Shown here piece after piece: positions 1-64,000 of a stretch of 64,000 nt of DNA. Both the position numbers and the translations under genes were made by a program. How positions within the stretch are numbered: position 1 is the first letter of the stretch; every line of letters begins with the position of its first letter. Location of the stretch: positions 558,001-622,000 of the forward strand of contig NZ_PVEP01000001.1 of the NCBI RefSeq assembly GCF_002973535.1. Reading direction: 5' to 3'. Below the pieces are notes generated by a model. That model did no database searches and had not been told where the DNA came from. It saw only the letters and a program-made list of their open reading frames with translations. This DNA comes from Albidovulum denitrificans. GTDB lineage: Bacteria > Pseudomonadota > Alphaproteobacteria > Rhodobacterales > Rhodobacteraceae.

Positions 1-629
1 TTTTCCTCGGCCGCAGCGGCCTCGGCAGCCGGGGCGGCGCTTTCGGCCTGCGACAGGTCCGGCATCATGCTGGCGCGCGGGGCCGCGTCCATCCGCGCCT
101 CGGGCGTGTCGACAAGGCCGGGGCCGTCATCCTCGGCCCGCGTCTCATCAGGCGTGTCGGCGGGCGTATCGGCGCGGCGCTGATCCTCGGCGCGGGGACC
201 GCGCTGATCCTCGCCCCGACGGCGGTTCTGCTGGTTGCGCTCGCCGCCCTGACGCTCCCCCCCCTGACGGTCGCCCCGGTCATCGCCGCCATGGCCGTTG
301 GCCTGAGCGTTCTGACCGTTGCCGCCCTGATGGCCGCCGTTATTGTCGCCATTCTGCTGTTGCTGCTGCTGGCGGCTTTCCTGCTCGCGCAGCGCCTCAC
401 CCAGCATGCGGGTGTAATATTCGGCGTGCTGGAGGAAGTTCTGTTCCGCCACGCGGTCGCTGCCAAGCTGCGCGTCACGGGCCAGTGCCAGGTACTTGTC
501 AATGATCTGCTGCGGCGTGCCGCGGACCTTGCCTTCGGGGCCGGAGCTGTCGAAGACGCGGTTGACGATGTTGCCAAGCGAACGCTGCCGGTTCGACTTC
601 GACCGCGAGCGGTTTTTCGATGATCTCAT
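1..629 (-). CDS. DUF4167 domain-containing protein (partial, C-terminus outside window)
   Basis: The frame opens at an ATG (complement of 627-629) and runs off the left edge without a stop, giving 209 visible codons. The N-terminus starts RSSKNRSRSKSNRQRSLGN, followed by a conserved helical stretch (VRGTPQQIIDKYLALARD, then QNFLQHAEYYTRMLGEA). This is the DUF4167 domain common in Rhizobiales and Rhodobacterales. From about residue 85 the protein becomes low-complexity: Q/N/G-rich, then D/E/R/A/P-rich. The very basic N-terminus and disordered tail suggest nucleic-acid association, but no function is established. It lies next to prmC and prfA on the same strand. Confidence 0.85.
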   Translation of the reverse strand, partial: MRSSKNRSRSKSNRQRSLGNIVNRVFDSSGPEGKVRGTPQQIIDKYLALARDAQLGSDRVAEQNFLQHAEYYTRMLGEALREQESRQQQQQQNGDNNGGHQGGNGQNAQANGHGGDDRGDRQGGERQGGERNQQNRRRGEDQRGPRAEDQRRADTPADTPDETRAEDDGPGLVDTPEARMDAAPRASMMPDLSQAESAAPAAEAAAAEE

Positions 630-882
630 CTGTTGTCGTTAATCCAGGTCAATCGGATGGATGAGCCTTGCCCCGATACACGACCTCACCTGGGTAATCC
701 GGGGGGATCGTCACGTCTATCGAGCTGGGCGAGACAGTGGGGCGTTCCCGAAAGGGCCACCCTCACTGGCTTCCTGTTTGCATGTTCGGCGCGCGGGGGC
801 AAGCAGTTTTTGCCTGTTTTTCGCGGTTTGGGCCTCTATGTGCCGAAATTCGCGCGATTGGGCCGGAAAGGTCACAGCCTGG

Positions 883-1737
883 TCAGGCCGCGCCGCAGCC
901 CCCGCCCTCAGGCCAGCGGGCAAGGATCACCCGGTCGCGGGTGTCGAGGTCCGGGCGCACCTCGACCTTTTCGAAGCCCGCCGCCGTCAGAAGACCCGTG
1001 ACCGCGGCCGCCTGCGTCGGCCCGATCTCAAGCCCCAGCCGCCCGCCGGGCATCAGCCGCGCGCCCGCCCCGGCGGCGATGGCGCGATAGGCGTCAAGCC
1101 CGTCACCGCCCGGTGTCAGCGCCGCGCGGGGTTCCCAGTCGCGCACCTCGGGGGAGAGGCCCGCCATCTCGTCTTCCGCGACATAGGGCGGGTTCGACAG
1201 GATCAGGTCGAACTTGCCCGAAATCCCCGCGAACCAGTCGGCCTGCCGGAAGCGCGCGCGTTGGGTAAGGCCCATCGCCTCGGCATTCCCTGCCGCTATG
1301 GCCAGCGCGGCGGCGGATTGGTCGGTGCCGGTGCCGGTCGCGAAGGGCATCGCCGCGAGGCAGGAGAGAAGGATGCAACCGGTGCCGGTGCCGAGGTCGA
1401 GCATCTTGACGAAGGGCCGTTCCAGCGCGGCGGCGACGAGGATCTCGGTCTCTGGCCGCGGGTCGAGCGTGTCGGCGGTGACGCGGAAGGTACGGCCGAA
1501 GAATTGCCGCTGGCCGGTGATCTGGCTGACCGGGCGGCGGGCGATCCGGTCTGCAATGGCGGCGTCGAAGGCAGCGGCTTGCGTGGGGTCGAGCGCATCG
1601 GGCAGGTGCAGGCTGACGCGGTCGGGCGCGATGCCCATCGCGAAGGCCAGCAACCGGCGCGCGTCGCGCGGCGCGTCGGGGATCGCGGCGGTGGTCAGGC
1701 GCGCGATGGCCGCGCGCAGCGCCTCGGCCGCCGTCAT
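883..1737 (-). CDS. prmC: Peptide chain release factor N(5)-glutamine methyltransferase PrmC
   Basis: 284 aa, the normal length. PrmC uses S-adenosylmethionine to methylate the glutamine of the GGQ motif in release factors RF1 and RF2. The substrate-binding NPPY motif is visible (LSNPPYV), preceded by the SAM-binding glycine-rich loop ([13 protein letters not shown]) after an N-terminal helical domain. The start ATG overlaps the stop of prfA by 4 nt, so enzyme and substrate are translationally coupled, as in many bacteria. Confidence 0.96.
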
Positions 1738-2789
1738 GCCTCCATCTCGGCGAGCTTGGCCGCCTGATCATGTGCGACCAGCGCGTCGATGACCTCGGTC
1801 AGGTCGCCCGCCATGACCTGAGGCAGCGCATAAAGCGTCAGGTTGATCCGATGATCGGTCATCCGGCCTTGCGGAAAGTTGTAGGTGCGGATGCGTTCGG
1901 AACGGTCGCCGGAACCGACCTGCGCCTTGCGGTCGGCGGCGCGTTCGCTGTCGGCCTTCAGCCGTTCGAGATCGTAAAGCCGGGCGCGCAGCACGGCCAT
2001 CGCATTGGCGCGGTTCTGGTGCTGGGACTTTTCCGACGACGTCACGACGATGCCGGTCGGCAGGTGGGTGATCCGAACCGCCGAATCGGTGGTGTTGACG
2101 TGCTGCCCGCCCGCGCCGGAGGACCGCATCGTGTCGATGCGGATGTCGGTGGCGGGGATGTCGATCTCCACCTCCTCGGCCTCGGGCAACACCGCGACAG
2201 TGGCGGCGGAGGTGTGGATGCGCCCGCCCGCCTCGGTCTCCGGCACGCGCTGGACACGGTGGACGCCGCTTTCGAACTTGAGGCGGGCAAAGACCCCCTC
2301 CCCCTCGATCCTTGCCATGGCCTCCTTGACGCCGCCAAGCTCGGTCTCCGAAAGCTCCATCAGGTCGAAACGCCAGCCCTGCGCTTCGGCGTATTTCTGA
2401 TACATGCGCAGCAGGTCGCCCGCGAAAAGTGCGGCCTCTTCCCCGCCGGTGCCGGGGCGGATCTCGAGGATCGCGGGGCGGGCATCGGCGGCGTCCTTCG
2501 GCAAAAGCGCGATCCGCAGCCGGTCCTCCATCGCCGGGATGCGATCCTTCAGCGCCGGGATCTCATCCTCGGCCAGGGCCTTCATCTCCGGGTCCGAGAG
2601 CATCGCCTCAGCCTCCTCCAGATCGGAGAGCGCCTGGCGATAGGCGGCGATCTCGGCCACCACGGGCTTCAGGTCGGCATATTCGCGCGAAAGCGTGGCA
2701 ATCTCGGCCGGGGCCGCGCCAGCCGAAAGCTTCGCTTCGAGAAACCCGAAGCGGCGCGTGATCTGGTCGAGCTTGTCCAACGGCACCAT
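1734..2789 (-). CDS. prfA: Peptide chain release factor 1
   Basis: 351 aa, full length. RF1 recognises UAA and UAG in the ribosomal A site and triggers peptide release. The GGQ catalytic loop is visible ([16 protein letters not shown]) and is the target of the downstream PrmC. The stop-codon recognition region has the RF1-type PxT tripeptide ([14 protein letters not shown]). The conserved [16 protein letters not shown] block sits near the C-terminus. First gene of the prfA-prmC pair. Confidence 0.97.
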
Positions 2790-2853
2790 GGCGCGGGTTT
2801 GGCCTTTGTCCGGGCGGCGGTCAAGGGGGAGAGGCCGGGGGTTTCACACCCCC

Positions 2854-2886
2854 GGACCCCCGTGGAGTATTTTTGAACAGAAGAAG
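2854..2886 (+). repeat. GGAGTATT intergenic repeat, copy 1
   Basis: Short intergenic element with core GTGGAGTATTTTTGAACAG followed by AAGAAG. Related copies lie at 7624-7659, 55325-55360 and 61259-61291. Shared features are a GGAC/CCGG-rich left part, GGAGTATT, and an A-rich AA(C/G)xGAAGAAG-like right part. It lies between two minus-strand genes. Function unknown. Confidence 0.5.
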
Positions 2887-3330
2887 TCAGGGGGAGAGTT
2901 GCGCCAGCCAGTCGCGAAGCCGTGCGGCATTGACGCCGAAATCGCTGCGGCCGAAGCGGAGGCGGGCGTGGAGCGTCAGGATCGTGGCGCTGCCGTCAGG
3001 CCGGGCCGCGGCGGTGGTATAGTCGGGAAAGCCGAAGAGCCTTGATCGCGTCACCCAGGTGATCATGCCCTCGCCCGCGCGGCCCGCGAGGGTCTTGGTG
3101 CGCGGGGTGGCCTGCGCGATGGCGTCAAGGCGGGTCAGGACCTGTTCCGGCGTTTCATCCGGCAGCCGCAGCGCGGCCTTGGCGCCACCTTCAAGGACGA
3201 CGAGGGAAGCGCCGGGCGGCGGGGTCCCGTCGGGCCGGACATGCCACCGCGCCGGGTCCGAGGGGGCGAGCCGTATCCAGGCCAGCCCGCCAAGGACGAT
3301 CAGCGCGAGGAGGAAGAGCGCGATTTTCAC
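2887..3330 (-). CDS. DUF1499 domain-containing membrane-anchored protein
   Basis: 147 aa. It starts at a GTG whose bases overlap the TGA of the upstream agmatinase gene (GTGA arrangement). The N-terminus is one hydrophobic segment (residues 2-20), probably an uncleaved membrane anchor or signal. The rest has the DUF1499 pattern with a conserved central region (LAGRAGEGMITWVTRSRLFG) and DFGVNAARLRDW near the end. No biochemical role is known for the family. Co-transcription with the agmatinase gene is likely. Confidence 0.75.
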   Translation of the reverse strand: MKIALFLLALIVLGGLAWIRLAPSDPARWHVRPDGTPPPGASLVVLEGGAKAALRLPDETPEQVLTRLDAIAQATPRTKTLAGRAGEGMITWVTRSRLFGFPDYTTAAARPDGSATILTLHARLRFGRSDFGVNAARLRDWLAQLSP

Positions 3331-4292
3331 CCTTTCCGCCGGGTCCAGCCGTAAAGGCAGATCAGCTCATGCGCGACATGGGCGCCCGCGATGGCGGTGG
3401 CGCCGGTGGTGTCATAGGCGGGCGAAACCTCAACCACATCACCGCCGACCATGTTGATCCCGGCAAGGTCGCGCAGGATCGCCGCGACCTGCCAGCTTGC
3501 CAGCCCGCCCCAGACCGGCGTTCCGGTACCGGGCGCGAAGGCGGGGTCAAGACAGTCGATATCGAAGGTGAGATACGTGGGGCGGTCGCCGACGATGCGC
3601 TTGATCTTCGCGGTGACGGCGGCTGCGCCCGTCTCATGCACCTCGCGCGCGTCGATCACGTTCACGCCCATGAAGTCGTCGTTATGGGTGCGGATGCCGA
3701 CCTGAACGGAGGTGGCGGGGTCCACGATGCCGGACTTGATCGCCTTGTAGAACATCGTCCCGTGGTCGATGCGGGCAAAGTCGTCATCGACCCAGGTGTC
3801 GGAATGCGCGTCGAAGTGCAACAGGCTGATCGGACCGAATTTTTCGGCATAGGCCTTGAGGATCGGGAAGGTGATGTAATGATCGCCGCCCAGCGTCACC
3901 GTCCCCGCCCCGGCGGCAAGGATGGTGCGGATATGGGCGGTCAGCGTATCGGGGAAGTCCGCGACCCTGGCGTAATCGAAGGCCACATCGCCATAGTCCA
4001 CGATGTCCATCTCATCGAGCGGTGAGTAGCCCCAGCCATAGGGCGGATCATAGGGTTGCAGGGCCGAGGCCTCGCGCACCGCGCGGGGGCCGAACCGTGT
4101 GCCGCTGCGATGCGTCACCGCCTGATCGAACGGCACGCCGGTGATCGCCAGATCGACGCCGGTCAGGTCCTTCGAATAGCGCCGCCGAAGAAAGCTGGTG
4201 GCGCCGCCAAAGGCATTCTCGAAGGCAAGGCCGCGGCGGTCCGAACGGGTGAAGGCGAGGTCGACCTCTGTCTTCGCGTCTTCCAAAGCCAT
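3327..4292 (-). CDS. speB: Agmatinase / ureohydrolase family protein
   Basis: 321 aa from the chosen start. The frame is open 96 nt further upstream, but the ATG at 4292 has a GGAG sequence at good spacing and matches the usual family start. The ureohydrolase Mn2+ ligands are all visible: GGDHYITFP, HFDAHSDTW and FDIDCLDPAFAPGTGTP. Agmatinase hydrolyses agmatine to putrescine and urea. Related guanidino-acid hydrolases share the fold, so the exact substrate is inferred. Overlaps the downstream DUF1499 gene by 4 nt. Confidence 0.88.
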   Translation of the reverse strand: MALEDAKTEVDLAFTRSDRRGLAFENAFGGATSFLRRRYSKDLTGVDLAITGVPFDQAVTHRSGTRFGPRAVREASALQPYDPPYGWGYSPLDEMDIVDYGDVAFDYARVADFPDTLTAHIRTILAAGAGTVTLGGDHYITFPILKAYAEKFGPISLLHFDAHSDTWVDDDFARIDHGTMFYKAIKSGIVDPATSVQVGIRTHNDDFMGVNVIDAREVHETGAAAVTAKIKRIVGDRPTYLTFDIDCLDPAFAPGTGTPVWGGLASWQVAAILRDLAGINMVGGDVVEVSPAYDTTGATAIAGAHVAHELICLYGWTRRKG

Positions 4293-4403
4293 GAGGGGGC
4301 TCCGTGATGGGGTCTGGCGTCGTTCGAAGCCGGAGACGCCGCCGATCCGGGTGGCGCGGAGCCAAAGCGCTGCGGCCCGATTCGTCAAGGAAATTTGATC
4401 AAA

Positions 4404-5567
4404 TCACGCCAGCGGTTGCGCCCTCTCGACCAGCCGGGCGAAAAAGCTCGCCCCATAGGGCGCCGCCTCATCGTTGAAGTTGTAGGCCGGATGATGCAGC
4501 CCCGCGCTGTCGCCCTGACCAAGGAAGAGGTAGCAGCCGGGGCGCTCCTCCAGAAGATAGGCGAAATCCTCGGCCCCCATGGCGCGCGCCTCATCGGTGA
4601 TCTGCGCGGCCTCGCCCACGATGTCGGCGGCGACCGAGACGGCGAAACCCGCCCGGTCGGGATCGTTGACGGTGGCGGGATAGCCCCAGTCATACTCGAC
4701 CTTGGCCGTCACGCCATGGGCGGCGGCGGTGCCTGCGACGATCTCATGAAAGCGGCGCTTCATCATCTCGCGCACGGCCGGGTCGAAAGACCGGATCGTG
4801 GCCGTCAGGCGGGCGGTTTCGGGGATGATGTTCGACGCGGTCCCGGCGTGGATTTCCGTCACCGAAACAACGGCTTCCATCATCGGGTTCACGTTGCGGC
4901 TGACGATGGTCTGAAGCGCTGCGGTGATGGCGACGGCGGCGGGGATCGGGTCCACGCACTCATGCGGAAAGGCACCATGCCCGCCCTTGCCGGTCAGCGT
5001 GACCCAGGCGGTATCGACGGCGGCCATGATCGGCCCCTCGGTCGTGGCGAAACTGCCCAGCGGGACCTGTGGCGCATTGTGCAGCGCATAAACCTCACCA
5101 ATGCCGAACCGGTCGAGGATACCCGCCTGCACCATCGCCTGCCCGCCCGCGCCATCCTCTTCCGCGGGCTGGAAGATCAGCGCGACGCGACCGCGGAAGC
5201 GGCGCGTCTCGGCCAGGTATTTCGCCGCGCCAAGCAGCATCGTGGTATGCCCGTCATGGCCGCAGGCATGCATGACGCCGGGGATGGCAGAGGCATAGGG
5301 CAGCCCCGTCTCCTCGGTGATCGGCAGCGCGTCCATATCGGCGCGCAGGCCGATGGTCGGGCCGTCCCCCTGTCCTTTGATGATCGCGACGATGCCGCTT
5401 TCGGCGATGCCTTCATGGATCTCGTCCACGCCGAAATCGCGCAGCCGTTCGGCCACGAAACCCGCCGTCCTGTGGCAGGCAAAGCCCAGTTCCGGGTTCC
5501 GGTGCAGGTGCTGGCGCCATTCGGCCATCTCGGGGGCAAGGGCGGCAATGCGGTTCAGGACGGGCAT
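4404..5567 (-). CDS. M20 family amidohydrolase (hippurate/N-acyl amino acid hydrolase type)
   Basis: 387 aa from the ATG at 5567, chosen because GAAAGAG lies just upstream and the protein then begins MPVLNRIAAL as in relatives. In-frame ATGs at 5585 and 5633 lack a ribosome site. Metal-binding and catalytic motifs of the M20D group are clear: ADMDALPI, HACGHDGHTTMLLG, QPAEEDGAGG and MGAEDFAYLL. The family removes acyl groups from amino acids, for example hippurate. The natural substrate here is unknown. Confidence 0.9.
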   Translation of the reverse strand: MPVLNRIAALAPEMAEWRQHLHRNPELGFACHRTAGFVAERLRDFGVDEIHEGIAESGIVAIIKGQGDGPTIGLRADMDALPITEETGLPYASAIPGVMHACGHDGHTTMLLGAAKYLAETRRFRGRVALIFQPAEEDGAGGQAMVQAGILDRFGIGEVYALHNAPQVPLGSFATTEGPIMAAVDTAWVTLTGKGGHGAFPHECVDPIPAAVAITAALQTIVSRNVNPMMEAVVSVTEIHAGTASNIIPETARLTATIRSFDPAVREMMKRRFHEIVAGTAAAHGVTAKVEYDWGYPATVNDPDRAGFAVSVAADIVGEAAQITDEARAMGAEDFAYLLEERPGCYLFLGQGDSAGLHHPAYNFNDEAAPYGASFFARLVERAQPLA

Positions 5568-5632
5568 GTGGACTCTTTCGGTCATATGGCAGAGGGTCGC
5601 CCGAGGATTGGGCGAAAAGCAGGAAGGACGCA

Positions 5633-6463
5633 ATGGACAAGGACGCCTCGGACCGGCTGGTGCATGACCCCGAAGGCGGGATCGCGCGGCTGGTAGAGAT
5701 CATGGCGCGCCTGCGCGACCCCGAAACCGGCTGCCCCTGGGATATCGAGCAGGACTTCGCGACCATCGCGCCCTACACGATCGAAGAGGCCTATGAGGTC
5801 GCCGACGCCATCGACCGCGCCGCCTGGGGCGAGTTGAAGGGTGAGTTGGGGGACCTCTTGTTTCAGGCCGTTTATCACGCGCAGATGGCCGAGGAGGCCG
5901 GGCATTTCCGTTTTGACGACGTGGTGCGCGCGATCTCTGACAAGATGGTCTCGCGCCACCCGCATGTCTTCGGCGCGGAAAGCCGCGACAAGTCGGCCGC
6001 GCAGCAGACGAAGGACTGGGAGGCGCAGAAGGCGCGTGAACGCGGGCCGCAGGGCGTGCTGGACGGCGTGGCGCTTGGCCTGCCGGCACTGGTCCGGGCG
6101 ATCAAGCTGCAAAACCGCGCCGCGCGGGTCGGGTTCGACTGGCCCTCCACCGACGAGGTGATCGACAAGATCGTCGAGGAAGCGCGGGAGCTGAACGAGG
6201 CGCGGGCGGAGAAGTCCGAAGCCGAGGTCTTCGAGGAATTCGGCGATCTGCTTTTCGTCGTGGCAAACCTCGCGCGTCACTTGAAGATCGACGCGGAAGC
6301 CGCTTTGCGCTCGGCAAATTCCAAGTTCACGCGCCGCTTCGGATCGGTCGAATCCGCGCTGGCGGCCAAGGGTTGCCGCCCCGAGGACAGCACGCTGGCC
6401 GAAATGGACGCGCTTTGGGACGCGGCCAAGATCGCAGAACGCGCAGGGAAGGCCGCAAACTAA
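5633..6463 (+). CDS. mazG: Nucleoside triphosphate pyrophosphohydrolase MazG
   Basis: 276 aa, typical for the long tandem-domain MazG. Two MazG repeats are seen: residues ~45-85 (EEAYEVADAI, ELGDLLFQAVYHA) and ~180-220 (EEARELNEA, EEFGDLLFVVANLARH), each with the E-x-x-E ... E-x-x-D Mg2+-binding pattern. MazG hydrolyses NTPs/dNTPs to monophosphates and modulates ppGpp-dependent stress in E. coli. Divergent from the M20 hydrolase, with a short shared upstream region. Confidence 0.95.
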   Translation: MDKDASDRLVHDPEGGIARLVEIMARLRDPETGCPWDIEQDFATIAPYTIEEAYEVADAIDRAAWGELKGELGDLLFQAVYHAQMAEEAGHFRFDDVVRAISDKMVSRHPHVFGAESRDKSAAQQTKDWEAQKARERGPQGVLDGVALGLPALVRAIKLQNRAARVGFDWPSTDEVIDKIVEEARELNEARAEKSEAEVFEEFGDLLFVVANLARHLKIDAEAALRSANSKFTRRFGSVESALAAKGCRPEDSTLAEMDALWDAAKIAERAGKAAN

Positions 6464-6551
6464 TATCCGACAATTTTTGTCGTGAACTCTTGACCTACCC
6501 CGGAAGCGGTGGCAGAAGCGGCGCAGTCTTACCAACCCGAAGGACAGGAAC

Positions 6552-7559
6552 ATGTCTCTGCGCGCCCTTCCCCTGACGATGGCCATGGCCGCCCTCGCCG
6601 CCCCCGCCCTCGCCGATGAGGTCAACGTCTATTCCCTCCGCCAGCCGGAGCTGATCCAGCCCCTGGTCGATGCCTTCACCGCCAGGACCGGGATCGCCGT
6701 CAACGTCGCCCATATCGACAAGGGCATGGTCGAACGGCTTCAGAACGAGGGCGACCGCAGCCCCGCCGATGTCGTCCTGACCGTCGACATCGCGCGGCTG
6801 GCGCAGGTGGTCGAGGCGGGCGTGACGCAGCCCGTCACCTCCGACATCCTCGCCGCCAATATCCCGGCCGAATTCCGCGACCCCGGCAACCAGTGGTTCG
6901 GCCTCACCGCCCGCGCCCGCATCGTCTATGCCAGCAAGGAGCGCGTCGCCGATGGCGAGGTTACGACCTATGAGGCGCTGACCGACCCGAAATGGCAGGG
7001 CCGCATCTGCACCCGCCCCGGCACGCATGACTACAACCTCGGCCTGACCGCCGCGATGATCGTCCATGACGGGCTTGAGGCGACGAAGATCTGGGCCGAA
7101 GGGCTGAAGGCCAACCTCGCGAAAAAGCCCGAGGGCAACGACCGCGCGCAGGTCAAGTCGATCTGGGCGGGCGAATGCGACATCTCGCTTGGCAACACCT
7201 ATTACATGGGTGAAATGCTGGCCGACCCCGAACAGAAAGCATGGGCCGACGCGGTGCGCATCGTCTACCCGACCTTCACCGACGGCGGCACCCATATGAA
7301 CGTCTCGGGCATGGCGATGACCAAGGCCGCCCCGCACAAGGAAGCCGCGCTGGCCTTCATGGAATTCCTGTCGTCGGATGAGGCGCAGAAGATCTATGCC
7401 GAGACCAACAACGAATTCCCGGTCAAGCCCGGCGTCCCGCAATCGGCGCTGGTGGAAAGCTGGGGTCCCTTCACGCCCGATGCCATCAACCTGATGGATG
7501 TGGCGAAGGAACGCCCCGCCGCGCTGAAGCTGATGGAAGAGGTCAACTTCGACGGCTAA
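6552..7559 (+). CDS. Fe(3+) ABC transporter periplasmic substrate-binding protein (FbpA/FutA type)
   Basis: 335 aa with a classic Sec signal peptide (MSLRALPLTMAMAALAAPALA, processing before DEVNVY). Mature protein follows the bacterial Fe3+-binding fold: VNVYSLRQPELIQPL at the start, the hinge region, and NTYYMGEM carrying the paired tyrosines that coordinate iron in this family. It delivers Fe3+ to an inner-membrane permease. No permease or ATPase gene is adjacent: the gene stands alone and ends in a strong terminator, so the partners must lie elsewhere. Confidence 0.92.
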   Translation: MSLRALPLTMAMAALAAPALADEVNVYSLRQPELIQPLVDAFTARTGIAVNVAHIDKGMVERLQNEGDRSPADVVLTVDIARLAQVVEAGVTQPVTSDILAANIPAEFRDPGNQWFGLTARARIVYASKERVADGEVTTYEALTDPKWQGRICTRPGTHDYNLGLTAAMIVHDGLEATKIWAEGLKANLAKKPEGNDRAQVKSIWAGECDISLGNTYYMGEMLADPEQKAWADAVRIVYPTFTDGGTHMNVSGMAMTKAAPHKEAALAFMEFLSSDEAQKIYAETNNEFPVKPGVPQSALVESWGPFTPDAINLMDVAKERPAALKLMEEVNFDG

Positions 7560-7579
7560 GCCACGACTTTAAAACCAGA

Positions 7580-7606
7580 AAGCCCGGCCATCCCGCCGGG
7601 CTTTTT
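7580..7606 (+). terminator. Rho-independent terminator of the iron-binding protein gene
   Basis: Perfect 9-bp stem AAGCCCGGC / GCCGGGCTT with a 6-nt loop, followed by a T-run, about 20 nt after the stop codon at 7559. Confidence 0.92.
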
Positions 7607-7623
7607 CTGTCTGGGGGGCCATT

Positions 7624-7659
7624 TTCATTGTGGCCCAAATACTCCCGCCGGAGGCGTCC
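7624..7659 (-). repeat. GGAGTATT intergenic repeat, copy 3
   Basis: On the minus strand the core reads CCTCCGGCGGGAGTATTTGG, then GCCACAATGAAAA. The left half matches the copy at 55325-55360 almost exactly. It lies between a terminator and the 3' end of a minus-strand gene. Confidence 0.5.
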
Positions 7660-7686
7660 GACGGTGCCGCAACCGCAACGCAGGAC

Positions 7687-8589
7687 CTATTCCGCCGCCA
7701 TCGCCGGCAGCAGGTTGCCCACCACCTCGACCCCACGCATCCGCGCGATAGTGTCGAGATCGGCCACGAAACGTCCCCGAAGGTCCGACAGGTGCAGGCC
7801 CGAAAAGCCCGCCTCGCGCGGCAATTGCGGCTGAAGCGCGTGGAAGGCAAGGATCCGGTCACGCTGCCCGGCGACATAGCGGCCGCCCTGACGGTAATGG
7901 CGCTGGATCATCGCGATCCCGCTTTCGGTGATCTCCGGCGCGGGCGCCGGTTTGGCCAGTAGAGGCAGGCGGAAGCCCGGCAGCAGGTGGGCGAAGAGTT
8001 CCTCATGCGAGGGGCGTTCGGCCAGCACCGTCACATGGCGCGCCTCAAGCCCGCCCTGCATCGCCTCCACCACCTCGGCCCAGCCGCCGGTGAAATTCGC
8101 CATGCCCGGCGCGTATTCGGCGAAGGGCTCCATCTGCCGGTCCAGCGCAAAGCGGCGCCAGGCGGCGGTGAAAAGCGTGTCATAGGGTTTCACGACCACG
8201 ACCAGGCGATCGACCGGACGGCCAAGGGCGGCGCGCAGCGCCTCGGCCCGTTGGCGCGCGGTCGGGTAGAAGCGCCCGCCCAGAAGCCCGGCCATGCGGC
8301 CCGCCAGATCGTGTTCGCTGATAAGATAGCGCCCGGCGCCGGTATAGCTGTCGGCCAGCGCACCGCCGATGGCGGCGACATGGTCGCAGATGTCGCGGAA
8401 CTGGTGGCGCGGTTCAGGGAAGGCGCAGTCGAAGCGGCCGCCCTCGGCCCCGCCCCGGCCCGGATAGGCCATGTCGAGACCGGCGGCGTTCAGCGCCGTG
8501 CGATTGAGACCCAGCACCGTCTGGAATTCATCCGCCCCGGTGCAATGCATCCCGGCATGAACTACGATCTGGGCGTCGCGCGCGAACAT
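7687..8589 (-). CDS. Sulfotransferase-like hypothetical protein
   Basis: 300 aa starting MFARDAQIVVHAGMHCTGAD. The N-terminal strand-loop (VVHAGMHCTGADEFQ) sits where bacterial sulfotransferase-like proteins carry the PAPS 5'-phosphosulfate loop (H-x-G-x-x-K-T-G-[ST]). Here the lysine position is C and the second hydroxyl residue is A, so binding may be lost. A second strand, RLVVVVKPYDTLFTAAWRRF, resembles the 3'-phosphate region. The assignment rests on overall pattern only. It is divergent from iunH. Confidence 0.5.
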   Translation of the reverse strand: MFARDAQIVVHAGMHCTGADEFQTVLGLNRTALNAAGLDMAYPGRGGAEGGRFDCAFPEPRHQFRDICDHVAAIGGALADSYTGAGRYLISEHDLAGRMAGLLGGRFYPTARQRAEALRAALGRPVDRLVVVVKPYDTLFTAAWRRFALDRQMEPFAEYAPGMANFTGGWAEVVEAMQGGLEARHVTVLAERPSHEELFAHLLPGFRLPLLAKPAPAPEITESGIAMIQRHYRQGGRYVAGQRDRILAFHALQPQLPREAGFSGLHLSDLRGRFVADLDTIARMRGVEVVGNLLPAMAAE

Positions 8590-8753
8590 CGTTTTGGCCT
8601 TTCCCCGTTTACCATTTAACTTTCCTCAGGGATTGTGGCGAAGGTTGGGCAACTTTGGGTTGTATCAGGATCATTCTTCGGGTGACCTCGTGACCTTCCC
8701 GCTCTCTGGACAATCCGCAGGGCGATGGCCACAGTCGCGGCAACGGAGGTGCC

Positions 8754-9692
8754 ATGACTGCTCAGAAAATCATCATCGACACCGATCCCGGCCAGGACGA
8801 CGCGGTCGCGATCCTGCTTGCCCTCGCCTCGCCCGAGATCGAGGTACTGGGCCTGACCTGCGTCGCGGGCAACGTGCCGCTGGCGCTGACGGCGAAGAAT
8901 GCGCGGATCATCTGCGAACTGGCGGGACGGCCCGATCTGCCGGTCTATGCGGGGTGCGACCGGCCGCTGAAGCGCGATCTGGTGACGGCCGAGCATGTCC
9001 ACGGCAAGACCGGCCTTGACGGCATCGCGCTGCCCGACCCGACCATGCCGCTGGCCGAGGGCCACGCGGTCGATTTCCTGATCGAGACGCTGAGGCGCGA
9101 ACCGGCGGGCAGCGTCACGCTTTGCCCCATCGGCCCGCTGACCAATATCGCCACCGCGCTGCACCGCGCGCCCGAAATCGCGGGCCGGATCAGGCAGATC
9201 GTCCTGATGGGCGGGGCGTATTTCCAGGTCGGCAACATCACCCCGGCGGCCGAGTTCAACATCTATGTGGACCCTGAGGCCGCCGATATCGTTTTCCGGT
9301 CCGGCATTCCGCTGGTCGTGATGCCGCTTGACGTCACCCACAAGGCGCTGACCACCCGGCCAAGGATCGAGGCATTCCGCGCGCTTGGCACCCGCGTGGG
9401 CGAGGCGGTCGCAAGCTGGACCGATTTCTTCGAACGCTTCGACATGGAGAAATACGGCTCGGAAGGCGCGCCGCTGCATGATCCCTGCACCATCGCCTGG
9501 CTGCTGCGCCCCGACCTTTTCGCGGGCCGCGAGATCAATGTGGAGATCGAGCTTCACGGCCAGTACACCGCCGGGATGACGGTTGCCGACTGGTGGCGGG
9601 TGACGAAGCGGGCGCCGAACGCGCTGTTCATCCGCGATGTGGATGCCGACGGGTTCTATGCGCTTCTGACCGAACGGCTCGCGCGGCTGTGA
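8754..9692 (+). CDS. Inosine/uridine-preferring nucleoside hydrolase
   Basis: 312 aa. The Ca2+-binding N-terminal signature of the family is intact (IDTDPGQDDAVAILLAL), as are the central EFNIYVDPEAA and the C-terminal calcium-ligand aspartate region (PLHDPCTIAWLL). These enzymes hydrolyse ribonucleosides to base plus ribose in salvage. Pyrimidine versus purine preference cannot be read from the sequence. The ATG has a good GGAGG upstream. Only 51 nt separate it from selO. Confidence 0.93.
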   Translation: MTAQKIIIDTDPGQDDAVAILLALASPEIEVLGLTCVAGNVPLALTAKNARIICELAGRPDLPVYAGCDRPLKRDLVTAEHVHGKTGLDGIALPDPTMPLAEGHAVDFLIETLRREPAGSVTLCPIGPLTNIATALHRAPEIAGRIRQIVLMGGAYFQVGNITPAAEFNIYVDPEAADIVFRSGIPLVVMPLDVTHKALTTRPRIEAFRALGTRVGEAVASWTDFFERFDMEKYGSEGAPLHDPCTIAWLLRPDLFAGREINVEIELHGQYTAGMTVADWWRVTKRAPNALFIRDVDADGFYALLTERLARL

Positions 9693-9743
9693 GGGGGCGT
9701 AACCGCCCATTCCTTTCGCCGCGCGAATCCCTACATTGATCCC

Positions 9744-11168
9744 ATGACGCGCGCGCTTGCCTTCGACAATTCCTATGCCCGCCTGCCGGGGCGGTTCTAC
9801 CACCGCCAGCCGCCCGCGAAGGTGGCCGAACCGCGCCTGATCGCGCTGAACGACGCGCTGGCGCGGCGGCTGGGCCTTGATCCCGATGCGCTGCGCCAGC
9901 CCGGCTGGATCGCGGCCTTCGGTGGCAATGCGGTGCCTGAGGGGGCGGCGCCGCTGGCGCAGGCCTATGCCGGGCATCAGTTCGGCGGCTGGGTGCCGCA
10001 ACTGGGCGACGGGCGGGCGCTGCTCTTGGGTGAACTCGTGGCGCCAGACGGGGGGCGCTTTGACCTGCAACTCAAAGGCTCTGGCCCGACGCCGTTTTCG
10101 CGCCGGGGCGACGGGCGCGCGGCCATCGGGCCGGTGATCCGCGAATATATCGTGTCCGAGGCGATGGCCGCACTTGGCGTGCCGACCACCCGCGCACTGG
10201 CCGCCGTCACGACGGGGGAGCCTGTCTGGCGCGAAACCGCCCTGCCCGGCGCCGTCCTGACCCGCGTCGCCGCCAGCCATATCCGCGTCGGCACTTTCCA
10301 GTATTTCGCCGCCCGGAATGACGTGGAGGCGCTTGGCCTTCTGACCGACCATGTCATCGCCCGCCATTATCCCGATGCCGATGGCCCGCTTGGCCTGATC
10401 CACGCCGTGACGGCGGCGCAGGCGCGGCTGATCGCGCACTGGATGTCGCTTGGCTTCATCCATGGCGTGATGAACACCGACAACATGGCGGTGTCGGGCG
10501 AAACCATCGACTATGGTCCCTGCGCCTTCATGGATGGCTACGACCCGCGCAAGGTCTTTTCCTCCATCGACCAGTTCGGCCGCTACGCCTATTCCAACCA
10601 GCCGCAGGTCGCGCTCTGGAACCTTGCGCAATTCGCCTCTTGCCTGATCCCGCTGATGGGGGATGAGGACACCGCCATCGCCGCGGCGACCGAGGCGATC
10701 AACGGCTTTACCACGGTCTATGAGGGCGAATGGCTGCGGCGGTTCGGGGCCAGGATCGGTCTGGCAGAGGCGACAACGGATGACGCGGCCCTGATCCAGC
10801 GGCTGCTGGGCCTGATGGCCGATCAGGGCGCGGATTTCACCCGTACCTTCCGGGGTCTGGCCGAGGGCATGGCGGCGGCGGAATTCGCCGACCCCACAGC
10901 CTTCGACGGTTGGGCGCGCGACTGGCGCGACCGGCTGGCGACCGAGGAGGCGCCCGACGAGATCATGCGCGCCGCCAACCCGGCGGTGATCCCGCGCAAC
11001 CACCGCGTCGAAGAGGCGATCGCGGCGGCGACGGGCGGCGATTTCGCCCCCTTCGACCGGCTGGCCCGTGTCCTTTCCACCCCCTTCGACCTGGCGCCCG
11101 AGGACGCCCCCTATACGCTGGCCCCGACCGACGATCAGGTCGTGCGCCGGACCTTCTGCGGGACCTGA
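9744..11168 (+). CDS. selO: Protein adenylyltransferase SelO
   Basis: 474 aa, the normal bacterial length. SelO is a pseudokinase-fold enzyme that transfers AMP from ATP to Ser/Thr/Tyr of target proteins in redox control. Diagnostic segments include [36 protein letters not shown] (nucleotide binding) and [20 protein letters not shown], which holds the catalytic/metal Asn and Asp residues. The C-terminus ends FCGT, retaining the cysteine position that is selenocysteine in some homologues. Confidence 0.95.
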
Positions 11169-11169
11169 G

Positions 11170-11907
11170 ATGATCCGTCTGGCGAGTTACAATGTTCACA
11201 AATGCCTGGGCATGGACCGGCGGCGGCAGCCCGGTCGTATCGTCACCGTCCTGAACGCGCTGAACGCCGATGTGGTGGCCTTGCAAGAGGTCGACCACCG
11301 CCTTGGCCAGCGCCCCACCGCCCTGCCCCCCGGCCTGATCGCGGATCATACCGACCTGTCGCCCCTGCCCTTCGCGCTTGGCCCGCAAAGCCTTGGCTGG
11401 CACGGGCAGACCATCCTTGTCCGCCGCAGCCTGACCGTTTCGGCGATCCGGCGGCTGGAACTGCCGGGGCTGGAACCGCGTGGCGCCATCATGGCGGAGG
11501 TGGAGACCGATCACGGCCCGATCCGCGTCGTCGGCGCGCATCTGGGCCTGATCCGGCGCTACCGGCTGATGCAACTGGCCGCGATCCGCGCCGCGCTGGG
11601 CCACCGCACGCCGATGCCGACCGCGATTCTTGGCGATTTCAACGACTGGTCCCGGCGCGGCAGCGGCATGGCTCTGGGGCCTGAGTACCGGATGCACACG
11701 CCGGGGCCGAGCTTTCCGGCCCCCCGCCCGATGGGATCGCTCGACCGGATCGCCATCGGCGGCGGGCTGCACCTGCATGACAGCGGCACCCATGCCACGG
11801 CCCCCGCGAGGATCGCCTCCGACCACCTGCCGATCTGGGCCGAGGTGACGCTTTCGGGGCCTGCGACGATTGCACCCGCCGCCGCTTCGGGCCAGCATGG
11901 GCGCTAA
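11170..11907 (+). CDS. Endonuclease/exonuclease/phosphatase family protein
   Basis: 245 aa from the ATG at 11170, one base after the selO stop. The longer upstream reading has selO shadow sequence. Family motifs are SYNVHKCLG at the start, ALQEVD (catalytic Glu), GDFNDWSRRG (Asp/Asn pair) and SDHLPIWAEV at the end (Asp-His). The fold covers Mg2+-dependent phosphodiesterases acting on DNA or lipid headgroups, and the substrate is not evident. The TAA stop at 11905-11907 is shared with the left end of the 88-bp intergenic repeat. Confidence 0.85.
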   Translation: MIRLASYNVHKCLGMDRRRQPGRIVTVLNALNADVVALQEVDHRLGQRPTALPPGLIADHTDLSPLPFALGPQSLGWHGQTILVRRSLTVSAIRRLELPGLEPRGAIMAEVETDHGPIRVVGAHLGLIRRYRLMQLAAIRAALGHRTPMPTAILGDFNDWSRRGSGMALGPEYRMHTPGPSFPAPRPMGSLDRIAIGGGLHLHDSGTHATAPARIASDHLPIWAEVTLSGPATIAPAAASGQHGR

Positions 11908-11994
11908 AGCGTTTCGGGTTGTCATTGAGAAAGTAACTATCAGAATTTGAACGAAATAAGTTCGAATTCTGATTCAGTGCAAACCCGAAATGCG
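11906..11994 (+). repeat. 88-bp palindromic intergenic repeat, copy A
   Basis: Begins AAAGCGTTTCGGGTT and ends AAACCCGAAATGC, forming imperfect terminal inverted repeats. An internal inverted repeat GAATTTGAAC-GAAATAA-GTTCGAATTC lies in the middle. Near-identical copies are at 37233-37319 (opposite orientation) and 58532-58620. The left end overlaps the TAA stop of the upstream gene. Confidence 0.85.
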
Positions 11995-12014
11995 CTAAGC
12001 CAAGCGGACCGCCC

Positions 12015-12995
12015 ATGACCCAGACCCTGACCACGATCCTCGCCTTCGACATCCTGCCCGACGGCACCACCCGCCCGGTGACCGAGGATTGGCCCGCACC
12101 GGCCCCCGCCGGGGACGCGGTCTGGCGCTGGCTTCACTGTGACCGCACCACGCCCGCCTTCGCCGCATGGAGCGCGCAGCACCTGCCCGCCCCGGTGCGC
12201 GAAGCCCTCTTGCTGGCCGAGACGCGGCCCCAGGGCGATCCGATGGCCGAGGGGCTGATGGTGGTGCTGCGGGGCATGAACCTGAACCCCGGCGAGGATG
12301 AAGAGGACATGATCGCGATCCGCCTCTGGGTCGGGGAAAAGATCGTCGTCTCCACCCGCCTGCGCCGGATCCGCGCGCTGGATACGCTGCGGGCGGAGTT
12401 TGAGGCCGGCCACGGCCTGCCCTCACCCGGTGCGCTGCTGGCCCGGCTGGCCGACGCTCTGACCGCCCCCATCGAGGAAGCGGCGGGGGAGCTTGAGGAC
12501 CGCACCGACGCGCTGGAAGAGGCGCTGTTCGAACCCGGCGGCAGCGATGGCGATGCCCCGGAAACCGAGGTCGCCCGGATCGCCCGGTCGGTCCTGAAGA
12601 TCCGCCGCCACCTGGCCCCGCAACGCGACGCCATGGCCCGCCTCGCCGCGCTGGAGACGCCGCTGATCGGCGCGGCGGAACGCTACGGGCTGCGCGGCAC
12701 CTCGCTGCGCACCACGCGGGTGGTCGAGGAACTGGACGGCGTGCGCGAACGGCTGATGAGCCTGCGCGCCCATGTCGATTCGATCCACGCCGCGCGGATC
12801 GGGCGCAACGGCTATGTCCTGTCGGTCGTCGCGGCGATCTTTCTGCCGCTGGGCTTCCTGACCGGACTTTTCGGCGTCAACCTCGGCGGCATTCCGGGAT
12901 CTTCTTCGCCAACCGGCTTCCTCCTGCTTTCCGCAGCACTTGTGCTGATCGGGATCGCGCTTTGGGCGGTGCTGCGCTGGCGCCGCTGGTTCTGA
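12015..12995 (+). CDS. zntB: CorA family divalent metal transporter, ZntB-like
   Basis: 326 aa. A long soluble N-terminal domain rich in acidic and hydrophobic residues is followed by two C-terminal transmembrane helices (about 262-285 and 295-317). The end of TM1 carries the signature as FLTGLFGVNLGG. GVN replaces the GMN of classical CorA, as is common in ZntB-type proteins. A long helix with the YGLRGTSLRTT and LRAHVDSIHAARI segments precedes TM1. Probably Zn2+ transport across the inner membrane; metal and direction are inferred. No strong ribosome site precedes the start, and the 88-bp repeat lies immediately upstream. Confidence 0.85.
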   Translation: MTQTLTTILAFDILPDGTTRPVTEDWPAPAPAGDAVWRWLHCDRTTPAFAAWSAQHLPAPVREALLLAETRPQGDPMAEGLMVVLRGMNLNPGEDEEDMIAIRLWVGEKIVVSTRLRRIRALDTLRAEFEAGHGLPSPGALLARLADALTAPIEEAAGELEDRTDALEEALFEPGGSDGDAPETEVARIARSVLKIRRHLAPQRDAMARLAALETPLIGAAERYGLRGTSLRTTRVVEELDGVRERLMSLRAHVDSIHAARIGRNGYVLSVVAAIFLPLGFLTGLFGVNLGGIPGSSSPTGFLLLSAALVLIGIALWAVLRWRRWF

Positions 12996-13039
12996 TCCCG
13001 CTTGCCACGCCCGCCCCGGCAGGGTAATCAGCATCCGAC

Positions 13040-13076
13040 GCGGGTGTAGCTCAATGGTAGAGCAGAAGCTTCCCAA
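13040..13076 (+). pseudogene. 5' half of the disrupted host tRNA-Gly(CCC)
   Basis: GCGGGTGTAGCTCAATGGTA and the following bases through the anticodon loop TTCCCAA match a bacterial tRNA-Gly. Sequence after 13076 does not complete the anticodon stem or T arm. The matching 3' half is at 27422-27458: joined, the two halves give a 74-nt tRNA with paired acceptor (GCGGGTG/CACCCGC), T stem and encoded CCA. Integration of the 14-kb element has therefore split the gene. Confidence 0.9.
13068..13076 (+). repeat. attL core
   Basis: GCTTCCCAA, identical to 27413-27421. It spans the 3' end of the anticodon stem and the anticodon loop of the host tRNA-Gly. Identity stops at both sides of the 9 bp. Confidence 0.82.
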
Positions 13077-13141
13077 CCATCCGTTCAAATCGCGCATTTC
13101 ACTTGAAATTCAAGCGGATGACCGCGACAGAATCCCCAAAT

Positions 13142-13179
13142 TGTAGGCATTCTGTAGGCGTTTTGGTCGCTCGCCTACA
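13142..13179. promoter_or_regulatory. Candidate integrase arm-type sites, left end
   Basis: TGTAGGC occurs at 13142-13148 and 13153-13159, and inverted (GCCTACA) at 13173-13179. The middle copy lies in TTCTGTAGGCGTTTTG (13150-13165), which recurs exactly at 27286-27301 near the other end. Repeats at both ends of an integrated element are typical of integrase arm or excisionase sites. Confidence 0.5.
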
Positions 13180-13216
13180 GTGTCGAGCGATGCGCCTGCA
13201 ATGGGATCGGGGAGGA

Positions 13217-13290
13217 TGGAGCGGGCGAGCGGACTCGAACCGCCTTCGCTGGCTTGGGAAGCCAGGGCACAACCCATATACCACGCCCGC
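13217..13290 (-). tRNA. Element-borne tRNA-Gly(CCC)
   Basis: 74 nt on the minus strand with a perfect 7-bp acceptor stem (GCGGGCG/CGCCCGC), discriminator U and encoded CCA. The anticodon arm is CTGGC-TTCCCAA-GCCAG (anticodon CCC), with T arm GGCGG-TTCGAGT-CCGCT. The D stem is GTAT/GTGC and relies on G-U pairs, unlike the host gene (GCTC/GAGC). It has the same anticodon as the host tRNA split by the integration and differs at many positions, so it is a separate gene and not a duplicated att fragment. It probably compensates for the lost host tRNA. Confidence 0.93.
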
Positions 13291-13302
13291 ATGACGCGGT
13301 GT

Positions 13303-13983
13303 CTATCCGCGCCAGCCGTCATTGTCCAGTGTGCCATCGAAGGAATTCTTCTTCCGCAAGTTCTCGGCGGCGGTGAGCACCTGCAAGTTCAAGGGGACAT
13401 GCAAGCCGCAGACATTGGGATGCACCAGCGGAACGATGTGGTCAACGTGATGGACTTCGCCGGTGGAAAACGTCAACCTCGCGCACTCGTCATAGACGGC
13501 GCGAAGGGCCTCGCGATCCACCCAGGCTGGCATGGCGTTCATCTCGGCGGCGCGGCGGGCGGCGGTATACTCGCGCACCCGGTCTGGGTTTTCTTGTTCC
13601 CACTCTTTGATGCGGGCGATCCGGCGAGGCTTGTTGTCTTGATGCCACCGCGCCTTGTTCGCCCGGTCGCGCTCTCGAACCTCGGGGCGTGACTGATATT
13701 CCTGGACATACGCCTTCACGGAGGGATTGCTGTGGTAGCGGTTGCGCTCGTATTCCCGCGCTTTCTCCCGCTGGCCAGGCCGCTTAGCAATCTCGCCCTG
13801 CATGAACCTTTCGCAGGCCATGCAGTGCCCGTCCCGCGTCGTGCGAATGTCGATATGCCCCCGCTTGCAGGGCCTGCCCGTGAAGTACTTGTGCGAGCCG
13901 GTGCCGCGAGCCTCCGGCGCGCTCCCCGGCAGCAAGAGCCATTCCGGCCGTCCCGCATCCTGGGCTGCTTTCTCTCGGGTCAT
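13303..13983 (-). CDS. HNH endonuclease domain protein
   Basis: 226 aa. The C-terminal third holds an HNH nuclease core: EVHHVDHIVPL, then CGLHVPLNLQVLTAAENLRKKN, giving the H-H-H-N pattern. The middle is highly basic and helical (R/K/E-rich, ~70-150). An N-terminal segment, GRPCKRGHIDI followed by GHCMACERFM, forms a Cys/His zinc-binding motif seen in small phage proteins. Such genes act in phage packaging, homing or defence, and the role here is not determined. It is read away from the reverse transcriptase next to it, and ends 12 nt from the element's tRNA-Gly. Confidence 0.8.
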   Translation of the reverse strand: MTREKAAQDAGRPEWLLLPGSAPEARGTGSHKYFTGRPCKRGHIDIRTTRDGHCMACERFMQGEIAKRPGQREKAREYERNRYHSNPSVKAYVQEYQSRPEVRERDRANKARWHQDNKPRRIARIKEWEQENPDRVREYTAARRAAEMNAMPAWVDREALRAVYDECARLTFSTGEVHHVDHIVPLVHPNVCGLHVPLNLQVLTAAENLRKKNSFDGTLDNDGWRG

Positions 13984-14119
13984 CGCACCCTCCTTCGTTC
14001 AGGGCAAACGATGACATTGGCTTCGGCACTGCCGCAAAGGATGTCCGAGGTAGAACACCAGGCAATCCAGGTGGCGATAAGGCCGGATCAGAAAAAAGTG
14101 ATACCGGGTCTTGTATCTT

Positions 14120-14369
14120 GCAAACGAGCACCCACCTCATGAAGTGCCCCGGGGCACAGGACCCGGATGACCAGTGTTAAGGCCCGCAAGCGCTACCCGC
14201 GCCCAGGGGCACCGGGTGGTCGTGATTTCGGTCATGGCGCATCCTTCGCACATCGTGGTTACAACATACCACGCCAGGTTTTCTCGTACCGGAGGGCACC
14301 TCGGTGCCCGTTGATGGGAGCTAGGTTCAATAGCCCGGGCATTTGACGAACGGAGTCGCTATGCCCGGG
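14120..14369 (+). ncRNA. Candidate structured ncRNA upstream of the DRT2-like reverse transcriptase
   Basis: The 377-nt gap 13984-14360 has no convincing gene, and its right part is dense in secondary structure. Elements: palindrome GTGCCCCGGGGCAC at 14144-14157; stem CGTGGT/ACCACG with loop TACAACAT at 14254-14273; hairpin GGGCACC/GGTGCCC at 14294-14309; and a 9-bp inverted repeat CCCGGGCAT/ATGCCCGGG at 14334-14342 and 14361-14369 enclosing the RT ribosome site. DRT2 systems are known to carry a template ncRNA directly upstream of the RT in the same orientation. Boundaries are approximate and no promoter could be assigned with confidence. Confidence 0.55.
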
Positions 14370-15689
14370 TTTTACCTGCCTTCTGAAGACGAGTTTGATC
14401 CATCCACTGATGACTTTGTGCTGCCCGCCATATCGAAAGAGCGGAAGTACAAGCACTTCGACCTGCCACTGGTCGACCGCGAGTTGGCATTCGACTTTTC
14501 GCGAGAAGATGAACCGCACAGGTTCCTGCCCCTGCTTGGGTTCACCGATGTTGCACGGCGCTATGTCCGCAAGGCATCGGGGGACCGCGAGGTCAAGGTC
14601 AAGGAGCGGCCCATCCGGTTTGCGGGCCACGAGGACGCGGCCTATCTTCAAGCCTACGCCGGGCATCTCAACGGGTTCTATGAGAGGGCGCTGGCGCAGG
14701 ATGGCACCTCCGGCTCCGTTCTGGCTTACCGCCGAGGTGGCGGCACCAACATCCATCATGCCAAGGCGCTGTTCGATGAGATCAGGACGCGGGGCGACTG
14801 CACCGTCTTCGCGATGGACATATCCGGCTTCTTCGATTGCCTCGACCACCTTTTGCTCCGCGACGAGGTAGCCGGGCTACTGGGCGTGACCCGACTTGAT
14901 GGGCACCACGCAACCGTGTGGAAAAACGTTACGCGCTATTCCTGGGTCGAGACGGCCGATCTGGACAAGTTGCTTGGGCGGAAGCGCAACGGTCACGGCC
15001 GGGTGTGTTCGCCCGCAGACTTTTCAGATCATGTCCGAGGCCGGAAGGACGGCCTCATTCGGACACATGACCAGACTTTCGGAATCCCGCAGGGAACGCC
15101 AGTGTCCGGCCTGTATGCCAACATCTATCTCCGCACCTTTGACCGGGAGATGATCGCCTGGTGCGCCCGGCTGGGCGGTTCCTACAGGCGATATTCGGAT
15201 GACATAGCGGTCATCCTGCCGCTGGGTGCGAAGGTCCGGCATGTCGTCGCGGTGGTGGAGAAGATGCTTGCCGATTTCGGCTTGGCTATGTCCGTGGACA
15301 AGACAGACACCGCCAATTTCAAGTGCGGTCTTCTGGTATCGGCAACGCCAATTCAGTACCTCGGATTCACATTCGACGGGGTGAAAACGCTCATCCGCCC
15401 GTCGTCGCTTGATGCGTACCGGGGCAAGATGCGCCGCGGCATTCACGCCAAAATGGTTGCGGCGAAAGCGAAGAACATTCCTTCTCCCGAAGTGTTCAAG
15501 CGCGAAAGCCTCGCGCGGTATACCCATCTCGGGAAAAGGCGCAACTTCTTGCGCTACGCCTACAAGGCATCAGAGATCATGGGCTGCCCCGAGATCAGGC
15601 AGCAGGTCAGCCACCACGTTACCTGGTTCAACCGGGCCTGGGAGCGCGAAGCTGTGAGGGTGTTCGGCGGACTAGCCACGTCGCCATAA
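14361..15689 (+). CDS. Antiviral-type reverse transcriptase, DRT2-like (UG2 group)
   Basis: 442 aa from the ATG at 14361 (GGAG 6 nt upstream; an in-frame TTG at 14343 is less likely). RT motifs are clear: catalytic Asp in FAMDISGFFDCLDH (D153), GIPQGTPVSGLYANIYL (from residue 241) and YRRYSDDIAVIL (YSDD at 278-281). No maturase, endonuclease or integrase domain follows; the C-terminal ~120 residues are basic and helical, thumb-like. The N-terminus (KYKHFDLPL) and motif A resemble, from memory, the DRT2/UG2 defence RTs, which copy an upstream ncRNA into concatemeric cDNA during phage infection. A DGR RT is unlikely because the QG motif is the standard PQGTP. RT identity is certain; the DRT2 class is inferred. 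Base composition is visibly less GC-rich than the core genes. Confidence 0.9.
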   Translation: MPGFYLPSEDEFDPSTDDFVLPAISKERKYKHFDLPLVDRELAFDFSREDEPHRFLPLLGFTDVARRYVRKASGDREVKVKERPIRFAGHEDAAYLQAYAGHLNGFYERALAQDGTSGSVLAYRRGGGTNIHHAKALFDEIRTRGDCTVFAMDISGFFDCLDHLLLRDEVAGLLGVTRLDGHHATVWKNVTRYSWVETADLDKLLGRKRNGHGRVCSPADFSDHVRGRKDGLIRTHDQTFGIPQGTPVSGLYANIYLRTFDREMIAWCARLGGSYRRYSDDIAVILPLGAKVRHVVAVVEKMLADFGLAMSVDKTDTANFKCGLLVSATPIQYLGFTFDGVKTLIRPSSLDAYRGKMRRGIHAKMVAAKAKNIPSPEVFKRESLARYTHLGKRRNFLRYAYKASEIMGCPEIRQQVSHHVTWFNRAWEREAVRVFGGLATSP

Positions 15690-15799
15690 AAAATCCGCGC
15701 CCTCGGGAACCACAATCTCCGGTTGATTGCCGCCGCGGATGGGTCTTAGTGAACGTGTCGTTCACGGAATGTTCTGTGACCCATCAACGGAGTGACACC

Positions 15800-16438
15800 A
15801 TGACCGACACCAAGAAGATCACCGCCGCCGAACACCACCTGCTGGTTGCCTTCGCCCACTGCGAGAACACACCCCTGAACGGCGCGCCGATGCAGGCGCA
15901 GCAGCCGTCCGACCTGTCCACTTGGGTATGGCTCGACGACCGCAAGGTGGGCGACATGACGACCGCCCAGAAGAAAGGTGTTCTCGCATCGCTGGTGAAA
16001 AAGGGCTTCGTGACGGTGACGCCGGATTCCGAAGGCGACCTGATCGGCTGGACGGATTCCGGGTTCGCCCTGCTGAAAACGATCCTGGGCCAGCCGCTGC
16101 CCGCGCTGACGGTCCAGAAGGGCGCGCAGGAGCCTGTCAAGGGCAAGCCCGCGAAAGCCGCCGGGGCCGCGCCCAAGACCAGCCGCAAGCCCGGTGCAGA
16201 CGTGATCCTGTTCTTGCCCGCAGACGCACAGAAGGAGCCGCGCCCTGGCACGAAGCGCGCGGCCATCATCGACATGCTGCGCAAGCCGGCAGGCACCACG
16301 GTCGAAGAGATCGCCGCTGCGACCGGGTGGAGCCGCGCTGTTGCCTCGTCGGCGCTCTACGTTGACGTGAAAGGTAGCGGCTGGGGTGTGGAAAGACGCG
16401 AAGGGCGCCTGCACCTGCTGCCCGAAGGGGTGAAGTGA
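15800..16438 (+). CDS. DUF3489 domain-containing protein
   Basis: 212 aa from the ATG at 15800, which has GGAG at proper spacing; an in-frame upstream start at 15749 is weaker. Residues ~1-100 form a small helical domain (KITAAEHHLLVAFAHCE, KKGVLASLVKKGFVTVT) resembling a winged helix. A linker rich in K/A/P follows. The C-terminal DUF3489 segment reads RAAIIDMLRKPAGTTVEEIAAATGWS, also helix-turn-helix-like. DUF3489 proteins are common on mobile elements with no assigned function. The stop overlaps the next start (ATGA). Confidence 0.72.
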   Translation: MTDTKKITAAEHHLLVAFAHCENTPLNGAPMQAQQPSDLSTWVWLDDRKVGDMTTAQKKGVLASLVKKGFVTVTPDSEGDLIGWTDSGFALLKTILGQPLPALTVQKGAQEPVKGKPAKAAGAAPKTSRKPGADVILFLPADAQKEPRPGTKRAAIIDMLRKPAGTTVEEIAAATGWSRAVASSALYVDVKGSGWGVERREGRLHLLPEGVK

Positions 16439-16617
16439 TGATTGGGCGGCGGCCTATGCCGCCCGCCCGACCCTTCCCGCTGGTGCTGCGGCGCGAATGG
16501 CGGTGCGACATTCCGAACCCCCGGCTTGGCCGGAAGCGCGCCCTCGCCCTCTTAGCGGCGGCGCAGCCGACGGCCCGACCGAAGCCGTGGAGGGTGCTGA
16601 ATGATGCCCGTGGATGA
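16438..16617 (+). CDS. Small basic hypothetical protein
   Basis: 59 aa, Arg/Pro-rich, starting at an ATG that overlaps the stop of the DUF3489 gene by one base. No recognisable domain. The coupled start supports translation, but low complexity and small size keep confidence modest. Confidence 0.45.
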   Translation: MIGRRPMPPARPFPLVLRREWRCDIPNPRLGRKRALALLAAAQPTARPKPWRVLNDARG

Positions 16618-16792
16618 TGCCGCCGATGCCGTGATCCTCCGGTGGCCGAAGGCGCAGCAGGTCGCGCCACAGCCCAAGGGGCGAACGATACGCCAGCGCC
16701 TAGGCTGGCTGGCCTTTCCGATCTGGCTGGTTCGGCTGATCGTCGAGATGATCGGATGGCTGGCCGTGGTCGGCCTTATAACTCGCTTATGA
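16601..16792 (+). CDS. Small hypothetical membrane protein
   Basis: 63 aa. It begins inside the end of the previous small gene, with GGAGGGTGCTGA upstream of the ATG. Residues ~35-61 form one hydrophobic helix (LGWLAFPIWLVRLIVEMIGW and following residues). No family recognised. Last gene of the plus-strand cargo string before a bidirectional terminator. Confidence 0.5.
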   Translation: MMPVDDAADAVILRWPKAQQVAPQPKGRTIRQRLGWLAFPIWLVRLIVEMIGWLAVVGLITRL

Positions 16793-16797
16793 AAACA

Positions 16798-16836
16798 CGA
16801 CGGGCGGCCCCGGAAGGGACCGCCCGTCGCCGTTTT
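16798..16836. terminator. Bidirectional terminator between convergent cargo and phage genes
   Basis: 13-bp stem CGACGGGCGGCCC / GGACCGCCCGTCG (one G-U pair) with a 6-nt loop, followed on the plus strand by CCGTTTTA. On the minus strand it is followed by a TTTTC-containing stretch. It separates the plus-strand cargo from the minus-strand genes. Confidence 0.75.
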
Positions 16837-17140
16837 AAGTGGCCTCGCTGACAAACGCGCGGCCGAGGGTAATCCACGGCTTTTGCAGTGCGCGAAGGTC
16901 GTCAATGGTGTGCCCAATGGCAGACAGCGCAAAGCCAAACTCCTTGGAAACCATGAGGACCGAGGCCACCTCAAGGTCATCCGGGTTCCAGAGTTCGAGT
17001 TGAACTTGATCAACGATGATGCACTGCCCTTTCAAGGCGACTTGCGACTCGCAAGGGTGCGTACCGATGATTGCCATCGCGCGCAGCAAGTTCTCGCGCT
17101 TGACCTTGGGCAGCGCCTCCTGTGCCTCTGCGTAAGTCAT
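16835..17140 (-). CDS. Hypothetical phage-type protein
   Basis: 101 aa, soluble, mixed alpha/beta composition (AMAIIGTHPCESQVALKGQ, IIVDQVQLELW). No family recognised. Last of three small genes (17558 to 16835) that overlap by 4 nt each, so they form one operon. Confidence 0.6.
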   Translation of the reverse strand: MTYAEAQEALPKVKRENLLRAMAIIGTHPCESQVALKGQCIIVDQVQLELWNPDDLEVASVLMVSKEFGFALSAIGHTIDDLRALQKPWITLGRAFVSEAT

Positions 17141-17379
17141 GCCGCCACCGCCTTCCCGAAGCCCAGCGCGCGGTCGATGTAGAAGCGCATGGCGTCGAGT
17201 TCCTCGCGGATGTCGTTGTCGAGGACGACATACTTGAGGGCCTCAGTCATGGCATCGTGGCGCATGTCGATGGCGTGATCGCGAACCATCAGCACGACAG
17301 AGCGGTTGTAGGAACAGTCATCGGGATCGGTCGTCAGGATCGACGCGACGAGGGCGGAGGTATTGATCTCGTCGGTCAT
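17137..17379 (-). CDS. Hypothetical phage-type protein
   Basis: 80 aa, acidic and mostly helical (DAMTEALKYVVLDNDIREEL). No family recognised. Its start overlaps the previous gene's stop by 4 nt and its stop overlaps the next start by 4 nt. Confidence 0.6.
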   Translation of the reverse strand: MTDEINTSALVASILTTDPDDCSYNRSVVLMVRDHAIDMRHDAMTEALKYVVLDNDIREELDAMRFYIDRALGFGKAVAA

Positions 17380-17558
17380 TGCGCGGCCTCCGCATTGACG
17401 ATCCGGCTGACGTCGAGGTACCAGTAAGCGTCGCCCCGGTCGTCGTCGAACTGAAGCATGTAGTCGCCCTTCGGTGCCTCGATACGGGCATTGTAGATGC
17501 CCGCCGCATTGATCGCCCGCATGGCCGCGAGGGTCTTTTCTTCGATTTGGTAGTTCAT
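17376..17558 (-). CDS. Hypothetical small protein
   Basis: 60 aa starting MNYQIEEKTLAAMRAINAAG, acidic. No family recognised. First gene of the three-gene operon. The 199 nt upstream (17559-17757) are GC-rich with several short hairpins (for example CGTCCT-TCTG-AGGACG and palindrome CCGCAGCGCTGCGG) and hold no convincing gene. Confidence 0.6.
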   Translation of the reverse strand: MNYQIEEKTLAAMRAINAAGIYNARIEAPKGDYMLQFDDDRGDAYWYLDVSRIVNAEAAQ

Positions 17559-17757
17559 CTGTGGGTTCTCCTATGTTTCTTCCACAAGAGAGAATTTACC
17601 CCGACGGTGATTTGGCGTCCTTCTGAGGACGTTAGAGCGGATTGCAGTTCGTTGCCGAACGTCAGAGACGCGCGTCTCTTGGGGCGACGTCGAGCGCCCC
17701 ACGCGGACACCCGCCAGCGCGACAACCGCAGCGCTGCGGGCGCTCGCTGCGGCTCTC

Positions 17758-18471
17758 TCACCAGTAGCCGCGCAACGGCACTTGCCCGATGTGCGCACCG
17801 ACCGACCTGTGATCTGATAGCCAAAATGCCATTGCGCTCGCTAGCGCCATGTCGAGGTGGCCGCTGGCCGTGCCGCCCGTAAGCCGCATCCGGCCGGACA
17901 CGCCGATGGTCGCCTCGACGGCTTCCAACTCAGCTTGCAATTCCGACCGCATCGGGAAATCCCCGATTAGCAGATCGCCGGTGTGGAGCGCGCTATTCAG
18001 CGACCCGAGAAGCAGGTTGCGGGAGACATTGTTGAAGCGGACGCCCCTTTCGGTCGTCTCGGATTCGTTCTCGCCCGACACGATCTGGCAGCGAGTGTGC
18101 TGCACGGACTTCGCGTCGAGCAGATCACAATAGCTGCGGCCAGGGCCGCCTGCGTCGGCCACGAGATAGGACCGGCCAGCGAGCATCGGGTCCAGCATCA
18201 GGTTTTTCGTGACCTGGGCAAGCTGGACATACGACATGGCGGGCAGACGTTCGCTCCTGACGATTACCCTCCGGCGCGGGCCAAGCGTTTGGTCCGGGCG
18301 CGGCACCTGGCTATCTTCGATGATGGCGATGGCGTTCGCGTCCACGGTGCCTGCGCTCTGGGCAATATCAATTGCCACGAGGAACCGACGAAAACCGCGA
18401 ACCACGGTCACGGCCGGATCATCGCAGGGGATGACAAGTTCCTCGCCGACTTGCACGATCTCATGCGACAT
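17758..18471 (-). CDS. Large terminase, nuclease-domain protein (split TerL, C-terminal part)
   Basis: 237 aa. It matches the RNase H-like nuclease half of phage large terminases: first acidic strand FLVAIDIAQSAG, second acidic motif YLVADAGGPGRSYCDLL, and a C-terminal GHLDMALASAMAFW where relatives have HDDLVLA. The nuclease cuts concatemeric DNA during packaging. It starts 11 nt inside the end of the ATPase gene, with its own GGGAG ribosome site, in the +1 frame. The two products together (~500 aa) equal one normal TerL. Confidence 0.82.
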   Translation of the reverse strand: MSHEIVQVGEELVIPCDDPAVTVVRGFRRFLVAIDIAQSAGTVDANAIAIIEDSQVPRPDQTLGPRRRVIVRSERLPAMSYVQLAQVTKNLMLDPMLAGRSYLVADAGGPGRSYCDLLDAKSVQHTRCQIVSGENESETTERGVRFNNVSRNLLLGSLNSALHTGDLLIGDFPMRSELQAELEAVEATIGVSGRMRLTGGTASGHLDMALASAMAFWLSDHRSVGAHIGQVPLRGYW

Positions 18472-19255
18472 GGAGGAAATCTCCCAATTTCAGTTCCGGG
18501 GTGTCCGTGAAGGCGGCCGTGATCGTCTCCGGCGCGAAAAACTGGATGCCGCCCTGCCCCATCCAGCGCAGCAGGTGTTCCGTCGCGAATTGGTTCGGCG
18601 GCATGAAGCGCTGGTCGAAGGCGACTTTCTCGGCCATGCGGGGTATGTCCACCGACCGCGCGGAAATCTTCTCGATCTCGTTTTCTTCTTCCCAAAGGCG
18701 GTGGGCGAACGTGCCTTTCCGGCCCGGCGTGGTGATAGCCAGGATCCTGCCCCCAGTTTCTCGGATCGGCAGGGTGGCCGTGATTGCGTCTTCGCTGATG
18801 AACGAGAATTCCTCGTAGACGAGCAATCCGCCGTCCTTCACGCCAAGCCCGCGCGCGGATTCTCCGTCATTCCCGGCCGGGACGCAGACGATCACGGAGC
18901 CGTTGTCGAGTTCCATCGTGGTCTGCGTCAGCCGGGTCTTCTGGATCGGCAAACCGAGTTCGTGCCAGGCTTGGAGACACCGTTTAAACAGCAAGGTCGA
19001 TTGGCTGAGCGTCGGCGACAGGATCACGACGTTCCGGTTCGGAGTCGCGACCGTGTGGGCCGCGAGGATGCCGACCGTTTGCGATTTGCCGACACGACGC
19101 GAGCAGCAGGCATAGACGAAGGGCGAGGTGGAGGTCAGCATTTGCTGCTGCCAAGGATCGCACGGGCCACCGACGACGCGCCGGAACAGTGCGGTCGGGT
19201 CTAGCCGTTCCTCAAGCGTCCGAAGGTATAGGGCGAGTTGGTCGTCGTCATCCAA
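18461..19255 (-). CDS. Large terminase, ATPase-domain protein (split TerL, N-terminal part)
   Basis: 264 aa from a TTG at 19255, preceded by AAGAGG and overlapping the upstream gene's end; an ATG at 19297 in the same frame would overlap more. The packaging ATPase is recognised by Walker A (SRRVGKSQTV), Walker B (GGLLVYEEFSFI) and the coupling motif (ILAITTPGRKGTFAH). It ends ELKLGDFLHVA just before the nuclease domain would begin. The nuclease is encoded by the overlapping downstream gene, so the normally single TerL is two polypeptides here. Confidence 0.85.
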   Translation of the reverse strand: MDDDDQLALYLRTLEERLDPTALFRRVVGGPCDPWQQQMLTSTSPFVYACCSRRVGKSQTVGILAAHTVATPNRNVVILSPTLSQSTLLFKRCLQAWHELGLPIQKTRLTQTTMELDNGSVIVCVPAGNDGESARGLGVKDGGLLVYEEFSFISEDAITATLPIRETGGRILAITTPGRKGTFAHRLWEEENEIEKISARSVDIPRMAEKVAFDQRFMPPNQFATEHLLRWMGQGGIQFFAPETITAAFTDTPELKLGDFLHVA

Positions 19256-19856
19256 GGCGCAACCTCTTCTCCTTGGCGAGCGCCTGGAACGCCGCAAACG
19301 CCTCCGGGTATGCCTGGAACGTCGAGAACAGCACGTCAGACAGCTTCGCCCATTCGGGGCTTTCCTGAATGGGCGTGATGATCGTGGTCTTGGCCTGGAG
19401 AGCGGAATAGGCCTTCGTCAGCCGGTCGAGCGACTGCCCCATGTCGCGCAGCAGTTGAGCCAGCGCGGGCGCAAGGTCTTCGATGTCTCGCCCCTCGCCG
19501 ATCTTCGCCTTGATCAGCGCATAGATTTCCCTCTGCTCCTTGATCACGAGGCGAAGGCCGTTCTGGATTTCGTCCTGCCCCTCGTTCACCTTTTCGTCGA
19601 GCGCGTTCGCCGCTTGCTCCTGATCCATCACGAGGCACAGCTTCTGCACCTCGGGCGTGATGAATTTGGACCTGAACCTGTCCAAGGAGGCCGTGGTCAC
19701 GCCGCAGCGTTTGGCAATGTCCGTGAGGGTGCGGCGTTTCAGGACCACATCCAGAACAACGTCGTGAACATCTGGCCGATTGCGGATAACGGAACGCCGC
19801 CCAAGGCCTGACTCCTTGGGCAGCGCCGCTTTGATCTTGGCGGTGTCGATGGCCAC
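19248..19856 (-). CDS. Putative small terminase subunit-like DNA-binding protein
   Basis: 202 aa from a GTG at 19856 that shares a base with the preceding TAG (TAGTG); the longer open frame upstream is shadow. Residues ~35-65 resemble a helix-turn-helix (RTLTDIAKRCGVTTASLDRF), followed by a long helical, partly coiled-coil region and a C-terminal SDVLFSTFQAYPEAFAAF segment. Position directly before the TerL ATPase and the HTH plus coiled coil suggest TerS. This is inference from context, since TerS proteins are poorly conserved. Confidence 0.55.
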   Translation of the reverse strand: MAIDTAKIKAALPKESGLGRRSVIRNRPDVHDVVLDVVLKRRTLTDIAKRCGVTTASLDRFRSKFITPEVQKLCLVMDQEQAANALDEKVNEGQDEIQNGLRLVIKEQREIYALIKAKIGEGRDIEDLAPALAQLLRDMGQSLDRLTKAYSALQAKTTIITPIQESPEWAKLSDVLFSTFQAYPEAFAAFQALAKEKRLRLG

Positions 19857-20113
19857 TAGCGCGCCTCCGCGAGTGTCTGCCCGGCCAGTTCGACCAGGTG
19901 CGGCGCGATCTTGCGGACGACGCGGCGCGCGACCAAGCGCACGCCTGGATGCGCGACAGGGCCGCAGATGCGCGCGATGAAGTCCGGTTCCTCGGACGAG
20001 AGCAGGCAATCCAGAATTGCGTTGCGGGTGACTGCGACGTGAAACTCGGGCGGGCGGCGCTTGCCCGTCAGGAAGCCGCGCGCCACCTGGTCGGCAGCTT
20101 GGGTGAGGTCCAC
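19856..20113 (-). CDS. Hypothetical phage-type protein
   Basis: 85 aa from a GTG at 20113 (GGAG 7 nt upstream), preferred over an ATG at 20146 that would overlap the upstream gene. Sequence VTRNAILDCLLSSEEPDFIA suggests a small helical protein. No family recognised. In the packaging operon. Confidence 0.55.
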   Translation of the reverse strand: MDLTQAADQVARGFLTGKRRPPEFHVAVTRNAILDCLLSSEEPDFIARICGPVAHPGVRLVARRVVRKIAPHLVELAGQTLAEAR

Positions 20114-20117
20114 GGCA

Positions 20118-20480
20118 TCACTCCACGATCTCGATGGAGGTGCCATTCGCCTGTGCCTGCGCCTTCGCCCGGCGATAGATGGCGGGATCGCGCGCCTGCT
20201 CGCGAGTGAGCCGGATCGGCTCGGGCGTCAGGATGGATTTGATTGCCGCCGGGGAGTCGCCACGCTCCAGAAGGGTCTTGAGTTGCGAGAAGTCAGCGGC
20301 TGACTGTTCGCGTTGCCGCTTCGCATCCTTGATTTCATCCAGGAGGCGACGATTGTGCTCGACCACGCCGGACAGCTTCTCGTCGATCTGCTTCGTCAGC
20401 AGTTCCGACATGCTTTCCAGGAGGCGGGGCGATGCCTTCTCGATGAACTTGGCGAGAAGCGCGTCGTTTTCTTCGGACAT
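20118..20480 (-). CDS. Hypothetical coiled-coil protein
   Basis: 120 aa from the ATG at 20480 (AAAGGA upstream), starting MSEENDALLAKFIEKASPRL. Residues ~15-75 are charged amphipathic helix (LLTKQIDEKLSGVVEHNRRL, LLDEIKDAKRQREQSAADFS), probably a coiled coil. A scaffold-like role is conceivable but nothing specific is seen. A terminator lies just upstream, so a promoter must lie very close or transcription reads through. Confidence 0.55.
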   Translation of the reverse strand: MSEENDALLAKFIEKASPRLLESMSELLTKQIDEKLSGVVEHNRRLLDEIKDAKRQREQSAADFSQLKTLLERGDSPAAIKSILTPEPIRLTREQARDPAIYRRAKAQAQANGTSIEIVE

Positions 20481-20504
20481 GGAGTTTCCTTTCACGTTCT
20501 AGGC

Positions 20505-20536
20505 AAAGAAAAAGGCAGGCCCGAGAGCCTGCCTTT
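20505..20536 (-). terminator. Terminator after the 234-aa gene
   Basis: Perfect 10-bp stem AAAGGCAGGC / GCCTGCCTTT with a 6-nt loop. On the minus strand it is followed by TTTTTCTTT, so it stops transcription coming from 21337. Confidence 0.82.
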
Positions 20537-20632
20537 CCCTGAACGTGGAAGTGCAGCAGGAACCCCGCTCCTACGCGTTCAATATGCGACATTCCGTGGA
20601 GTCCACTCGACCACAGAACGCAGCAGTCCGCC

Positions 20633-21337
20633 CTAAGCCGCTGCGCGCGCTGCCAATTTCCAGGTAATGCCGTCCAACTCGGCCAGCCCGGCTTTGCGCG
20701 CCTTGTCGAGACGCCACCTAAGGGCCTCCTTGTCCATGGTCCCGCCCATGTCGAAGAACAGTTCCCGCAGGGTCTTCGGGCCTTCGCGCAGGTGCCGCAA
20801 GATGGCTGCCGACTGCTTGAGCTTCGCATCCTGTTCGATGGCCTTCGCGAGGCGGCGTTCTTCGTCCGCTGTGGCCCTTGCCCTCTCGGCTGCCGCGTTG
20901 CGTTCGGCGGCTGCTGCTTCCGCGCGGCGCTTTTCTGCGTCCGTTTTGCGACGGGCGAGCCAGTCCGCATGGGCCGCTTCACGGGCGGCGGTGGCTTCGG
21001 CGGTGTTCGCATCTCGCGCCTTCTTCTCAGCCCACAGCGCCAGAGCATCTGCCGAGAAGTCGGTCAGCGAGCGCCCGTCGGGCATCAAAGGGGGCGGCAG
21101 CTTGCGGTCCAAGATGGCGATAGTGCGACGCCGCAGCACGTCGCCGTCGAGGCCGACGAGGGAGCAGAGGTGGTTGCGGTCCGCAGCATCTGCACCCTTC
21201 TCGGCTGTCAGCCAGCGCAAGGCAGACAAACGCGTCGAAGTGCGCATTGTGTCAGATACAGTCGAACCGAGACCCCCGAAGAGGTCCCGGATCACTTGAG
21301 CGATGATCGCGGAGACGAGGCGGGATTCCGGCGTCAT
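20633..21337 (-). CDS. Hypothetical protein with long charged helix
   Basis: 234 aa. Residues ~100-170 are an Ala/Arg/Glu-rich continuous helix (EKKARDANTAEATAAREAAH, RRAEAAAAERNAAAERARAT). The C-terminus (ILRHLREGPKTLRELFFDM, ALRWRLDKARKAGLAELDGI) resembles a winged-helix fold. It begins 3 nt after the portal-like gene ends. No family recognised. Confidence 0.6.
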   Translation of the reverse strand: MTPESRLVSAIIAQVIRDLFGGLGSTVSDTMRTSTRLSALRWLTAEKGADAADRNHLCSLVGLDGDVLRRRTIAILDRKLPPPLMPDGRSLTDFSADALALWAEKKARDANTAEATAAREAAHADWLARRKTDAEKRRAEAAAAERNAAAERARATADEERRLAKAIEQDAKLKQSAAILRHLREGPKTLRELFFDMGGTMDKEALRWRLDKARKAGLAELDGITWKLAARAAA

Positions 21338-21340
21338 AGG

Positions 21341-22705
21341 TCAGTTCAGGCCGCCCGCGCCCAGGATCGGGAAGGGTGGCGACAGGTCGCCGCCCTCCTC
21401 CTCGATCAAGGTCTTTTCCTCTTCCCAGGTGCGGTCTGCTGGGGCGACTTCGCCCTGTTGCAGGTTCTCCCACAAAGTCTGCCGCGAGATCGCACCCGAT
21501 TGCCAAAGCTTGAGATTGGCCTCGATCATCTTCGGGTCTGCCGTGACTTCCAGGAAGTCGCGCGACAGGGTGATGCACGTCTCGTCAGGCGATGCGCCAA
21601 CCCACTCGGCGGCCAAGCGCAGCAGGAAGTTGAGGGCGGCTTCCGTCGAGACGACCGCGCCGTGAAGCAGCGACAGTTCCGAACGCGTCCGCATCGAAGC
21701 GGTCGAGATGTCTTCGTTGCGGTTGATGGTGGTCGAGAGCATCCGCGCGCCCATCGAGACCATCATGGATTCGAGATCGGCCATCTCGTCGCGCATGGCC
21801 GAGACGCCTGCACCCGTAAATTCCAACTGGCCGACCTGGCAGTTCTCGGGCAGCAGCCACAGCGCACCCGCGCCGATGGCTTGCGGCACCTTGTTCGCGG
21901 GCACGGAGCCGGAAATCCAGGGCGTCGGGCTGGCCGTCAGGTGCAGCGCGTGGCGGCGGTCGCAGGAGGTGGCGAAGTGTGCGAGGGCCGTCTTGCACAG
22001 CGACAGGAAGGGCGGCGTGACGTCTTCGGGCCGGATGCCTTCATGGGACAGCAGGACGAATGGGATGGCGTTGAGCGCTTTGCCGTTGACCGTGGGGATC
22101 ACTTCTTCGCCTACGTTCACCCGGTTCTTCTGGTCGTCCAGGATGAAGCGGCGGAACTTGTAGATGGTGTCTTCCAGGAGCAGTTCGTAGTGGACCTGGG
22201 AACCGTCGAAGTCTTCGTCTGCCTCGAGCACCACGCGGGTCAGCACCTTGCGGCCATCCACGAAAGCCGTGGTGTAGTCCGCGACGCACTCGGCCTCGAA
22301 CCGGGCGATGTGAGGCACCGTGTTGACCGATGTGCCGCTGGCCGGAAAATCGAGCAGCAACCCAACGCGACCCAGAGACAGCACATCGCGCAGCACGTCT
22401 TCCAGGAGGATCGACAGCGGCGCGTTGTCGTCGGTCGCGTTGAGGCGAAGGGGTTCCAGCCGAGAAGGGAGGCGAACCACAGGGGCCTTGCGGCCCGCGA
22501 TGCCGACCAAGGCGCGCAACGTCATCTCCGGCACGCCCGAGAAGTGCCCACGATTGAGATAGGCGGCATACTGCTGGGCGGTCATCGCGTCCGGCCGAGG
22601 CGTTAGCCACTCGCCCGCCTGTTTCACGGCATCGTCGCCCTCAAGGCAGGTGCGGATCAGCTTATATTGGCTGCTGAGGCCTTGGCGGATGGGCATCGGG
22701 ATCAC
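21341..22705 (-). CDS. DUF4055 (portal-like) phage protein
   Basis: 454 aa from a GTG at 22705 that overlaps the upstream TGA (GTGA). The N-terminal part YAAYLNRGHFSGVPEMTLRA, followed by LVGIAG, and the overall layout match DUF4055, a family of phage portal-like proteins. The portal forms the dodecameric DNA gate at the capsid vertex and docks the terminase. Middle region ISGSVPANKVPQAIGAGALW and helical SMMVSMGARMLSTTINRNED fit portal stem/wing regions. It comes before the terminase genes in the operon, and no capsid gene follows. Confidence 0.8.
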   Translation of the reverse strand: MIPMPIRQGLSSQYKLIRTCLEGDDAVKQAGEWLTPRPDAMTAQQYAAYLNRGHFSGVPEMTLRALVGIAGRKAPVVRLPSRLEPLRLNATDDNAPLSILLEDVLRDVLSLGRVGLLLDFPASGTSVNTVPHIARFEAECVADYTTAFVDGRKVLTRVVLEADEDFDGSQVHYELLLEDTIYKFRRFILDDQKNRVNVGEEVIPTVNGKALNAIPFVLLSHEGIRPEDVTPPFLSLCKTALAHFATSCDRRHALHLTASPTPWISGSVPANKVPQAIGAGALWLLPENCQVGQLEFTGAGVSAMRDEMADLESMMVSMGARMLSTTINRNEDISTASMRTRSELSLLHGAVVSTEAALNFLLRLAAEWVGASPDETCITLSRDFLEVTADPKMIEANLKLWQSGAISRQTLWENLQQGEVAPADRTWEEEKTLIEEEGGDLSPPFPILGAGGLN

Positions 22706-22965
22706 GCCATCACGAAGGGGAAGACATGGACGAGCGGGATGACCGCGCAGCCCGAGCCGACATGAATCTTGAGATCGGTCGAATTCTTCACGAGGAAGAT
22801 CGCACCGGCAATCTGCTCGCGAGTTTCCGGTTCATCGAGCAGCGCTTTGATCGCGGCGACGAGCGACGCCTTCGCCATGGGCACGGTGAACGTCCAGGAC
22901 GACGAGTCAGTCGCGCCCGTGATCTGCGTGGTCTCCCCGTGATCGTCGAGGGTGTATCTTTGCAT
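22702..22965 (-). CDS. Hypothetical phage-type protein
   Basis: 87 aa, MQRYTLDDHGETTQITGATD at the start. Segments WTFTVPMAKASLVAAIKALL and IAGAIFLVKNSTDLKIHVGS suggest a compact alpha/beta protein. Its stop overlaps the portal start by 4 nt. No family recognised. Confidence 0.6.
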   Translation of the reverse strand: MQRYTLDDHGETTQITGATDSSSWTFTVPMAKASLVAAIKALLDEPETREQIAGAIFLVKNSTDLKIHVGSGCAVIPLVHVFPFVMA

Positions 22966-23007
22966 TGAAGGTTCCTGTGTGGGGTCGGTGGACGAGGGTG
23001 GAAAGGA

Positions 23008-23289
23008 CTAGCGCGCTGCCTCGTCCACCGGATGAGGGCCATGCGCGTGACGATCATCGGTGCCAGCGATTGCAATGCCCAGCGGGCGACCGTTGCAGAG
23101 CGTTGCAGATTGCCCGGCGCGCCAGCAGGCGAGGCATTGGCCGGTTCTGGTGAGGTGGGCGCTGGTGGGATGGTCGGGGCATTGCTCGGAGGCGTCGGGC
23201 GAATAGAGCGGCTGCTCTGTCTCGCGCGCGGTGTGGCGGTCGGGGTAACGAGGGATGCGCGCGAGGGTGCCGTTGACGAGGCAGACCAT
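23008..23289 (-). CDS. Small zinc-ribbon-like hypothetical protein
   Basis: 93 aa. A Cys/His cluster (CPDHPTSAHLTRTGQCLACW) resembles small zinc-binding phage proteins and echoes the N-terminal motif of the HNH protein at 13303. Starts 2 nt after the preceding stop. Function unknown. Confidence 0.5.
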   Translation of the reverse strand: MVCLVNGTLARIPRYPDRHTARETEQPLYSPDASEQCPDHPTSAHLTRTGQCLACWRAGQSATLCNGRPLGIAIAGTDDRHAHGPHPVDEAAR

Positions 23290-23291
23290 GG

Positions 23292-23474
23292 TCAGGCGTT
23301 GGCGGCTTGCATGGCTTCAACGAATTTCCAGGATGCGGCAACCAGCGCCTCGTGCGCGCCTTGGCGAACACCCGCTGCCGCTTTCGGGTCCAGCGCAACG
23401 GCCGCCTTGATCGAGTGGGCGACAACGAGGCGGCTGAGGGCGATTTCTACGGCATTGCTTACGTCAGTCTTCAT
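23292..23474 (-). CDS. Small helical hypothetical protein
   Basis: 60 aa from the ATG at 23474 (a GTG directly before it is the alternative). Helical: VEIALSRLVVAHSIKAAVAL, HEALVAASWKFVEAMQAANA. First gene of the minus-strand portal/packaging string after the regulatory gap. No family recognised. Confidence 0.5.
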   Translation of the reverse strand: MKTDVSNAVEIALSRLVVAHSIKAAVALDPKAAAGVRQGAHEALVAASWKFVEAMQAANA

Positions 23475-23917
23475 CACCGGGGTCTCCGTTCAGGGGTGGT
23501 GCGAGGATCATCGCGGGGCGACCAGGGAAACGCGACCGGAGCAATGAGGTAGCGCGGCGGGGCGGCTGCGGTGTTCTAGGTGGTGGGCGGGGTGACATGG
23601 ATTCTCTGAAAAATGGCGCTGACTGTGGTCCCGGGGTTCCCTCTCTGGAAAAAGGGGGGTCATTCGATGAACTTGAGGACTTATGCAAGCACGTCATGCC
23701 TTTTCCGATTACCTATGCGTTGGCTGCATACGTCCTAGATCACATGCTCACGCAGCATACGTTCTAATCGCGAATAACGCTTTGCTTTCAATTAGGTTGG
23801 GCGGCGCGTAGTCGGCGGTTTGTAGTGACTTTGCAGGCGGCGCAGATTGTATGCAGTTGCATACAGTCCTTAGCGGACGCCCTTCCCTGACTGTGAGTGG
23901 CGACGTGACCGTGATCG
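23475..23917. promoter_or_regulatory. Gene-free region with GCATAC operator-like sites
   Basis: No convincing gene. GCATAC occurs at 23726-23731, 23755-23760 and 23859-23864, and inverted at 23849-23854. The last two form the near-perfect palindrome TGTATGCA-GT-TGCATACA (23848-23865). This placement upstream of the packaging operon suggests a repressor or activator site. The regulator is unknown. Confidence 0.45.
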
Positions 23918-24250
23918 GCCTCGCAAAGGCGCAAACCACCCCATTTTCTAACATGCCATACATTTAATTAATGGATGGATGGACGTTCTATTCCCTTGCG
24001 CGACCAGAAATACATGGATGTTTGCCTCCATCCATCCATTGATTTTTCGTCATGGATGTTGCGCTCGCCCCCATTTTGCGCCTTTGCGAGGCTGCCATCG
24101 CCCGAGCGCACAGCAACGCGCCCGAAGACACCACAACACAGCAAACCGCCATGAATTAATGGATGGCGCTCAAAGCAACGGGGACGCCCGAAGACGCCCC
24201 CGAAAACCTCCATCCATTAATTTTCCCGAATGGATGGCGCCATCCATTAA
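23918..24250. other. Candidate replication origin of the element
   Basis: An 18-bp perfect inverted repeat (GCCTCGCAAAGGCGCAAA family) lies at 23918-23935 and 24075-24092. Between and beyond are iteron-like repeats: TTAATGGATGG at 23968-23978 and 24156-24166, inverted CCATCCATTAA at 24210-24220 and 24240-24250, plus partial copies (24014-24020, 24028-24040, 24052-24058, 24230-24237). The region adjoins the primase gene, whose TAA stop lies within the last iteron. Iterons, long inverted repeats and AT-rich patches next to a primase are typical of satellite and plasmid origins. Confidence 0.6.
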
Positions 24251-25680
24251 AACGGCACATCCACCTGTGCCCCACGCGCCCTTTCTTCGGCCTGTGTCGT
24301 CAGTTCGGCCATGTGCTGCTTGTGCATGGCGATGATGTCTTCGACCGATGCCTCAACATCCTCGACCTTCTCGAAGACGAACTCGCGGTTGTGCCCGCGC
24401 GTCATGCGCCAGCCGTGCGTCTTCTCGATCAAGCCCGACGCCTGCACGATCCGGGGCGAGATCGCCCGCGCATTGCCGCCGACGCGCGCGAACCGCAGAT
24501 CGACATGCTCGGGCGCAGTTTCGGATGCCTGAGCCTGAGCGATCATCTGGGCCGACTTCACGTCTTGCTCGGCCGGGATCTTTTGGTTCGCCCGGTACAT
24601 GCCAAGCGCGCAACTGTTGCGGAAGTCATTCGTGTCGATGCGCACCCATTCACGCGGCTTCAACTCGGCATAGGCAACGTCGGATTGATCGCGCAGAATG
24701 CGGACGTCGGACAGGAAGTCGAGGGCGAGCAGCTTGCGCTTCTCGGTTGCCGTGAAGGGTACCTTGCCCGTGTAGCCGTGCTCTTGCGCAAAACGCCAGA
24801 ACGACAGTGCCGAGTATTTCTTCGCGGATGACAGCTTGTCCCATTCGCGGTCGTCACCCGGCTTGAACGCCCTCGACGTCTGCGACCACGCGACCCAACG
24901 ACCGCGCGCCCACTCGCTTTCCTTGCCGAAGGCGGCTTGCAGGCAGATGCCCGCAGCGCCCCAATCGTCGCGGTTGTCGGGGTCGTACTTCTGGATGAAG
25001 GCGTCAAAGGCCGCATCGCGGTCTTCTGAGGTGGTGTCAGCGGCCTTCTTGCGACCGGCTTTTTTGCCCGCGTATTCGAACACGATGAAGTCGTCGTCCG
25101 AAGTGGTCCAGGCACCCGCGTCGAGCAGAACCAGCCGGTGTGATTGCCTGCCGAACGGCAGCGCACAAACCTGCTGTCCCGCGCCCTTCGGCAGCACCTC
25201 AACGAAACCGTCCGCGAGTTCGCCACCGGCCTTACGTTCGAGGCCAGCCTTTTTCAGGATGAAGTCGGCCTGCTCTTTCACCTGGTCCACGCGCTTCGGC
25301 GTCTTGAAGGTGACCCAGATATGTGCGCCGTGACCGCTGCCCGAGATAAAGCCGTAGGCCGGGATTTCATGCTCGTCGAGCACCGTCGCGACGGCGCGGT
25401 AGCGGGCAATGATCTCGTCTTGGGTCAGGCGCTGATTGTGATCGTCGAAGTCGAAGATCATGAAGCGAGTATGGTCGCGCGCGTCGGGCGCGGTTTCTGT
25501 GCCGACGTTGAGCCAGATCGCGCGGCAATCTTCGCCACGTTTCAGATGCTCGCGCAGTTCATCGTCGGTCAATGGTTCATTGATCGGCCGATAGTACCAC
25601 TTGTTCTTCGCCGTATCCCAGGCACGGACAGAATACCCGCTCTTGTCAGCGAGGTTCCGCCAGAGTCGCAAACATTCCAT
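24247..25680 (-). CDS. Archaeo-eukaryotic-type primase (TOTE/PriCT-2-like)
   Basis: 477 aa from the ATG at 25680; the frame is open upstream into the HTH gene's shadow. AEP catalytic motifs are visible: FMIFDFDDHN (acidic pair near residues 77-80), FISGSGHGAHIWVTF (SxH-type motif, ~111-125) and LPKGAGQQVCALPFG. A following segment (DDWGAAGICLQAAFG, RGRWVAWSQTSRAF) resembles PriCT-2 domains. These enzymes make primers and can polymerise DNA for plasmids, phages and satellites. It is paired with the iteron region at its 3' end. No helicase domain was seen, so host or helper helicase is probably used. Confidence 0.78.
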   Translation of the reverse strand: MECLRLWRNLADKSGYSVRAWDTAKNKWYYRPINEPLTDDELREHLKRGEDCRAIWLNVGTETAPDARDHTRFMIFDFDDHNQRLTQDEIIARYRAVATVLDEHEIPAYGFISGSGHGAHIWVTFKTPKRVDQVKEQADFILKKAGLERKAGGELADGFVEVLPKGAGQQVCALPFGRQSHRLVLLDAGAWTTSDDDFIVFEYAGKKAGRKKAADTTSEDRDAAFDAFIQKYDPDNRDDWGAAGICLQAAFGKESEWARGRWVAWSQTSRAFKPGDDREWDKLSSAKKYSALSFWRFAQEHGYTGKVPFTATEKRKLLALDFLSDVRILRDQSDVAYAELKPREWVRIDTNDFRNSCALGMYRANQKIPAEQDVKSAQMIAQAQASETAPEHVDLRFARVGGNARAISPRIVQASGLIEKTHGWRMTRGHNREFVFEKVEDVEASVEDIIAMHKQHMAELTTQAEERARGAQVDVPF

Positions 25681-25685
25681 GATGA

Positions 25686-25886
25686 TCAGCCACCCGCCTT
25701 CACGCGGCCGGCTTCCATCCAGGCATCGAGATCGGATTTCTTGTACTTCACGCGCCCGGCGGCCTTGAAATAGTCCGGGCCGCGCCGCGGCGACATGGTG
25801 CGCCACAGTTCGAGGTTCGACTTGGAATAGCCGAGGTAGTGAGCGGCTTGCGCCGTGTCGAGGTATTCATTCTGGGTGTCGCGCAT
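25686..25886 (-). CDS. Small helix-turn-helix protein (AlpA/excisionase-like)
   Basis: 66 aa from the ATG at 25886 (GGGGAG 9 nt upstream). The layout YLDTAQAAHYLGYSKSNLEL, then KYKKSDLDAWMEAG, is a MerR/AlpA-type winged HTH as in excisionases and satellite regulators. Lies between integrase and primase, where satellites carry their master regulator or Xis. The 258 nt between it and the integrase stop include one CCATCCAT motif (25970-25977) but no gene. Confidence 0.72.
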   Translation of the reverse strand: MRDTQNEYLDTAQAAHYLGYSKSNLELWRTMSPRRGPDYFKAAGRVKYKKSDLDAWMEAGRVKAGG

Positions 25887-26144
25887 AGCGAGCATCTCCC
25901 CGTTCAAGGGTTAGATGTCTCACTGCGCGTCCCGTGGGTGCCGAGGTTTTCCGCTTAGCGGCGGTTTACCCATCCATCAGGATCGGGCTCCGCCCAGCTA
26001 CCTCTGCCGCACTACCCCACGCGTTTCCGCAGTCATTCGGCCGCCACGTTCATCACGGCCAAGACGGGTTCAGTAAGAAAGAATGTAGTGCGCTTTCAGA
26101 CGCATTACAAGGACCACAACAAGGTAGAGTCAGAAATTCCCCAG

Positions 26145-27272
26145 TTAGATCAGGCCCCTGCGTTTAAACGCCGAGATGATCTGCTCCATCGGGGCGCGCA
26201 ACCGCTCGTGTCCGACGACGATATACCGCGCCCCCGTGACCGACGTCGGGGTGTGGTTCAGCAGGCGGCCGACCGTTTCTTCAAGCAAGCCGCCCTCGTT
26301 CTCCGCGAAGGTCGCAAAGGTGCGGCGGTGGTCGTGCGCGGACCAAGCGAGACGCGTGGGCGCGCGCAGGTGAACGGCGTGGCGGGTGCCGTGGAAGACG
26401 TATTCCGAACGGTATGCGCGCATCGGTTCGAGGATGGCGTGATGCTCGGGCAGAAGCGGCAGGTTGAAGGCGCGGCCGTTCTTCGTCTCGGGCAGATGCA
26501 GGTGATCGTCAAACACCTGCTCCCACCGCAGGGTCATCGCCTCCTCCTTGCGCAAGCCGGTGAGCAGCAGGAAGTAGTAATAGGCGCGGTGGACGGGATT
26601 CTCGATGGCATCGACCGCTTTCTTCCATGCGTCGAGGTCGTCGATGATCCGATGCGACGGCTCCTCCGGGAACCACTCGACGGCCACCGTCGGGCATTCG
26701 GGAAGGTCATGCGTCCGGCGCGCATGGTTCCAGATCGAGCGGAAGGATTTCAGGACATGGTTGGCCACGCGCTCCCCGCCGATCATGCAGGGACGCCCGC
26801 GAGAGTTGACGCCCTCCCGCTCGACTGCGATCCGGCTGTGGGCCGCAACGCAATCCGCCTTCGTGATCTCGTCCAGGGGGCGCTTGAGCCAGGCTTTCAG
26901 ATGGCTTTCCATCTGCGACTTCACCTGATCCTTGTTCGCCTCTGACCGCAGTTTCGGCCGCGCGATGTAGGCGGCCGTCGCCTCGGTCAGCGTCGGAATC
27001 TTTGCCGCGCGCAGGCGCTTCGCAACGGCTCCCGAGGCGTATTCCCCGACGAGAAGACCGGCTTCGTACCGGGCATCTGCCACGCGTGTTTCCGGCCAGG
27101 TGCCGAGCTTCGTCCTGACCGTCTTCCCCTTCACGTCCTTCTGGAAGTAGAAGGTTTTCGTCTCCTTCCCCGTGAACAGGCCGAAACCCTTGATCTCGGT
27201 GTCCCAGAATTTCGCGTTCGGCGCAGCGGTCTTCACCGCCGCCTCCGTGAACTTCATCCTCTCACTCGCCAT
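26145..27272 (-). CDS. Tyrosine integrase of the 14-kb element
   Basis: 375 aa from the ATG at 27272 (AAAGGG upstream). The N-terminal arm-binding domain (FTEAAVKTAAPNAKFWDTEI, KGFGLFTGKETKTFYFQKDV) is of the DUF4102 type found in P4-like and tRNA-targeting integrases. Catalytic residues: R in LLTGLRKEEAMTLRW, HxxR in AHDHRRTFATFAE, and H...Y in NHTPTSVTGARYIVV. It reads toward the element's interior, with its start 141 nt from attR. It explains insertion in the tRNA-Gly. Confidence 0.95.
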   Translation of the reverse strand: MASERMKFTEAAVKTAAPNAKFWDTEIKGFGLFTGKETKTFYFQKDVKGKTVRTKLGTWPETRVADARYEAGLLVGEYASGAVAKRLRAAKIPTLTEATAAYIARPKLRSEANKDQVKSQMESHLKAWLKRPLDEITKADCVAAHSRIAVEREGVNSRGRPCMIGGERVANHVLKSFRSIWNHARRTHDLPECPTVAVEWFPEEPSHRIIDDLDAWKKAVDAIENPVHRAYYYFLLLTGLRKEEAMTLRWEQVFDDHLHLPETKNGRAFNLPLLPEHHAILEPMRAYRSEYVFHGTRHAVHLRAPTRLAWSAHDHRRTFATFAENEGGLLEETVGRLLNHTPTSVTGARYIVVGHERLRAPMEQIISAFKRRGLI

Positions 27273-27285
27273 CGCCCATCGCCCT

Positions 27286-27301
27286 TTCTGTAGGCGTTTT
27301 G
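27286..27301. promoter_or_regulatory. Candidate integrase arm-type site, right end
   Basis: TTCTGTAGGCGTTTTG, identical to 13150-13165 at the other end, in the same orientation. It lies directly upstream of the integrase start. Confidence 0.5.
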
Positions 27302-27412
27302 TAGTCAGCGTTATCAAACGCGCTACCACGCACTCGGACGACGATCAACGATTAGTGCAATGATTTCAACCACTTTCCAAGGCGTTCAAATGTTCTCGAA
27401 CCAAACACACAT

Positions 27413-27458
27413 GCTTCCCAAGCTTACGACGAGGGTTCGATTCCCTTCACCCGCTCCA
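27413..27458 (+). pseudogene. attR core and 3' half of the disrupted host tRNA-Gly(CCC)
   Basis: GCTTCCCAA (27413-27421, identical to attL) is followed by the 3' anticodon stem, T arm GAGGG-TTCGATT-CCCTT, acceptor CACCCGC, discriminator T and CCA ending at 27458. The sequence left of 27413 does not supply a 5' half. Together with 13040-13067 it rebuilds one tRNA-Gly(CCC). Confidence 0.9.
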
Positions 27459-27524
27459 TCCCCCGTTCCCTTTCCCCTCCCCACCCGCTAGTCACGGGGA
27501 GGAAATCTCAGCAGAGGATGGATC

Positions 27525-27878
27525 ATGTCGAATATCACCCGAATCGAGACCGGCAAACGCATGTCGAACGTTGTCATCCATGACGGCACTATCCGTCTTG
27601 CGGGCGTCGTGGGCGAGCCCGGCGGGGACGCGGGCCAGCAGACCAGGGACATTCTGGCCGAGATCGACCGCCTTCTGGCGCTGGCCGGGTCGGACAAGAC
27701 GCGGATGCTGCGGGCGCAGATCTGGCTCGCCGACATCAACCGCGACTTTGCCGCGATGAACGCCGTCTGGGACGCCTGGGTCCCCGAAGGCCACGCCCCC
27801 GCCCGCGCCACGGGTGAGGCGAGCCTTGCGACGCCGGACTATCTGGTGGAGATCATCGTGGACGCAGCCGTCGCCTGA
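27525..27878 (+). CDS. RidA family protein
   Basis: 117 aa. The RidA/YjgF pattern is clear: R-rich N-terminus, GGDAGQQTRDILAEIDRLL, MLRAQIWLADINRDFAAMN and C-terminal PARATGEASLATPDYLVEI, in which the arginine binds the substrate carboxylate. RidA hydrolyses reactive enamine/imine intermediates from PLP enzymes; subgroup-specific activity is unknown. AGAGG precedes the start. First host gene after the integrated element. Confidence 0.9.
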   Translation: MSNITRIETGKRMSNVVIHDGTIRLAGVVGEPGGDAGQQTRDILAEIDRLLALAGSDKTRMLRAQIWLADINRDFAAMNAVWDAWVPEGHAPARATGEASLATPDYLVEIIVDAAVA

Positions 27879-27995
27879 CCGGCGATAGACTGTTTCCACC
27901 TCGGAAAGAATTAACAATGGCCTCCCGCCGCAATTCGCCTTAAGGTTGAGTAACGACCCTCGGGTCGTGCCAAACCATCGAGGGGATGCGGCGGG

Positions 27996-28184
27996 ATGGC
28001 CCAATACGCCAACATCAAGTGGTTCGAGGTCAGGCGGAAGGCCATCAGGCCGTCACGCCCGCGCTATGACCCGGTGGACGACGACCTGAACGGACGGGTC
28101 CTGCCCTTCGGCTGGTGGCTGCTGCCCGTCCTTCTTCTCTCGCTCGCCGCCTGGGGCGGGATCTTCTGGCTGATCTTCGGCTAG
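27996..28184 (+). CDS. Small single-pass membrane protein
   Basis: 62 aa. A basic N-terminal half (KWFEVRRKAIRPSRPRYDPV) and one C-terminal transmembrane helix (WWLLPVLLLSLAAWGGIFWL). No family recognised. Stands alone between ridA and a convergent gene. Confidence 0.6.
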   Translation: MAQYANIKWFEVRRKAIRPSRPRYDPVDDDLNGRVLPFGWWLLPVLLLSLAAWGGIFWLIFG

Positions 28185-28191
28185 GGCGCCG

Positions 28192-28536
28192 TCAGGCCGG
28201 TGTCTGCTGATGCGACATCAGCCGCCAGCCGCCCTCTTCGCGCACATAGGTCGAGGCGCAAAGCATGGTCTGGATCGGCGCCCCTTCGCGTTCAGCCTCG
28301 GCCTTGTAGGCAAGGACCGCGACGTTCCCGCGAAGATTGATCCGCCTCTCGGACATCAGCACCGACCGCCAGCGCGGGGCGCGCGCGACGCTGTCGGCGA
28401 TCCCGTCGCCCTGAAGGATACCCGCCGGATAGGGAAAGACCATCACCGCGCCGTCGGCCATTGTGCTGCGAAAGGTCTCTGCCCCGCCAAGCCAGAAGCT
28501 TTCCTCAAGCTGCCAGAGGTCTGTCTGATCGGTCAT
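28192..28536 (-). CDS. NTF2/SnoaL-like fold protein (DUF4440-like)
   Basis: 114 aa. WQLEESFWLGGAETFRSTMA at the start, then MVFPYPAGILQGD and C-terminal CASTYVREEGGWRLMSHQQTP match the cone-shaped NTF2-like fold (DUF4440 pattern: E-x-x-FW...G.....W..V.HQ.T). No enzyme activity can be assigned. Lies next to the HerA-like ATPase on the same strand. Confidence 0.72.
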   Translation of the reverse strand: MTDQTDLWQLEESFWLGGAETFRSTMADGAVMVFPYPAGILQGDGIADSVARAPRWRSVLMSERRINLRGNVAVLAYKAEAEREGAPIQTMLCASTYVREEGGWRLMSHQQTPA

Positions 28537-28580
28537 GCCGTACCGTCCTTTCCGTGCTGGGCCAGCGACCGCCCCGCCTC

Positions 28581-30125
28581 CTAACGCGACTTGAAGAGCG
28601 ATCCGAGGATGCCGCGCACCAGCGCCTGGCCGGATTTGGTGCCAAGCTGCCGGGCAAGGCTTTTGCCGAACGTCGTGGCAAGGCTGTCGGACCGCGACGT
28701 CCGGCGCGCGGTGGACCGGCCCACCGTCTTGCCGTCATAGCGCCGCGCCTGTTTCAGCTCCCGCAACTCCGCCTTCATCTTCTCTTCCTCGGCCTCCGCC
28801 TCGGCGGCGGCCTTGGCGGCGGTCTCGGCGCGCACCTGAAGGCGTTCATAGGCGGAATCGCGATCCACGGCCGTATCGTATTTCGCCCCCAGCCCGGTCG
28901 CGGCCAGTGCCGCCTTGCGCTGATCGGGGGTGATCGGGCCAAGCTGGCTGGCGGGCGGACGGACAAGCGTGCGTTCGACGATCCCCGGCACACCCTTGGC
29001 CTGAAGAAGCGATGTCACCGCCTCGCCCGTGCCGACCTCCTTGATCGCGGTTTCGGTGTCGAAGCGCGGGTTGGGGCGATAGTTCTGTGCCGCCCGCGCC
29101 AGATCGCGCTGGTCCTTGGCGGTGAAGGCGCGCAGCGCGTGCTGGACCCGGTTGCCAAGCTGGCCAAGGATGTCGTCCGGCACGTCGGCAGGGTTCTGGG
29201 TGATGAAATAGACGCCCACGCCCTTGGACCGGATCAGACGCGCGACCTGTTCCACCTTGTCGGTCAGCGCCTTGGGCGCGTCCTCGAACAGAAGATGCGC
29301 CTCGTCGAAGAAGAAGACGAATTTCGGTTTGTCGGGATCGCCGACCTCCGGCAGTTCCTCGAAGAGTTCCGACAGGAGCCAGAGCAGGAAAGTCGCGTAA
29401 AGCCGGGGTGAGGCCATCAGCTTGTCGGCGGCAAGGATGTTGACCTGCCCGCGCCCGTCCGCACCCACCCGCATCATGTCGGCCAGATCCAGCGCCGGTT
29501 CGCCGAAAAGCTTCGTCCCGCCCTGATTTTCCAGCACCAGCAACTGCCGCTGGATCGCGCCGACGGTGGCCGGGGAGACATTGCCATAGCGCAAGCCGAT
29601 CTCGGCCGCGTTCTGGCCGATCCAGACCAGCATCGCCTGAAGATCCTTGAGGTCGAGAAGCGGCAGGCCTTCCTCATCCGACAGGCGGAAGGCGATGTTC
29701 AGCACACCTTCCTGCGCCTCGCTCAGGTCCATCAGGCGCGACAAGAGAAGCGGCCCCATTTCCGCGACGGTCGCACGAATCGGATGGCCCTGTTCGCCGA
29801 AGAGGTCCCAGAAGGCGACCGGGAAGGCCTGATAGGCCAGATCATAGCCGATGGTCGCGCAGCGCTTCATGAAGGCGTCGTGCAGCTTGCCTTCGGGCGA
29901 ACCGGCAACCGCGAGCCCGGCAAGGTCGCCCTTCACGTCCGACAGGAAGACCGGAACCCCGGCGGCCGACAGCCCTTCGGCGAGGATCTGCAAGGTAACC
30001 GTCTTGCCGGTGCCGGTCGCGCCCGCGATAAGCCCGTGGCGATTTCCATATTTCAACAGAAGTTCCTGAGGCGTGGCATACCCTTCGCCCCCGCCCCCCA
30101 CGAAAATCCCGTTCTCCGTCAGCAC
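28581..30125 (-). CDS. HerA-like ATPase, DUF853 family
   Basis: 514 aa from a GTG at 30125 with GAGGGG six nt upstream; the ATG at 30170 has no ribosome site. Walker A is [15 protein letters not shown], Walker B is [15 protein letters not shown], and a later segment is [20 protein letters not shown]. This is the DUF853/YjgR family of FtsK-HerA ATPases, widespread and of unknown role (DNA translocation is suspected). The C-terminal ~100 residues are charged helix followed by a short basic tail. Confidence 0.88.
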
Positions 30126-30250
30126 CGTACACCCCTCAATTCGCGGCCGTCGTTCGGGGCCACAATACAATCTTAATCTTCCGGCGCCAGTCTTCTTCCC
30201 ATCCGCAGGGGCCTTGGCCCAGGCGGGCTTTCTTCCTCCCTGTCTGACTG
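30126..30250. other. Non-coding stretch upstream of the HerA-like ATPase
   Basis: Left part of the 429-nt gene-free gap 30126-30554. It should hold the minus-strand promoter of the ATPase gene. A plus-strand transcript is implied by the terminator at 30251-30277. No gene is visible. Confidence 0.4.
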
Positions 30251-30277
30251 GCCGCGCCCCCTTGGCGCGGCTTTTTT
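30251..30277 (+). terminator. Strong plus-strand terminator without an obvious gene
   Basis: 8-bp stem GCCGCGCC / GGCGCGGC with a short loop, followed by seven Ts. No plus-strand gene lies upstream until beyond the minus-strand ATPase gene, so it probably ends a small or antisense RNA starting after about 30170. Confidence 0.75.
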
Positions 30278-30317
30278 TCCTGAAAAATCAAATTTCTGGG
30301 CCTTGAAATTTTTCCGG

Positions 30318-30425
30318 TTGACGCATGGGGAGGAGTTGAATAGCGTTCGCGGCAATGACTAAGTCGGCCTGTCCGACAGGGAGCGTACGAATATGAAAGG
30401 GCCTCTGCGGAGGCCCTTTCGTTTT
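30318..30425 (+). ncRNA. Candidate stand-alone sRNA with its promoter
   Basis: TTGACG (30318-30323), a 17-nt spacer and TAGCGT (30341-30346) form a sigma70-type promoter. The predicted transcript from about 30352 is ~75 nt and has two hairpins: GTCGG-CCTGT-CCGAC (30363-30377), then the 11-bp terminator stem GAAAGGGCCTC-TGCG-GAGGCCCTTTC (30395-30420) followed by GTTTT. There is no reading frame of note in between. The 130 nt after it, up to ialB, hold nothing recognisable. Confidence 0.6.
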
Positions 30426-30554
30426 GGGCCGGGTGCCGCCGGGAAGCGGCCTGTCGCCGCCCCCACCGGAACGTGACGGTTTGCCCGCTGACAGCGCCCC
30501 GGCGCCGTGCTAAGGCCACGCAGCACCACCGAATTACCAGAACGGAAAGATATC

Positions 30555-31217
30555 ATGGCTGCAATTTCCAAGACCCTGACGCTCTTGCTCTCGCTGGCCG
30601 CGGCGCTGCCCGCCGCCGCGCAGGACACCGCCGCGCCCGCCGATCAGGCCCCCGCGGCCGATGCCGCGCCCGCGGCCGATGCGGCAGCCCCCGCCGATGC
30701 CCAGGCCGCGCCCGACGGGATCGGCCAGCCCTATACGGCCGAAACCTTCGACGACTGGGAACTGCGCTGCGTGCGCACCGCCGACGGCGCCGATCCCTGC
30801 CAGATCTATCAGCTTCTGCGCGACAAGAACGGCAACCCGGTCTCTGAAATCTCGATGATCTCGCTGCAAAATGGCGGCAAGGTCTCGGTCGGGGCCAATG
30901 TCATCACGCCGCTTGAGACGCTTTTGACCGAACAGCTTGCCTTCGCGGTCGATGACGGCAAGCCGCAGGCCTATCCGTTCAGCTTCTGCACCCCCGTCGG
31001 CTGCTACGCCCGTCTCGGCTTTACCGAGGAGGAGGTCGGCAAGATGAAGAAGGGCAACAAGGCTGCGGTGACCATCGTTCCGGTCGGCAATCCGAACGCC
31101 AAGGTGACGCTGGATGTGTCGCTGAAGGGCTTCACCGCCGCGCTTGAGGCGCAGAAGAAGGCGGAAGAGGCGCTGGCGACCAAGACCGGCGGCGCGGCAG
31201 AGGCCCCGGCGCAGTAA
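30555..31217 (+). CDS. Invasion-associated locus B (IalB) family protein
   Basis: 220 aa from the ATG at 30555 (GGAAAG upstream; an upstream ATG at 30507 lacks support). The signal peptide is MAAISKTLTLLLSLAAALPA plus AAA-Q. Residues ~22-52 are an Ala/Pro/Asp-rich repeat-like linker. The IalB domain follows: TFDDWELRCVRTADGADPCQ, then FCTPVGCYARLGFTEEEVGK. IalB proteins are periplasmic, with paired cysteines; four are visible here. The family is broad in free-living alphaproteobacteria, so the invasion label is historical. The 3' end overlaps an antisense ParE reading frame. Confidence 0.88.
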   Translation: MAAISKTLTLLLSLAAALPAAAQDTAAPADQAPAADAAPAADAAAPADAQAAPDGIGQPYTAETFDDWELRCVRTADGADPCQIYQLLRDKNGNPVSEISMISLQNGGKVSVGANVITPLETLLTEQLAFAVDDGKPQAYPFSFCTPVGCYARLGFTEEEVGKMKKGNKAAVTIVPVGNPNAKVTLDVSLKGFTAALEAQKKAEEALATKTGGAAEAPAQ

Positions 31218-31612
31218 ACGCCCGCCGCTTTGAACGAACGCAACGCCGCCCCGCGACCCGCCGGGCGGCGTTTTGCGTTACGCCCCCGCGCGGGCGGCAG
31301 ATCGGCAAGTCGTCGCGGCAGATCCGACCGGGCGTGAAGGAAATCAATGATGATCACCTGCCCGGCCTCCTCGATGAAGATCACGAAATGCGCGCCCGCC
31401 CGCGCAAAGCGCAGATCCTCGGGCAGGTTCGGGTCGATCAGCCTCCGGCAATCCTGTGACGGGGCCTCGCCCCTGGCGATGGCGCGGCAAACGGCAATCA
31501 GGTCCTCCTCATAGGCCGCCGCCTGACGCGGCCCGAAGCTTTCGACCGTCCAGCGGGCGATGTCGATCAACGCGGCTTGTGCCGCCCGTGTCAGACGCCA
31601 GGGTTTCGGCAT
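31004..31612 (-). CDS. parE: ParE family toxin with an unusual C-terminal extension
   Basis: 202 aa. Residues 1-~100 are a standard RelE/ParE toxin: WRLTRAAQAALIDIARWTVE, GPRQAAAYEEDLIAVCRAIA and FARAGAHFVIFIEEAGQVII. A normal ParE ends near here. The frame continues another ~100 codons through the intergenic space and antisense to the last ~210 nt of ialB before meeting a stop. The tail is low-complexity (A/S/P-rich) and looks like a read-through of non-coding sequence. Follows parD by 12 nt. Confidence 0.82.
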   Translation of the reverse strand: MPKPWRLTRAAQAALIDIARWTVESFGPRQAAAYEEDLIAVCRAIARGEAPSQDCRRLIDPNLPEDLRFARAGAHFVIFIEEAGQVIIIDFLHARSDLPRRLADLPPARGRNAKRRPAGRGAALRSFKAAGVYCAGASAAPPVLVASASSAFFCASSAAVKPFSDTSSVTLAFGLPTGTMVTAALLPFFILPTSSSVKPRRA

Positions 31613-31624
31613 CGCGTCCCCGGA

Positions 31625-31882
31625 TCAGAGGTCTTCGCGGGCGGCAGCGAAGGCACGGCGCACGGCATCCTCTCCGCTTCCCTCCACCAGATCGCCCAGC
31701 CGGGCCTGTTCCAGCCCGGCGATCAACCGCCTGCGCAGGTCGCCGCTTTCGGCCTCCTCACGCTCCAGAAGGCGCAACCCCGCGCGCAGCGCCTCAGAAG
31801 CATTCTGATAGCGCCCGGACGCGACCAGCCGGTCGACGAGGTCGGATTGCGTGTCGGTCAGAACGACGTTTCGGGTGACCAT
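31625..31882 (-). CDS. parD: ParD family antitoxin
   Basis: 85 aa from the ATG at 31882, which has GGAGG upstream. The N-terminal ribbon-helix-helix (RNVVLTDTQSDLVDRLVASG, RYQNASEALRAGLRLLERE) binds the operator. The C-terminal helix (EDAVRRAFAAAREDL) should wrap the ParE toxin. Overlapping palindromes directly upstream are the probable autoregulatory operator. Confidence 0.9.
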   Translation of the reverse strand: MVTRNVVLTDTQSDLVDRLVASGRYQNASEALRAGLRLLEREEAESGDLRRRLIAGLEQARLGDLVEGSGEDAVRRAFAAAREDL

Positions 31883-31892
31883 GCGAACCTCC

Positions 31893-31921
31893 TGCCAAGA
31901 TATTGGCAATATATGCCAATA
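31893..31921 (-). promoter_or_regulatory. parDE operator
   Basis: Two overlapping palindromes share a half-site: TGCCAA-GATA-TTGGCA (31893-31908) and TATTGGCA-ATATA-TGCCAATA (31901-31921). This gives three TTGGCA/TGCCAA half-sites just before the parD ribosome site, as expected for ribbon-helix-helix autorepression. Confidence 0.75.
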
Positions 31922-31997
31922 CCACCGTCCTGTCGATTGGTCGCATCGGGGTAAGGGTTTTATACCACCGGGAACGGCGCAACTACCGGGCGCGCGC

Positions 31998-33206
31998 TTA
32001 CGCCCGCCGCAAGGCCAGCACCGCGTTCAGGCCCCCGAAGGCGAAGGCGTTCGACAGCACCGCCGTCACACGCGCGTCGCGCGCCGCGTTCGGGACCACG
32101 TCCAGCGCGCATTCCGGGTCCGGCTCCTCGTACCCCACGGTCGGGGCGATGATCCCGTCGCGCAGCGCCATGATGCAGGCCAGAAGCTCCACCGCGCCGG
32201 TGCCGCCGATCACATGGCCGTGCATCGACTTGGTGGAGGAAATCATCAGCCGGTCGGCATGGGCGCCGAAGGCATGGGCCACGGCGGCGCATTCGGTCTT
32301 GTCATTGGCCGCCGTCCCGGTGCCATGGGCGTTGACATAGCCGACCTCTTCCGGCGCCAGCCGCGCATCCTCAAGCGCCCCGGCGATGGCGCGCTGCGCG
32401 CCCGCCTGGCTGGGCATGACGATGTCGGCCGCGTCCGAGGTCATGGAAAACCCCGCGACCTCGGCCAGTATCTCGGCCCCCCGCGCCCGGGCGTGGTCCC
32501 AGTCCTCGAAGACGAAGACGCCCGCCCCCTCGCCCTGCACCATGCCGTTGCGGTTGGCGCTGAAGGGGCGGCAGGCGTCCTTGGACATGACGCGCAGGCC
32601 TTCCCACGCCTTGATGCCGCCGAAACAGAGCATCGCCTCTGCCCCCCCGGTGATCATCGCCCGCGCGGCGCCGGACCGCACCATCTGGAAGGCCAGCCCC
32701 ATCGCGTGGTTCGACGACGCGCAGGCCGTCGCCACGGTGAAGGACGGCCCGCGCAGCGCATATTCCATGCTGACATGGCTGGCGGCGGCGTTGTTCATCA
32801 GCTTCGGCACCACGAAGGGGTGAACGCGGTTCTTCCCCTCCTCGTAAACCGTGCGGTAATTCTCGTCCCAGGTCGTGACCCCGCCCCCGGCGGTGCCAAG
32901 GACGACGCCGCAATCGAGGCCCATCTTGCCGCGAAAATCCAGCCCAGACTGGTCCACCGCCTGTTTCGCGGCCAGCATGGTGAACTGCGTGAAGCGGTCG
33001 TAAAGCGCGATTTCCTGACGGTTGAACTGGCGTTCCGCGTCCCATCCGCGCACCTGCCCGCCGATGCGGATCGACAGCCGTTCGACATCGCGGAATTCCA
33101 GCGGGCCGATGCCACAGCGCCCCTCGCGCATCGCGGCAAGGGTGGAGGGGACGTCATGGCCAAGCGCGTTGATCGTCCCCGCGCCGGTAATGGCCACGCG
33201 CCTCAT
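31998..33206 (-). CDS. Beta-ketoacyl-ACP synthase (FabF-like)
   Basis: 402 aa. The thiolase-fold condensing enzyme has catalytic Cys in ATACASSNHAMG, and both active-site His segments: NAHGTGTAANDKTE and STKSMHGHVIGGTGAVE. It extends acyl-ACP with malonyl-ACP. It overlaps the upstream ACP gene by 4 nt, and that overlaps lpxD, so it probably works with this dedicated ACP on an acyl chain for lipid A rather than general fatty acid synthesis. That specialisation is inferred from context. Confidence 0.9.
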   Translation of the reverse strand: MRRVAITGAGTINALGHDVPSTLAAMREGRCGIGPLEFRDVERLSIRIGGQVRGWDAERQFNRQEIALYDRFTQFTMLAAKQAVDQSGLDFRGKMGLDCGVVLGTAGGGVTTWDENYRTVYEEGKNRVHPFVVPKLMNNAAASHVSMEYALRGPSFTVATACASSNHAMGLAFQMVRSGAARAMITGGAEAMLCFGGIKAWEGLRVMSKDACRPFSANRNGMVQGEGAGVFVFEDWDHARARGAEILAEVAGFSMTSDAADIVMPSQAGAQRAIAGALEDARLAPEEVGYVNAHGTGTAANDKTECAAVAHAFGAHADRLMISSTKSMHGHVIGGTGAVELLACIMALRDGIIAPTVGYEEPDPECALDVVPNAARDARVTAVLSNAFAFGGLNAVLALRRA

Positions 33207-33478
33207 GCGGCGGACTTCTGGGCGACCAGCTTTTCGACCTCGGCGATGATCGAGCCGACCGAGGAGATGTCGAACGCGCCCTCGTCGGGGTCATTGGCGT
33301 TGAAGGGGACCGAGATGTCGAACGCCTCTTCGAACGCGAAGATCGATTCCACCCGGCCAAGGCTGTCGATGCCCAGATCGTCCAGCGTCATCTCGGGGCT
33401 GACCTGATCGGGGTCCAGCACCGCCTGTTCGGCGATGATCGCGATGACCCGGTCGCGGATGTCAGTTTTTGCCGCCAT
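33203..33478 (-). CDS. Acyl carrier protein (specialised, lpxD-linked)
   Basis: 91 aa. The phosphopantetheine attachment site is [20 protein letters not shown], with the Ser in DSLG. It differs from housekeeping ACP by DSLGRVE instead of DSLDTVE and a longer C-terminus, as in special-purpose ACPs such as AcpXL. Its start lies inside the 3' end of lpxD, and its stop overlaps the ketosynthase start by 4 nt. Confidence 0.9.
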
Positions 33479-34589
33479 CTTCTGTGTTCTCCTTGTTGCC
33501 GGGGTCTTGCATCAGGGACGTAACAGCTTCACGAAGCTCGGCCACCTGCGCGTAAAGACGGCCCAGCCGGCGGATGTTTTTCTGCGCATCGACATGGGTG
33601 TCCATCTTCATCGCCGGATAGCCCAGAAGGACGCGGCCCGCCGGGGCGTTGGTCATGATCTTGGTCGCGCCGCCCGCGATCACGTCATCGCCGACGAAAA
33701 GGTTATCCCCCACGCCGCACTGGCCGCCCAGCACCACCCGGTCGCCGATGCGCGAGGACCCGGCGATGCCGACCTGACCGCAAAGCAGCGTGTCACGCCC
33801 CACCGTGACGTTATGGGCGATATGGACGAGGTTATCGAGCTTGGTGCCGGACCCGATCTTCGTCGCCCGGATGGTGCCGCGGTCGATGGTGCAATTGGCG
33901 CCGATCTCCACATCGTCGCCGATCTCCACCGTGCCGAGCGAATGGATACGCAACCAGCTTTGCTGGCGGATCTCGCTCCGTTCGCCAAGGGTCTGGCGGA
34001 TCTCCTCCACCCCCGATTTCTCGGGCGTGACGAAGGAATAGCCGTCCGCGCCGATCACCGCGCCGGGCTGGCAGATCAGGCGGTCGCCGATCCGCACCCG
34101 CGCGCCGATCCGGGCGCCGGAATGGATCAGCGCCCCGGCCCCGATCTCTGCCCCCTCGGCGATGGTCGCATGGGACACGATACGGGCCTTGGGGCCGATC
34201 CGCACGCCCTCGCCGATCACCACGAAGGGGCCGATGGCCGCGCCGGGGCCGATCACGGCCGAGGCGTCGATGACCGCGCTGGGGTGGATGCCCGGCGCGA
34301 TCTTCGGGCCGGGATCGAGGGTCCGGGTCAGGCCCGACATGGCCAGACGCGGCCGCGCGACGAAGATCGCGGCGCGCAGGCCAAGGGCGGCCCGATCCGC
34401 CCCGTCCCAGAGGATCGCGGCCTGCGCCGCGCCCTGGGTCAGCCCGTCGGCATAGGCCGGGTTCATGGCAAGGGCGAGGTCCTCCGGCCCGGCCATCGCA
34501 GGCTCGGCCGCGCGGGTGACGCGGAACTCAACATCCCCCTCGGCGCGGGCATCCAGCGCGCGGGCGATCTCGGCAATCGAATAGGACAT
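33462..34589 (-). CDS. lpxD: UDP-3-O-acylglucosamine N-acyltransferase LpxD
   Basis: 375 aa. The N-terminal uridine-binding domain ([20 protein letters not shown]) is followed by a left-handed beta-helix of hexapeptide repeats ([20 protein letters not shown] and more). The catalytic His lies in [12 protein letters not shown]. LpxD adds the second, N-linked hydroxyacyl chain in lipid A biosynthesis in the cytoplasm. The usual neighbours fabZ and lpxA are absent; an ACP and ketosynthase follow instead. Confidence 0.95.
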
Positions 34590-34634
34590 GTCGGCACCGG
34601 AAGCAGGCCGGGATCAGGTCCCGGCCCCCCGGAT

Positions 34635-36251
34635 TTAGCCGCGAACCTCGGGCAATTCCACCCCGGCCGCCTGAAGCGCGTTGAAAATGCGCCCGTCGCG
34701 GCCATAGACGTCGCGGCGATAGTCGATGCGCCCCTTCGCGGTCGGCCAGGCGGTGAAATAGACCAGATGCACCGGCACCGGTGTTTTCAGCATCAGGGTA
34801 TTCTCCGCCCCGGTCCGCAGATGCGCCTTGAACTCCCCCACCGGGTCGTTGCTTTGCGGCGCCAGAAGCGCATAGGCAAAGTCGAAGGGATCGCCCAGAC
34901 GGATGCAGCCATGGCTATAGGCGCGCACCTCTTTCGAGAAGAGCGATTTCGACGGCGTGTCATGCAGGTAGATGTTCCACTTGTTCGGGAACATGAACTT
35001 CACCAGCCCCAGCGCATTGCTGTTCGAGGGCGGCTGCGACATCGAGAAGGGGAAATTGCGCGCGGTATACTGGCTGAAATCGGCGGTGGAACGGTCCACC
35101 ACACGGCCGCGCCGGTCGACGATCTTGAGATGCCGCGCCGCATTGGGATTGCGCTGAAGCATCGGCAGGTATTCCTTGACCGTGATGGAGCGCGGGACAT
35201 TCCAGGTCGGGTTGATGACCATGAATTCCATCTGGTCGGAGAATTCCGGGCTGCGGCGGTCGGGATTGTCCATGCCGACGACGGTCACGGTTTCGAACGT
35301 GACCTTGCCGTGATCGACGATCTTGGCGGTGAAATCGGGCAGGTTCACCCAGATATGACGCTCGCCCAGCTCAACCCCGTTCATCCAGCGCAACCGCTCA
35401 AGCGCGACGAGAACGGATTTCAGACGCTCCTCGGGGCCAAGGTTCATCAGCGCGATGGTCCCCTTGCCCGCGACGCCGTCGGGGGTGACGCCATTGTCGA
35501 TCTGGAACTGCTGCACCGCCTTCTGGATCGCGCCGTCATAGGCCTGCGTCGCGGTGCGCGGCAGATAGCCCATGCGGATCAGGTGATCGCGCAGCGCAAC
35601 GACACGCGGGCCGCTGTCGCCGGGCTGCAACTTCTCGGCATTGATGCGCGCGCCCCATCCGCCCTGGGCCACCGCGAGTTCGAGATCGCGCTTGGCCTTC
35701 ATCAGTTGCGCATATTCGGGGGCCTTGGGCGCCAGACCGGCGATGTAGCGCCCCGGCTGCGCGGACGCGGCAAACCCGGCCAGAACGGCGGCGCCGTCGG
35801 GCTGGATCACCTCGCGCACGATGCCGCTATCGGCCTTGGACGGCACGATGGCGCCGACCTGAAGGTCATGCGTATAGGCCAGGAAGGCGGCGGCGACCGC
35901 CGCCTCAAGCCGCCCGCGCTGGCGTTCGGAATCCACCGAAGCGAACTGATCGCGCAGCGCGCCGCTGTCATAGCGCGCGGCCGGAAGGCCATGATCGCCC
36001 GCATGGTCAAGCGCCGCGAACAGCGCCGCGCGCCGCCCCGCATCCTCGGCCGAGGTCCAAAGCGGCGCATAATCGCGCGCGCCGTAAAAGGCCGAAAGGA
36101 CCGGATCGCCTGCCACCGCCTCGGCCACCGCCTGACGGAAGGCCAGCGTCTCGACTGCCACGGCGGCCTGAACGCTGGCGAAAAACGCAAGCGCGAGGGC
36201 GGCGAAAGTCCGGGAAGCGGCCGCGAGGCGGCGGGGGCGCGAAATCATCAT
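34635..36251 (-). CDS. L,D-transpeptidase (YcbB/LdtD-like)
   Basis: 538 aa from MMISRPRRLAAASRTF; the longer upstream frame is unsupported. An N-terminal signal peptide or anchor precedes a scaffold-like region (FYGARDYAPLWTSAEDAGRR). Then a peptidoglycan-binding domain (LQPGDSGPRVVALRDHLIRM, AVQQFQIDNGVTPDGVAGKG) and a YkuD catalytic domain with HGCIR in AYSHGCIRLGDPFDFA, holding the nucleophilic Cys. Forms 3-3 cross-links or attaches proteins to murein in the periplasm. Divergent from a DUF882 gene. Confidence 0.93.
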   Translation of the reverse strand: MMISRPRRLAAASRTFAALALAFFASVQAAVAVETLAFRQAVAEAVAGDPVLSAFYGARDYAPLWTSAEDAGRRAALFAALDHAGDHGLPAARYDSGALRDQFASVDSERQRGRLEAAVAAAFLAYTHDLQVGAIVPSKADSGIVREVIQPDGAAVLAGFAASAQPGRYIAGLAPKAPEYAQLMKAKRDLELAVAQGGWGARINAEKLQPGDSGPRVVALRDHLIRMGYLPRTATQAYDGAIQKAVQQFQIDNGVTPDGVAGKGTIALMNLGPEERLKSVLVALERLRWMNGVELGERHIWVNLPDFTAKIVDHGKVTFETVTVVGMDNPDRRSPEFSDQMEFMVINPTWNVPRSITVKEYLPMLQRNPNAARHLKIVDRRGRVVDRSTADFSQYTARNFPFSMSQPPSNSNALGLVKFMFPNKWNIYLHDTPSKSLFSKEVRAYSHGCIRLGDPFDFAYALLAPQSNDPVGEFKAHLRTGAENTLMLKTPVPVHLVYFTAWPTAKGRIDYRRDVYGRDGRIFNALQAAGVELPEVRG

Positions 36252-36564
36252 GGGCAATCCAGCAGCAGCAAGCAGTATTGAAAAAAAGGATCGCCGCAAC
36301 GGTTCGCAGAGTCCATGCCCGGCGCCCGGTTCCGCACCGCCCCGACCCCCACTGTCACCATTGCGCAACGCTGCCCGCAAAACCGCAGCACAAGGGCAAC
36401 ACAGGCGGCCTTTGGGCGAGTTTTTGCCGACCGGCCTTGAATTCTCGATCCGTGGACAATTCCCCGGTTGGCGGCAGAATCATCTTGTGCCATAAGACCG
36501 TTGCACTTGGGGAAAATGGTCACGAGCCGCATCAAGCGGCCTAAACGGGACAGGCGTCAGCGCC
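36252..36564. promoter_or_regulatory. Divergent intergenic region of two cell-wall genes
   Basis: 313 nt without a gene between the divergent L,D-transpeptidase and DUF882 genes; it must hold both promoters. No clear operator, repeat or consensus promoter was recognised. Confidence 0.5.
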
Positions 36565-37134
36565 ATGGTTGAACACGCTCAATCCGGTCTTACCCGCCGC
36601 GGTTTGCTCGGTATCTTTGCCGCCACGGCGGTCGTCGCGGCACCCTCGATGTCCAACGCTTTCGGGATCTTGCGTGGCGCGGGCGATGTCCGCCGCATCC
36701 GCATGTATTCCGGCCGCACGGGGGAATCGATCGACACGATCTACTGGCTGGAAGGCAAGTACATCCCCGAGGCGCTGAACGAGATCACCTATTTCATGCG
36801 CGACTGGCGCCAGGACGAAAAGAAGGACATCGACCCGCGCACGATCGACATCGCCGCCGCCGCGCACCGTCTTCTCGACGTCAACGAACCCTATATGCTG
36901 CTGTCGGGCTACCGCACCGCAAAGACCAACGCGATGCTGCGGTCGTCCTCGCGCGGCGTGGCGCGCAATTCGCTCCACATGAAGGCGCAAGCAGCCGATC
37001 TGCGGATGCGCTCGCGCTCCGTGCCGCAAATCTACCGGGCCGCGACGGCCTGTGAGGCCGGCGGCGTCGGCAAATATTCCCGGTCCAACTTCGTCCACAT
37101 GGACTGCGGCCCGATCCGCACCTGGGGTCGGTAA
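36565..37134 (+). CDS. DUF882 / YcbK (MepK-like) peptidoglycan hydrolase
   Basis: 189 aa with a Tat-type signal (LTRRGLLGIFAATAVVAAPS, twin Arg). The M15-like zinc peptidase fold shows LLSGYRTAKTNAMLR, NSLHMKAQAADLRM (His and Asp ligands) and SNFVHMDCGPIRTWG (third His). E. coli MepK (YcbK) cuts 3-3 cross-links made by L,D-transpeptidases, and this gene is divergent from just such an enzyme. The functional link is inferred from that. Confidence 0.9.
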   Translation: MVEHAQSGLTRRGLLGIFAATAVVAAPSMSNAFGILRGAGDVRRIRMYSGRTGESIDTIYWLEGKYIPEALNEITYFMRDWRQDEKKDIDPRTIDIAAAAHRLLDVNEPYMLLSGYRTAKTNAMLRSSSRGVARNSLHMKAQAADLRMRSRSVPQIYRAATACEAGGVGKYSRSNFVHMDCGPIRTWGR

Positions 37135-37232
37135 ACGTTCAGGCAGGTCTGTAACGACCAGGGAGGCGTCGGGGTTCCGGCGCCTCTTTCATTTTTTGCC
37201 CCCCGCCAGAAAGGAAGGACCGGCCCCTTATG

Positions 37233-37319
37233 GCATTTCGGGTTTACGCTGACTCAGAATTTGAACTTGTTTCGTTCGAATTCAGATACTTGCTTTCTCA
37301 ACGCAACCCGAAACGCTTC
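37233..37319 (-). repeat. 88-bp palindromic intergenic repeat, copy B
   Basis: In reverse complement it starts GAAGCGTTTCGGGTTGCGTT and ends GTAAACCCGAAATGC, with internal GAATTCGAAC-GAAACAA-GTTCAAATTC. It aligns end to end with copies at 11906 and 58532. It lies between two convergent genes. Confidence 0.85.
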
Positions 37320-37367
37320 AGGACCGGCCCTGCCCCCTCCCCGGCGTTCTTCCCCGTGAGTGACGGC

Positions 37368-38471
37368 TTATTCCGCCGCTTGTGACGACAAGACACCCCG
37401 CGCGATCTGGTCGGCCTCGATCGATTCGAAGAGCGCCTTGAAGTTGCCCTCCCCGAAACCGTCATCGCCCTTGCGCTGGATGAATTCGAAGAAGATCGGC
37501 CCGACCATGGTTTTCGAGAAGATCTGAAGCAGGATCTTCGTCTCGCCGCCATCGACGACGCCTTCGCCGTCGATCAGGATGCCATGCTTCTTCAGCCGTT
37601 CGACCGGCTCCTCATGGCCCTGCACGCGGGTCTGGCTCTGGTCGTAATAGGCCGCGGGCGGCGCGGGCATGAAGCGGATGCCATTGGCGGCAATGGCGTC
37701 GGTGGCGCCATAGATATCCTCGGTCCCGACCGCGATATGCTGGATCCCCTCCCCCTTGTAGCGCTTGAGGTATTCGACGATCTGCCCCGTCTCGCCCCGG
37801 TCCTCGTTGATCGGGATACGGATGCGGCCGCAGGGCGAGGTCAGCGCGCGGCTGGTCAACCCGGTATACTTGCCGGAAATGTCGAAAAAGCGAATCTCGC
37901 GGAAGTTGAACAGGTCACCGTAAAAGCGGAACCAGACATCCATGTTGCCCTTGTGGACATTGTGGGTGAGGTGGTCGAGGTAGTAAAAGCCCACCCCCGC
38001 CGGATGGGCATCCGCCAGCCAGTCGAATTCGGCGTTATAGGGCGAGCTGTCCCAGTACTGGTCGATGAAATAGATCAGGCTGCCGCCGATGCCGACGATG
38101 GCAGGCACATCCATGGTCTTGCCCGTGCCGGTATAGGGCGTGGCGCCCTTGGCGACGGCGTGGTCAAAGGCGTGACGGGCATCGACCACCCGCCAAGCCA
38201 TCGACGGCGCGCAAGGCCCGTGCTCCGCGACAAAGGCGCGGGCATGGCTGCCGGGGTCGTCGTTCAGCACATAGGTGATGTCGCCCTGCTGCCAAAGCTC
38301 GATCGCCTTCGCCTTGTGGCGGGCGACGCGGGCAAAGCCCATCTCGGCGAAAATCTCGCGCAGCTTCTCCGGCTCGGGATGGGCGAATTCGACGAATTCG
38401 AACCCGTCGGTCCCGGCGGGGTTCCTGTCGCTGATCGTTGCGCGCGGGGCGTCATGCGGGAAGGGTCCCAT
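37368..38471 (-). CDS. hppD: 4-hydroxyphenylpyruvate dioxygenase
   Basis: 367 aa from the ATG at 38471 (AGGAGA 7 nt upstream; the ATG at 38489 is less likely). It converts 4-hydroxyphenylpyruvate to homogentisate using Fe2+ and O2. The iron ligands are visible: His in YYLDHLTHNVHKG, His in GIQHIAVGTEDI and Glu in IFFEFIQRKGDDGFG. With the divergent Lrp-type regulator and maiA it marks the tyrosine/homogentisate route; homogentisate dioxygenase and fumarylacetoacetase are not in the window. Confidence 0.95.
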   Translation of the reverse strand: MGPFPHDAPRATISDRNPAGTDGFEFVEFAHPEPEKLREIFAEMGFARVARHKAKAIELWQQGDITYVLNDDPGSHARAFVAEHGPCAPSMAWRVVDARHAFDHAVAKGATPYTGTGKTMDVPAIVGIGGSLIYFIDQYWDSSPYNAEFDWLADAHPAGVGFYYLDHLTHNVHKGNMDVWFRFYGDLFNFREIRFFDISGKYTGLTSRALTSPCGRIRIPINEDRGETGQIVEYLKRYKGEGIQHIAVGTEDIYGATDAIAANGIRFMPAPPAAYYDQSQTRVQGHEEPVERLKKHGILIDGEGVVDGGETKILLQIFSKTMVGPIFFEFIQRKGDDGFGEGNFKALFESIEADQIARGVLSSQAAE

Positions 38472-38521
38472 CGAAAGCTCTCCTGCCATCCTGTTTCAAT
38501 TGAAATTATATCGCTTGCGAC

Positions 38522-38566
38522 GCGCAATTGCTTTGCATAGTAATGGGCGAAATGGCAGAATTGCGC
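38522..38566. promoter_or_regulatory. Candidate Lrp-type operator between hppD and its regulator
   Basis: GCGCAATT at 38522-38529 and its inverse AATTGCGC at 38559-38566 flank the divergent promoter space. A third, self-complementary copy (TTGCGCAATT, 38623-38632) lies in the start of the regulator gene. Such spaced half-sites suit an AsnC/Lrp octamer. Confidence 0.45.
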
Positions 38567-38590
38567 ATCCTTGGTGAGAGCAAGATCAAA

Positions 38591-39064
38591 ATGACGCACG
38601 AAATCCGCATAGATGACTTTGATTGCGCAATTCTTGCGGCGCTGCAAAAGGACGGCGCGATGACCAATGCCGCGCTGGCGGAGCGGGTCAATCTTTCCGC
38701 CTCGCAAATCTCCCGCCGCCGCAGCGCGCTGGAAGAGGCCGGCGTGATCGAGGGCTATTCGGCACGTCTTGGCGCCGCGAAACTGGGCTATGGCCTGCGC
38801 GCCGTGATCCGCGTCAACCTGCGCAGCCACGGGCCGGGCAAGGATGAGGACTTCGCCCGCTTCGTCGCCAGCCATCCGCAAATCCGCTCCGCCTTCTCGG
38901 TATCGGGCGATGCCGATTACATTCTCGATGTCCGCATGACCGACCTCGACGCCTTCGCCGATTTCGTCCACAGCGCGCTTCTGCCCCATCCGCAGGTGTC
39001 GCAGGTCCGCTCCGAGATCGTGCTGAAGACGCTGAAGGACGACCGCGGCCTGCCGCTGGGCTAG
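38591..39064 (+). CDS. Lrp/AsnC family transcriptional regulator
   Basis: 157 aa from the ATG at 38591; the frame is open 63 nt further up, but family members start near MTHEIRIDDFDCAILAALQK. The N-terminal HTH is NAALAERVNLSASQISRRRS. The C-terminal RAM effector domain is GLRAVIRVNLRSHGP, FSVSGDADYILDVRMTDLDA. Divergent from hppD and followed by maiA, so it probably controls aromatic amino acid catabolism. Confidence 0.92.
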   Translation: MTHEIRIDDFDCAILAALQKDGAMTNAALAERVNLSASQISRRRSALEEAGVIEGYSARLGAAKLGYGLRAVIRVNLRSHGPGKDEDFARFVASHPQIRSAFSVSGDADYILDVRMTDLDAFADFVHSALLPHPQVSQVRSEIVLKTLKDDRGLPLG

Positions 39065-39096
39065 CCCCGCGCGCCCCGCTTGAAGAAAGGTAAGAC

Positions 39097-39714
39097 ATGA
39101 TAACGCTTTACGATTACTGGCGCTCTTCCTCCTCCTACCGGGTGCGCATCGCGCTGTCGCTGACCGGGCTGCATTGGAACCGCGTCGCGGTGGACCTCGC
39201 CAAGGGCGAACAGGCGACCGAGGCGCATCTGCACCGCAACCCGCAGGCCCTTGTCCCGGTGCTGGAAATCGACGGCGCGCGGCTGACCCAGTCGCTGGCC
39301 ATCATCGACTATCTCGACGAAACGCGGGACCTTGGCCTTTGGCCGGACAACCCGCTGTGCCGGGCGCGGGTCAAGGCGATGACCCATGCCATCGCGATGG
39401 AGATCCAGCCCGTCTGTAACCTGCGCGTGGCGCGCTACGCGGCGGCGCAGTCGCAGGGCGCCATCACCGAGGAAAGCTGGATGCGGGCCTTCATCGCCCC
39501 CGGCCTTGCCGCCCTTGAGGCGATGGTGGACGATGGCGATTACTGCTATCGCCACATGGTCACGGTCGCCGACATCTGCCTTGTGCCGCAGCTATACAAC
39601 GCCCGCCGCTGGGGCGTGGACCTGACAGCCTTCCCCCGCCTTACCCGCATCGCCGCCAACCTCGAAACCCTGCCCGCCTTCGCCGCCGCCCACCCTGATC
39701 GGTTCAAGGGGTAA
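39097..39714 (+). CDS. maiA: Maleylacetoacetate isomerase
   Basis: 205 aa. Zeta-class glutathione S-transferase with the characteristic SSSSYRVRIALSL motif (glutathione-activating Ser), NPQALVPVLEIDG and ITQSLAII-type ADP pocket (LTQSLAIIDYLDE). It isomerises maleylacetoacetate to fumarylacetoacetate with glutathione. The C-terminal helical domain contains TVADICLVPQLYNARRWGVD. Starts 32 nt after the regulator and probably shares its transcript. Confidence 0.95.
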   Translation: MITLYDYWRSSSSYRVRIALSLTGLHWNRVAVDLAKGEQATEAHLHRNPQALVPVLEIDGARLTQSLAIIDYLDETRDLGLWPDNPLCRARVKAMTHAIAMEIQPVCNLRVARYAAAQSQGAITEESWMRAFIAPGLAALEAMVDDGDYCYRHMVTVADICLVPQLYNARRWGVDLTAFPRLTRIAANLETLPAFAAAHPDRFKG

Positions 39715-39771
39715 GTACGGCCGCGCGGCCAGACGCCGATTGGGGCCGCTGTGCTATCGGGAAGGGGGTTC

Positions 39772-39821
39772 TGGCGCACCCGAGAGGATTCGAACCTCTG
39801 GCCTCTGCCTTCGGAGGGCAG
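39772..39821 (-). repeat. att duplication (3' part of tRNA-Arg) at the left end of the mini-element
   Basis: 50 bp identical to 43104-43153: the 3' end of tRNA-Arg(CCG) from the anticodon region to CCA. Identity ends sharply on both sides. Confidence 0.95.
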
Positions 39822-39949
39822 ATTCGTACCGCAGATTCTCTGAAAATTCGGCAAATACCCCTCTTTCGTTCGCGTAATCGCGAACGTTCTGATGCGCATT
39901 TCAGGGGCGCGCCCCAGATATTGCCGCCCATCCGCTGCGAGGTGGCGTG

Positions 39950-40177
39950 ATGGCTGACCGCCTCCATGCAGGAAACGGCTGCACCTGTGATTGGTGCGCC
40001 CCGACGCCCGAGGGGAAGGCCGAGGCGGCCCGCATCGGCGCCGCCATAGATGAGCGAAACGTGCTGTTCGACAAATGGCTACTTCTAGATCCGGATAAAC
40101 GCCCGGCCTTCCATGTCTGGGCTGACGCAAAGCGATCCGAAAGACGAGCCAGAGGTATTCGGGAGGGCGCCCAATGA
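39950..40177 (+). CDS. Small Cys-containing hypothetical phage protein
   Basis: 75 aa from the ATG at 39950 (GAGG upstream; a GTG directly before is the alternative). N-terminal HAGNGCTCDWCAPTPEGKAE has a C-x-C-x-x-C cluster; the rest is charged helix. Stop overlaps the next ATG (ATGA). Confidence 0.6.
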   Translation: MADRLHAGNGCTCDWCAPTPEGKAEAARIGAAIDERNVLFDKWLLLDPDKRPAFHVWADAKRSERRARGIREGAQ

Positions 40178-40350
40178 AGATCGCCGCCTGCATCCTCATC
40201 ATCTCCGCTACGACAGGCGATTGCGTGAAGGAACGCGACGGTCGCTGCAAGTGCGTGTCGCCGAACGAGATCGCGGCGCTTGAGAAGGAGCCCGACATAT
40301 GGGACCGGCTCAAGGCCGCCGTGGCGGCAGAAAAGGCCGGCCGGAAATGA
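40174..40350 (+). CDS. Small hypothetical protein, possibly exported
   Basis: 58 aa, read directly from the sequence. MKIAACILIISATTGDC is a short hydrophobic N-terminus, followed by a Cys-rich stretch (CVKERDGRCKCVSPNEIAAL). It could be a small exported protein, but a lipobox is not convincing. Overlaps its neighbours by 4 nt on both sides. Confidence 0.55.
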   Translation: MKIAACILIISATTGDCVKERDGRCKCVSPNEIAALEKEPDIWDRLKAAVAAEKAGRK

Positions 40351-40553
40351 TCTACGCCATCATCATCGCCGCCGTGATCTTCACGGTTGCCGCGTGGATC
40401 TACGCCATCATCTTCATAGCGGCCTGCGCCTACTGGTTCCCCCGCCGGATGCTGGAAGGCCGCGACTTGGTGTCCGCCGGCGCCCTCACATCGGCCGCAA
40501 TCGCACTGACCTATCTGGTGATCCGCCTATGTCTGACCGTCACACCTGCCTGA
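40347..40553 (+). CDS. Small two-helix membrane protein
   Basis: 68 aa from the ATG at 40347. Two hydrophobic segments (MIYAIIIAAVIFTVAAWIYA with the following residues, and SAGALTSAAIALTYLVIRLC). No family recognised. Confidence 0.6.
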   Translation: MIYAIIIAAVIFTVAAWIYAIIFIAACAYWFPRRMLEGRDLVSAGALTSAAIALTYLVIRLCLTVTPA

Positions 40554-40894
40554 TGCCGGGCTGCCGCCGCACTCGTGCGCCAGCCGGTTTCTCTGAATGG
40601 ATTTGCGCGCGGCACTGGTCGGCCGTCCCGAAGCAGAACCTCGCGCCCTACGGCAAAGAGGGGCTGCCGATCATGCGCGGCTTCGTGAAACTCAAGGAAG
40701 CCTGCGCCTATTTCGGCTTCGACATGACCGATGCGCACGACGCCATGGCGGATGCGCAGGCTGCGCGCCAGATCCTCGCGCGCCTCATCGCGGATGGGCG
40801 GATGCCGGAAGCCAAGGTCCACTACGCCAAGAACCGGCCCATGCCGGCCGATGCGCCGATCACGGCCGTCGATGGCGCGGAGGCGGCGGAATGA
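40529..40894 (+). CDS. Apparent fusion: zinc-finger-like N-terminus with DnaQ exonuclease C-terminus
   Basis: 121 aa from the ATG at 40529. Residues ~6-35 (CLMPGCRRTRAPAGFSEWIC, then ARHW) form a Cys/His cluster as in a small phage zinc-finger protein. From ~55, GFVKLKEACAYFGFDMTDAH, then DAMADAQAARQILARLI, matches the C-terminal part of DnaQ-like 3'-5' exonucleases (HxAxxDA region). Motifs Exo I and II are absent, so exonuclease activity is not expected. Best explained as an in-frame deletion joining two phage genes. Confidence 0.65.
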   Translation: MSDRHTCLMPGCRRTRAPAGFSEWICARHWSAVPKQNLAPYGKEGLPIMRGFVKLKEACAYFGFDMTDAHDAMADAQAARQILARLIADGRMPEAKVHYAKNRPMPADAPITAVDGAEAAE

Positions 40895-41244
40895 CGCGGG
40901 AACGCTTCCTGAACGCCGCCAAGATCCTCCTGAACATCGACAAAGATGAACTTGAGGCGGCAGGCGTTCTCACGCCAGGCGCGGTCGGCGGAAGCGATTG
41001 GACGCGCTTCAACGATGAGCCTCTGATCTTCCTCGTGAAACTGCCGGATGACCGCTATGCGCGCCTCTGGCAGATGATCGAGGCGCGCCAGCCGAAGCAA
41101 AAGAAGCCTGGCTCATCGTTTCACGCAGCGCTCACCGTAGAACGCCTGATCCGCATCAAGGACCACCTTTCAAACCAGAAAGAGCGCGACGCGATCAACG
41201 AAGCGGTGGCCGCAATCTACAAACTTGAGGAGGTCTCTGCATGA
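40891..41244 (+). CDS. Hypothetical phage-type protein
   Basis: 117 aa from the ATG at 40891, overlapping the previous stop by 4 nt. Mixed alpha/beta, with PLIFLVKLPDDRYARLWQMI and RLIRIKDHLSNQKERDAINE. No family recognised. Confidence 0.6.
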   Translation: MTRERFLNAAKILLNIDKDELEAAGVLTPGAVGGSDWTRFNDEPLIFLVKLPDDRYARLWQMIEARQPKQKKPGSSFHAALTVERLIRIKDHLSNQKERDAINEAVAAIYKLEEVSA

Positions 41245-41489
41245 AACCGCGCACCGAGAAGGGCGAGAAGATCGGCGGAGGGTTCTTCGTCCATCGCCGC
41301 GGCAAGAAGTCCCGCCGCATCAGGGCTGCCGCATTCCCGTTCGAACACGGCACGTTGATGGCGGCCATATCCGAATGCGAGCGTCTGGCGAAGGCCAATC
41401 CGGGCGAAACCTATGTCGTCGTCGGACAGTGCTACGAGGCGCTTGTCGAGCGTGAGGCTGTCGAGGAAACGGTGGTGGAGTCGGCCTGA
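41241..41489 (+). CDS. Small basic hypothetical phage protein
   Basis: 82 aa, starting MKPRTEKGEKIGGGFFVHRR. Basic N-terminus and a C-terminal strand-helix (NPGETYVVVGQCYEALVERE). Overlaps the neighbouring genes by 4 nt and 1 nt. No family recognised. Confidence 0.6.
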   Translation: MKPRTEKGEKIGGGFFVHRRGKKSRRIRAAAFPFEHGTLMAAISECERLAKANPGETYVVVGQCYEALVEREAVEETVVESA

Positions 41490-41767
41490 TGCGTGACCTG
41501 TTCGGCAACGAGATCACGGAAGAGGAGGCGCGTCGCCGTCTCAAACGCCGTGACCCTGAGCCGAACGGGTACGCATGGAAACCGGGAACTGGACCGGAAG
41601 GCGAGAAGTGCAAAGGCTGTGAGTATTTCGTGAGACGCCACATGTCGAAGACATACTTCAAGTGCCGACTGGCGCGGGAGAATTGGACCAAAACCAGACG
41701 CACCGACATCAAGGCCAACGCCCCGGCCTGCAAGTTCTGGAAGGCGATTTCCGATGACGAGCGCTAG
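41489..41767 (+). CDS. Small Cys-cluster hypothetical phage protein
   Basis: 92 aa, starting MRDLFGNEITEEEARRRLKR. A CKGCEYF ... FKCRLARENW ... APACKFW cysteine pattern suggests zinc binding. Similar proteins are common in Rhodobacteraceae prophages, as recalled from the family look. Confidence 0.65.
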   Translation: MRDLFGNEITEEEARRRLKRRDPEPNGYAWKPGTGPEGEKCKGCEYFVRRHMSKTYFKCRLARENWTKTRRTDIKANAPACKFWKAISDDER

Positions 41768-42104
41768 GCTATGGACAATCGACCAGACTGCCGCGCACCT
41801 TGGGGTGCCGGTCAAGGCGCTTGAGCGCGCCGCGATCGACGGCGGTTTCATTGTCCAGATCGGGAGCGCGAAGCGCATCAACCCCGATGAGATCGAGGAG
41901 CTGATCGAAACATGCCGCGTCCGTCAAAAGGTGCCAGGGTCTACGAGCGGAAAAGGAAAGACCGAGAGCCGGTCTGGGTCATCCGTGACGGAGCCTTCGA
42001 AAAGCAGACCGGCGCGCGAAACCGCGTCGAAGCTGAAACAGCGCTCGCACAGTACATCAACGGAAGAGGGCTGCCCGGTAGTGCCTCTGCGCCGGAGGAC
42101 ATGA
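41754..42104 (+). CDS. Excisionase-like HTH protein overlapping the integrase
   Basis: 116 aa. Residues ~8-60 (WTIDQTAAHLGVPVKALERA, GSAKRINPDEIEELIETC) form a small winged-HTH like recombination directionality factors. The tail is Ser/Thr/Pro-rich and overlaps the first 193 nt of the integrase in another frame. Whether the tail is functional is unclear, but no earlier stop exists. A start 14 nt before the end of the preceding gene supports coupling. Confidence 0.65.
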   Translation: MTSARLWTIDQTAAHLGVPVKALERAAIDGGFIVQIGSAKRINPDEIEELIETCRVRQKVPGSTSGKGKTESRSGSSVTEPSKSRPARETASKLKQRSHSTSTEEGCPVVPLRRRT

Positions 42105-43015
42105 GGGTGGGATTGGCGCTATCCATCTATGGCGAGGAACACGCAATCCATTGCGCCGATCCGGCCCGCATCGGCTTCGCCATCGACGCGCTGGACCCGT
42201 TCTGGGGCGATCTGCGCGTGTCTGACGTCAAGGGGGCAACATGCCGTCGATACATGAAGTGGCGCGCCCGGTCTGATGGGACCATGCGCCGCGAACTTGG
42301 CGTGTTGCAGGCATCGCTCAACTACTGCGAGCGGGAAGGGCATCTGACCTCGGCACCGACAGTCACGTTGCCAGAAAAACCGGCCGCCAAGGAGCGCTGG
42401 CTGACGCGGACCGAGGTCTACTGGATGCTGCGCGCATCTCGTCGGCTGCGCATCGACGGCAAGCACCTTCGCAAGTTCATCATCGCCGGCCGCTATACCG
42501 GAACACGCAAAACCGCGCTCCTTAACCTGTCGATCGACATGCCGTCTGTATCTCATGGCTGGGTCGATACCGAGAGCGGCATCATGTACCGGATCGGCAG
42601 CGCTGCAAGGCGGTCGAAGAAGAAGCAGCCGACGGCACGGCTGCCGCGCCCGTTCCTATCTTACATTCGCCGATGGAAGGCGGCCGGGTGTCGGTGGGTC
42701 ATCGAGACCAACGAGGGCAATCGCGTCGCCAACGTCAGAAATGGGTGGGCCAACTGCGTTAAGATCGCCGAGGAGATGGCGGCAGCCGCAGCCGAGAAGG
42801 CCAGAGATCCCGCGCTTGCCATCGACCTGACCGGCGTAACGCCGCACGTCATGCGCCACACGGCAATCACCTGGGCGATGCAGAGCGGCGCAGACCATTG
42901 GGACGTCTCGGGCTTCTTTGGCGTCAGCCTGAAGACGCTCGAAGAGGTTTACGGACACCACCACCCAGACCACCAAGGATCTGCGGTGCGCGCGATGGAA
43001 CGGAGGTCCAGGTGA
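41912..43015 (+). CDS. Tyrosine integrase of the mini-element
   Basis: 367 aa. Catalytic residues of tyrosine recombinases: R in GRYTGTRKTALLNLS, HxxR in TPHVMRHTAITWAM, and Tyr in EEVYGHHHPDHQ. The N-terminal region (RVYERKRKDREPVWVIRDGA) is a basic strand-rich arm-binding part. It ends 88 nt from the tRNA-Arg att site that it must recognise. Confidence 0.95.
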   Translation: MPRPSKGARVYERKRKDREPVWVIRDGAFEKQTGARNRVEAETALAQYINGRGLPGSASAPEDMRVGLALSIYGEEHAIHCADPARIGFAIDALDPFWGDLRVSDVKGATCRRYMKWRARSDGTMRRELGVLQASLNYCEREGHLTSAPTVTLPEKPAAKERWLTRTEVYWMLRASRRLRIDGKHLRKFIIAGRYTGTRKTALLNLSIDMPSVSHGWVDTESGIMYRIGSAARRSKKKQPTARLPRPFLSYIRRWKAAGCRWVIETNEGNRVANVRNGWANCVKIAEEMAAAAAEKARDPALAIDLTGVTPHVMRHTAITWAMQSGADHWDVSGFFGVSLKTLEEVYGHHHPDHQGSAVRAMERRSR

Positions 43016-43103
43016 TTCACCCACAGGTTTTCGGGGCGCGCCCCAGAAACTCAAAGCACGCTAATTTTTTCGACCAAAAATGATGAGGTGAAACAGATGG
43101 TTA

Positions 43104-43180
<77 letters not shown>

Positions 43181-43321
43181 GTGCGCGCATCCCCATAGCA
43201 GCAGCCCCCCGGCTTCGCAAGGCGGTTTGCGCGGGAGGGAACCCGTTGCCCGTTTCGGCCGTTAGGAAGGGCAGGACGAAACCCGATCCCGCTGCGGATT
43301 TCTGACGCGGAGTGCATTGCC

Positions 43322-44410
43322 TTGTCGATTGCGGGCCTCATCACCCTGATCCTGACGGCGATCATCGCCCTGGCGACGGGCATCGCGCGCCTGCCGCTGG
43401 CCCATGGGTTTGCGCGCTATTTCGACTTTCCGCGGGTGCAGCTTCTGGTCCTCGCGCTCCCCGCCGCCCTTGGTCTTGTCACCTCCGGCCTGCCCGCCCC
43501 CTGGCGCTGGGGCGCGGGGATCGTGCTGGCCCTCGCGGTTGCCGATCAACTGGCCCATGTGCTGCGCTTCACGCCGCTTTGGCGCAAGCAATCGCTGGCC
43601 GCGCCGGACCCCGGCGACCCCGGTGCGCGGATCAGCGTGATGACCTGCAACGTCAAGATGTCGAACCGCGATTACGGGCGGCTGGCCCGGCTGGCGGCGC
43701 GGGTGAAGCCGGATATCCTGATCCTGATGGAGGTCGATGCGGGCTGGCTTGCCGGGCTGACGGAGCTGCGGCGCGCCTTCGACCACCATATCGACCATCC
43801 GCTGGGCAACAGCTATGGCATGGCGCTTTGGTCGCGGCTGCCGCTTTCATCGGTCACGGTGCGCGACCTGCTCGTCCCCGACGTGCCGTCGATCCGCACG
43901 ACGGTAGAACTGCGCGACGGGCGTAAGATCGCGCTTTTCGCGCTGCATCCCGAACCGCCGGTCCCCTTCCACCCGACCGAGGGGCGCGATGCCGAGATCG
44001 GGATGGTCGGCGTCGAGACCACGAAAACCGACCTGCCCGCCATCGTCGCGGGCGACCTCAACGATGTCGCGTGGAGCCGCACGACACGACGGTTTCAACG
44101 CCTCTCCGGCCTTCTCGATCCGCGCGTCGGGCGGGGGTTTTACAGCAGCTTCGACGCGCGGTTCGTCTTCCTGCGCTGGCCGCTGGACCACCTTTTTCAC
44201 GACGCGCGGTTCCGGGTCGTCGATCTGCAACGGCTGGACACTGTCGGGTCGGACCATTTCCCGATGTATTTCGCGCTGGAGCTGAACGGCAAGCCCGCGC
44301 AGGGCGAAAAGATCGGGGACGCGACCGCCGACGACCACGCCGAACTGCGCCGGATGCGTGACCGCGAGGCGGCGCGCGACCGCCGCCCCGTCGGGGAGGA
44401 TTGGGAATGA
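43322..44410 (+). CDS. Membrane-anchored endonuclease/exonuclease/phosphatase family protein
   Basis: 362 aa from a TTG at 43322 with GGAG upstream; no ATG fits. Three N-terminal hydrophobic segments (residues ~3-20, ~38-58, ~63-80) are followed by the EEP catalytic domain: MTCNVKMSNRDYG, LILMEVDAGW (catalytic Glu), VAGDLNDVAWSRT (Asp-x-Asn) and VGSDHFPMYFAL (Asp-His). Substrate unknown; DNA- or phosphoester-cleaving activity is likely on the periplasmic side. C-terminal tail is charged. Confidence 0.85.
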   Translation: MSIAGLITLILTAIIALATGIARLPLAHGFARYFDFPRVQLLVLALPAALGLVTSGLPAPWRWGAGIVLALAVADQLAHVLRFTPLWRKQSLAAPDPGDPGARISVMTCNVKMSNRDYGRLARLAARVKPDILILMEVDAGWLAGLTELRRAFDHHIDHPLGNSYGMALWSRLPLSSVTVRDLLVPDVPSIRTTVELRDGRKIALFALHPEPPVPFHPTEGRDAEIGMVGVETTKTDLPAIVAGDLNDVAWSRTTRRFQRLSGLLDPRVGRGFYSSFDARFVFLRWPLDHLFHDARFRVVDLQRLDTVGSDHFPMYFALELNGKPAQGEKIGDATADDHAELRRMRDREAARDRRPVGEDWE

Positions 44411-44420
44411 CCGCCCCGGT

Positions 44421-45095
44421 TCAGCCTTTCGCCCGCAGTTCCGGGTGCAGCCGCCCCGGCTCCTCCGTCTCAAGATAGGCTTCCTGCTCTGGCGTCAGGT
44501 CGACCCGGTCAAAGCCCGTCAGCATCGGGCGGACATGGGCGCGGAACCCATGCCCGATCGTCAGCAGGTAGACATGGATGACGACAAAGGCCGCGACCGC
44601 GAAACCGGCGAGGATATGCAGGTTGGCCACCAGCCACAGCCATTGGTCGCCGCTGTCCAGATGCGACCAGAGCCCGTGCAGCAGATAGGCCAGCCCGGTG
44701 ATCCAGATGGCCGGCAAAAGCACCATCTTCAGCGCGAAATAGGCGAAGGCCTGAAGCGGGTTCAGCCGTCGGCCAAGGCGCTTGTGATAGGGATGTTCCT
44801 GCCCCCGGAAAACACCCCAGGCATAGTAGCGCGCCACCTCGACGAACCCGTCGAGCGAGGGGATGAACTGCCGCCAGGCCCCCGTCGTCATCAGCCAGAA
44901 GACGACAAAGGCCCAAAGCACCAGCAGCGCCAGCGCGACGACGGTGTGGACCATGACCGCAAGCCCGAAGGGCAGCACGGAATGCAGCCCCATGATCCGC
45001 GCGCCGGTAAAGAGCAGGATCGCGATCGAGGCGACCTGGCTCCAGTGCCAGAGACGGTTGAAGCGCGAATAAACCTTGACCAGACGCTCAGTCAT
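44421..45095 (-). CDS. Cytochrome b/b6 (cytochrome b561-type) membrane subunit
   Basis: 224 aa with four transmembrane helices and heme-ligand histidines: RLWHWSQVASIAILLFTGAR, VMVHTVVALALLVLWA, and NLHILAGFAVAAFVVIHVYL. It overlaps the octaheme cytochrome gene by 8 nt, so it probably exchanges electrons between the quinone pool and that cytochrome in the inner membrane. Confidence 0.9.
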   Translation of the reverse strand: MTERLVKVYSRFNRLWHWSQVASIAILLFTGARIMGLHSVLPFGLAVMVHTVVALALLVLWAFVVFWLMTTGAWRQFIPSLDGFVEVARYYAWGVFRGQEHPYHKRLGRRLNPLQAFAYFALKMVLLPAIWITGLAYLLHGLWSHLDSGDQWLWLVANLHILAGFAVAAFVVIHVYLLTIGHGFRAHVRPMLTGFDRVDLTPEQEAYLETEEPGRLHPELRAKG

Positions 45096-46722
45096 GATCC
45101 CCTCCCCGGCCCGTCACCAGACGCAGACCGCCATGCACCGCGACGCCAAGCGCCACCAGCGCGAACAGCGCCATCCCAAGCTTGCCGCCCAGCGTCAGCT
45201 TGGCGCCCGGCATATAGACGCCCGCCAGCGCCGTCAGCCGTCCGTCGCGCGCATGGCAGGCATCGCATTTCAGCGCGTCCTCCCCCGGCGCGACCATATG
45301 GGTGATGGGCCAGTACATGTAGGTATCGACGAAGCCATAGCTTCCCGAATAGGGCTTGCCCGCATAGCGCATCCCGGCCTCGATGGATTTCGACCAGTCG
45401 AAATTGGTCCAGAAGGCGGTGTCGGTCTCTGGCCCGTAGACCTGATTATAGACCAGCGTCAGGTTTTCGGTGTCATAGGCCTGCCGCCCGACCATCCGCT
45501 TGAAGGGCCAGATCCGGCTGGTGCCGTCGTCGGGGCTGCCGGACAGGCGGTTGACCTCGACCACCTGCTCCGGGTCGATGACCTCATCCGACAGGGTGTA
45601 TTCGACCTGCCCGTCGAACCAGGCGTAATGCGGCACGACATTCTCGCCCCATTCGAAATTGCCCTTGGTGGACAGGTAGGTGTGAAGCGCCTTGCCGTCG
45701 GACTGGGTAAAGGCCGCTTCGTGATAGGGCTTGCCATCCTTCAGTTTCCCGGCCGTGGACCAGTCCCAGACCGTCTTGGTCGCCACTCCGCCGCGCGCGA
45801 ATTCGGGGATATGACAGGTCTGGCAGGCCACCCGGTCGGTATGGTCGTTCAGCTTCATCCCGATCAGGCTGGCGCCGTGCGGGCTGTCGCTGTGGCAGCT
45901 TTCGCAACTGGCCACGTCGCGGCGCATTCCCGGCAGGCCGGTGCCGCCAAGGTCATGCGCGTTCACCGCATAGCGCGACCCCGCGACCTTGTGTTCGCTG
46001 CTCAGGTGGCAGGTCTCGCAGGTGAAGTTCAGCCCGTCGCTGGCCATGTGGACATCGACATCGCGCGTCGCCGCGATCAGGGCCGAGCTCAGGTCGCCAT
46101 GTTTCACATTGTCGCCGCCGCCGCCGTTGAAATGGCACTGGCCGCAGTTTTCCCGTTGCGGCACCCCGACCGACATCGCCGCCTTGGACAGATCGACCGG
46201 CGTCGCCAGCGCCCCGGTGATGGTCTTGGCCCCCTCCGGCACGGGCGAGAGCGGCGGGTTGCCCGCCTGATTGTCAAGCTTGGAATAAAGCGCCGTATCG
46301 GCATGGCAGACAAGGCAATCGACCCGCGTCGGATCGGCGGGGGCCGAGACGCGGGTGTCGGTCCAGCCATAGCCGGTATGGCAGGAGGTGCAGCGCGTCT
46401 CATTGCTGGCGGTATTGCCGCAAAAGGCGTTGATGACGTTCTTCTTGCCCAGCGACTGCCCCGTCGCGGGATGGGTATAGTCCCAGTTCCAGTGCAGCGT
46501 GTGCATGACCTGATCGGACGCCTCGGTATGGCATTTCAGGCAGGCCCTGGTAACCTCGGGACCCGAAGCGAAATCCTGTTTGAGGATCTCGAACTTGGTA
46601 TGATCGGCGGTACTGCCCTTGCCCGGCACGGCCGGTGGGTCAGCGCCCACCTCCTGCGCCAGCGTGGGCGTGGCCAGGAAGATCGCAACCGAAAAGAGCG
46701 CGCAAAAATATGCCCGTGACAC
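45088..46722 (-). CDS. Octaheme c-type cytochrome (tetrathionate reductase family)
   Basis: 544 aa from a GTG at 46722 with GGAGG upstream; an ATG at 46758 lacks support. The signal peptide is SRAYFCALFSVAIFLATPTL plus AQ. Exactly eight CxxCH heme motifs are seen: CLKCH, CTSCH, CLVCH, CGQCH, CETCH, CESCH, CQTCH, CDACH. A C-terminal helix (KLGMALFALVALGVAVHGGL) anchors it to the membrane. Family members reduce tetrathionate, nitrite or hydroxylamine in vitro; the natural substrate here is unknown. Confidence 0.93.
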   Translation of the reverse strand: MSRAYFCALFSVAIFLATPTLAQEVGADPPAVPGKGSTADHTKFEILKQDFASGPEVTRACLKCHTEASDQVMHTLHWNWDYTHPATGQSLGKKNVINAFCGNTASNETRCTSCHTGYGWTDTRVSAPADPTRVDCLVCHADTALYSKLDNQAGNPPLSPVPEGAKTITGALATPVDLSKAAMSVGVPQRENCGQCHFNGGGGDNVKHGDLSSALIAATRDVDVHMASDGLNFTCETCHLSSEHKVAGSRYAVNAHDLGGTGLPGMRRDVASCESCHSDSPHGASLIGMKLNDHTDRVACQTCHIPEFARGGVATKTVWDWSTAGKLKDGKPYHEAAFTQSDGKALHTYLSTKGNFEWGENVVPHYAWFDGQVEYTLSDEVIDPEQVVEVNRLSGSPDDGTSRIWPFKRMVGRQAYDTENLTLVYNQVYGPETDTAFWTNFDWSKSIEAGMRYAGKPYSGSYGFVDTYMYWPITHMVAPGEDALKCDACHARDGRLTALAGVYMPGAKLTLGGKLGMALFALVALGVAVHGGLRLVTGRGGDHD

Positions 46723-46853
46723 CAATTCCTCCCCTGCGGCCTTCGGGGGCCGCCTCACTATTTTGCGCGTTTAAAATTCAGCTTATTGAATGATTCTAAT
46801 TCCACCAACAGCGGCCGGTGGGGCATCTTGTCGCGGGAAACGGGCGCCTTATC

Positions 46854-48074
46854 TCAGGCAAACAGCTCGTGGCAGAGCTCCAGCGCCTCGACCAGCGCGT
46901 CGACCTCACCCGTGGTGTTGTAAAGCCCGAACGAGGCGCGGCAGGTCGCCGTCACGCCCAGATGTTCCAGAAGCGGCATGGCGCAATGGGTGCCGGCGCG
47001 CACCGCGATGCCCTTCTGGTCCAGCACGGTCGAGATGTCATGCGCATGGGCCGGCCCGTCAAGCGTGAAGGAAAAGATCGCCCCCTTGCCCGGCGCGTCA
47101 CCCTGCACGTTCAGCCAGTTGAGGCCGCGAAAGCGCTCGCGCGCATAGTCGCGCAGGGCGGCCTCATGCGCCGCGACATTCTCCATCCCCAGCGCCATCA
47201 GGTAGTCCAGCGCCACGCCCATGCCGATCTGCTGGACGATGCCCGGTGTTCCGGCCTCGAACTTCATCGGCGGGTCGTTATAGGTGACCGCGTCGCGGGT
47301 CACGTCACGGATCATGTCGCCGCCGCCAAGGAAGGGGCGCATTTCCTTCATCCGGTCCTTCGCAATCCAGATCGCGCCGGACCCGGACGGGCCGTAAAGC
47401 TTGTGGCCCGTGATGGCGTAGAAATCGCAGCCGATGTCCGGCACCGAGACCGGCCGGTGAACCGCGCCTTGCGAGCCATCGACCAGAACCGGCACGCCCC
47501 TTTCCCTCGCGCCCCGGCAGATGGCGGCCACATCCACGAGCGTCCCGGTGACGTTCGACATCTGCGTGACGGCGACGAGCCTTGTCCTTGGCCCGATGGC
47601 GTCGATCACCTTCTGCGGGTCCAGCGACCCGTCCGCCTCAGGCTCTACCCATTTCAGGACCACCCCCTGCCGTTCGCGCAGGAAATGCCAGGGGACGATA
47701 TTGGCGTGATGTTCAAGCACCGACAGAACGATTTCATCCCCCGCCTCCATCCGGGGCGCGGCCCAGGCGTAGGAGACAAGGTTGATCCCCTCGGTCGTGC
47801 CGGTGGTAAACACGATCTCATCCGGGTCGGGCGCGCCCAGAAAGCGCGCGACGATGGCGCGGACGCCTTCGTATTTCTCCGTCGCCACCGTCGAAAGGTA
47901 GTGCAACCCCCGGTGGACGTTGGAATATTCCTCTTCATAGGCCTTCGTCATGGCGTCGATGACCACGCGCGGCTTCTGCGCCGAGGCGCCGTTGTCAAGG
48001 TAGACCAGCGGGCGGTTGTTGACGCGGCGGCCCAGGATCGGGAAATCGGCGCGGATCTTTTGAACGTCGTACAT
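46854..48074 (-). CDS. sufS: Cysteine desulfurase SufS
   Basis: 406 aa from the ATG at 48074. PLP Lys in AITGHKLYGPSGSG, catalytic Cys in VRAGTHCAMPLLEHLGV, and DNGASAQKP at the start identify a group II (SufS/CsdA) enzyme. It takes sulfur from cysteine for the SufBCD scaffold. Last gene of the suf operon; the usual partner SufE or SufU is not seen in the window. Confidence 0.95.
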   Translation of the reverse strand: MYDVQKIRADFPILGRRVNNRPLVYLDNGASAQKPRVVIDAMTKAYEEEYSNVHRGLHYLSTVATEKYEGVRAIVARFLGAPDPDEIVFTTGTTEGINLVSYAWAAPRMEAGDEIVLSVLEHHANIVPWHFLRERQGVVLKWVEPEADGSLDPQKVIDAIGPRTRLVAVTQMSNVTGTLVDVAAICRGARERGVPVLVDGSQGAVHRPVSVPDIGCDFYAITGHKLYGPSGSGAIWIAKDRMKEMRPFLGGGDMIRDVTRDAVTYNDPPMKFEAGTPGIVQQIGMGVALDYLMALGMENVAAHEAALRDYARERFRGLNWLNVQGDAPGKGAIFSFTLDGPAHAHDISTVLDQKGIAVRAGTHCAMPLLEHLGVTATCRASFGLYNTTGEVDALVEALELCHELFA

Positions 48075-48075
48075 G

Positions 48076-48660
48076 TCAGGGTCCGGTCGGCTGCGGCACC
48101 AGCCCGAGGATACCGGCCACGATCGCCACAAGGACGACCACGGCGACAAACCCCGCGACAAGCGCCAGAAGGACGCGGCCAAGTGCTGCGATACCGTGCA
48201 GCGCCGCTGTGAAGTGAACCATCAACCACAGGAAAAGCACCAGCGAGGCCATGGAGATCAGCGCCGACAAGGGCGGCAGGATCACCAGCGCCACGAGCTG
48301 AAGCGCCTGCGCGATGGCCATGACCAGCTCAAGCCAGGACACCAGCAGCAGCGCATCGGCAAACCGCCCCTGCCCGCCCTGCACCCGGCCCGCCACGGTC
48401 ACCACGACCGACAGCAGCAGGATGGAGACGACTTGCACCGGCAGGCCGAACCAGGGATCGGCCAGGGCGGTGAAGATCGACGGCTCCGTCTCGGGCGAGA
48501 TCAGGACCGCCAGCATCAGCCCGATCATCGACAGGATCGCGGCCAGCAGGGCGGCCATCCAGCGCACCGACATCGGCACATCCTGCGCGATCAGCCAGCG
48601 GGCCGTGGCCTGCGGGTCGCGCAGCGTCTGGATCAGGATCGTGGCCGCTGGCCCTGCCAT
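48076..48660 (-). CDS. YIP1 family membrane protein
   Basis: 194 aa with about five transmembrane helices (WMAALLAAILSMIGLMLAVL, VVSILLLSVVVTVAGRV, VLLALVAGFVAVVVLVAIVA). Layout matches bacterial Yip1-like proteins. The start overlaps the previous stop by one base. A second YIP1-like gene precedes it, both embedded in the suf operon. Function unknown. Confidence 0.75.
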   Translation of the reverse strand: MAGPAATILIQTLRDPQATARWLIAQDVPMSVRWMAALLAAILSMIGLMLAVLISPETEPSIFTALADPWFGLPVQVVSILLLSVVVTVAGRVQGGQGRFADALLLVSWLELVMAIAQALQLVALVILPPLSALISMASLVLFLWLMVHFTAALHGIAALGRVLLALVAGFVAVVVLVAIVAGILGLVPQPTGP

Positions 48661-49148
48661 CAGGCGACCTTTCCGAATTCCGCGATCTTCAGGCCGGTCG
48701 CCCAGAACATCAGAAAGACGGCAAAGACCGCCACCCCGGTCAGCGTCAGCGCCGTCCCCGGCCCGACAAAGGCCGAGACAAGGCCCTGAAGCAGCATCAG
48801 CGGCGTGATCGCCAGCAACGCCCAGAACAGCACCACGCGGGCCTCGAAATAGCTGCCCCGCCCGCCAAAGGCGCGCAGGACCAGATGCGACAGCGCCGCG
48901 AGGCCGTAGAAAAGCGGGATCGCGGCAAGGACGGCAAGGAAGGCCGCCATCATCCGCTGCGCCATCGGCACCTCCGGTTGCAGGAAGGCCGCGCGCGACA
49001 TGCCCGGCCATTGCGCGATATGGATCACGATCACCGCCGCCAGCAGATAGGCCAGCGCGCGCGCCTCATGCCGCTCGCCCGCCAGAACCTCGCGCATCAC
49101 CCGGCCGGGCGCGCGGTAGGTGGCGATGATCTGATCGGTGACCGCCAT
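48660..49148 (-). CDS. YIP1 family membrane protein
   Basis: 162 aa with four hydrophobic segments (AYLLAAVIVIHIAQWPG, MAAFLAVLAAIPLFYGLAAL, FWALLAITPLMLLQGLVSAF, LTGVAVFAVFLMFWATGLKI). It overlaps sufD by one to three bases. Its role in Fe-S assembly, if any, is unknown. Confidence 0.75.
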   Translation of the reverse strand: MAVTDQIIATYRAPGRVMREVLAGERHEARALAYLLAAVIVIHIAQWPGMSRAAFLQPEVPMAQRMMAAFLAVLAAIPLFYGLAALSHLVLRAFGGRGSYFEARVVLFWALLAITPLMLLQGLVSAFVGPGTALTLTGVAVFAVFLMFWATGLKIAEFGKVA

Positions 49149-50449
49149 CAGTGCTTCCTGCGCGCCAGCCAGCCTTCGATCCGGGCCACGATGTCTTCGG
49201 CCAGCCCCTCATCCTCGATCTCGGCGATGGCATCGGCGACGAAGGAGAGGACCAGCAGCGCTGTCGCATCCTCTTTCGGCACCCCGCGCGAGCGCAGGTA
49301 GAAAAGCGCCGTTTCGTCAATCGCCCCGGTGGTGGACCCGTGGGAGCATTGGACATCGTCGGCATAGATCTCAAGCTCGGGCTTGGCGAGGAACTGGCTG
49401 TCCTCATCCAGAAGCAGGGACTGGCTGATCTGATAGCCATCGGTCTTCTGCGCGCCGGGCCGGACCAGAATCTTGCCCTGGAAGATGCCTTGCCCGCCGT
49501 TCTTCAGAACCTTCTTGAAGACCTGACGGCTTTCGCAGCCGACGGCGCCATGGTCGATAAAGATCGTGTCGTCGTGATGGTAAGGCCCGTCCGCCCCATC
49601 CCCCAGCGCGACCCCGGCGATATGGGCCACCGCCCCGTCGCCCGCGATGCGCAACACCGCCTCATTCCGGGTCATCCTGCCATTCGCGGTCAGTGTGAAG
49701 GATTTCAGCATCGCGCCTTCGGCGATCCGCGCGAAAAGATGGGTGATCATCTGCCGTTCCAGCGCACGGCCCTGCGGGCGCAGGTGATGCAGCCGCGCGC
49801 CTTCGGCCAGATCGACCTCTGTCACGACGTTCGACCGCGCGCCGGGCGTTCCGGTCTCAAGCACGGTCAGGTCCGCGCCGGGTTCAAGCCGGATGACATG
49901 GTGCAACACCACATCGGCCGTTTCCGAGCTTTGGCGGTAGGAGATATGCAGCGGCTTTTCCGCCTTTCCGGTGACGCGCAGCAGCACGCCATCGGTCGCG
50001 GCGGCGGTGTTCAGCGCCGCGAAGGGGCGTTCGACGGGCGTGTGACCCTCCCCCTCAAGCGCACCGTAAAGCGCCTTGGCCCAGTGGATGTCGGCGCGGT
50101 CGGCCTCGGCCAGGCGCGCGATCTCAACCCCCGCCAGCGCCGGATCGTCCGAGGCTTCGGCATCGAAGACGCCATCGACGAAGACCAGACGCACCTTGTC
50201 GCGGCCCTCGAAGATCGGCCTGTCGACGCGGAAGGCCGCGCCGCCCTGCGGCCGGGGCGCGTTGAAGGCCGATGGATCGGTCCAGCGCCAGTATTCGTCG
50301 CGCCGCGTCGGCAGCCCCATTTCGGCCAGCCGCGCCAGCGCCGCCGCGCGGGCGGGTGCGGTGAACCCGCCCTTCGGCGCGTCAAGCGCCGCGATCCGCG
50401 CTTCGGTCGCCTCGACCCGCGCGGCCATGTTCCGTTTCGGCGCCGCCAT
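49148..50449 (-). CDS. sufD: Fe-S cluster assembly protein SufD
   Basis: 433 aa. SufBD-family beta-helix with C-terminal conserved region LEIYADDVQCSHGSTTGAID, then ETALFYLRSRGVPKEDA, which carries the His and Cys region used with SufB in cluster assembly. Forms the SufBC2D scaffold. Start and stop overlap its neighbours sufC and the YIP1 gene. Confidence 0.95.
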   Translation of the reverse strand: MAAPKRNMAARVEATEARIAALDAPKGGFTAPARAAALARLAEMGLPTRRDEYWRWTDPSAFNAPRPQGGAAFRVDRPIFEGRDKVRLVFVDGVFDAEASDDPALAGVEIARLAEADRADIHWAKALYGALEGEGHTPVERPFAALNTAAATDGVLLRVTGKAEKPLHISYRQSSETADVVLHHVIRLEPGADLTVLETGTPGARSNVVTEVDLAEGARLHHLRPQGRALERQMITHLFARIAEGAMLKSFTLTANGRMTRNEAVLRIAGDGAVAHIAGVALGDGADGPYHHDDTIFIDHGAVGCESRQVFKKVLKNGGQGIFQGKILVRPGAQKTDGYQISQSLLLDEDSQFLAKPELEIYADDVQCSHGSTTGAIDETALFYLRSRGVPKEDATALLVLSFVADAIAEIEDEGLAEDIVARIEGWLARRKH

Positions 50450-51204
50450 CAGGCCGTCTCCCCCAGAATATCGGAATAGCCTTCCTTTTCGACCTCAAGC
50501 GCAAGCTCCGGCCCGCCGGTCTTCACGATACGGCCAGCGGCCATGATGTGAACGACATCGGGCTGGATATGGTCCAGAAGCCGCTGGTAGTGGGTGATGA
50601 CCAGAAAGGCGCGGCCAGCGTCGCGCAGCGCGTTCACGCCATCCGCCACCAGCTTCATCGCATCGACGTCAAGGCCGGAATCCGTCTCGTCCAGGATGCA
50701 CATCGTCGGCTCAAGCACCGCCATTTGCAGGATTTCGTTGCGCTTCTTCTCACCGCCCGAAAAGCCCATGTTGACGGGCCGTTTAAGCATGTCGGCGTCG
50801 ATCTTCAGCGTCTTGGCCTTTTCACGGACGAGTTTCAGGAAATCGCCCGCGCTGATCTCCTCCTCACCACGCGCCTTGCGCTGTGCGTTCAGCGCCGTGC
50901 GCAGGAAGGTCATGTTGCCGACACCGGGAATTTCCACCGGATACTGGAAGGCCAGGAACAGACCCGCCGCCGCGCGTTCTTCCGGCTCCATCTCCAGCAG
51001 GTCGCGGCCATCAAGCGTCGCGCTGCCGCCGGTGACCTCATAACCGTCGCGCCCGGCCAGCACATAGGACATGGTCGACTTGCCCGACCCGTTCGGCCCC
51101 ATGATCGCATGGACCTTGCCGGCCTCGACGGTCAGGTCGAGCCCCTTGAGGATCTGCTTGTCCTCGTCTTGCAGACGCACCTGAAGGTTCTTGATTTCAA
51201 GCAT
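50449..51204 (-). CDS. sufC: Fe-S cluster assembly ATPase SufC
   Basis: 251 aa from the ATG at 51204; the upstream open frame is not needed. ABC ATPase with Walker A GPNGSGKST, signature MGFSGGEKKRNEI, Walker B MCILDETDSGLDVDA and switch His in LVITHYQRLL. Drives conformational changes of SufBD during cluster assembly. Confidence 0.97.
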   Translation of the reverse strand: MLEIKNLQVRLQDEDKQILKGLDLTVEAGKVHAIMGPNGSGKSTMSYVLAGRDGYEVTGGSATLDGRDLLEMEPEERAAAGLFLAFQYPVEIPGVGNMTFLRTALNAQRKARGEEEISAGDFLKLVREKAKTLKIDADMLKRPVNMGFSGGEKKRNEILQMAVLEPTMCILDETDSGLDVDAMKLVADGVNALRDAGRAFLVITHYQRLLDHIQPDVVHIMAAGRIVKTGGPELALEVEKEGYSDILGETA

Positions 51205-51282
51205 GGTTTTCCCTCGCAAAATGGATCGGGCGGCCTGCGGGCGCATGGCCCGGGCCGCCGGTCGGTCGGTTGGATGGTGGTG

Positions 51283-51798
51283 TCAGCCCTGCGGCGTGAT
51301 GCGGTAGTCCTTGCCCTGTTCGGCCATCTGCGCGGCATAGTCCGCCGAGAAGATGTTCGACCAAAGCTCCGGCGCGTTCGATGCCACGGCCGCCTCGCCG
51401 TAATGCATCACGATGCAGCCGATCAGCAGGGCGGCGACGCGCTGCTTGGTGAAGAGGTGCAAAAGCGCCATCATCAGCCCCGCCAGCACGAAGGCAAACA
51501 GGATCATGCCGCGCGTCTCCAGATCGTAGAACGCCTTGGGCAGCCCTTCGATATGGGACATCTGGAAGTAGAGAACGCGCCCCAGCAGCACCGAGGACAT
51601 GCCGCAGATGAAGGCGATCACGACCATCATCTTTTCGGCGAAGGTGCGCTTGGGTTTTTTCGGCTTGTCGCCGAACTTGCGCTTGTAGGCCTTGTGCGTG
51701 GCCTTGCCCAACACATCGGCATGTTCGAACTGATGGCCGCTCTGGATCCGCTGCAAGCGCGACTGAAATGCCGATTTCTGATCCAAGGTCGCAATCAT
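51283..51798 (-). CDS. Hypothetical membrane protein in the suf operon
   Basis: 171 aa from the ATG at 51798 (an ATG at 51840 is the alternative). The basic N-terminus (KATHKAYKRKFGDKPKKPKR) is cytoplasmic. Then three transmembrane segments: MMVVIAFICGMSSVLLGRVL, MILFAFVLAGLMMALLHLF and VAALLIGCIVMHYG. No family recognised. The 213 nt before it hold no clear gene. Confidence 0.65.
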   Translation of the reverse strand: MIATLDQKSAFQSRLQRIQSGHQFEHADVLGKATHKAYKRKFGDKPKKPKRTFAEKMMVVIAFICGMSSVLLGRVLYFQMSHIEGLPKAFYDLETRGMILFAFVLAGLMMALLHLFTKQRVAALLIGCIVMHYGEAAVASNAPELWSNIFSADYAAQMAEQGKDYRITPQG

Positions 51799-52011
51799 GT
51801 CCACGTCCCGACTGTCTTTGCTTCGGGATAGGTTTTGCACAAGGTTTAGGGCGGAAATGCGGACGGGATTCGGGGCTTTTCATGACTGCGCAGTCCACAT
51901 CCTGCCGCAGTTCGCGACGTAGCGTCACAACTCTCGGTTGCGCCATGCTGGCACAACCCATGGCGGCCAAGCCCCGCCCGGACAGCGATATGAAGCCACG
52001 CAGCGCCATCG

Positions 52012-52323
52012 TCAGCCGACCGTCACCGCCGTGCCAGAGGCCGAAACCATGAGCATGTTGTTGATGACCTCGTAATCCAGATCGACGCCGACGATGGCAT
52101 TTGCGCCCAGCATCGCCGCCCGCTCCTCCATCTCGCGCAGCGCCGTCTCCCGCGCCCGGCCCAGCTCCTGCTCATAGGCGGCGGAGCGGCCCCCGACGAT
52201 GTCGCGGACCGAGGCGAAGAGATCGCGAAAGATATTCGCGCCAAGGATCGCCTCGCCGGTCACGATGCCGTGGTAGCGGGCGATCTTCTGACCCTCGACG
52301 GAGGGGGTGGTGGTGACGATCAT
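52012..52323 (-). CDS. YbjQ family protein (UPF0145)
   Basis: 103 aa from the ATG at 52323. [20 protein letters not shown], then IVTGEAI and [20 protein letters not shown] match the heavy-metal-binding-like YbjQ family, which forms pentameric rings. Cellular role unknown. Confidence 0.88.
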
Positions 52324-52328
52324 GGCTG

Positions 52329-52730
52329 TCAGTTCCAAACCTTCAGGGTCAAAATTCCCGCCGCGAGAGCGATGAAAGCGCCCGTCAGGAATGGGCCCGG
52401 AAGCTCAAACCCTCGCATCGCCCGAGCGGAGCGCAAGACGCTTCGTGTAAACAGAATGGGGATGATCCCGAACCAAGCGATGCTGAGGAGTGCAATCGGC
52501 GCCCCCATGGCCCCCGGCATGCTGCTGTTGCGGATCGCATCGGGTGCGGCGTCCGATATTGCCTGAATGTTCGCGAAGAGCGTCACAACGACAGCGGAGG
52601 CAAATCCGCCCCAGATCGCCCTGCCCCAGCCGCGACCCACCGGTGTGGCGGCGGGGCGAGTTGACGCAGGCGCGGGCCGCTCTTGGGAACGAATGCGCGC
52701 TAACCGCGCTTCGAATTCGTCTTGCGCCAT
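52329..52730 (-). CDS. Hypothetical membrane protein in the suf operon
   Basis: 133 aa from the ATG at 52730 that overlaps the sufB stop (TGATG). The N-terminus is charged and Pro-rich, followed by three hydrophobic helices ([59 protein letters not shown]). No family recognised. Confidence 0.65.
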
Positions 52731-54292
52731 CACCCAACCGACCCCTCAAGCGAGATCGCCACAAGGCTCTGCGCCTCCATGGCAAACTCCATCGGCAGCG
52801 CCTGCAAGACCTCGCGGCAGAAGCCGTTGACGACCAGCGCCACCGCCTCCTCCTCATCCATCCCGCGCGAGCGGCAGTAGAACAGCTGATCGTCATCCAC
52901 CTTGGATGTCGTCGCCTCATGCTCGACCCGGCTCGAGTTGTTCTTGACCTCGATGTAAGGCACCGTATGCGCCCCGCATTTGTCGCCGATCAGCAGGCTG
53001 TCACACTGGGTATAGTTGCGACTGTTGGTGGCCTTCGGGTGCATCGACACAAGGCCGCGATAGGTGTTCTGCGCCTTACCGGCAGAAATCCCTTTCGACA
53101 CGATGCGGGACCGGGTGTTCTTGCCAAGATGGTGCATCTTGGTGCCGGTGTCGGCCTGCTGCATGTTGTTGGCGATGGCGATCGAATAGAACTCCCCCTG
53201 GCTGTCGTCGCCGCGCAGGATGCAGGACGGATATTTCCAGGTGATCGCCGATCCGGTTTCCACCTGCGTCCACATCACCTTGGCCCGGTCGCCCCGGCAA
53301 TCGGCGCGCTTGGTGACAAAGTTGTAGATGCCGCCCTTGCCTTCCTCGTCGCCGGGGAACCAGTTCTGGACGGTGGAATATTTCACCTCGGCATCGTCCA
53401 GGATCACGATCTCCACCACCGCCGCATGAAGCTGCGCGGTGTCACGCTTGGGCGCCGTGCAGCCTTCCAGATAGCTGACGTAAGACCCCTTGTCGGCGAT
53501 GATGAGCGTGCGTTCGAACTGCCCCGTATTCTCGGCATTGATGCGGAAATAGGTCGAAAGCTCCATCGGGCAGCGGGTGTTCGGCGGGATATAGACGAAG
53601 GACCCGTCGGAAAAGACCGCCGAATTCAGCGTGGCAAAGAAGTTGTCCGACTGCGGCACGACGCTGCCCAGATACTTCTGCACCAGATCGGGATGCTCGC
53701 GGATCGCCTCCGAGATGGAACAGAAGATGACCCCGGCCTTGGCCAGTTCCGCCTTGAAGGTCGTCCCCACGCTGACGCTGTCGAAAACCGCATCCACCGC
53801 GACGCGGCGGGCATCCGCGGGGGCCTCTTCCGCGCCCTCGACACCCGCCAGGATCATCTGTTCCTTCAACGGGATACCAAGCTTTTCGTAAGTCGCCAGC
53901 AGCTTCGGATCGACCTCGTCCAGCGACTTCGGCTTTTCCGTCATGCTCTTCGGCTTGGCGTAGTAGTACTGCGACTGGTAGTCGATCCGGGGATAGTCGA
54001 GCATCGCCCAGCGCGGCTCCTCCATCTCCTTCCAGCGGGCGAAGGCCTCCAGCCGCCAGTCGGTCATCCACTCCGGCTCACCGTTCTTGGCCGAGATCAG
54101 CCGCACGATGTCCTCGTTCACGCCGATGGGGGCGTATTCGGTCTCGATCTCGGTTTCCCAGCCGTATTTGTAGGCGCCCATGTTCTGGACGGTTTCCACC
54201 GTCTCGCGGTCGACACCTTCGCGCACTTCGATCTGGGCGGTCTCGTTCTTGTCCAAAGCCATCGCCTTCCCGTCTGTCATATCCGTCGTCAT
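52730..54292 (-). CDS. sufB: Fe-S cluster assembly protein SufB
   Basis: 520 aa from the ATG at 54292 with GAGG five bases upstream; in-frame ATGs follow at 54280 and 54262. SufB-specific blocks: [60 protein letters not shown]-like ([20 protein letters not shown]), and C-terminal [20 protein letters not shown]. Core scaffold with SufC and SufD. Eight bases separate it from the upstream desulfurase gene. Confidence 0.97.
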
Positions 54293-54299
54293 ATCCGCC

Positions 54300-55313
54300 T
54301 CACGCCGCCCGTGCCATGTGCCGCGCCCGCGCGGCCAGCCAAGCGGCCGCAAAGCGGTCGAGATCCTCTTTCGCCGTCGCCGGTCCGATGGAAACGCGGA
54401 TCGCCGAGGCCGCATCCCGCGCGTCATAGCCCATCGCCTGCAACACCCGGCTGGCCTTCACCTTGCCCGATGAACAGGCCGACCCGGCGGAAACGGCAAA
54501 GCCCGCAAGGTCCATCTGCATGACCTGCGTCTCCCCCTTCCAGCCCGGCGTCAGGATGCAGGAGGTGTTGGGCAAACGCGCCCGGTCCCGCCCTACAAAG
54601 ATGGTGTCTCCGGCCGCCGCCGCAAGACGTGCCTCCAGCCCGTCGCGCAGATCGGCGACACAGGCCCACACGCCCCCGGCCAGATCGCGCGCCGCCGCCG
54701 TCGCCGCCGCGCCGAAACCGGCGATCCCGGCGACGTTCTCGGTCCCCGATCGCCGCCCCATCTCCTGCCCGCCGCCGGGGCGCAGGGTGGCGATATCCAC
54801 CCCCTCGCGCACGATCAGCGCGCCCACACCCTTCGGCCCGCCGATCTTGTGCGCCGACAGGATCGCGAAATCCACGCCCGACCAGCCAAAGGCAAACGGC
54901 ACCCGGCCCACGGCCTGCACGATGTCCAGCAGCACCGGCCCGTCCCGCGCGGGAACCTCCGCCAGAACGCCGGTCTCACTATTGGCCAGCCCCAGCGCCA
55001 GAACCCCGCCCTCGCCCTTGGCATGGGCCTGAAGGCAGTCATGCGCGGTGGGCTCTACCGTCACCGCGTCAAAGCCCGCCAGAACCCCCGCCGCCTCGGT
55101 CGCGCCAGAGGTAAAGACGATCTCCTTGGCCTTGCAGCCGACAGCCTCGGCCACCTCCTCGCGCGCGCGCTCGACAATCATCTTCGCCGCCCGCCCCTCG
55201 GCATGGACCGAGGACGGGTTGCCGGTCACGTCCAGCGCCGCAACCATCGCCGCCCGCGCCTCTTCCCGCAAAGGCGCGGTCGCGTTCCAGTCGAGGTAGA
55301 CCCGCCCGCTCAC
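54300..55313 (-). CDS. IscS/NifS-like cysteine desulfurase
   Basis: 337 aa, shorter than typical IscS (~400). Class V aminotransferase of group [15 protein letters not shown] at the start, PLP Lys in [29 protein letters not shown] and catalytic Cys in [17 protein letters not shown]. It supplies sulfur for Fe-S clusters or other thio-cofactors. Second gene of the iscR-suf operon; the same operon ends in a separate SufS. Confidence 0.92.
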
Positions 55314-55324
55314 GCCGCAAGCCC

Positions 55325-55360
55325 CTTCTCCGTTGCCCCAATACTCCCGCCGGAGGCAGG
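55325..55360 (-). repeat. GGAGTATT intergenic repeat, copy 4
   Basis: Minus-strand core CCTCCGGCGGGAGTATTGGG then GCAACGGAGAAG. It lies between iscR and the desulfurase gene, so it is transcribed inside the operon leader. Confidence 0.5.
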
Positions 55361-55434
55361 CCGAGCCGAAGCCGCAAGGCGCAGGCGAGAGGAAAAGCGT
55401 GGCGCGGAACGCGCCGCCATGGGGTAAGGGCGCC

Positions 55435-55893
55435 TCATTCGTCCACCACCGTGAAAAGCGCAGGCACCGCCGGGCAGGGCTTCAGCCCGTTGCCGATCAC
55501 ATCGCCCAGCGTGGTCTGGTGCAGGAACACATAGACCTGCGCCGACAGACCCTCCCAAAGCCGGTTGGTCATCGACTGCGCCCGGCTGCCGGAAACCCCG
55601 CCATGCGCGCCCGCGCCGGTATGCAGCGCGTTGACCGTCTCGTCGACCGCCTCAAGCACCTCGCTCACCCTTATATCGCCCGGCACCCGCGCCAGCTTGT
55701 AGCCGCCCCCCGGCCCGCGCACCGATTCGACCAGCCCCGCGCGGCGCAGCTTGACGAACAGCTGCTCAAGATAGGGCAGCGATATGTCCTGACGGCGGGA
55801 GATTTCGGCCAGCGAGGTCAGCTGATCCTCCCGCACCGTGGCCAGATCGGCCAATGCCACCATCGCATAACGGCCCTTCGTCGACAGTTTCAT
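55435..55893 (-). CDS. iscR: Rrf2 family regulator IscR (Rhodobacterales type)
   Basis: 152 aa. The N-terminal winged helix is standard (MKLSTKGRYAMVALADLA, LAEISRRQDISLPYLEQLFV, RGPGGGYKLAR). Where E. coli IscR has three cluster-binding cysteines, this protein has ALHTGAGAHGGVSGSRAQ, without any. Only one Cys is seen, in LKPCPAVPA near the end. A similar one-cysteine IscR is known from Rhodobacter sphaeroides, where it still binds an Fe-S cluster and represses iron-sulfur genes. Head of the suf operon. Confidence 0.93.
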   Translation of the reverse strand: MKLSTKGRYAMVALADLATVREDQLTSLAEISRRQDISLPYLEQLFVKLRRAGLVESVRGPGGGYKLARVPGDIRVSEVLEAVDETVNALHTGAGAHGGVSGSRAQSMTNRLWEGLSAQVYVFLHQTTLGDVIGNGLKPCPAVPALFTVVDE

Positions 55894-55979
55894 GCGCTTT
55901 CAGCCCCGCAAAGACATTGACGCCGAGGGGATGGCCGCTTAACTCCAATCCACCCGGACACCGGCCTCGCGCCGGTATT

Positions 55980-56015
55980 TAGAACTGTTCTAGGGTGCCT
56001 GAGCAAATCAGTCAA
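55980..56015 (-). promoter_or_regulatory. iscR-suf promoter with operator over the -10 box
   Basis: On the minus strand TTGACT (56015-56010), a 17-nt spacer and TAGAAC (55992-55987) form a sigma70 promoter. The -10 lies inside the palindrome TAGAAC-T-GTTCTA (55980-55992), well placed for repression, presumably by IscR under iron sufficiency. Comparison with the published iron-responsive box of Rhodobacterales is needed to name it. Confidence 0.65.
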
Positions 56016-56074
56016 GAATGGCGCGGCCATTTTGATCCCGATTTGCCCCGGCCCCGCCGCAAAGAAGGCAGGCG

Positions 56075-56734
56075 ATGCCCGAAGTGATTTTCTCCGGCCC
56101 CGAGGGCCGTCTGGAAGGCCGCTACCACCCCCAGAAACAACCCGACGCGCCGATTGCCATCGTGCTGCACCCGCATCCGCAGTTCGGTGGTACCATGAAT
56201 AACCGAGTCGTTCACCGGCTGCACTATGCCTTCCACGAACTCGGCTTCACCGTGCTGCGCTTCAACTTCCGTGGCGTCGGGCGCAGCCAGGGCGAATACG
56301 ATCAGGGCGTGGGCGAATTGTCCGACGCGGCCTCGGCGCTCGATTATCTCCAGGCGCTCAACCCCAACTCCAAGCATTGCTGGGTCGCGGGCTTTTCCTT
56401 CGGCGCCTGGATCGGGATGCAGCTCCTGATGCGGCGGCCCGAGATCACCGGCTTCATCTCGGTCTCGCCGCCCGCGAACATGTACGACTTTTCGTTCCTC
56501 GCGCCCTGCCCTTCGTCAGGTCTCATCATCAACGGCACCGCCGACCGCGTCGCACCGCCGAAGGATACGCTCAGCCTTGTCGGCAAGCTGCGTGAGCAGA
56601 AGGGCATCACGATCACCCATGAGCAGGTCGAAGGTGCCGGCCATTTCTTCGAGAATGACGAAGACCATATGGCCCCGATGATCACCACGGTGCAGGACTA
56701 TGTCCGCCGCCGCCTTGGCGAACAGACCCGGTAG
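56075..56734 (+). CDS. Alpha/beta hydrolase
   Basis: 219 aa. Oxyanion/first strand IAIVLHPHPQFGGTMNN, FNFRGVGRSQGEYD, nucleophile elbow GFSFGAWIG (Ser), acid GTADRVAPP and His in EGAGHFFENDEDHM. The pattern HPHPxxGGTMxNK is typical of a widespread single-domain hydrolase group of unknown substrate. Divergent from iscR. Confidence 0.88.
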   Translation: MPEVIFSGPEGRLEGRYHPQKQPDAPIAIVLHPHPQFGGTMNNRVVHRLHYAFHELGFTVLRFNFRGVGRSQGEYDQGVGELSDAASALDYLQALNPNSKHCWVAGFSFGAWIGMQLLMRRPEITGFISVSPPANMYDFSFLAPCPSSGLIINGTADRVAPPKDTLSLVGKLREQKGITITHEQVEGAGHFFENDEDHMAPMITTVQDYVRRRLGEQTR

Positions 56735-56738
56735 CGCC

Positions 56739-56981
56739 ATGGCCACGACCGAGGAACTTGGGATCAGGCTGGCCGAGGACGTGCTGAAGGCCGTCGCCGA
56801 AACCGGCGACGACAGCCTCGTGAACGAGGTCAACAAGATCGTCGAGGCCGCCTCCTCGGCCTTGCAGGAATCCTATATGGCCGCGATCCGCGCCCAGCGT
56901 GCGGAAAGCAAGGCCCGCGCCTTCCTCAACCAGCGCCTCAAACGCGCCCGCGCGGCGGTGCAGCCGCAGAAGACGGGATGA
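56739..56981 (+). CDS. Small helical hypothetical protein
   Basis: 80 aa from the ATG at 56739, 4 nt after the hydrolase stop. Almost all helix (EELGIRLAEDVLKAVAETGD, RAQRAESKARAFLNQRLKRA), acidic first half, basic end. Stop overlaps the next start by 4 nt. No family recognised. Confidence 0.6.
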   Translation: MATTEELGIRLAEDVLKAVAETGDDSLVNEVNKIVEAASSALQESYMAAIRAQRAESKARAFLNQRLKRARAAVQPQKTG

Positions 56982-57934
56982 GCGTGACCGGGCAGCGCGT
57001 GACCGGGCGCGCGGCCCCCGTTGCTGGCCCGGCCGCGCCATCGGTCCGCATGGCGCTGCGCCCCCGTCGCGCCTTCTCCCCGGCCTCTGCCCTGCGGCGC
57101 GTCCTTGGCCGCGCGCTCCGGGGCCGGTTGCGGCAAAGGGGGACGCTTGCCGTCGCGCTCATGGCGCTTGCGGTCTGGGCCGCCCCGCTGCGGGCCGGGC
57201 CGGACGATCTGGTCTTTCCCGCGCCGGTCACCATTTCGGCCGAGGACATCGCCTGGTTCCGCACCGCGACCGTGACCTGGATCGACATGGAGGCGGGCGC
57301 CCCCGCGATCCTGCTTCCCGGCGACGACCCGGACTTCGCCTCCGATGTGCCGCCGCCGGGCGAGCGGCGGGAACGGATCTTCCTTGCCTTCGCCCTTTAC
57401 GGCGACCTGCCGCCGGGCAGCTACGACGTCCCCGCCATGGCCTTCCTGCCGCCGCTTGCGCAGGGCTACCTTCCGCCTACACGGATCACGGTGACGGCCG
57501 AGCATCGGCAACTGCTGCGCGCGGCGTGGTGGCGCCAGACCGTGATTGACCCGAAATACCCCTATGGCAGCTACGGGTTCTACGAGGCGGACATGGCGCA
57601 CAAGCTTGGCACCCCGCCGCCAATCGGCAAGGACGGCGTCTTCGACATGACAGAGGCCGAAATTGCGCGGATGCGGGCGCTTCACCGCGACCTTCAGGCG
57701 GTTCTGGCGGTCTGGGTCACCCAGGCGCGGCTTGCGCCCGGCACCTACCAGTTGCCCGTCGACGGGTGGGAGACCTATTCGGGCCTGCGCCTCTCTCCCC
57801 CCTCTGCGTCCGAGATCGCCCGCTACATGGACGACTGGCGCGCGCTGTCCACCACGACGGCCGTCCAGACGGGTCAGGACCGGGGCCTGCGCTGGATGGA
57901 GATCAACGCCCGCCTCGCCGGGGCCGCCGAATGA
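56978..57934 (+). CDS. Hypothetical exported protein
   Basis: 318 aa. A long basic N-terminal region precedes a hydrophobic segment (TLAVALMALAVWAAPLRAG, ~56-74) that looks like a signal peptide, so the true start may be a later codon such as the ATG for MALRPRRAF at 57050. The mature part has no recognised domain; notable segments are YPYGSYGFYEADMAHKLG and SASEIARYMDDWRALS. Overlaps the HD gene by 4 nt. Confidence 0.6.
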   Translation: MSVTGQRVTGRAAPVAGPAAPSVRMALRPRRAFSPASALRRVLGRALRGRLRQRGTLAVALMALAVWAAPLRAGPDDLVFPAPVTISAEDIAWFRTATVTWIDMEAGAPAILLPGDDPDFASDVPPPGERRERIFLAFALYGDLPPGSYDVPAMAFLPPLAQGYLPPTRITVTAEHRQLLRAAWWRQTVIDPKYPYGSYGFYEADMAHKLGTPPPIGKDGVFDMTEAEIARMRALHRDLQAVLAVWVTQARLAPGTYQLPVDGWETYSGLRLSPPSASEIARYMDDWRALSTTTAVQTGQDRGLRWMEINARLAGAAE

Positions 57935-58533
57935 CCGGCAGGCTGACGAATGACCGGCTTTCGGCCCAGTTCGCCTTCCTGAACGAGGCCGACAAGCTGA
58001 AGCGTGTCCTGCGCGCGACCACGCTTTGCGATGGCTCGCGGGCGGAGAATTCGGGCGAACATAGCTGGCATCTGGCGCTTTATGCCCTCGTGCTGGCCGA
58101 TCAGGCCGGGCCGGGCGTCAGCATCGACCGGGTGATCCGCATGCTTTTGCTGCATGACCTGGTGGAAATCGACGTCGGCGACGTGCCGATCCATTCCGCC
58201 AACGGTCAGGCCCATGGCTCGGCCGAGGTGCAGGCGGCCGAGGCGGCGGCGGCGGAACGGATCTTCGGTCTGCTGCCCGGCGACATCGGCGCCCCCTTGC
58301 GCGCGCTGTGGGAAGAGTTCGAGGCGGCGGAAAGCCCCGATGCGGTCTTTGCCAAATCGCTCGACCGGGTGCAGCCGGTGTTGCAGAACATCGAAAGCGG
58401 CGGCGGAAGCTGGATCGACTACAACGTCACCCGCGCGCAGGTTGAGGCCCGGGTGGGCGCCAAGGTCGCGCGCGGGGCGCCGGGCCTCTGGGACTGGGTC
58501 CGCGACAGGCTGGGCGGGTTCTTCCCCGATTAA
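57931..58533 (+). CDS. HD-domain phosphohydrolase (YfbR/5'-deoxynucleotidase-like)
   Basis: 200 aa from the ATG at 57931. HD-domain metal ligands are visible: ENSGEHSWHLALYA and MLLLHDLVEIDVGDV, with the second Asp in FAKSLDRVQPVLQNI. Such proteins dephosphorylate (deoxy)nucleoside monophosphates. The TAA stop is shared with the left end of repeat copy C. Confidence 0.87.
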   Translation: MTGRLTNDRLSAQFAFLNEADKLKRVLRATTLCDGSRAENSGEHSWHLALYALVLADQAGPGVSIDRVIRMLLLHDLVEIDVGDVPIHSANGQAHGSAEVQAAEAAAAERIFGLLPGDIGAPLRALWEEFEAAESPDAVFAKSLDRVQPVLQNIESGGGSWIDYNVTRAQVEARVGAKVARGAPGLWDWVRDRLGGFFPD

Positions 58534-58620
58534 AGCGTTTCGGGTTTGCGTTAAGAACCCAAGCATCGGAATTCCAACGAAATAAGTTCGAATTCCGAGT
58601 CAGTGCAAACCCGAAATGCT
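58532..58620 (+). repeat. 88-bp palindromic intergenic repeat, copy C
   Basis: Starts AAAGCGTTTCGGGTTTGCGTT-like and ends AAACCCGAAATGC, with internal GAATTCCAAC-GAAATAA-GTTCGAATTC. The left end supplies the last bases of the TAA of the HD gene. The base after its right end begins CTA, the TAG stop of the convergent DUF2235 gene. Confidence 0.85.
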
Positions 58621-59814
58621 CTAGGTCAGCCGGGTCGTGCTGTAATCGCTCAGCCCCGCCAGATCGAACCCGTCGAGATCGCCCGCCAGCCCGGTCAGCG
58701 TCCTTGGCCGATAGGCCCGCCCCTTCCAATCCGCAGGCAGCTCCGCGCAGCGCCAGCGGCCGACGGCCGGGTGGGCAACCATGCCGATCCGCTCCGGCCC
58801 GCTCCGCGCCTTGCCGGTCAGGCCCAGAAGTTTCTGAAACAGCGTCTTGCCCTGCGACTGGTTGAAGACCGGACCGAGCAGGTCGCAGCCGCGATGTACC
58901 GCCTCAAGATCCGTCAGCCGCAGCTCCAGCCCCGCCATGCGCGCGCCGTTCGCGACCCAGAGAAGCGCGATCCCCGACAAGCTGACCAGATCGCCGCCGC
59001 CGCCCACCGCGCCATGAACGCCCGCGAACCATTCCTGCCGGTAATCGCCGCCGGGCCGGGCGGCGCGCAAATCCGGCAGGTTGGTCCAGAGCGTCGGCAC
59101 GAAGGGTCTGCGCATCTCGTCCACCGCGACGGCGTGGCGGGCGGAGTGGACGAGGCTGGAGAGGTCCGTGTCATGAAAGCGGTACTTGCGGTTCAAAAGC
59201 CGCGCCGGAAGCCCCCAATGCGACGGGATACCCAGCGCGCCGACCGTGTCCCAGACGCCCAGATAGGTCACCGCGAAGGGATGCCCCTCGGCATGGCCCC
59301 TGGCCTTGCGCCACGCGGCCTCTGCCGCGCTGGTGGTCAGGCCGGGGGAGATGCGGAGGCGAAACGCCATGCTCTCCTCGCTGTCTGGCTTCGTATCCTC
59401 ATCCCGGTCGCGGTAGTGGTCGAAACAGGCCCGCACCGTTTCCACCGAAGGCCGATGGGGAAGGCCGCAATTGCGGATCAGCCCGACCAGCGATCGCGCG
59501 GTATAGGCGCCGCGCGAAAAGCCGAAGACATGGACCTCATCCCCCGGCTCATACTGCTTGCCCAGATGCAGGTAGGCGGTGGCGATCTTGTCGTCGAGGC
59601 CAAAGCCCATCGCCCCGCCCGAGATCCTTTCGTTCAGCCGCGTCAGCCAGCCGCCGCCTTCCGGCACGCCGACGCCCTGAAAGTAGAGCGTGACCTGCCG
59701 GACACCATCCGCGCCCACCGGCGGGACCATCATTGCCATCCGCCGCACATTCGTCGGATGGGGCTGATCGGCGCTGTTCCAGGTGCCGTCGCAAAAGACC
59801 GCGATCCGTTTCAT
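58621..59814 (-). CDS. DUF2235 (phospholipase effector Tle1-like) protein
   Basis: 397 aa. DUF2235 alpha/beta-hydrolase signature: MKRIAVFCDGTWNSADQPHP at the start, VHVFGFSRGAYTARSLVGLI with the nucleophilic Ser in GFSRGA, and VTYLGVWDTVGALG. Some DUF2235 proteins are type VI secretion phospholipases (Tle1), but no secretion or immunity gene is nearby, so a housekeeping hydrolase is equally possible. Confidence 0.85.
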   Translation of the reverse strand: MKRIAVFCDGTWNSADQPHPTNVRRMAMMVPPVGADGVRQVTLYFQGVGVPEGGGWLTRLNERISGGAMGFGLDDKIATAYLHLGKQYEPGDEVHVFGFSRGAYTARSLVGLIRNCGLPHRPSVETVRACFDHYRDRDEDTKPDSEESMAFRLRISPGLTTSAAEAAWRKARGHAEGHPFAVTYLGVWDTVGALGIPSHWGLPARLLNRKYRFHDTDLSSLVHSARHAVAVDEMRRPFVPTLWTNLPDLRAARPGGDYRQEWFAGVHGAVGGGGDLVSLSGIALLWVANGARMAGLELRLTDLEAVHRGCDLLGPVFNQSQGKTLFQKLLGLTGKARSGPERIGMVAHPAVGRWRCAELPADWKGRAYRPRTLTGLAGDLDGFDLAGLSDYSTTRLT

Positions 59815-59990
59815 GGTAATGCCTCGTCAATCAAAACCCGTTCAAATGCCGCCAGTGTCCCCCGTCCCCGCCCCGCGCGCAACCTTCGCCTGTGGGGCAA
59901 TTTTCAGTATACCACCGCATACCATCTTTCCTCGCGCGCCATATTGGGCTATGACGCGCGCCAGAGAGTCACCCCGAAACGGAGAAGCGA

Positions 59991-61202
59991 ATGTCGAAGA
60001 TCAAGGTAGCAAACCCCGTCGTCGAACTCGACGGCGACGAGATGACCCGGATCATCTGGGACTTCATCAAGAAAAAGCTGATCCTGCCCTATCTCGACAT
60101 CGACCTGAAATATTACGATCTGGGCATCGAGGAGCGCGACCGCACCGACGACCAGATCACCGTGGACGCGGCCGAGGCGATCAAGAAATACGGCGTCGGC
60201 GTCAAATGCGCGACCATCACGCCCGATGAGGCGCGGGTCGAGGAATTCGGCCTGAAGAAGATGTGGCGCAGCCCGAACGGCACGATCCGCAACATCCTTG
60301 GCGGCGTGATCTTCCGCGAGCCGATCATCTGCAAGAACGTGCCGCGTCTGGTGCCGGGCTGGACCCAGCCGATCGTCGTCGGCCGCCACGCCTTTGGCGA
60401 CCAGTACCGCGCGACAGATTTCCTCTTCCCCGGCAAGGGCAAGCTGACGATGAAATTCGTCGGCGAGGACGGCACCGTGATCGAACGCGACGTCTTCGAC
60501 GCGCCCGCCGCCGGTGTGGCGATGGGGATGTACAACCTTGATCAGTCGATCATCGACTTCGCCCGGTCGTCGATGAACTACGGCCTCATGAAGGGCTGGC
60601 CGGTCTATCTGTCGACCAAGAACACCATCCTCAAGGCCTATGACGGCCGCTTCAAGGACCTGTTCCAGAAGGTCTATGAGGAAGAGTTCGAGGCGAAGTT
60701 CAAGGCCGCGGGCATCACCTATGAACATCGCCTGATCGACGACATGGTGGCGTCCGCGCTGAAATGGTCGGGCGGCTATATCTGGGCCTGCAAGAACTAT
60801 GACGGCGACGTGCAGTCCGACACCGTGGCGCAGGGCTTCGGCTCGCTTGGCCTGATGACCTCGGTCCTGATGACGCCCGATGGCAAGACGGTCGAGGCCG
60901 AGGCCGCGCATGGCACGGTGACGCGCCATTACCGCCAGCATCAGGCGGGCAAGGAGACCTCGACCAACTCCATCGCCTCGATCTTTGCCTGGACCGGGGG
61001 TCTGAAGCACCGCGCGAAGCTCGATGACAACGCGGCGCTGCTGAAATTCGCCGAGACGCTGGAAAAGGTCTGCGTGCAGTCGGTCGAGGACGGCCACATG
61101 ACCAAGGACCTCGCGCTTCTGGTCGGGCCGGACCAGAAATGGCTGACCACGATGGGCTATCTGGAAAAGGTCGACGAGTACCTGAACAAGGAGCTCGCCT
61201 GA
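59991..61202 (+). CDS. icd: NADP-dependent isocitrate dehydrogenase
   Basis: 403 aa, homodimeric eukaryote-like subfamily common in alphaproteobacteria. Substrate and metal segments: [60 protein letters not shown], and [20 protein letters not shown]. Converts isocitrate to 2-oxoglutarate and CO2 in the TCA cycle with NADPH production. GGAG precedes the ATG. Stands alone. Confidence 0.97.
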
Positions 61203-61258
61203 CGATATTTCGCCCCGGCTGACGCCGGGGCGACCCGCCGGGAGGGCGCTGCCCTCCC

Positions 61259-61291
61259 GGACCCACCCGGAGTATTTTGGCAACGAAGAAG
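61259..61291 (+). repeat. GGAGTATT intergenic repeat, copy 2
   Basis: Core CCCGGAGTATTTTGGCAACG then AAGAAG, shortly after the icd stop. Related to 2854-2886, 7624-7659 and 55325-55360. Confidence 0.5.
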
Positions 61292-61346
61292 CCGGGGGAT
61301 GGTCCGCCCTCTGGACCTTTGCGCGGCTTTGGCCCATCAGGCCGGG

Positions 61347-61949
61347 ATGGCCGATCTGAACCGACACAGCATGCTGGAGGACGCGCAGGGCATCGCCTAC
61401 GGGGCGGGCATGGCGGCCTTTGCGATCACCATCCTGACGCATCTGGGGCTGGTCACCGGCCAGACCGCCGGGCTTGCGGTGCTGATCTCCTACGCGACGG
61501 GCTGGGGCTTTGGCCCGGTCTTCTTCGCGGTCAACCTGCCCTTCTACTGGCTCGGCTACAAACGGATCGGCCTGCGCTTCGTCCTCAAGACCTTCGTCGC
61601 CGTGGGGCTGATGTCGGCTTTGGCCATGGTCTTCCCGCACTGGGTGCGCTTCGATCACCTGAACCCCATTGTCGGGGCGGTGCTGTTCGGGGCGATCTCG
61701 GGCTCCGCGCTGCTGGCGCTTTTCCGGCACGGGGCGAGCCTCGGCGGCGTCGGGATCGTGGCGCTTTACCTACAGGACAAGACCGGCTTTCGCGCCGGCT
61801 GGACACAGCTTATCTTCGACGTCGCGATCTTTGCGCTGGCGCTGACCCTGCGCGATGTTCCGACGGTCGCGATCTCGGCGCTGGGTGCGCTGGTCGTCAA
61901 TCTGGTGATCGCGGTCAACCATCGCCGCGACCGTTACGTCGCCACCTGA
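61347..61949 (+). CDS. YitT family membrane protein
   Basis: 200 aa from the ATG at 61347; an earlier TTG/ATG at 61299 is possible. Five hydrophobic segments, including FAITILTHLGLVTGQTAGLA, GPVFFAVNLPFYWLGYKRIG and FDVAIFALALTLRDVPTVAI. Matches the membrane half of YitT/DUF161, here without the C-terminal DUF2179 domain. Transport role suspected, not shown. Ten bases before the SMR gene, so probably one transcript. Confidence 0.85.
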   Translation: MADLNRHSMLEDAQGIAYGAGMAAFAITILTHLGLVTGQTAGLAVLISYATGWGFGPVFFAVNLPFYWLGYKRIGLRFVLKTFVAVGLMSALAMVFPHWVRFDHLNPIVGAVLFGAISGSALLALFRHGASLGGVGIVALYLQDKTGFRAGWTQLIFDVAIFALALTLRDVPTVAISALGALVVNLVIAVNHRRDRYVAT

Positions 61950-61959
61950 GGAGCCGTCC

Positions 61960-62295
61960 ATGGGCAAGACCTATCTTTATCTTCTCATCGCCGTCGCTTT
62001 CGAGGTGTTCGGCACCTCCTGCCTTCAGGCGAGCCAGCAGCTGACGCGGCTCTGGCCCTCGCTCGGGATCGTGGTGGGGTTCGGCGGCGCGTTCTTTTTC
62101 TTCATGCAGGTTCTGAAGGAACTGCCGCTTGGCATCACCTATGCGCTCTGGTCCGGGCTGGGCATCATCCTTGTCTCGATCTCCGGCTGGGTCGTCTTTG
62201 GCCAGAAGCTCGACCTGGCCGCGCTTCTCGGCATCGCCCTCATCATCGCGGGGATCGCGGTCATCAACCTTTTCTCGATCTCCTCGCCGCACTAG
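61960..62295 (+). CDS. Small multidrug resistance (SMR/EmrE-like) transporter
   Basis: 111 aa with four transmembrane helices. The essential membrane Glu of SMR pumps is in YLLIAVAFEVFGTSCLQ. Further SMR pattern: ITYALWSGLGIILVSISGWV and LDLAALLGIALIIAGIAVIN. Antiports cationic compounds against protons, or guanidinium in the Gdx subgroup; which applies is not resolved. GAGGAG precedes the ATG. Confidence 0.93.
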   Translation: MGKTYLYLLIAVAFEVFGTSCLQASQQLTRLWPSLGIVVGFGGAFFFFMQVLKELPLGITYALWSGLGIILVSISGWVVFGQKLDLAALLGIALIIAGIAVINLFSISSPH

Positions 62296-62359
62296 CTTTG
62301 GGCTGGCCTTTGTCCCGCCTTTCGTCTATCGCGGCGGCGCAGCACGAACAGGCGGACCC

Positions 62360-64000
62360 ATGGACCTTCGCAATATCGCGATCATCGCACACGTTGACCA
62401 CGGCAAGACCACGCTGGTGGACGAGCTTCTGAAGCAATCCGGCGCGTTCCGGGAAAATCAGGCCGTGGCCGAACGGGCGATGGATTCGAACGACATCGAG
62501 CGTGAGCGCGGGATCACCATCCTTGCCAAGGCGACCAGCGTCGAGTGGAAAGGCACGCGGATCAACATCGTCGACACGCCCGGCCACGCCGATTTCGGCG
62601 GCGAGGTGGAGCGAATCCTGTCGATGGTCGATGGCGTGGTCCTTCTGGTGGACGCCGCCGAAGGGCCTATGCCGCAGACGAAATTCGTGACCTCGAAGGC
62701 GCTGGCGCTTGGCCTCAGGCCCATCGTGGTGCTGAACAAGGTCGACAAGCCGGATGCCGAACCCGACCGGGCGCTGAACGAGGTCTTCGACCTGTTCGCC
62801 AATCTCGGCGCCGATGACAACCAGCTGGATTTCCCGCATATGTATGCCTCTGGCCGCTCGGGCTGGGCGGATATGGAGTTGGACGGGCCGCGCAAGGACC
62901 TGTCGGCGCTTTTCGACCTGATCGTCCGCCACGTTCCCGCGCCGAAGCAGGTGGCGGATGCGGGCAAGCCTTTCCGCATGCTGGCGACAACGCTGTCGGC
63001 CGACCCGTTCATCGGCCGCATCCTGACGGGCCGCGTCGAAAGCGGCACGCTGAAGGTGGGCGAGACGATCAAGGCGCTGTCGCGCAAGAACGAGCGGATC
63101 GAACAGTTCCGCGTGACCAAGATCCTCGCCTTCCGGGGCCTCGCGCAGGCGCCCATCGACATGGCCGAGGCGGGCGACATCGTCACGCTGGCGGGCATGA
63201 CCAAGGCCACCGTCGCCGACACGCTTTGCGCGCTTGAGGTCGATACCGCCCTGCCCGCGCAGCCGATCGACCCGCCGACCATCTCCGTGACCTTCGGCAT
63301 CAACGATTCCCCCCTCGCGGGCAAGGACGGCAACAAGGTGCAGTCGCGGGTGATCCGCGAACGGCTGATGAAAGAGGCGGAATCCAACGTCGCGATCAAG
63401 ATCGAGGACACGCCGGGGGGTGAGGCCTTCGTCGTCTCGGGCCGTGGCGAATTGCAGATGGGGGTTCTCATCGAGAACATGCGCCGCGAGGGGTTCGAGC
63501 TGTCGATCTCCCGCCCGCGCGTGATCTTCCGCGAGGAGGACGCCCAGCGCATGGAGCCGATCGAAGAGGTCATCGTCGATGTCGATGACGAATATTCCGG
63601 CACCGTGATCGACAAGCTGACCGGCCAGCGCAAGGGCGATCTGGTGGAGATGAAGCCCGCGGGCGCGGGCAAGACCCGGATCGTCGCCCATGTGCCGTCG
63701 CGCGGGTTGATCGGCTATCACGGCCAGTTCCTGACCGACACGCGCGGCACCGGCGTCCTGAACCGCATCTTCCACGGCTGGGCGCCGCACAAGGGCGCCA
63801 TCGAGGGGCGGCGCGTCGGCGTCCTGATCTCGATGGAAAATGGTGTCAGCGTGGCCTATGCGCTGTGGAACCTCGAAGAGCGTGGCAAGCTTTTCATCGG
63901 TGCGCAGGAACAGGTCTATGAGGGGATGATCATCGGCGAACATTCCCGCGACAACGATCTGGAAGTGAACCCGCTGAAGGGCAAGAAGCTGACCAACGTC
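62360..64000 (+). CDS. typA: Translational GTPase TypA/BipA (partial, C-terminus outside window)
   Basis: 547 codons are visible of a protein normally ~605 aa. GTPase motifs: G1 [11 protein letters not shown]2 RERGIT, G3 [13 protein letters not shown]4 [10 protein letters not shown]. The elongation factor-like domains and C-terminal [34 protein letters not shown] segments specific to BipA follow. It binds the ribosome and assists 50S assembly and stress adaptation. Cut by the right window edge. Confidence 0.97.

Follow-up and report, generated by a model that had tools for sequence, protein, structure and literature searches.

A reverse transcriptase locus of DRT2 type, probably of a distinct alphaproteobacterial clade, with a conserved upstream RNA and a predicted non-ACA repeat template

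The described system with which our locus can best be compared is KpnDRT2 of Klebsiella pneumoniae (PMC12039810, PMC11100668 and PMC12596737; structure 9c0i). In this system, the RNA upstream of the KpnDRT2 reverse transcriptase (RT) has a GC-rich terminal stem and carries an opposite-strand template, whose repeat unit has a length divisible by three and bears a -10 box, a Shine-Dalgarno sequence, an ATG and a stop-less frame (Neo). The jump motif given there is ACA and the unit measures 117-120 nt, 117 nt being the commonest repeat among 42 close KpnDRT2 homologues in what PMC12039810 reports. The same article argues that DRT2 resembles telomerase in that repeats are added through renewed annealing to a short motif repeated in the template; telomerase belongs to another RT family and makes far shorter repeats, and the likeness is there called convergent, so we treat it as an analogy only. 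According to PMC11100668, Neo was hard to annotate in divergent DRT2 clades, where other mechanisms are possible.

Here we describe a locus from Albidovulum denitrificans, within a window of 64,000 nt (the whole stretch of DNA that was analysed), that is likely to be the DRT2 of a distinct alphaproteobacterial clade. Its RT can be aligned with that of KpnDRT2 from residue 26 to 416 (5e-70), shares its predicted fold and likewise has an RNA upstream, and the template features and GC-rich terminal stem listed above all have observed or predicted counterparts. In contrast to KpnDRT2, the RT is only about 35% identical and has a longer N-terminus, the predicted jump motif is GUU, the unit is probably 102 nt long, the -35 is weak, the terminal stem overlaps the RT start codon and RpoH-like boxes precede the RNA. 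Coordinates are collected in Table 1.

Table 1. Features of the locus and of its carrier element; positions count from the first nucleotide of the window.
Feature	Position	Strand	Basis
Carrier element, ~14.3 kb, in split tRNA-Gly(CCC)	13077..27412		shared 9-nt core GCTTCCCAA at 13068-13076 and 27413-27421
RpoH-like boxes CTTGTA-N16-CCACCT before ncRNA	14110..14137	+	pattern in 11/11 window-clade loci
Predicted ncRNA (ends inferred)	14144..14378	+	near-invariance in 11 loci; fold; plasmid match
5' hairpin CCGGG/CCCGG	14149..14166	+	5 pairs in 11/11 rows, two via G-U changes
Predicted neo template/repeat unit, 102 nt	14176..14277	-	unit finder, frame, gap classes
Candidate -35 TTGCGG of junction promoter	14184..14189	-	17 bp from -10 across junction; weak match
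Neo start: ATG (14233-14235) and Shine-Dalgarno AAGGA (14242-14246)	14233..14246	-	11/11 rows
ACAACA-loop hairpin; loop includes complement of -10 box	14254..14273	+	z -3.1; 6 pairs in 11/11 rows
-10 box TATGTT of predicted junction promoter	14263..14268	-	TATNNT in 10/11 rows
3'-domain hairpin	14294..14309	+	z -4.6; compensatory changes in 4/6 pairs
Terminal hairpin	14332..14371	+	z -5.0; 99.2% of cells paired; 9/11 pairs never vary
DRT2 reverse transcriptase, 442 aa	14361..15689	+	Drt2 profile, tree, structure match, coding-type variation

The RT is of the DRT2 (UG2) type, as a preliminary description made from the window's letters had proposed, since it scores 437.1 bits against the NCBIfam Drt2 model (curated cut-off 390), its predicted structure is best matched by KpnDRT2 9c0i (1.4e-29) and it falls inside the DRT2 branch of our tree. 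Drt2 is also its best PADLOC match. The model has a mean pLDDT of 71, with residues 1-42 below 50. The motifs named in that description for a 442-aa RT, D153, PQGTP (within IPQGTP, 242-247) and YSDD (278-281, a YxDD), are present in the listed ORF, and in an alignment of 21 DRT2 RTs all their residues except T246 and S279 occupy invariant columns. The RT gene stands single and Pfam returns RVT_1 as its sole domain, in line with the claim that maturase and integrase domains are lacking. It is scarcely credible that the enzyme plays no part in defence and comes instead from a retron, a group II intron or a similar source: the weak similarity to such RTs stays below the cut-offs (group_II_RT_mat 74 against 300, retron St85 40.5 against 235), with Drt2 models ahead by hundreds of bits, the RT sits among DRT2 in the tree, and the next fold match reaches 2.8e-10.

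The tree was a quick search on 47 RTs, comprising 38 DRT2 rows and nine others with reference RTs of other UG classes absent; its support values are not bootstraps and several end branches are long. With these limits, the DRT2 rows separate from the nine other RTs with support 98, so that the RT groups where it had been expected to cluster. All 11 rows of the window clade fall into one group (100), which sits on a long stem (1.27). Its placement close to the Kpn-like group is weakly supported (87), and a second alphaproteobacterial clade forms a separate branch. The close homologues are L002-L007 (genome contigs), L008 (a Ketogulonicigenium plasmid), L010 and L054-L057 (genomes). L001 is the window itself and L009 the contig of the L008 plasmid; L057 and L005 were left out of the rows because, where aligned, they duplicate L004 and L056 respectively. 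Matches above the Drt2 cut-off occurred in 3 of 394 genomes sampled from the family, 5 of 390 from the order, 2 of 385 from the class and 1 of 398 from the phylum, the window's own genome being included in each count. When the element was compared with plasmids at the DNA level, one record, that of Ketogulonicigenium, matched it closely and only over 14145-15652, the RNA plus the RT; since this alone of the whole element has a plasmid match, RNA and RT travel together. Peptide patterns of the RT found no relative in viral contigs, and the lone match of an ncRNA pattern there (L061) was judged unrelated by eye; three distant phage records were noted separately. Among the titles and abstract openings listed in our literature searches, we found no description of an alphaproteobacterial DRT2 RNA, and these RTs may already stand in published supplementary trees.

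The preliminary description had placed a structured RNA in a gene-free leader ahead of the RT. The ORF list indeed holds no convincing gene between 13983 and 14361, and across 11 distinct window-clade loci positions 14144-14375 are nearly invariant, so that the leader is conserved among homologues; the DNA 5' of the RNA is unalike among these rows except for two short boxes. The predicted fold of 14144-14378 has a free energy of -105.2 kcal/mol (z -2.6), and 3 of 200 shuffles were at least as stable. With a structure of 49 pairs, 94.7% of cells are paired over the 11 rows, a share that drops to 26-48% once the structure is slid by 1-3 columns. None of 500 shuffles reached the observed value for cells paired or for the covariation score, while 124 of 500 reached the number of double-change pairs and 449 of 500 the number of pair types, two controls that do not favour the structure. 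Compensatory changes lie mostly in the 3'-domain hairpin; most other pairs never vary and therefore say little on structure. On this conservation, we regard the predicted upstream RNA as real. Its terminal and 3'-domain hairpins are stronger than the ACAACA-loop hairpin. The 5' hairpin, alone no stronger than shuffles, is a possible counterpart of the 5' handle. A pseudoknotted 3' domain is among the features by which DRT2 RNAs are known, and here the terminal stem and the covarying hairpin belong to that region. Two pseudoknot partners considered by eye for the GAACGGA loop, UCCUUC and CUCGU, each require a bulge, and we claim neither.

Searches with covariance models, which had been proposed as a check on the DRT2 assignment, allow a partial check. 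An Rfam scan of the window returned two tRNAs and nothing else. A model built from the clade and run on 35 sources scored well on the window alone (299 bits; next best E 0.56) and matched none of the Kpn-like or other DRT2 loci given to it. The window-clade RNA is either too diverged from other DRT2 RNAs for covariance matching or unrelated to them. The expectation that fold and template would differ from those of the studied DRT2s is borne out by a predicted jump motif other than ACA and a probably different unit length.

Within this RNA, the region read as template is set apart by its gaps. All three gap classes within 14160-14290 of the 11-row alignment are 3 nt long, and none of the 12 outside is a multiple of 3; assuming random scatter among the 15 classes, some of which may represent one event, the chance that exactly the three in-frame classes fall inside is 1 in 455, or 1 in 220 counting 14140-14360 only. 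On the minus strand, the Neo frame is free of stops across 14167-14277 in every row, while the other five frames of the template contain 34, 14, 6, 11 and 21 stop codons over the 11 rows. The -10 box reads TATGTT, TATATT, TATAGT or TATGAT in the rows and TATATA in L010, and in a joint alignment it coincides with the TATAAT of L011-L014 and L058 and the TATTGT of L051. The family of the RT, the conserved RNA, the frame constraint on the template, the start signals and the position of the -10 box are features of the aligned sequences themselves. A repeat gene is very probably hidden in the template.

The hairpin to which the preliminary description had drawn attention is real and in the window does show ACAACA in its loop (UUACAACAUA), but the motif is retained in only 5 of the 11 rows. 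The suggestion that this loop guides template jumping is best abandoned: it is the complement of the -10 box, and the same site holds the complement of TATAAT in the second clade.

Two readings without a repeat-borne Neo have to be weighed against these observations. It is possible in principle that the cDNA acts without Neo or via another product, the open frame being a by-product of a GC-rich structured RNA. Alternative mechanisms are left open for divergent clades in PMC11100668, and the three codon positions of the Neo frame vary about equally (15, 15 and 17 of 39), so that no strong selection on the amino-acid sequence is visible. We nevertheless consider this improbable, because gaps in threes are confined to the template and because the Shine-Dalgarno and ATG are invariant, and the -10 nearly so, at aligned places in two clades. 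Less probable still is that the minus-strand ATG belongs to nothing more than a conventional short antisense ORF transcribed from chromosomal DNA. All 11 rows do contain such a linear ORF, with a length between 32 and over 50 codons; beyond the template, however, its sequence and end differ by row and gaps are not in threes, and by eye the chromosomal sequence shows no -35 spaced 16-18 bp from the -10 box.

The ends of the repeat unit are harder to place than its frame. We used a unit finder that scores microhomology, length, frame, junction promoter and start signals, and ran it on 31 leaders, a set outside which L054-L057 fall. In the window clade, GTT with 102, 105 or 108 nt ranked first in 7 of 9 loci, other units leading in L005 and L010. 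The Kpn-like loci L038, L044 and L045 all returned ACA with 117 nt (tied in L038), and the five loci run from the second clade all returned CGTT with 129 nt. We could see no coherent unit in the leaders of L015-L019, L039-L043, L047 and L048. As single-locus observations, L046 gave a predicted AGAT jump motif with 111 nt and L052 a GAAG with 132 nt; if true, these would be two further jump-motif variants. In each of six loci, the unit score was reached by none of 100 shuffles. Of 296 random pieces of the window, 4 scored as high as the window's own unit (22.5) and 2 as high as the known ACA type (26.5), so one locus by itself is poor proof of its unit. Nor does openness of the frame place the unit ends, since the Neo ATG frame stays open in 828 of 841 possible units.

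No ACA-1/ACA-2 pair flanking the template is conserved in the window clade. Since PMC12039810 describes ACA for close KpnDRT2 homologues, the clade lies outside the Kpn-like ACA subgroup and is still DRT2. The predicted copies of the jump motif are GUU-1 at 14176-14178 and GUU-2 at 14278-14280; the GTT microhomology is present in 10 of 11 rows, L054 having GTA for GTT-2. The second clade (L011-L014, L058 and L051, of which L058 was aligned and lies outside the unit-finder set) is informative here. Its Neo ATG, Shine-Dalgarno, -10 hairpin and GTT all align with those of the window clade, in which GTT lies 8 nt from the -35 and 9 nt from the -10; these distances are equal in the two clades. The GGTT of the window clade aligns with the CGTT of the second, and the junction peptides are alike (LNLAWYVVT, FNARWYNVT, LNARRYCIT). 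These three correspondences favour the 102-nt unit, and on balance we incline towards 102 nt (14176-14277) with a GUU jump motif. The second clade differs in its predicted CGUU, its longer unit, a consensus -35 TTGACA in all five loci run, and a terminal stem that precedes the RT start in two loci folded, clearly only in L014. Its predicted Neo is hydrophobic.

The predicted sigma-70-type junction promoter has a conserved -10, aligned with TATAAT, and a -35 that is weak or dependent on the unit chosen. A unit of 111 nt (about 14166-14276, 37 codons), working by the same mechanism with the rival -35 TTAACA at 14175-14180 and an imperfect GAUG/GGUU pairing for the jump, would give the best junction promoter of all lengths tested (on average 7.26, where the GTT unit scores 4.78), with a spacing of 17 and a length divisible by 3 in every one of the 11 rows, and the minimum-energy fold of 14160-14282 is closed by GACC (14160-14163) and GGUU (14277-14280). 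Against it, a 3-nt microhomology is found in no row (n = 11), L007 has TAAACA at the -35, and the peptide across the junction is then a poorer match for that of the second clade. We regard this longer unit as the less likely placement, while taking it seriously. Other units (GTG with 81, AGG with 96, CGC with 87 nt and more) pass the frame and length tests and have poorer junction promoters.

Upstream of the RNA, a pattern CTTGNA-N16/17-CYANNT occurs in 20 of 28 alphaproteobacterial DRT2 loci, where about 0.006 are expected per locus, and in none of 8 other loci. By group it was found in all 11 window-clade loci, in 5 of 6 of the second clade, as CTTGAA boxes, and in 4 of 11 other alphaproteobacterial loci; only this last count is independent, as loci of the window clade and some of the second had served, by eye, to define the pattern. 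A stricter form holds in 10 of 11 window-clade loci and none of the six of the second clade. The more distant alphaproteobacterial loci L041, L042, L043 and L059 all have such RpoH-like boxes with CTTGAA. The boxes resemble the RpoH motif of Rhizobium etli, given as cTTGaa-N16-CgATaT in PMC4167512. Reading them as sigma-70 boxes was rejected, since by eye no -10-like box lies 17 nt past CTTGNA. It is conceivable that an RpoH (heat-shock) start lets infection stress raise RNA and RT, that GUU replaces ACA and that the jump signal shifts between clades while the neo logic stays; we put this combined proposal forward tentatively, and would not presume it to hold.

The 3' end predicted for the RNA lies within the RT gene. 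The longest listed ORF begins with a TTG six codons upstream of ATG 14361. Directly behind that ATG, variation is of coding type, which supports its use: codon positions 1, 2 and 3 vary at 13, 7 and 25 of 30 sites, and single differences in the early RT, counted over row pairs, comprise 444 synonymous and 97 others. The first RT codons hardly vary among rows. This start codon lies in the 3' arm of the terminal hairpin, with the RT Shine-Dalgarno ACGGAG (14350-14355) on its inner side. When the window, L055 and L010 are folded, the start codon is part of the terminal stem, while a long terminal stem stops before the RT start in L014, L044, L038, L046 and L048 and is absent from the minimum-energy fold of L011. 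For KpnDRT2, PMC11100668 gives one start site for ncRNA and RT and a processing step that is unknown. If this arrangement holds here, cleavage near 14375-14380 would cut the RT message within its fifth to seventh codon. Because the hairpin contains the RT start codon, a given transcript can probably be mature ncRNA or message for the RT, but not both. This overlap suggests that a dangerous RT would keep itself in check.

The locus was thought to be cargo of a satellite-like element, and this stands. A host tRNA-Gly(CCC) is split at the anticodon into parts at 13040-13076 and 27413-27458, and the element between them has recognisable integrase, HTH, primase-polymerase, portal and terminase-like genes. 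The scan, which covered part of the small ORFs and left several proteins without a match, revealed neither a capsid nor a tail gene. Long att repeats were absent from the 20 direct-repeat families listed; the 9-nt core came to light on reading the sequence. The element brings its own tRNA-Gly(CCC) at 13217-13290 (minus strand). Genome-wide, the 3'-half pattern of Gly-CCC occurs at these two places only, with no third copy, and the element's tRNA may be the genome's only intact one. DRT2 lies near one element end, behind this tRNA and an endonuclease VII-like gene (13303-13983, minus strand; PHROG 1035, 2.4e-17) that sits between the tRNA and the DRT2 RNA; in L005 and L007, too, a tRNA-Gly(CCC) directly precedes the ncRNA. 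Elsewhere on the element, a terminase-like gene (17758-19297, minus strand) is spread over two overlapping ORFs: 18461-19297 matches the terminase large subunit, and 17758-18471, with a PHROG of unknown function as its sole match, looks like the second half that the former lacks. A frameshift, a split gene or a sequencing error could each account for this. The primase-polymerase, with an AEP-TOTE domain (24247-25806, minus strand), is likely the element's replication protein.

Taken together, we think it likely that this is the anti-phage DRT2 system of a distinct clade of alphaproteobacterial DRT2s, working by the neo mechanism. The RT would bind the RNA transcribed from just upstream, copy the central template 14176-14277 and jump from GUU-1 back to GUU-2, yielding head-to-tail cDNA. 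Each repeat junction would set the -10 TATGTT 17 bp behind the weak -35 TTGCGG, and the double-stranded concatemer could be transcribed from this junction promoter. A stop-less Neo with 34 residues per repeat (MTEITTTRCPWARVALAGLNLAWYVVTTMCEGCA) would then be translated from the Shine-Dalgarno and ATG, and the Neo protein would arrest growth. Judged from sequence comparison, the neo logic appears to persist, and the differences lie in the jump motif, the length of the unit, the class of promoter and the layout of RNA and start codon. The predicted features that are new here are jump motifs other than ACA, a terminal hairpin that includes the RT start codon, and RpoH-like boxes.

Two alphaproteobacterial clades now offer predicted non-ACA units and definite Neo peptides, which makes the question of divergent clades experimentally addressable. 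If these predictions are true, what the mechanism needs, namely start signals, a -10 and a short repeated motif, would be separable from ACA itself.
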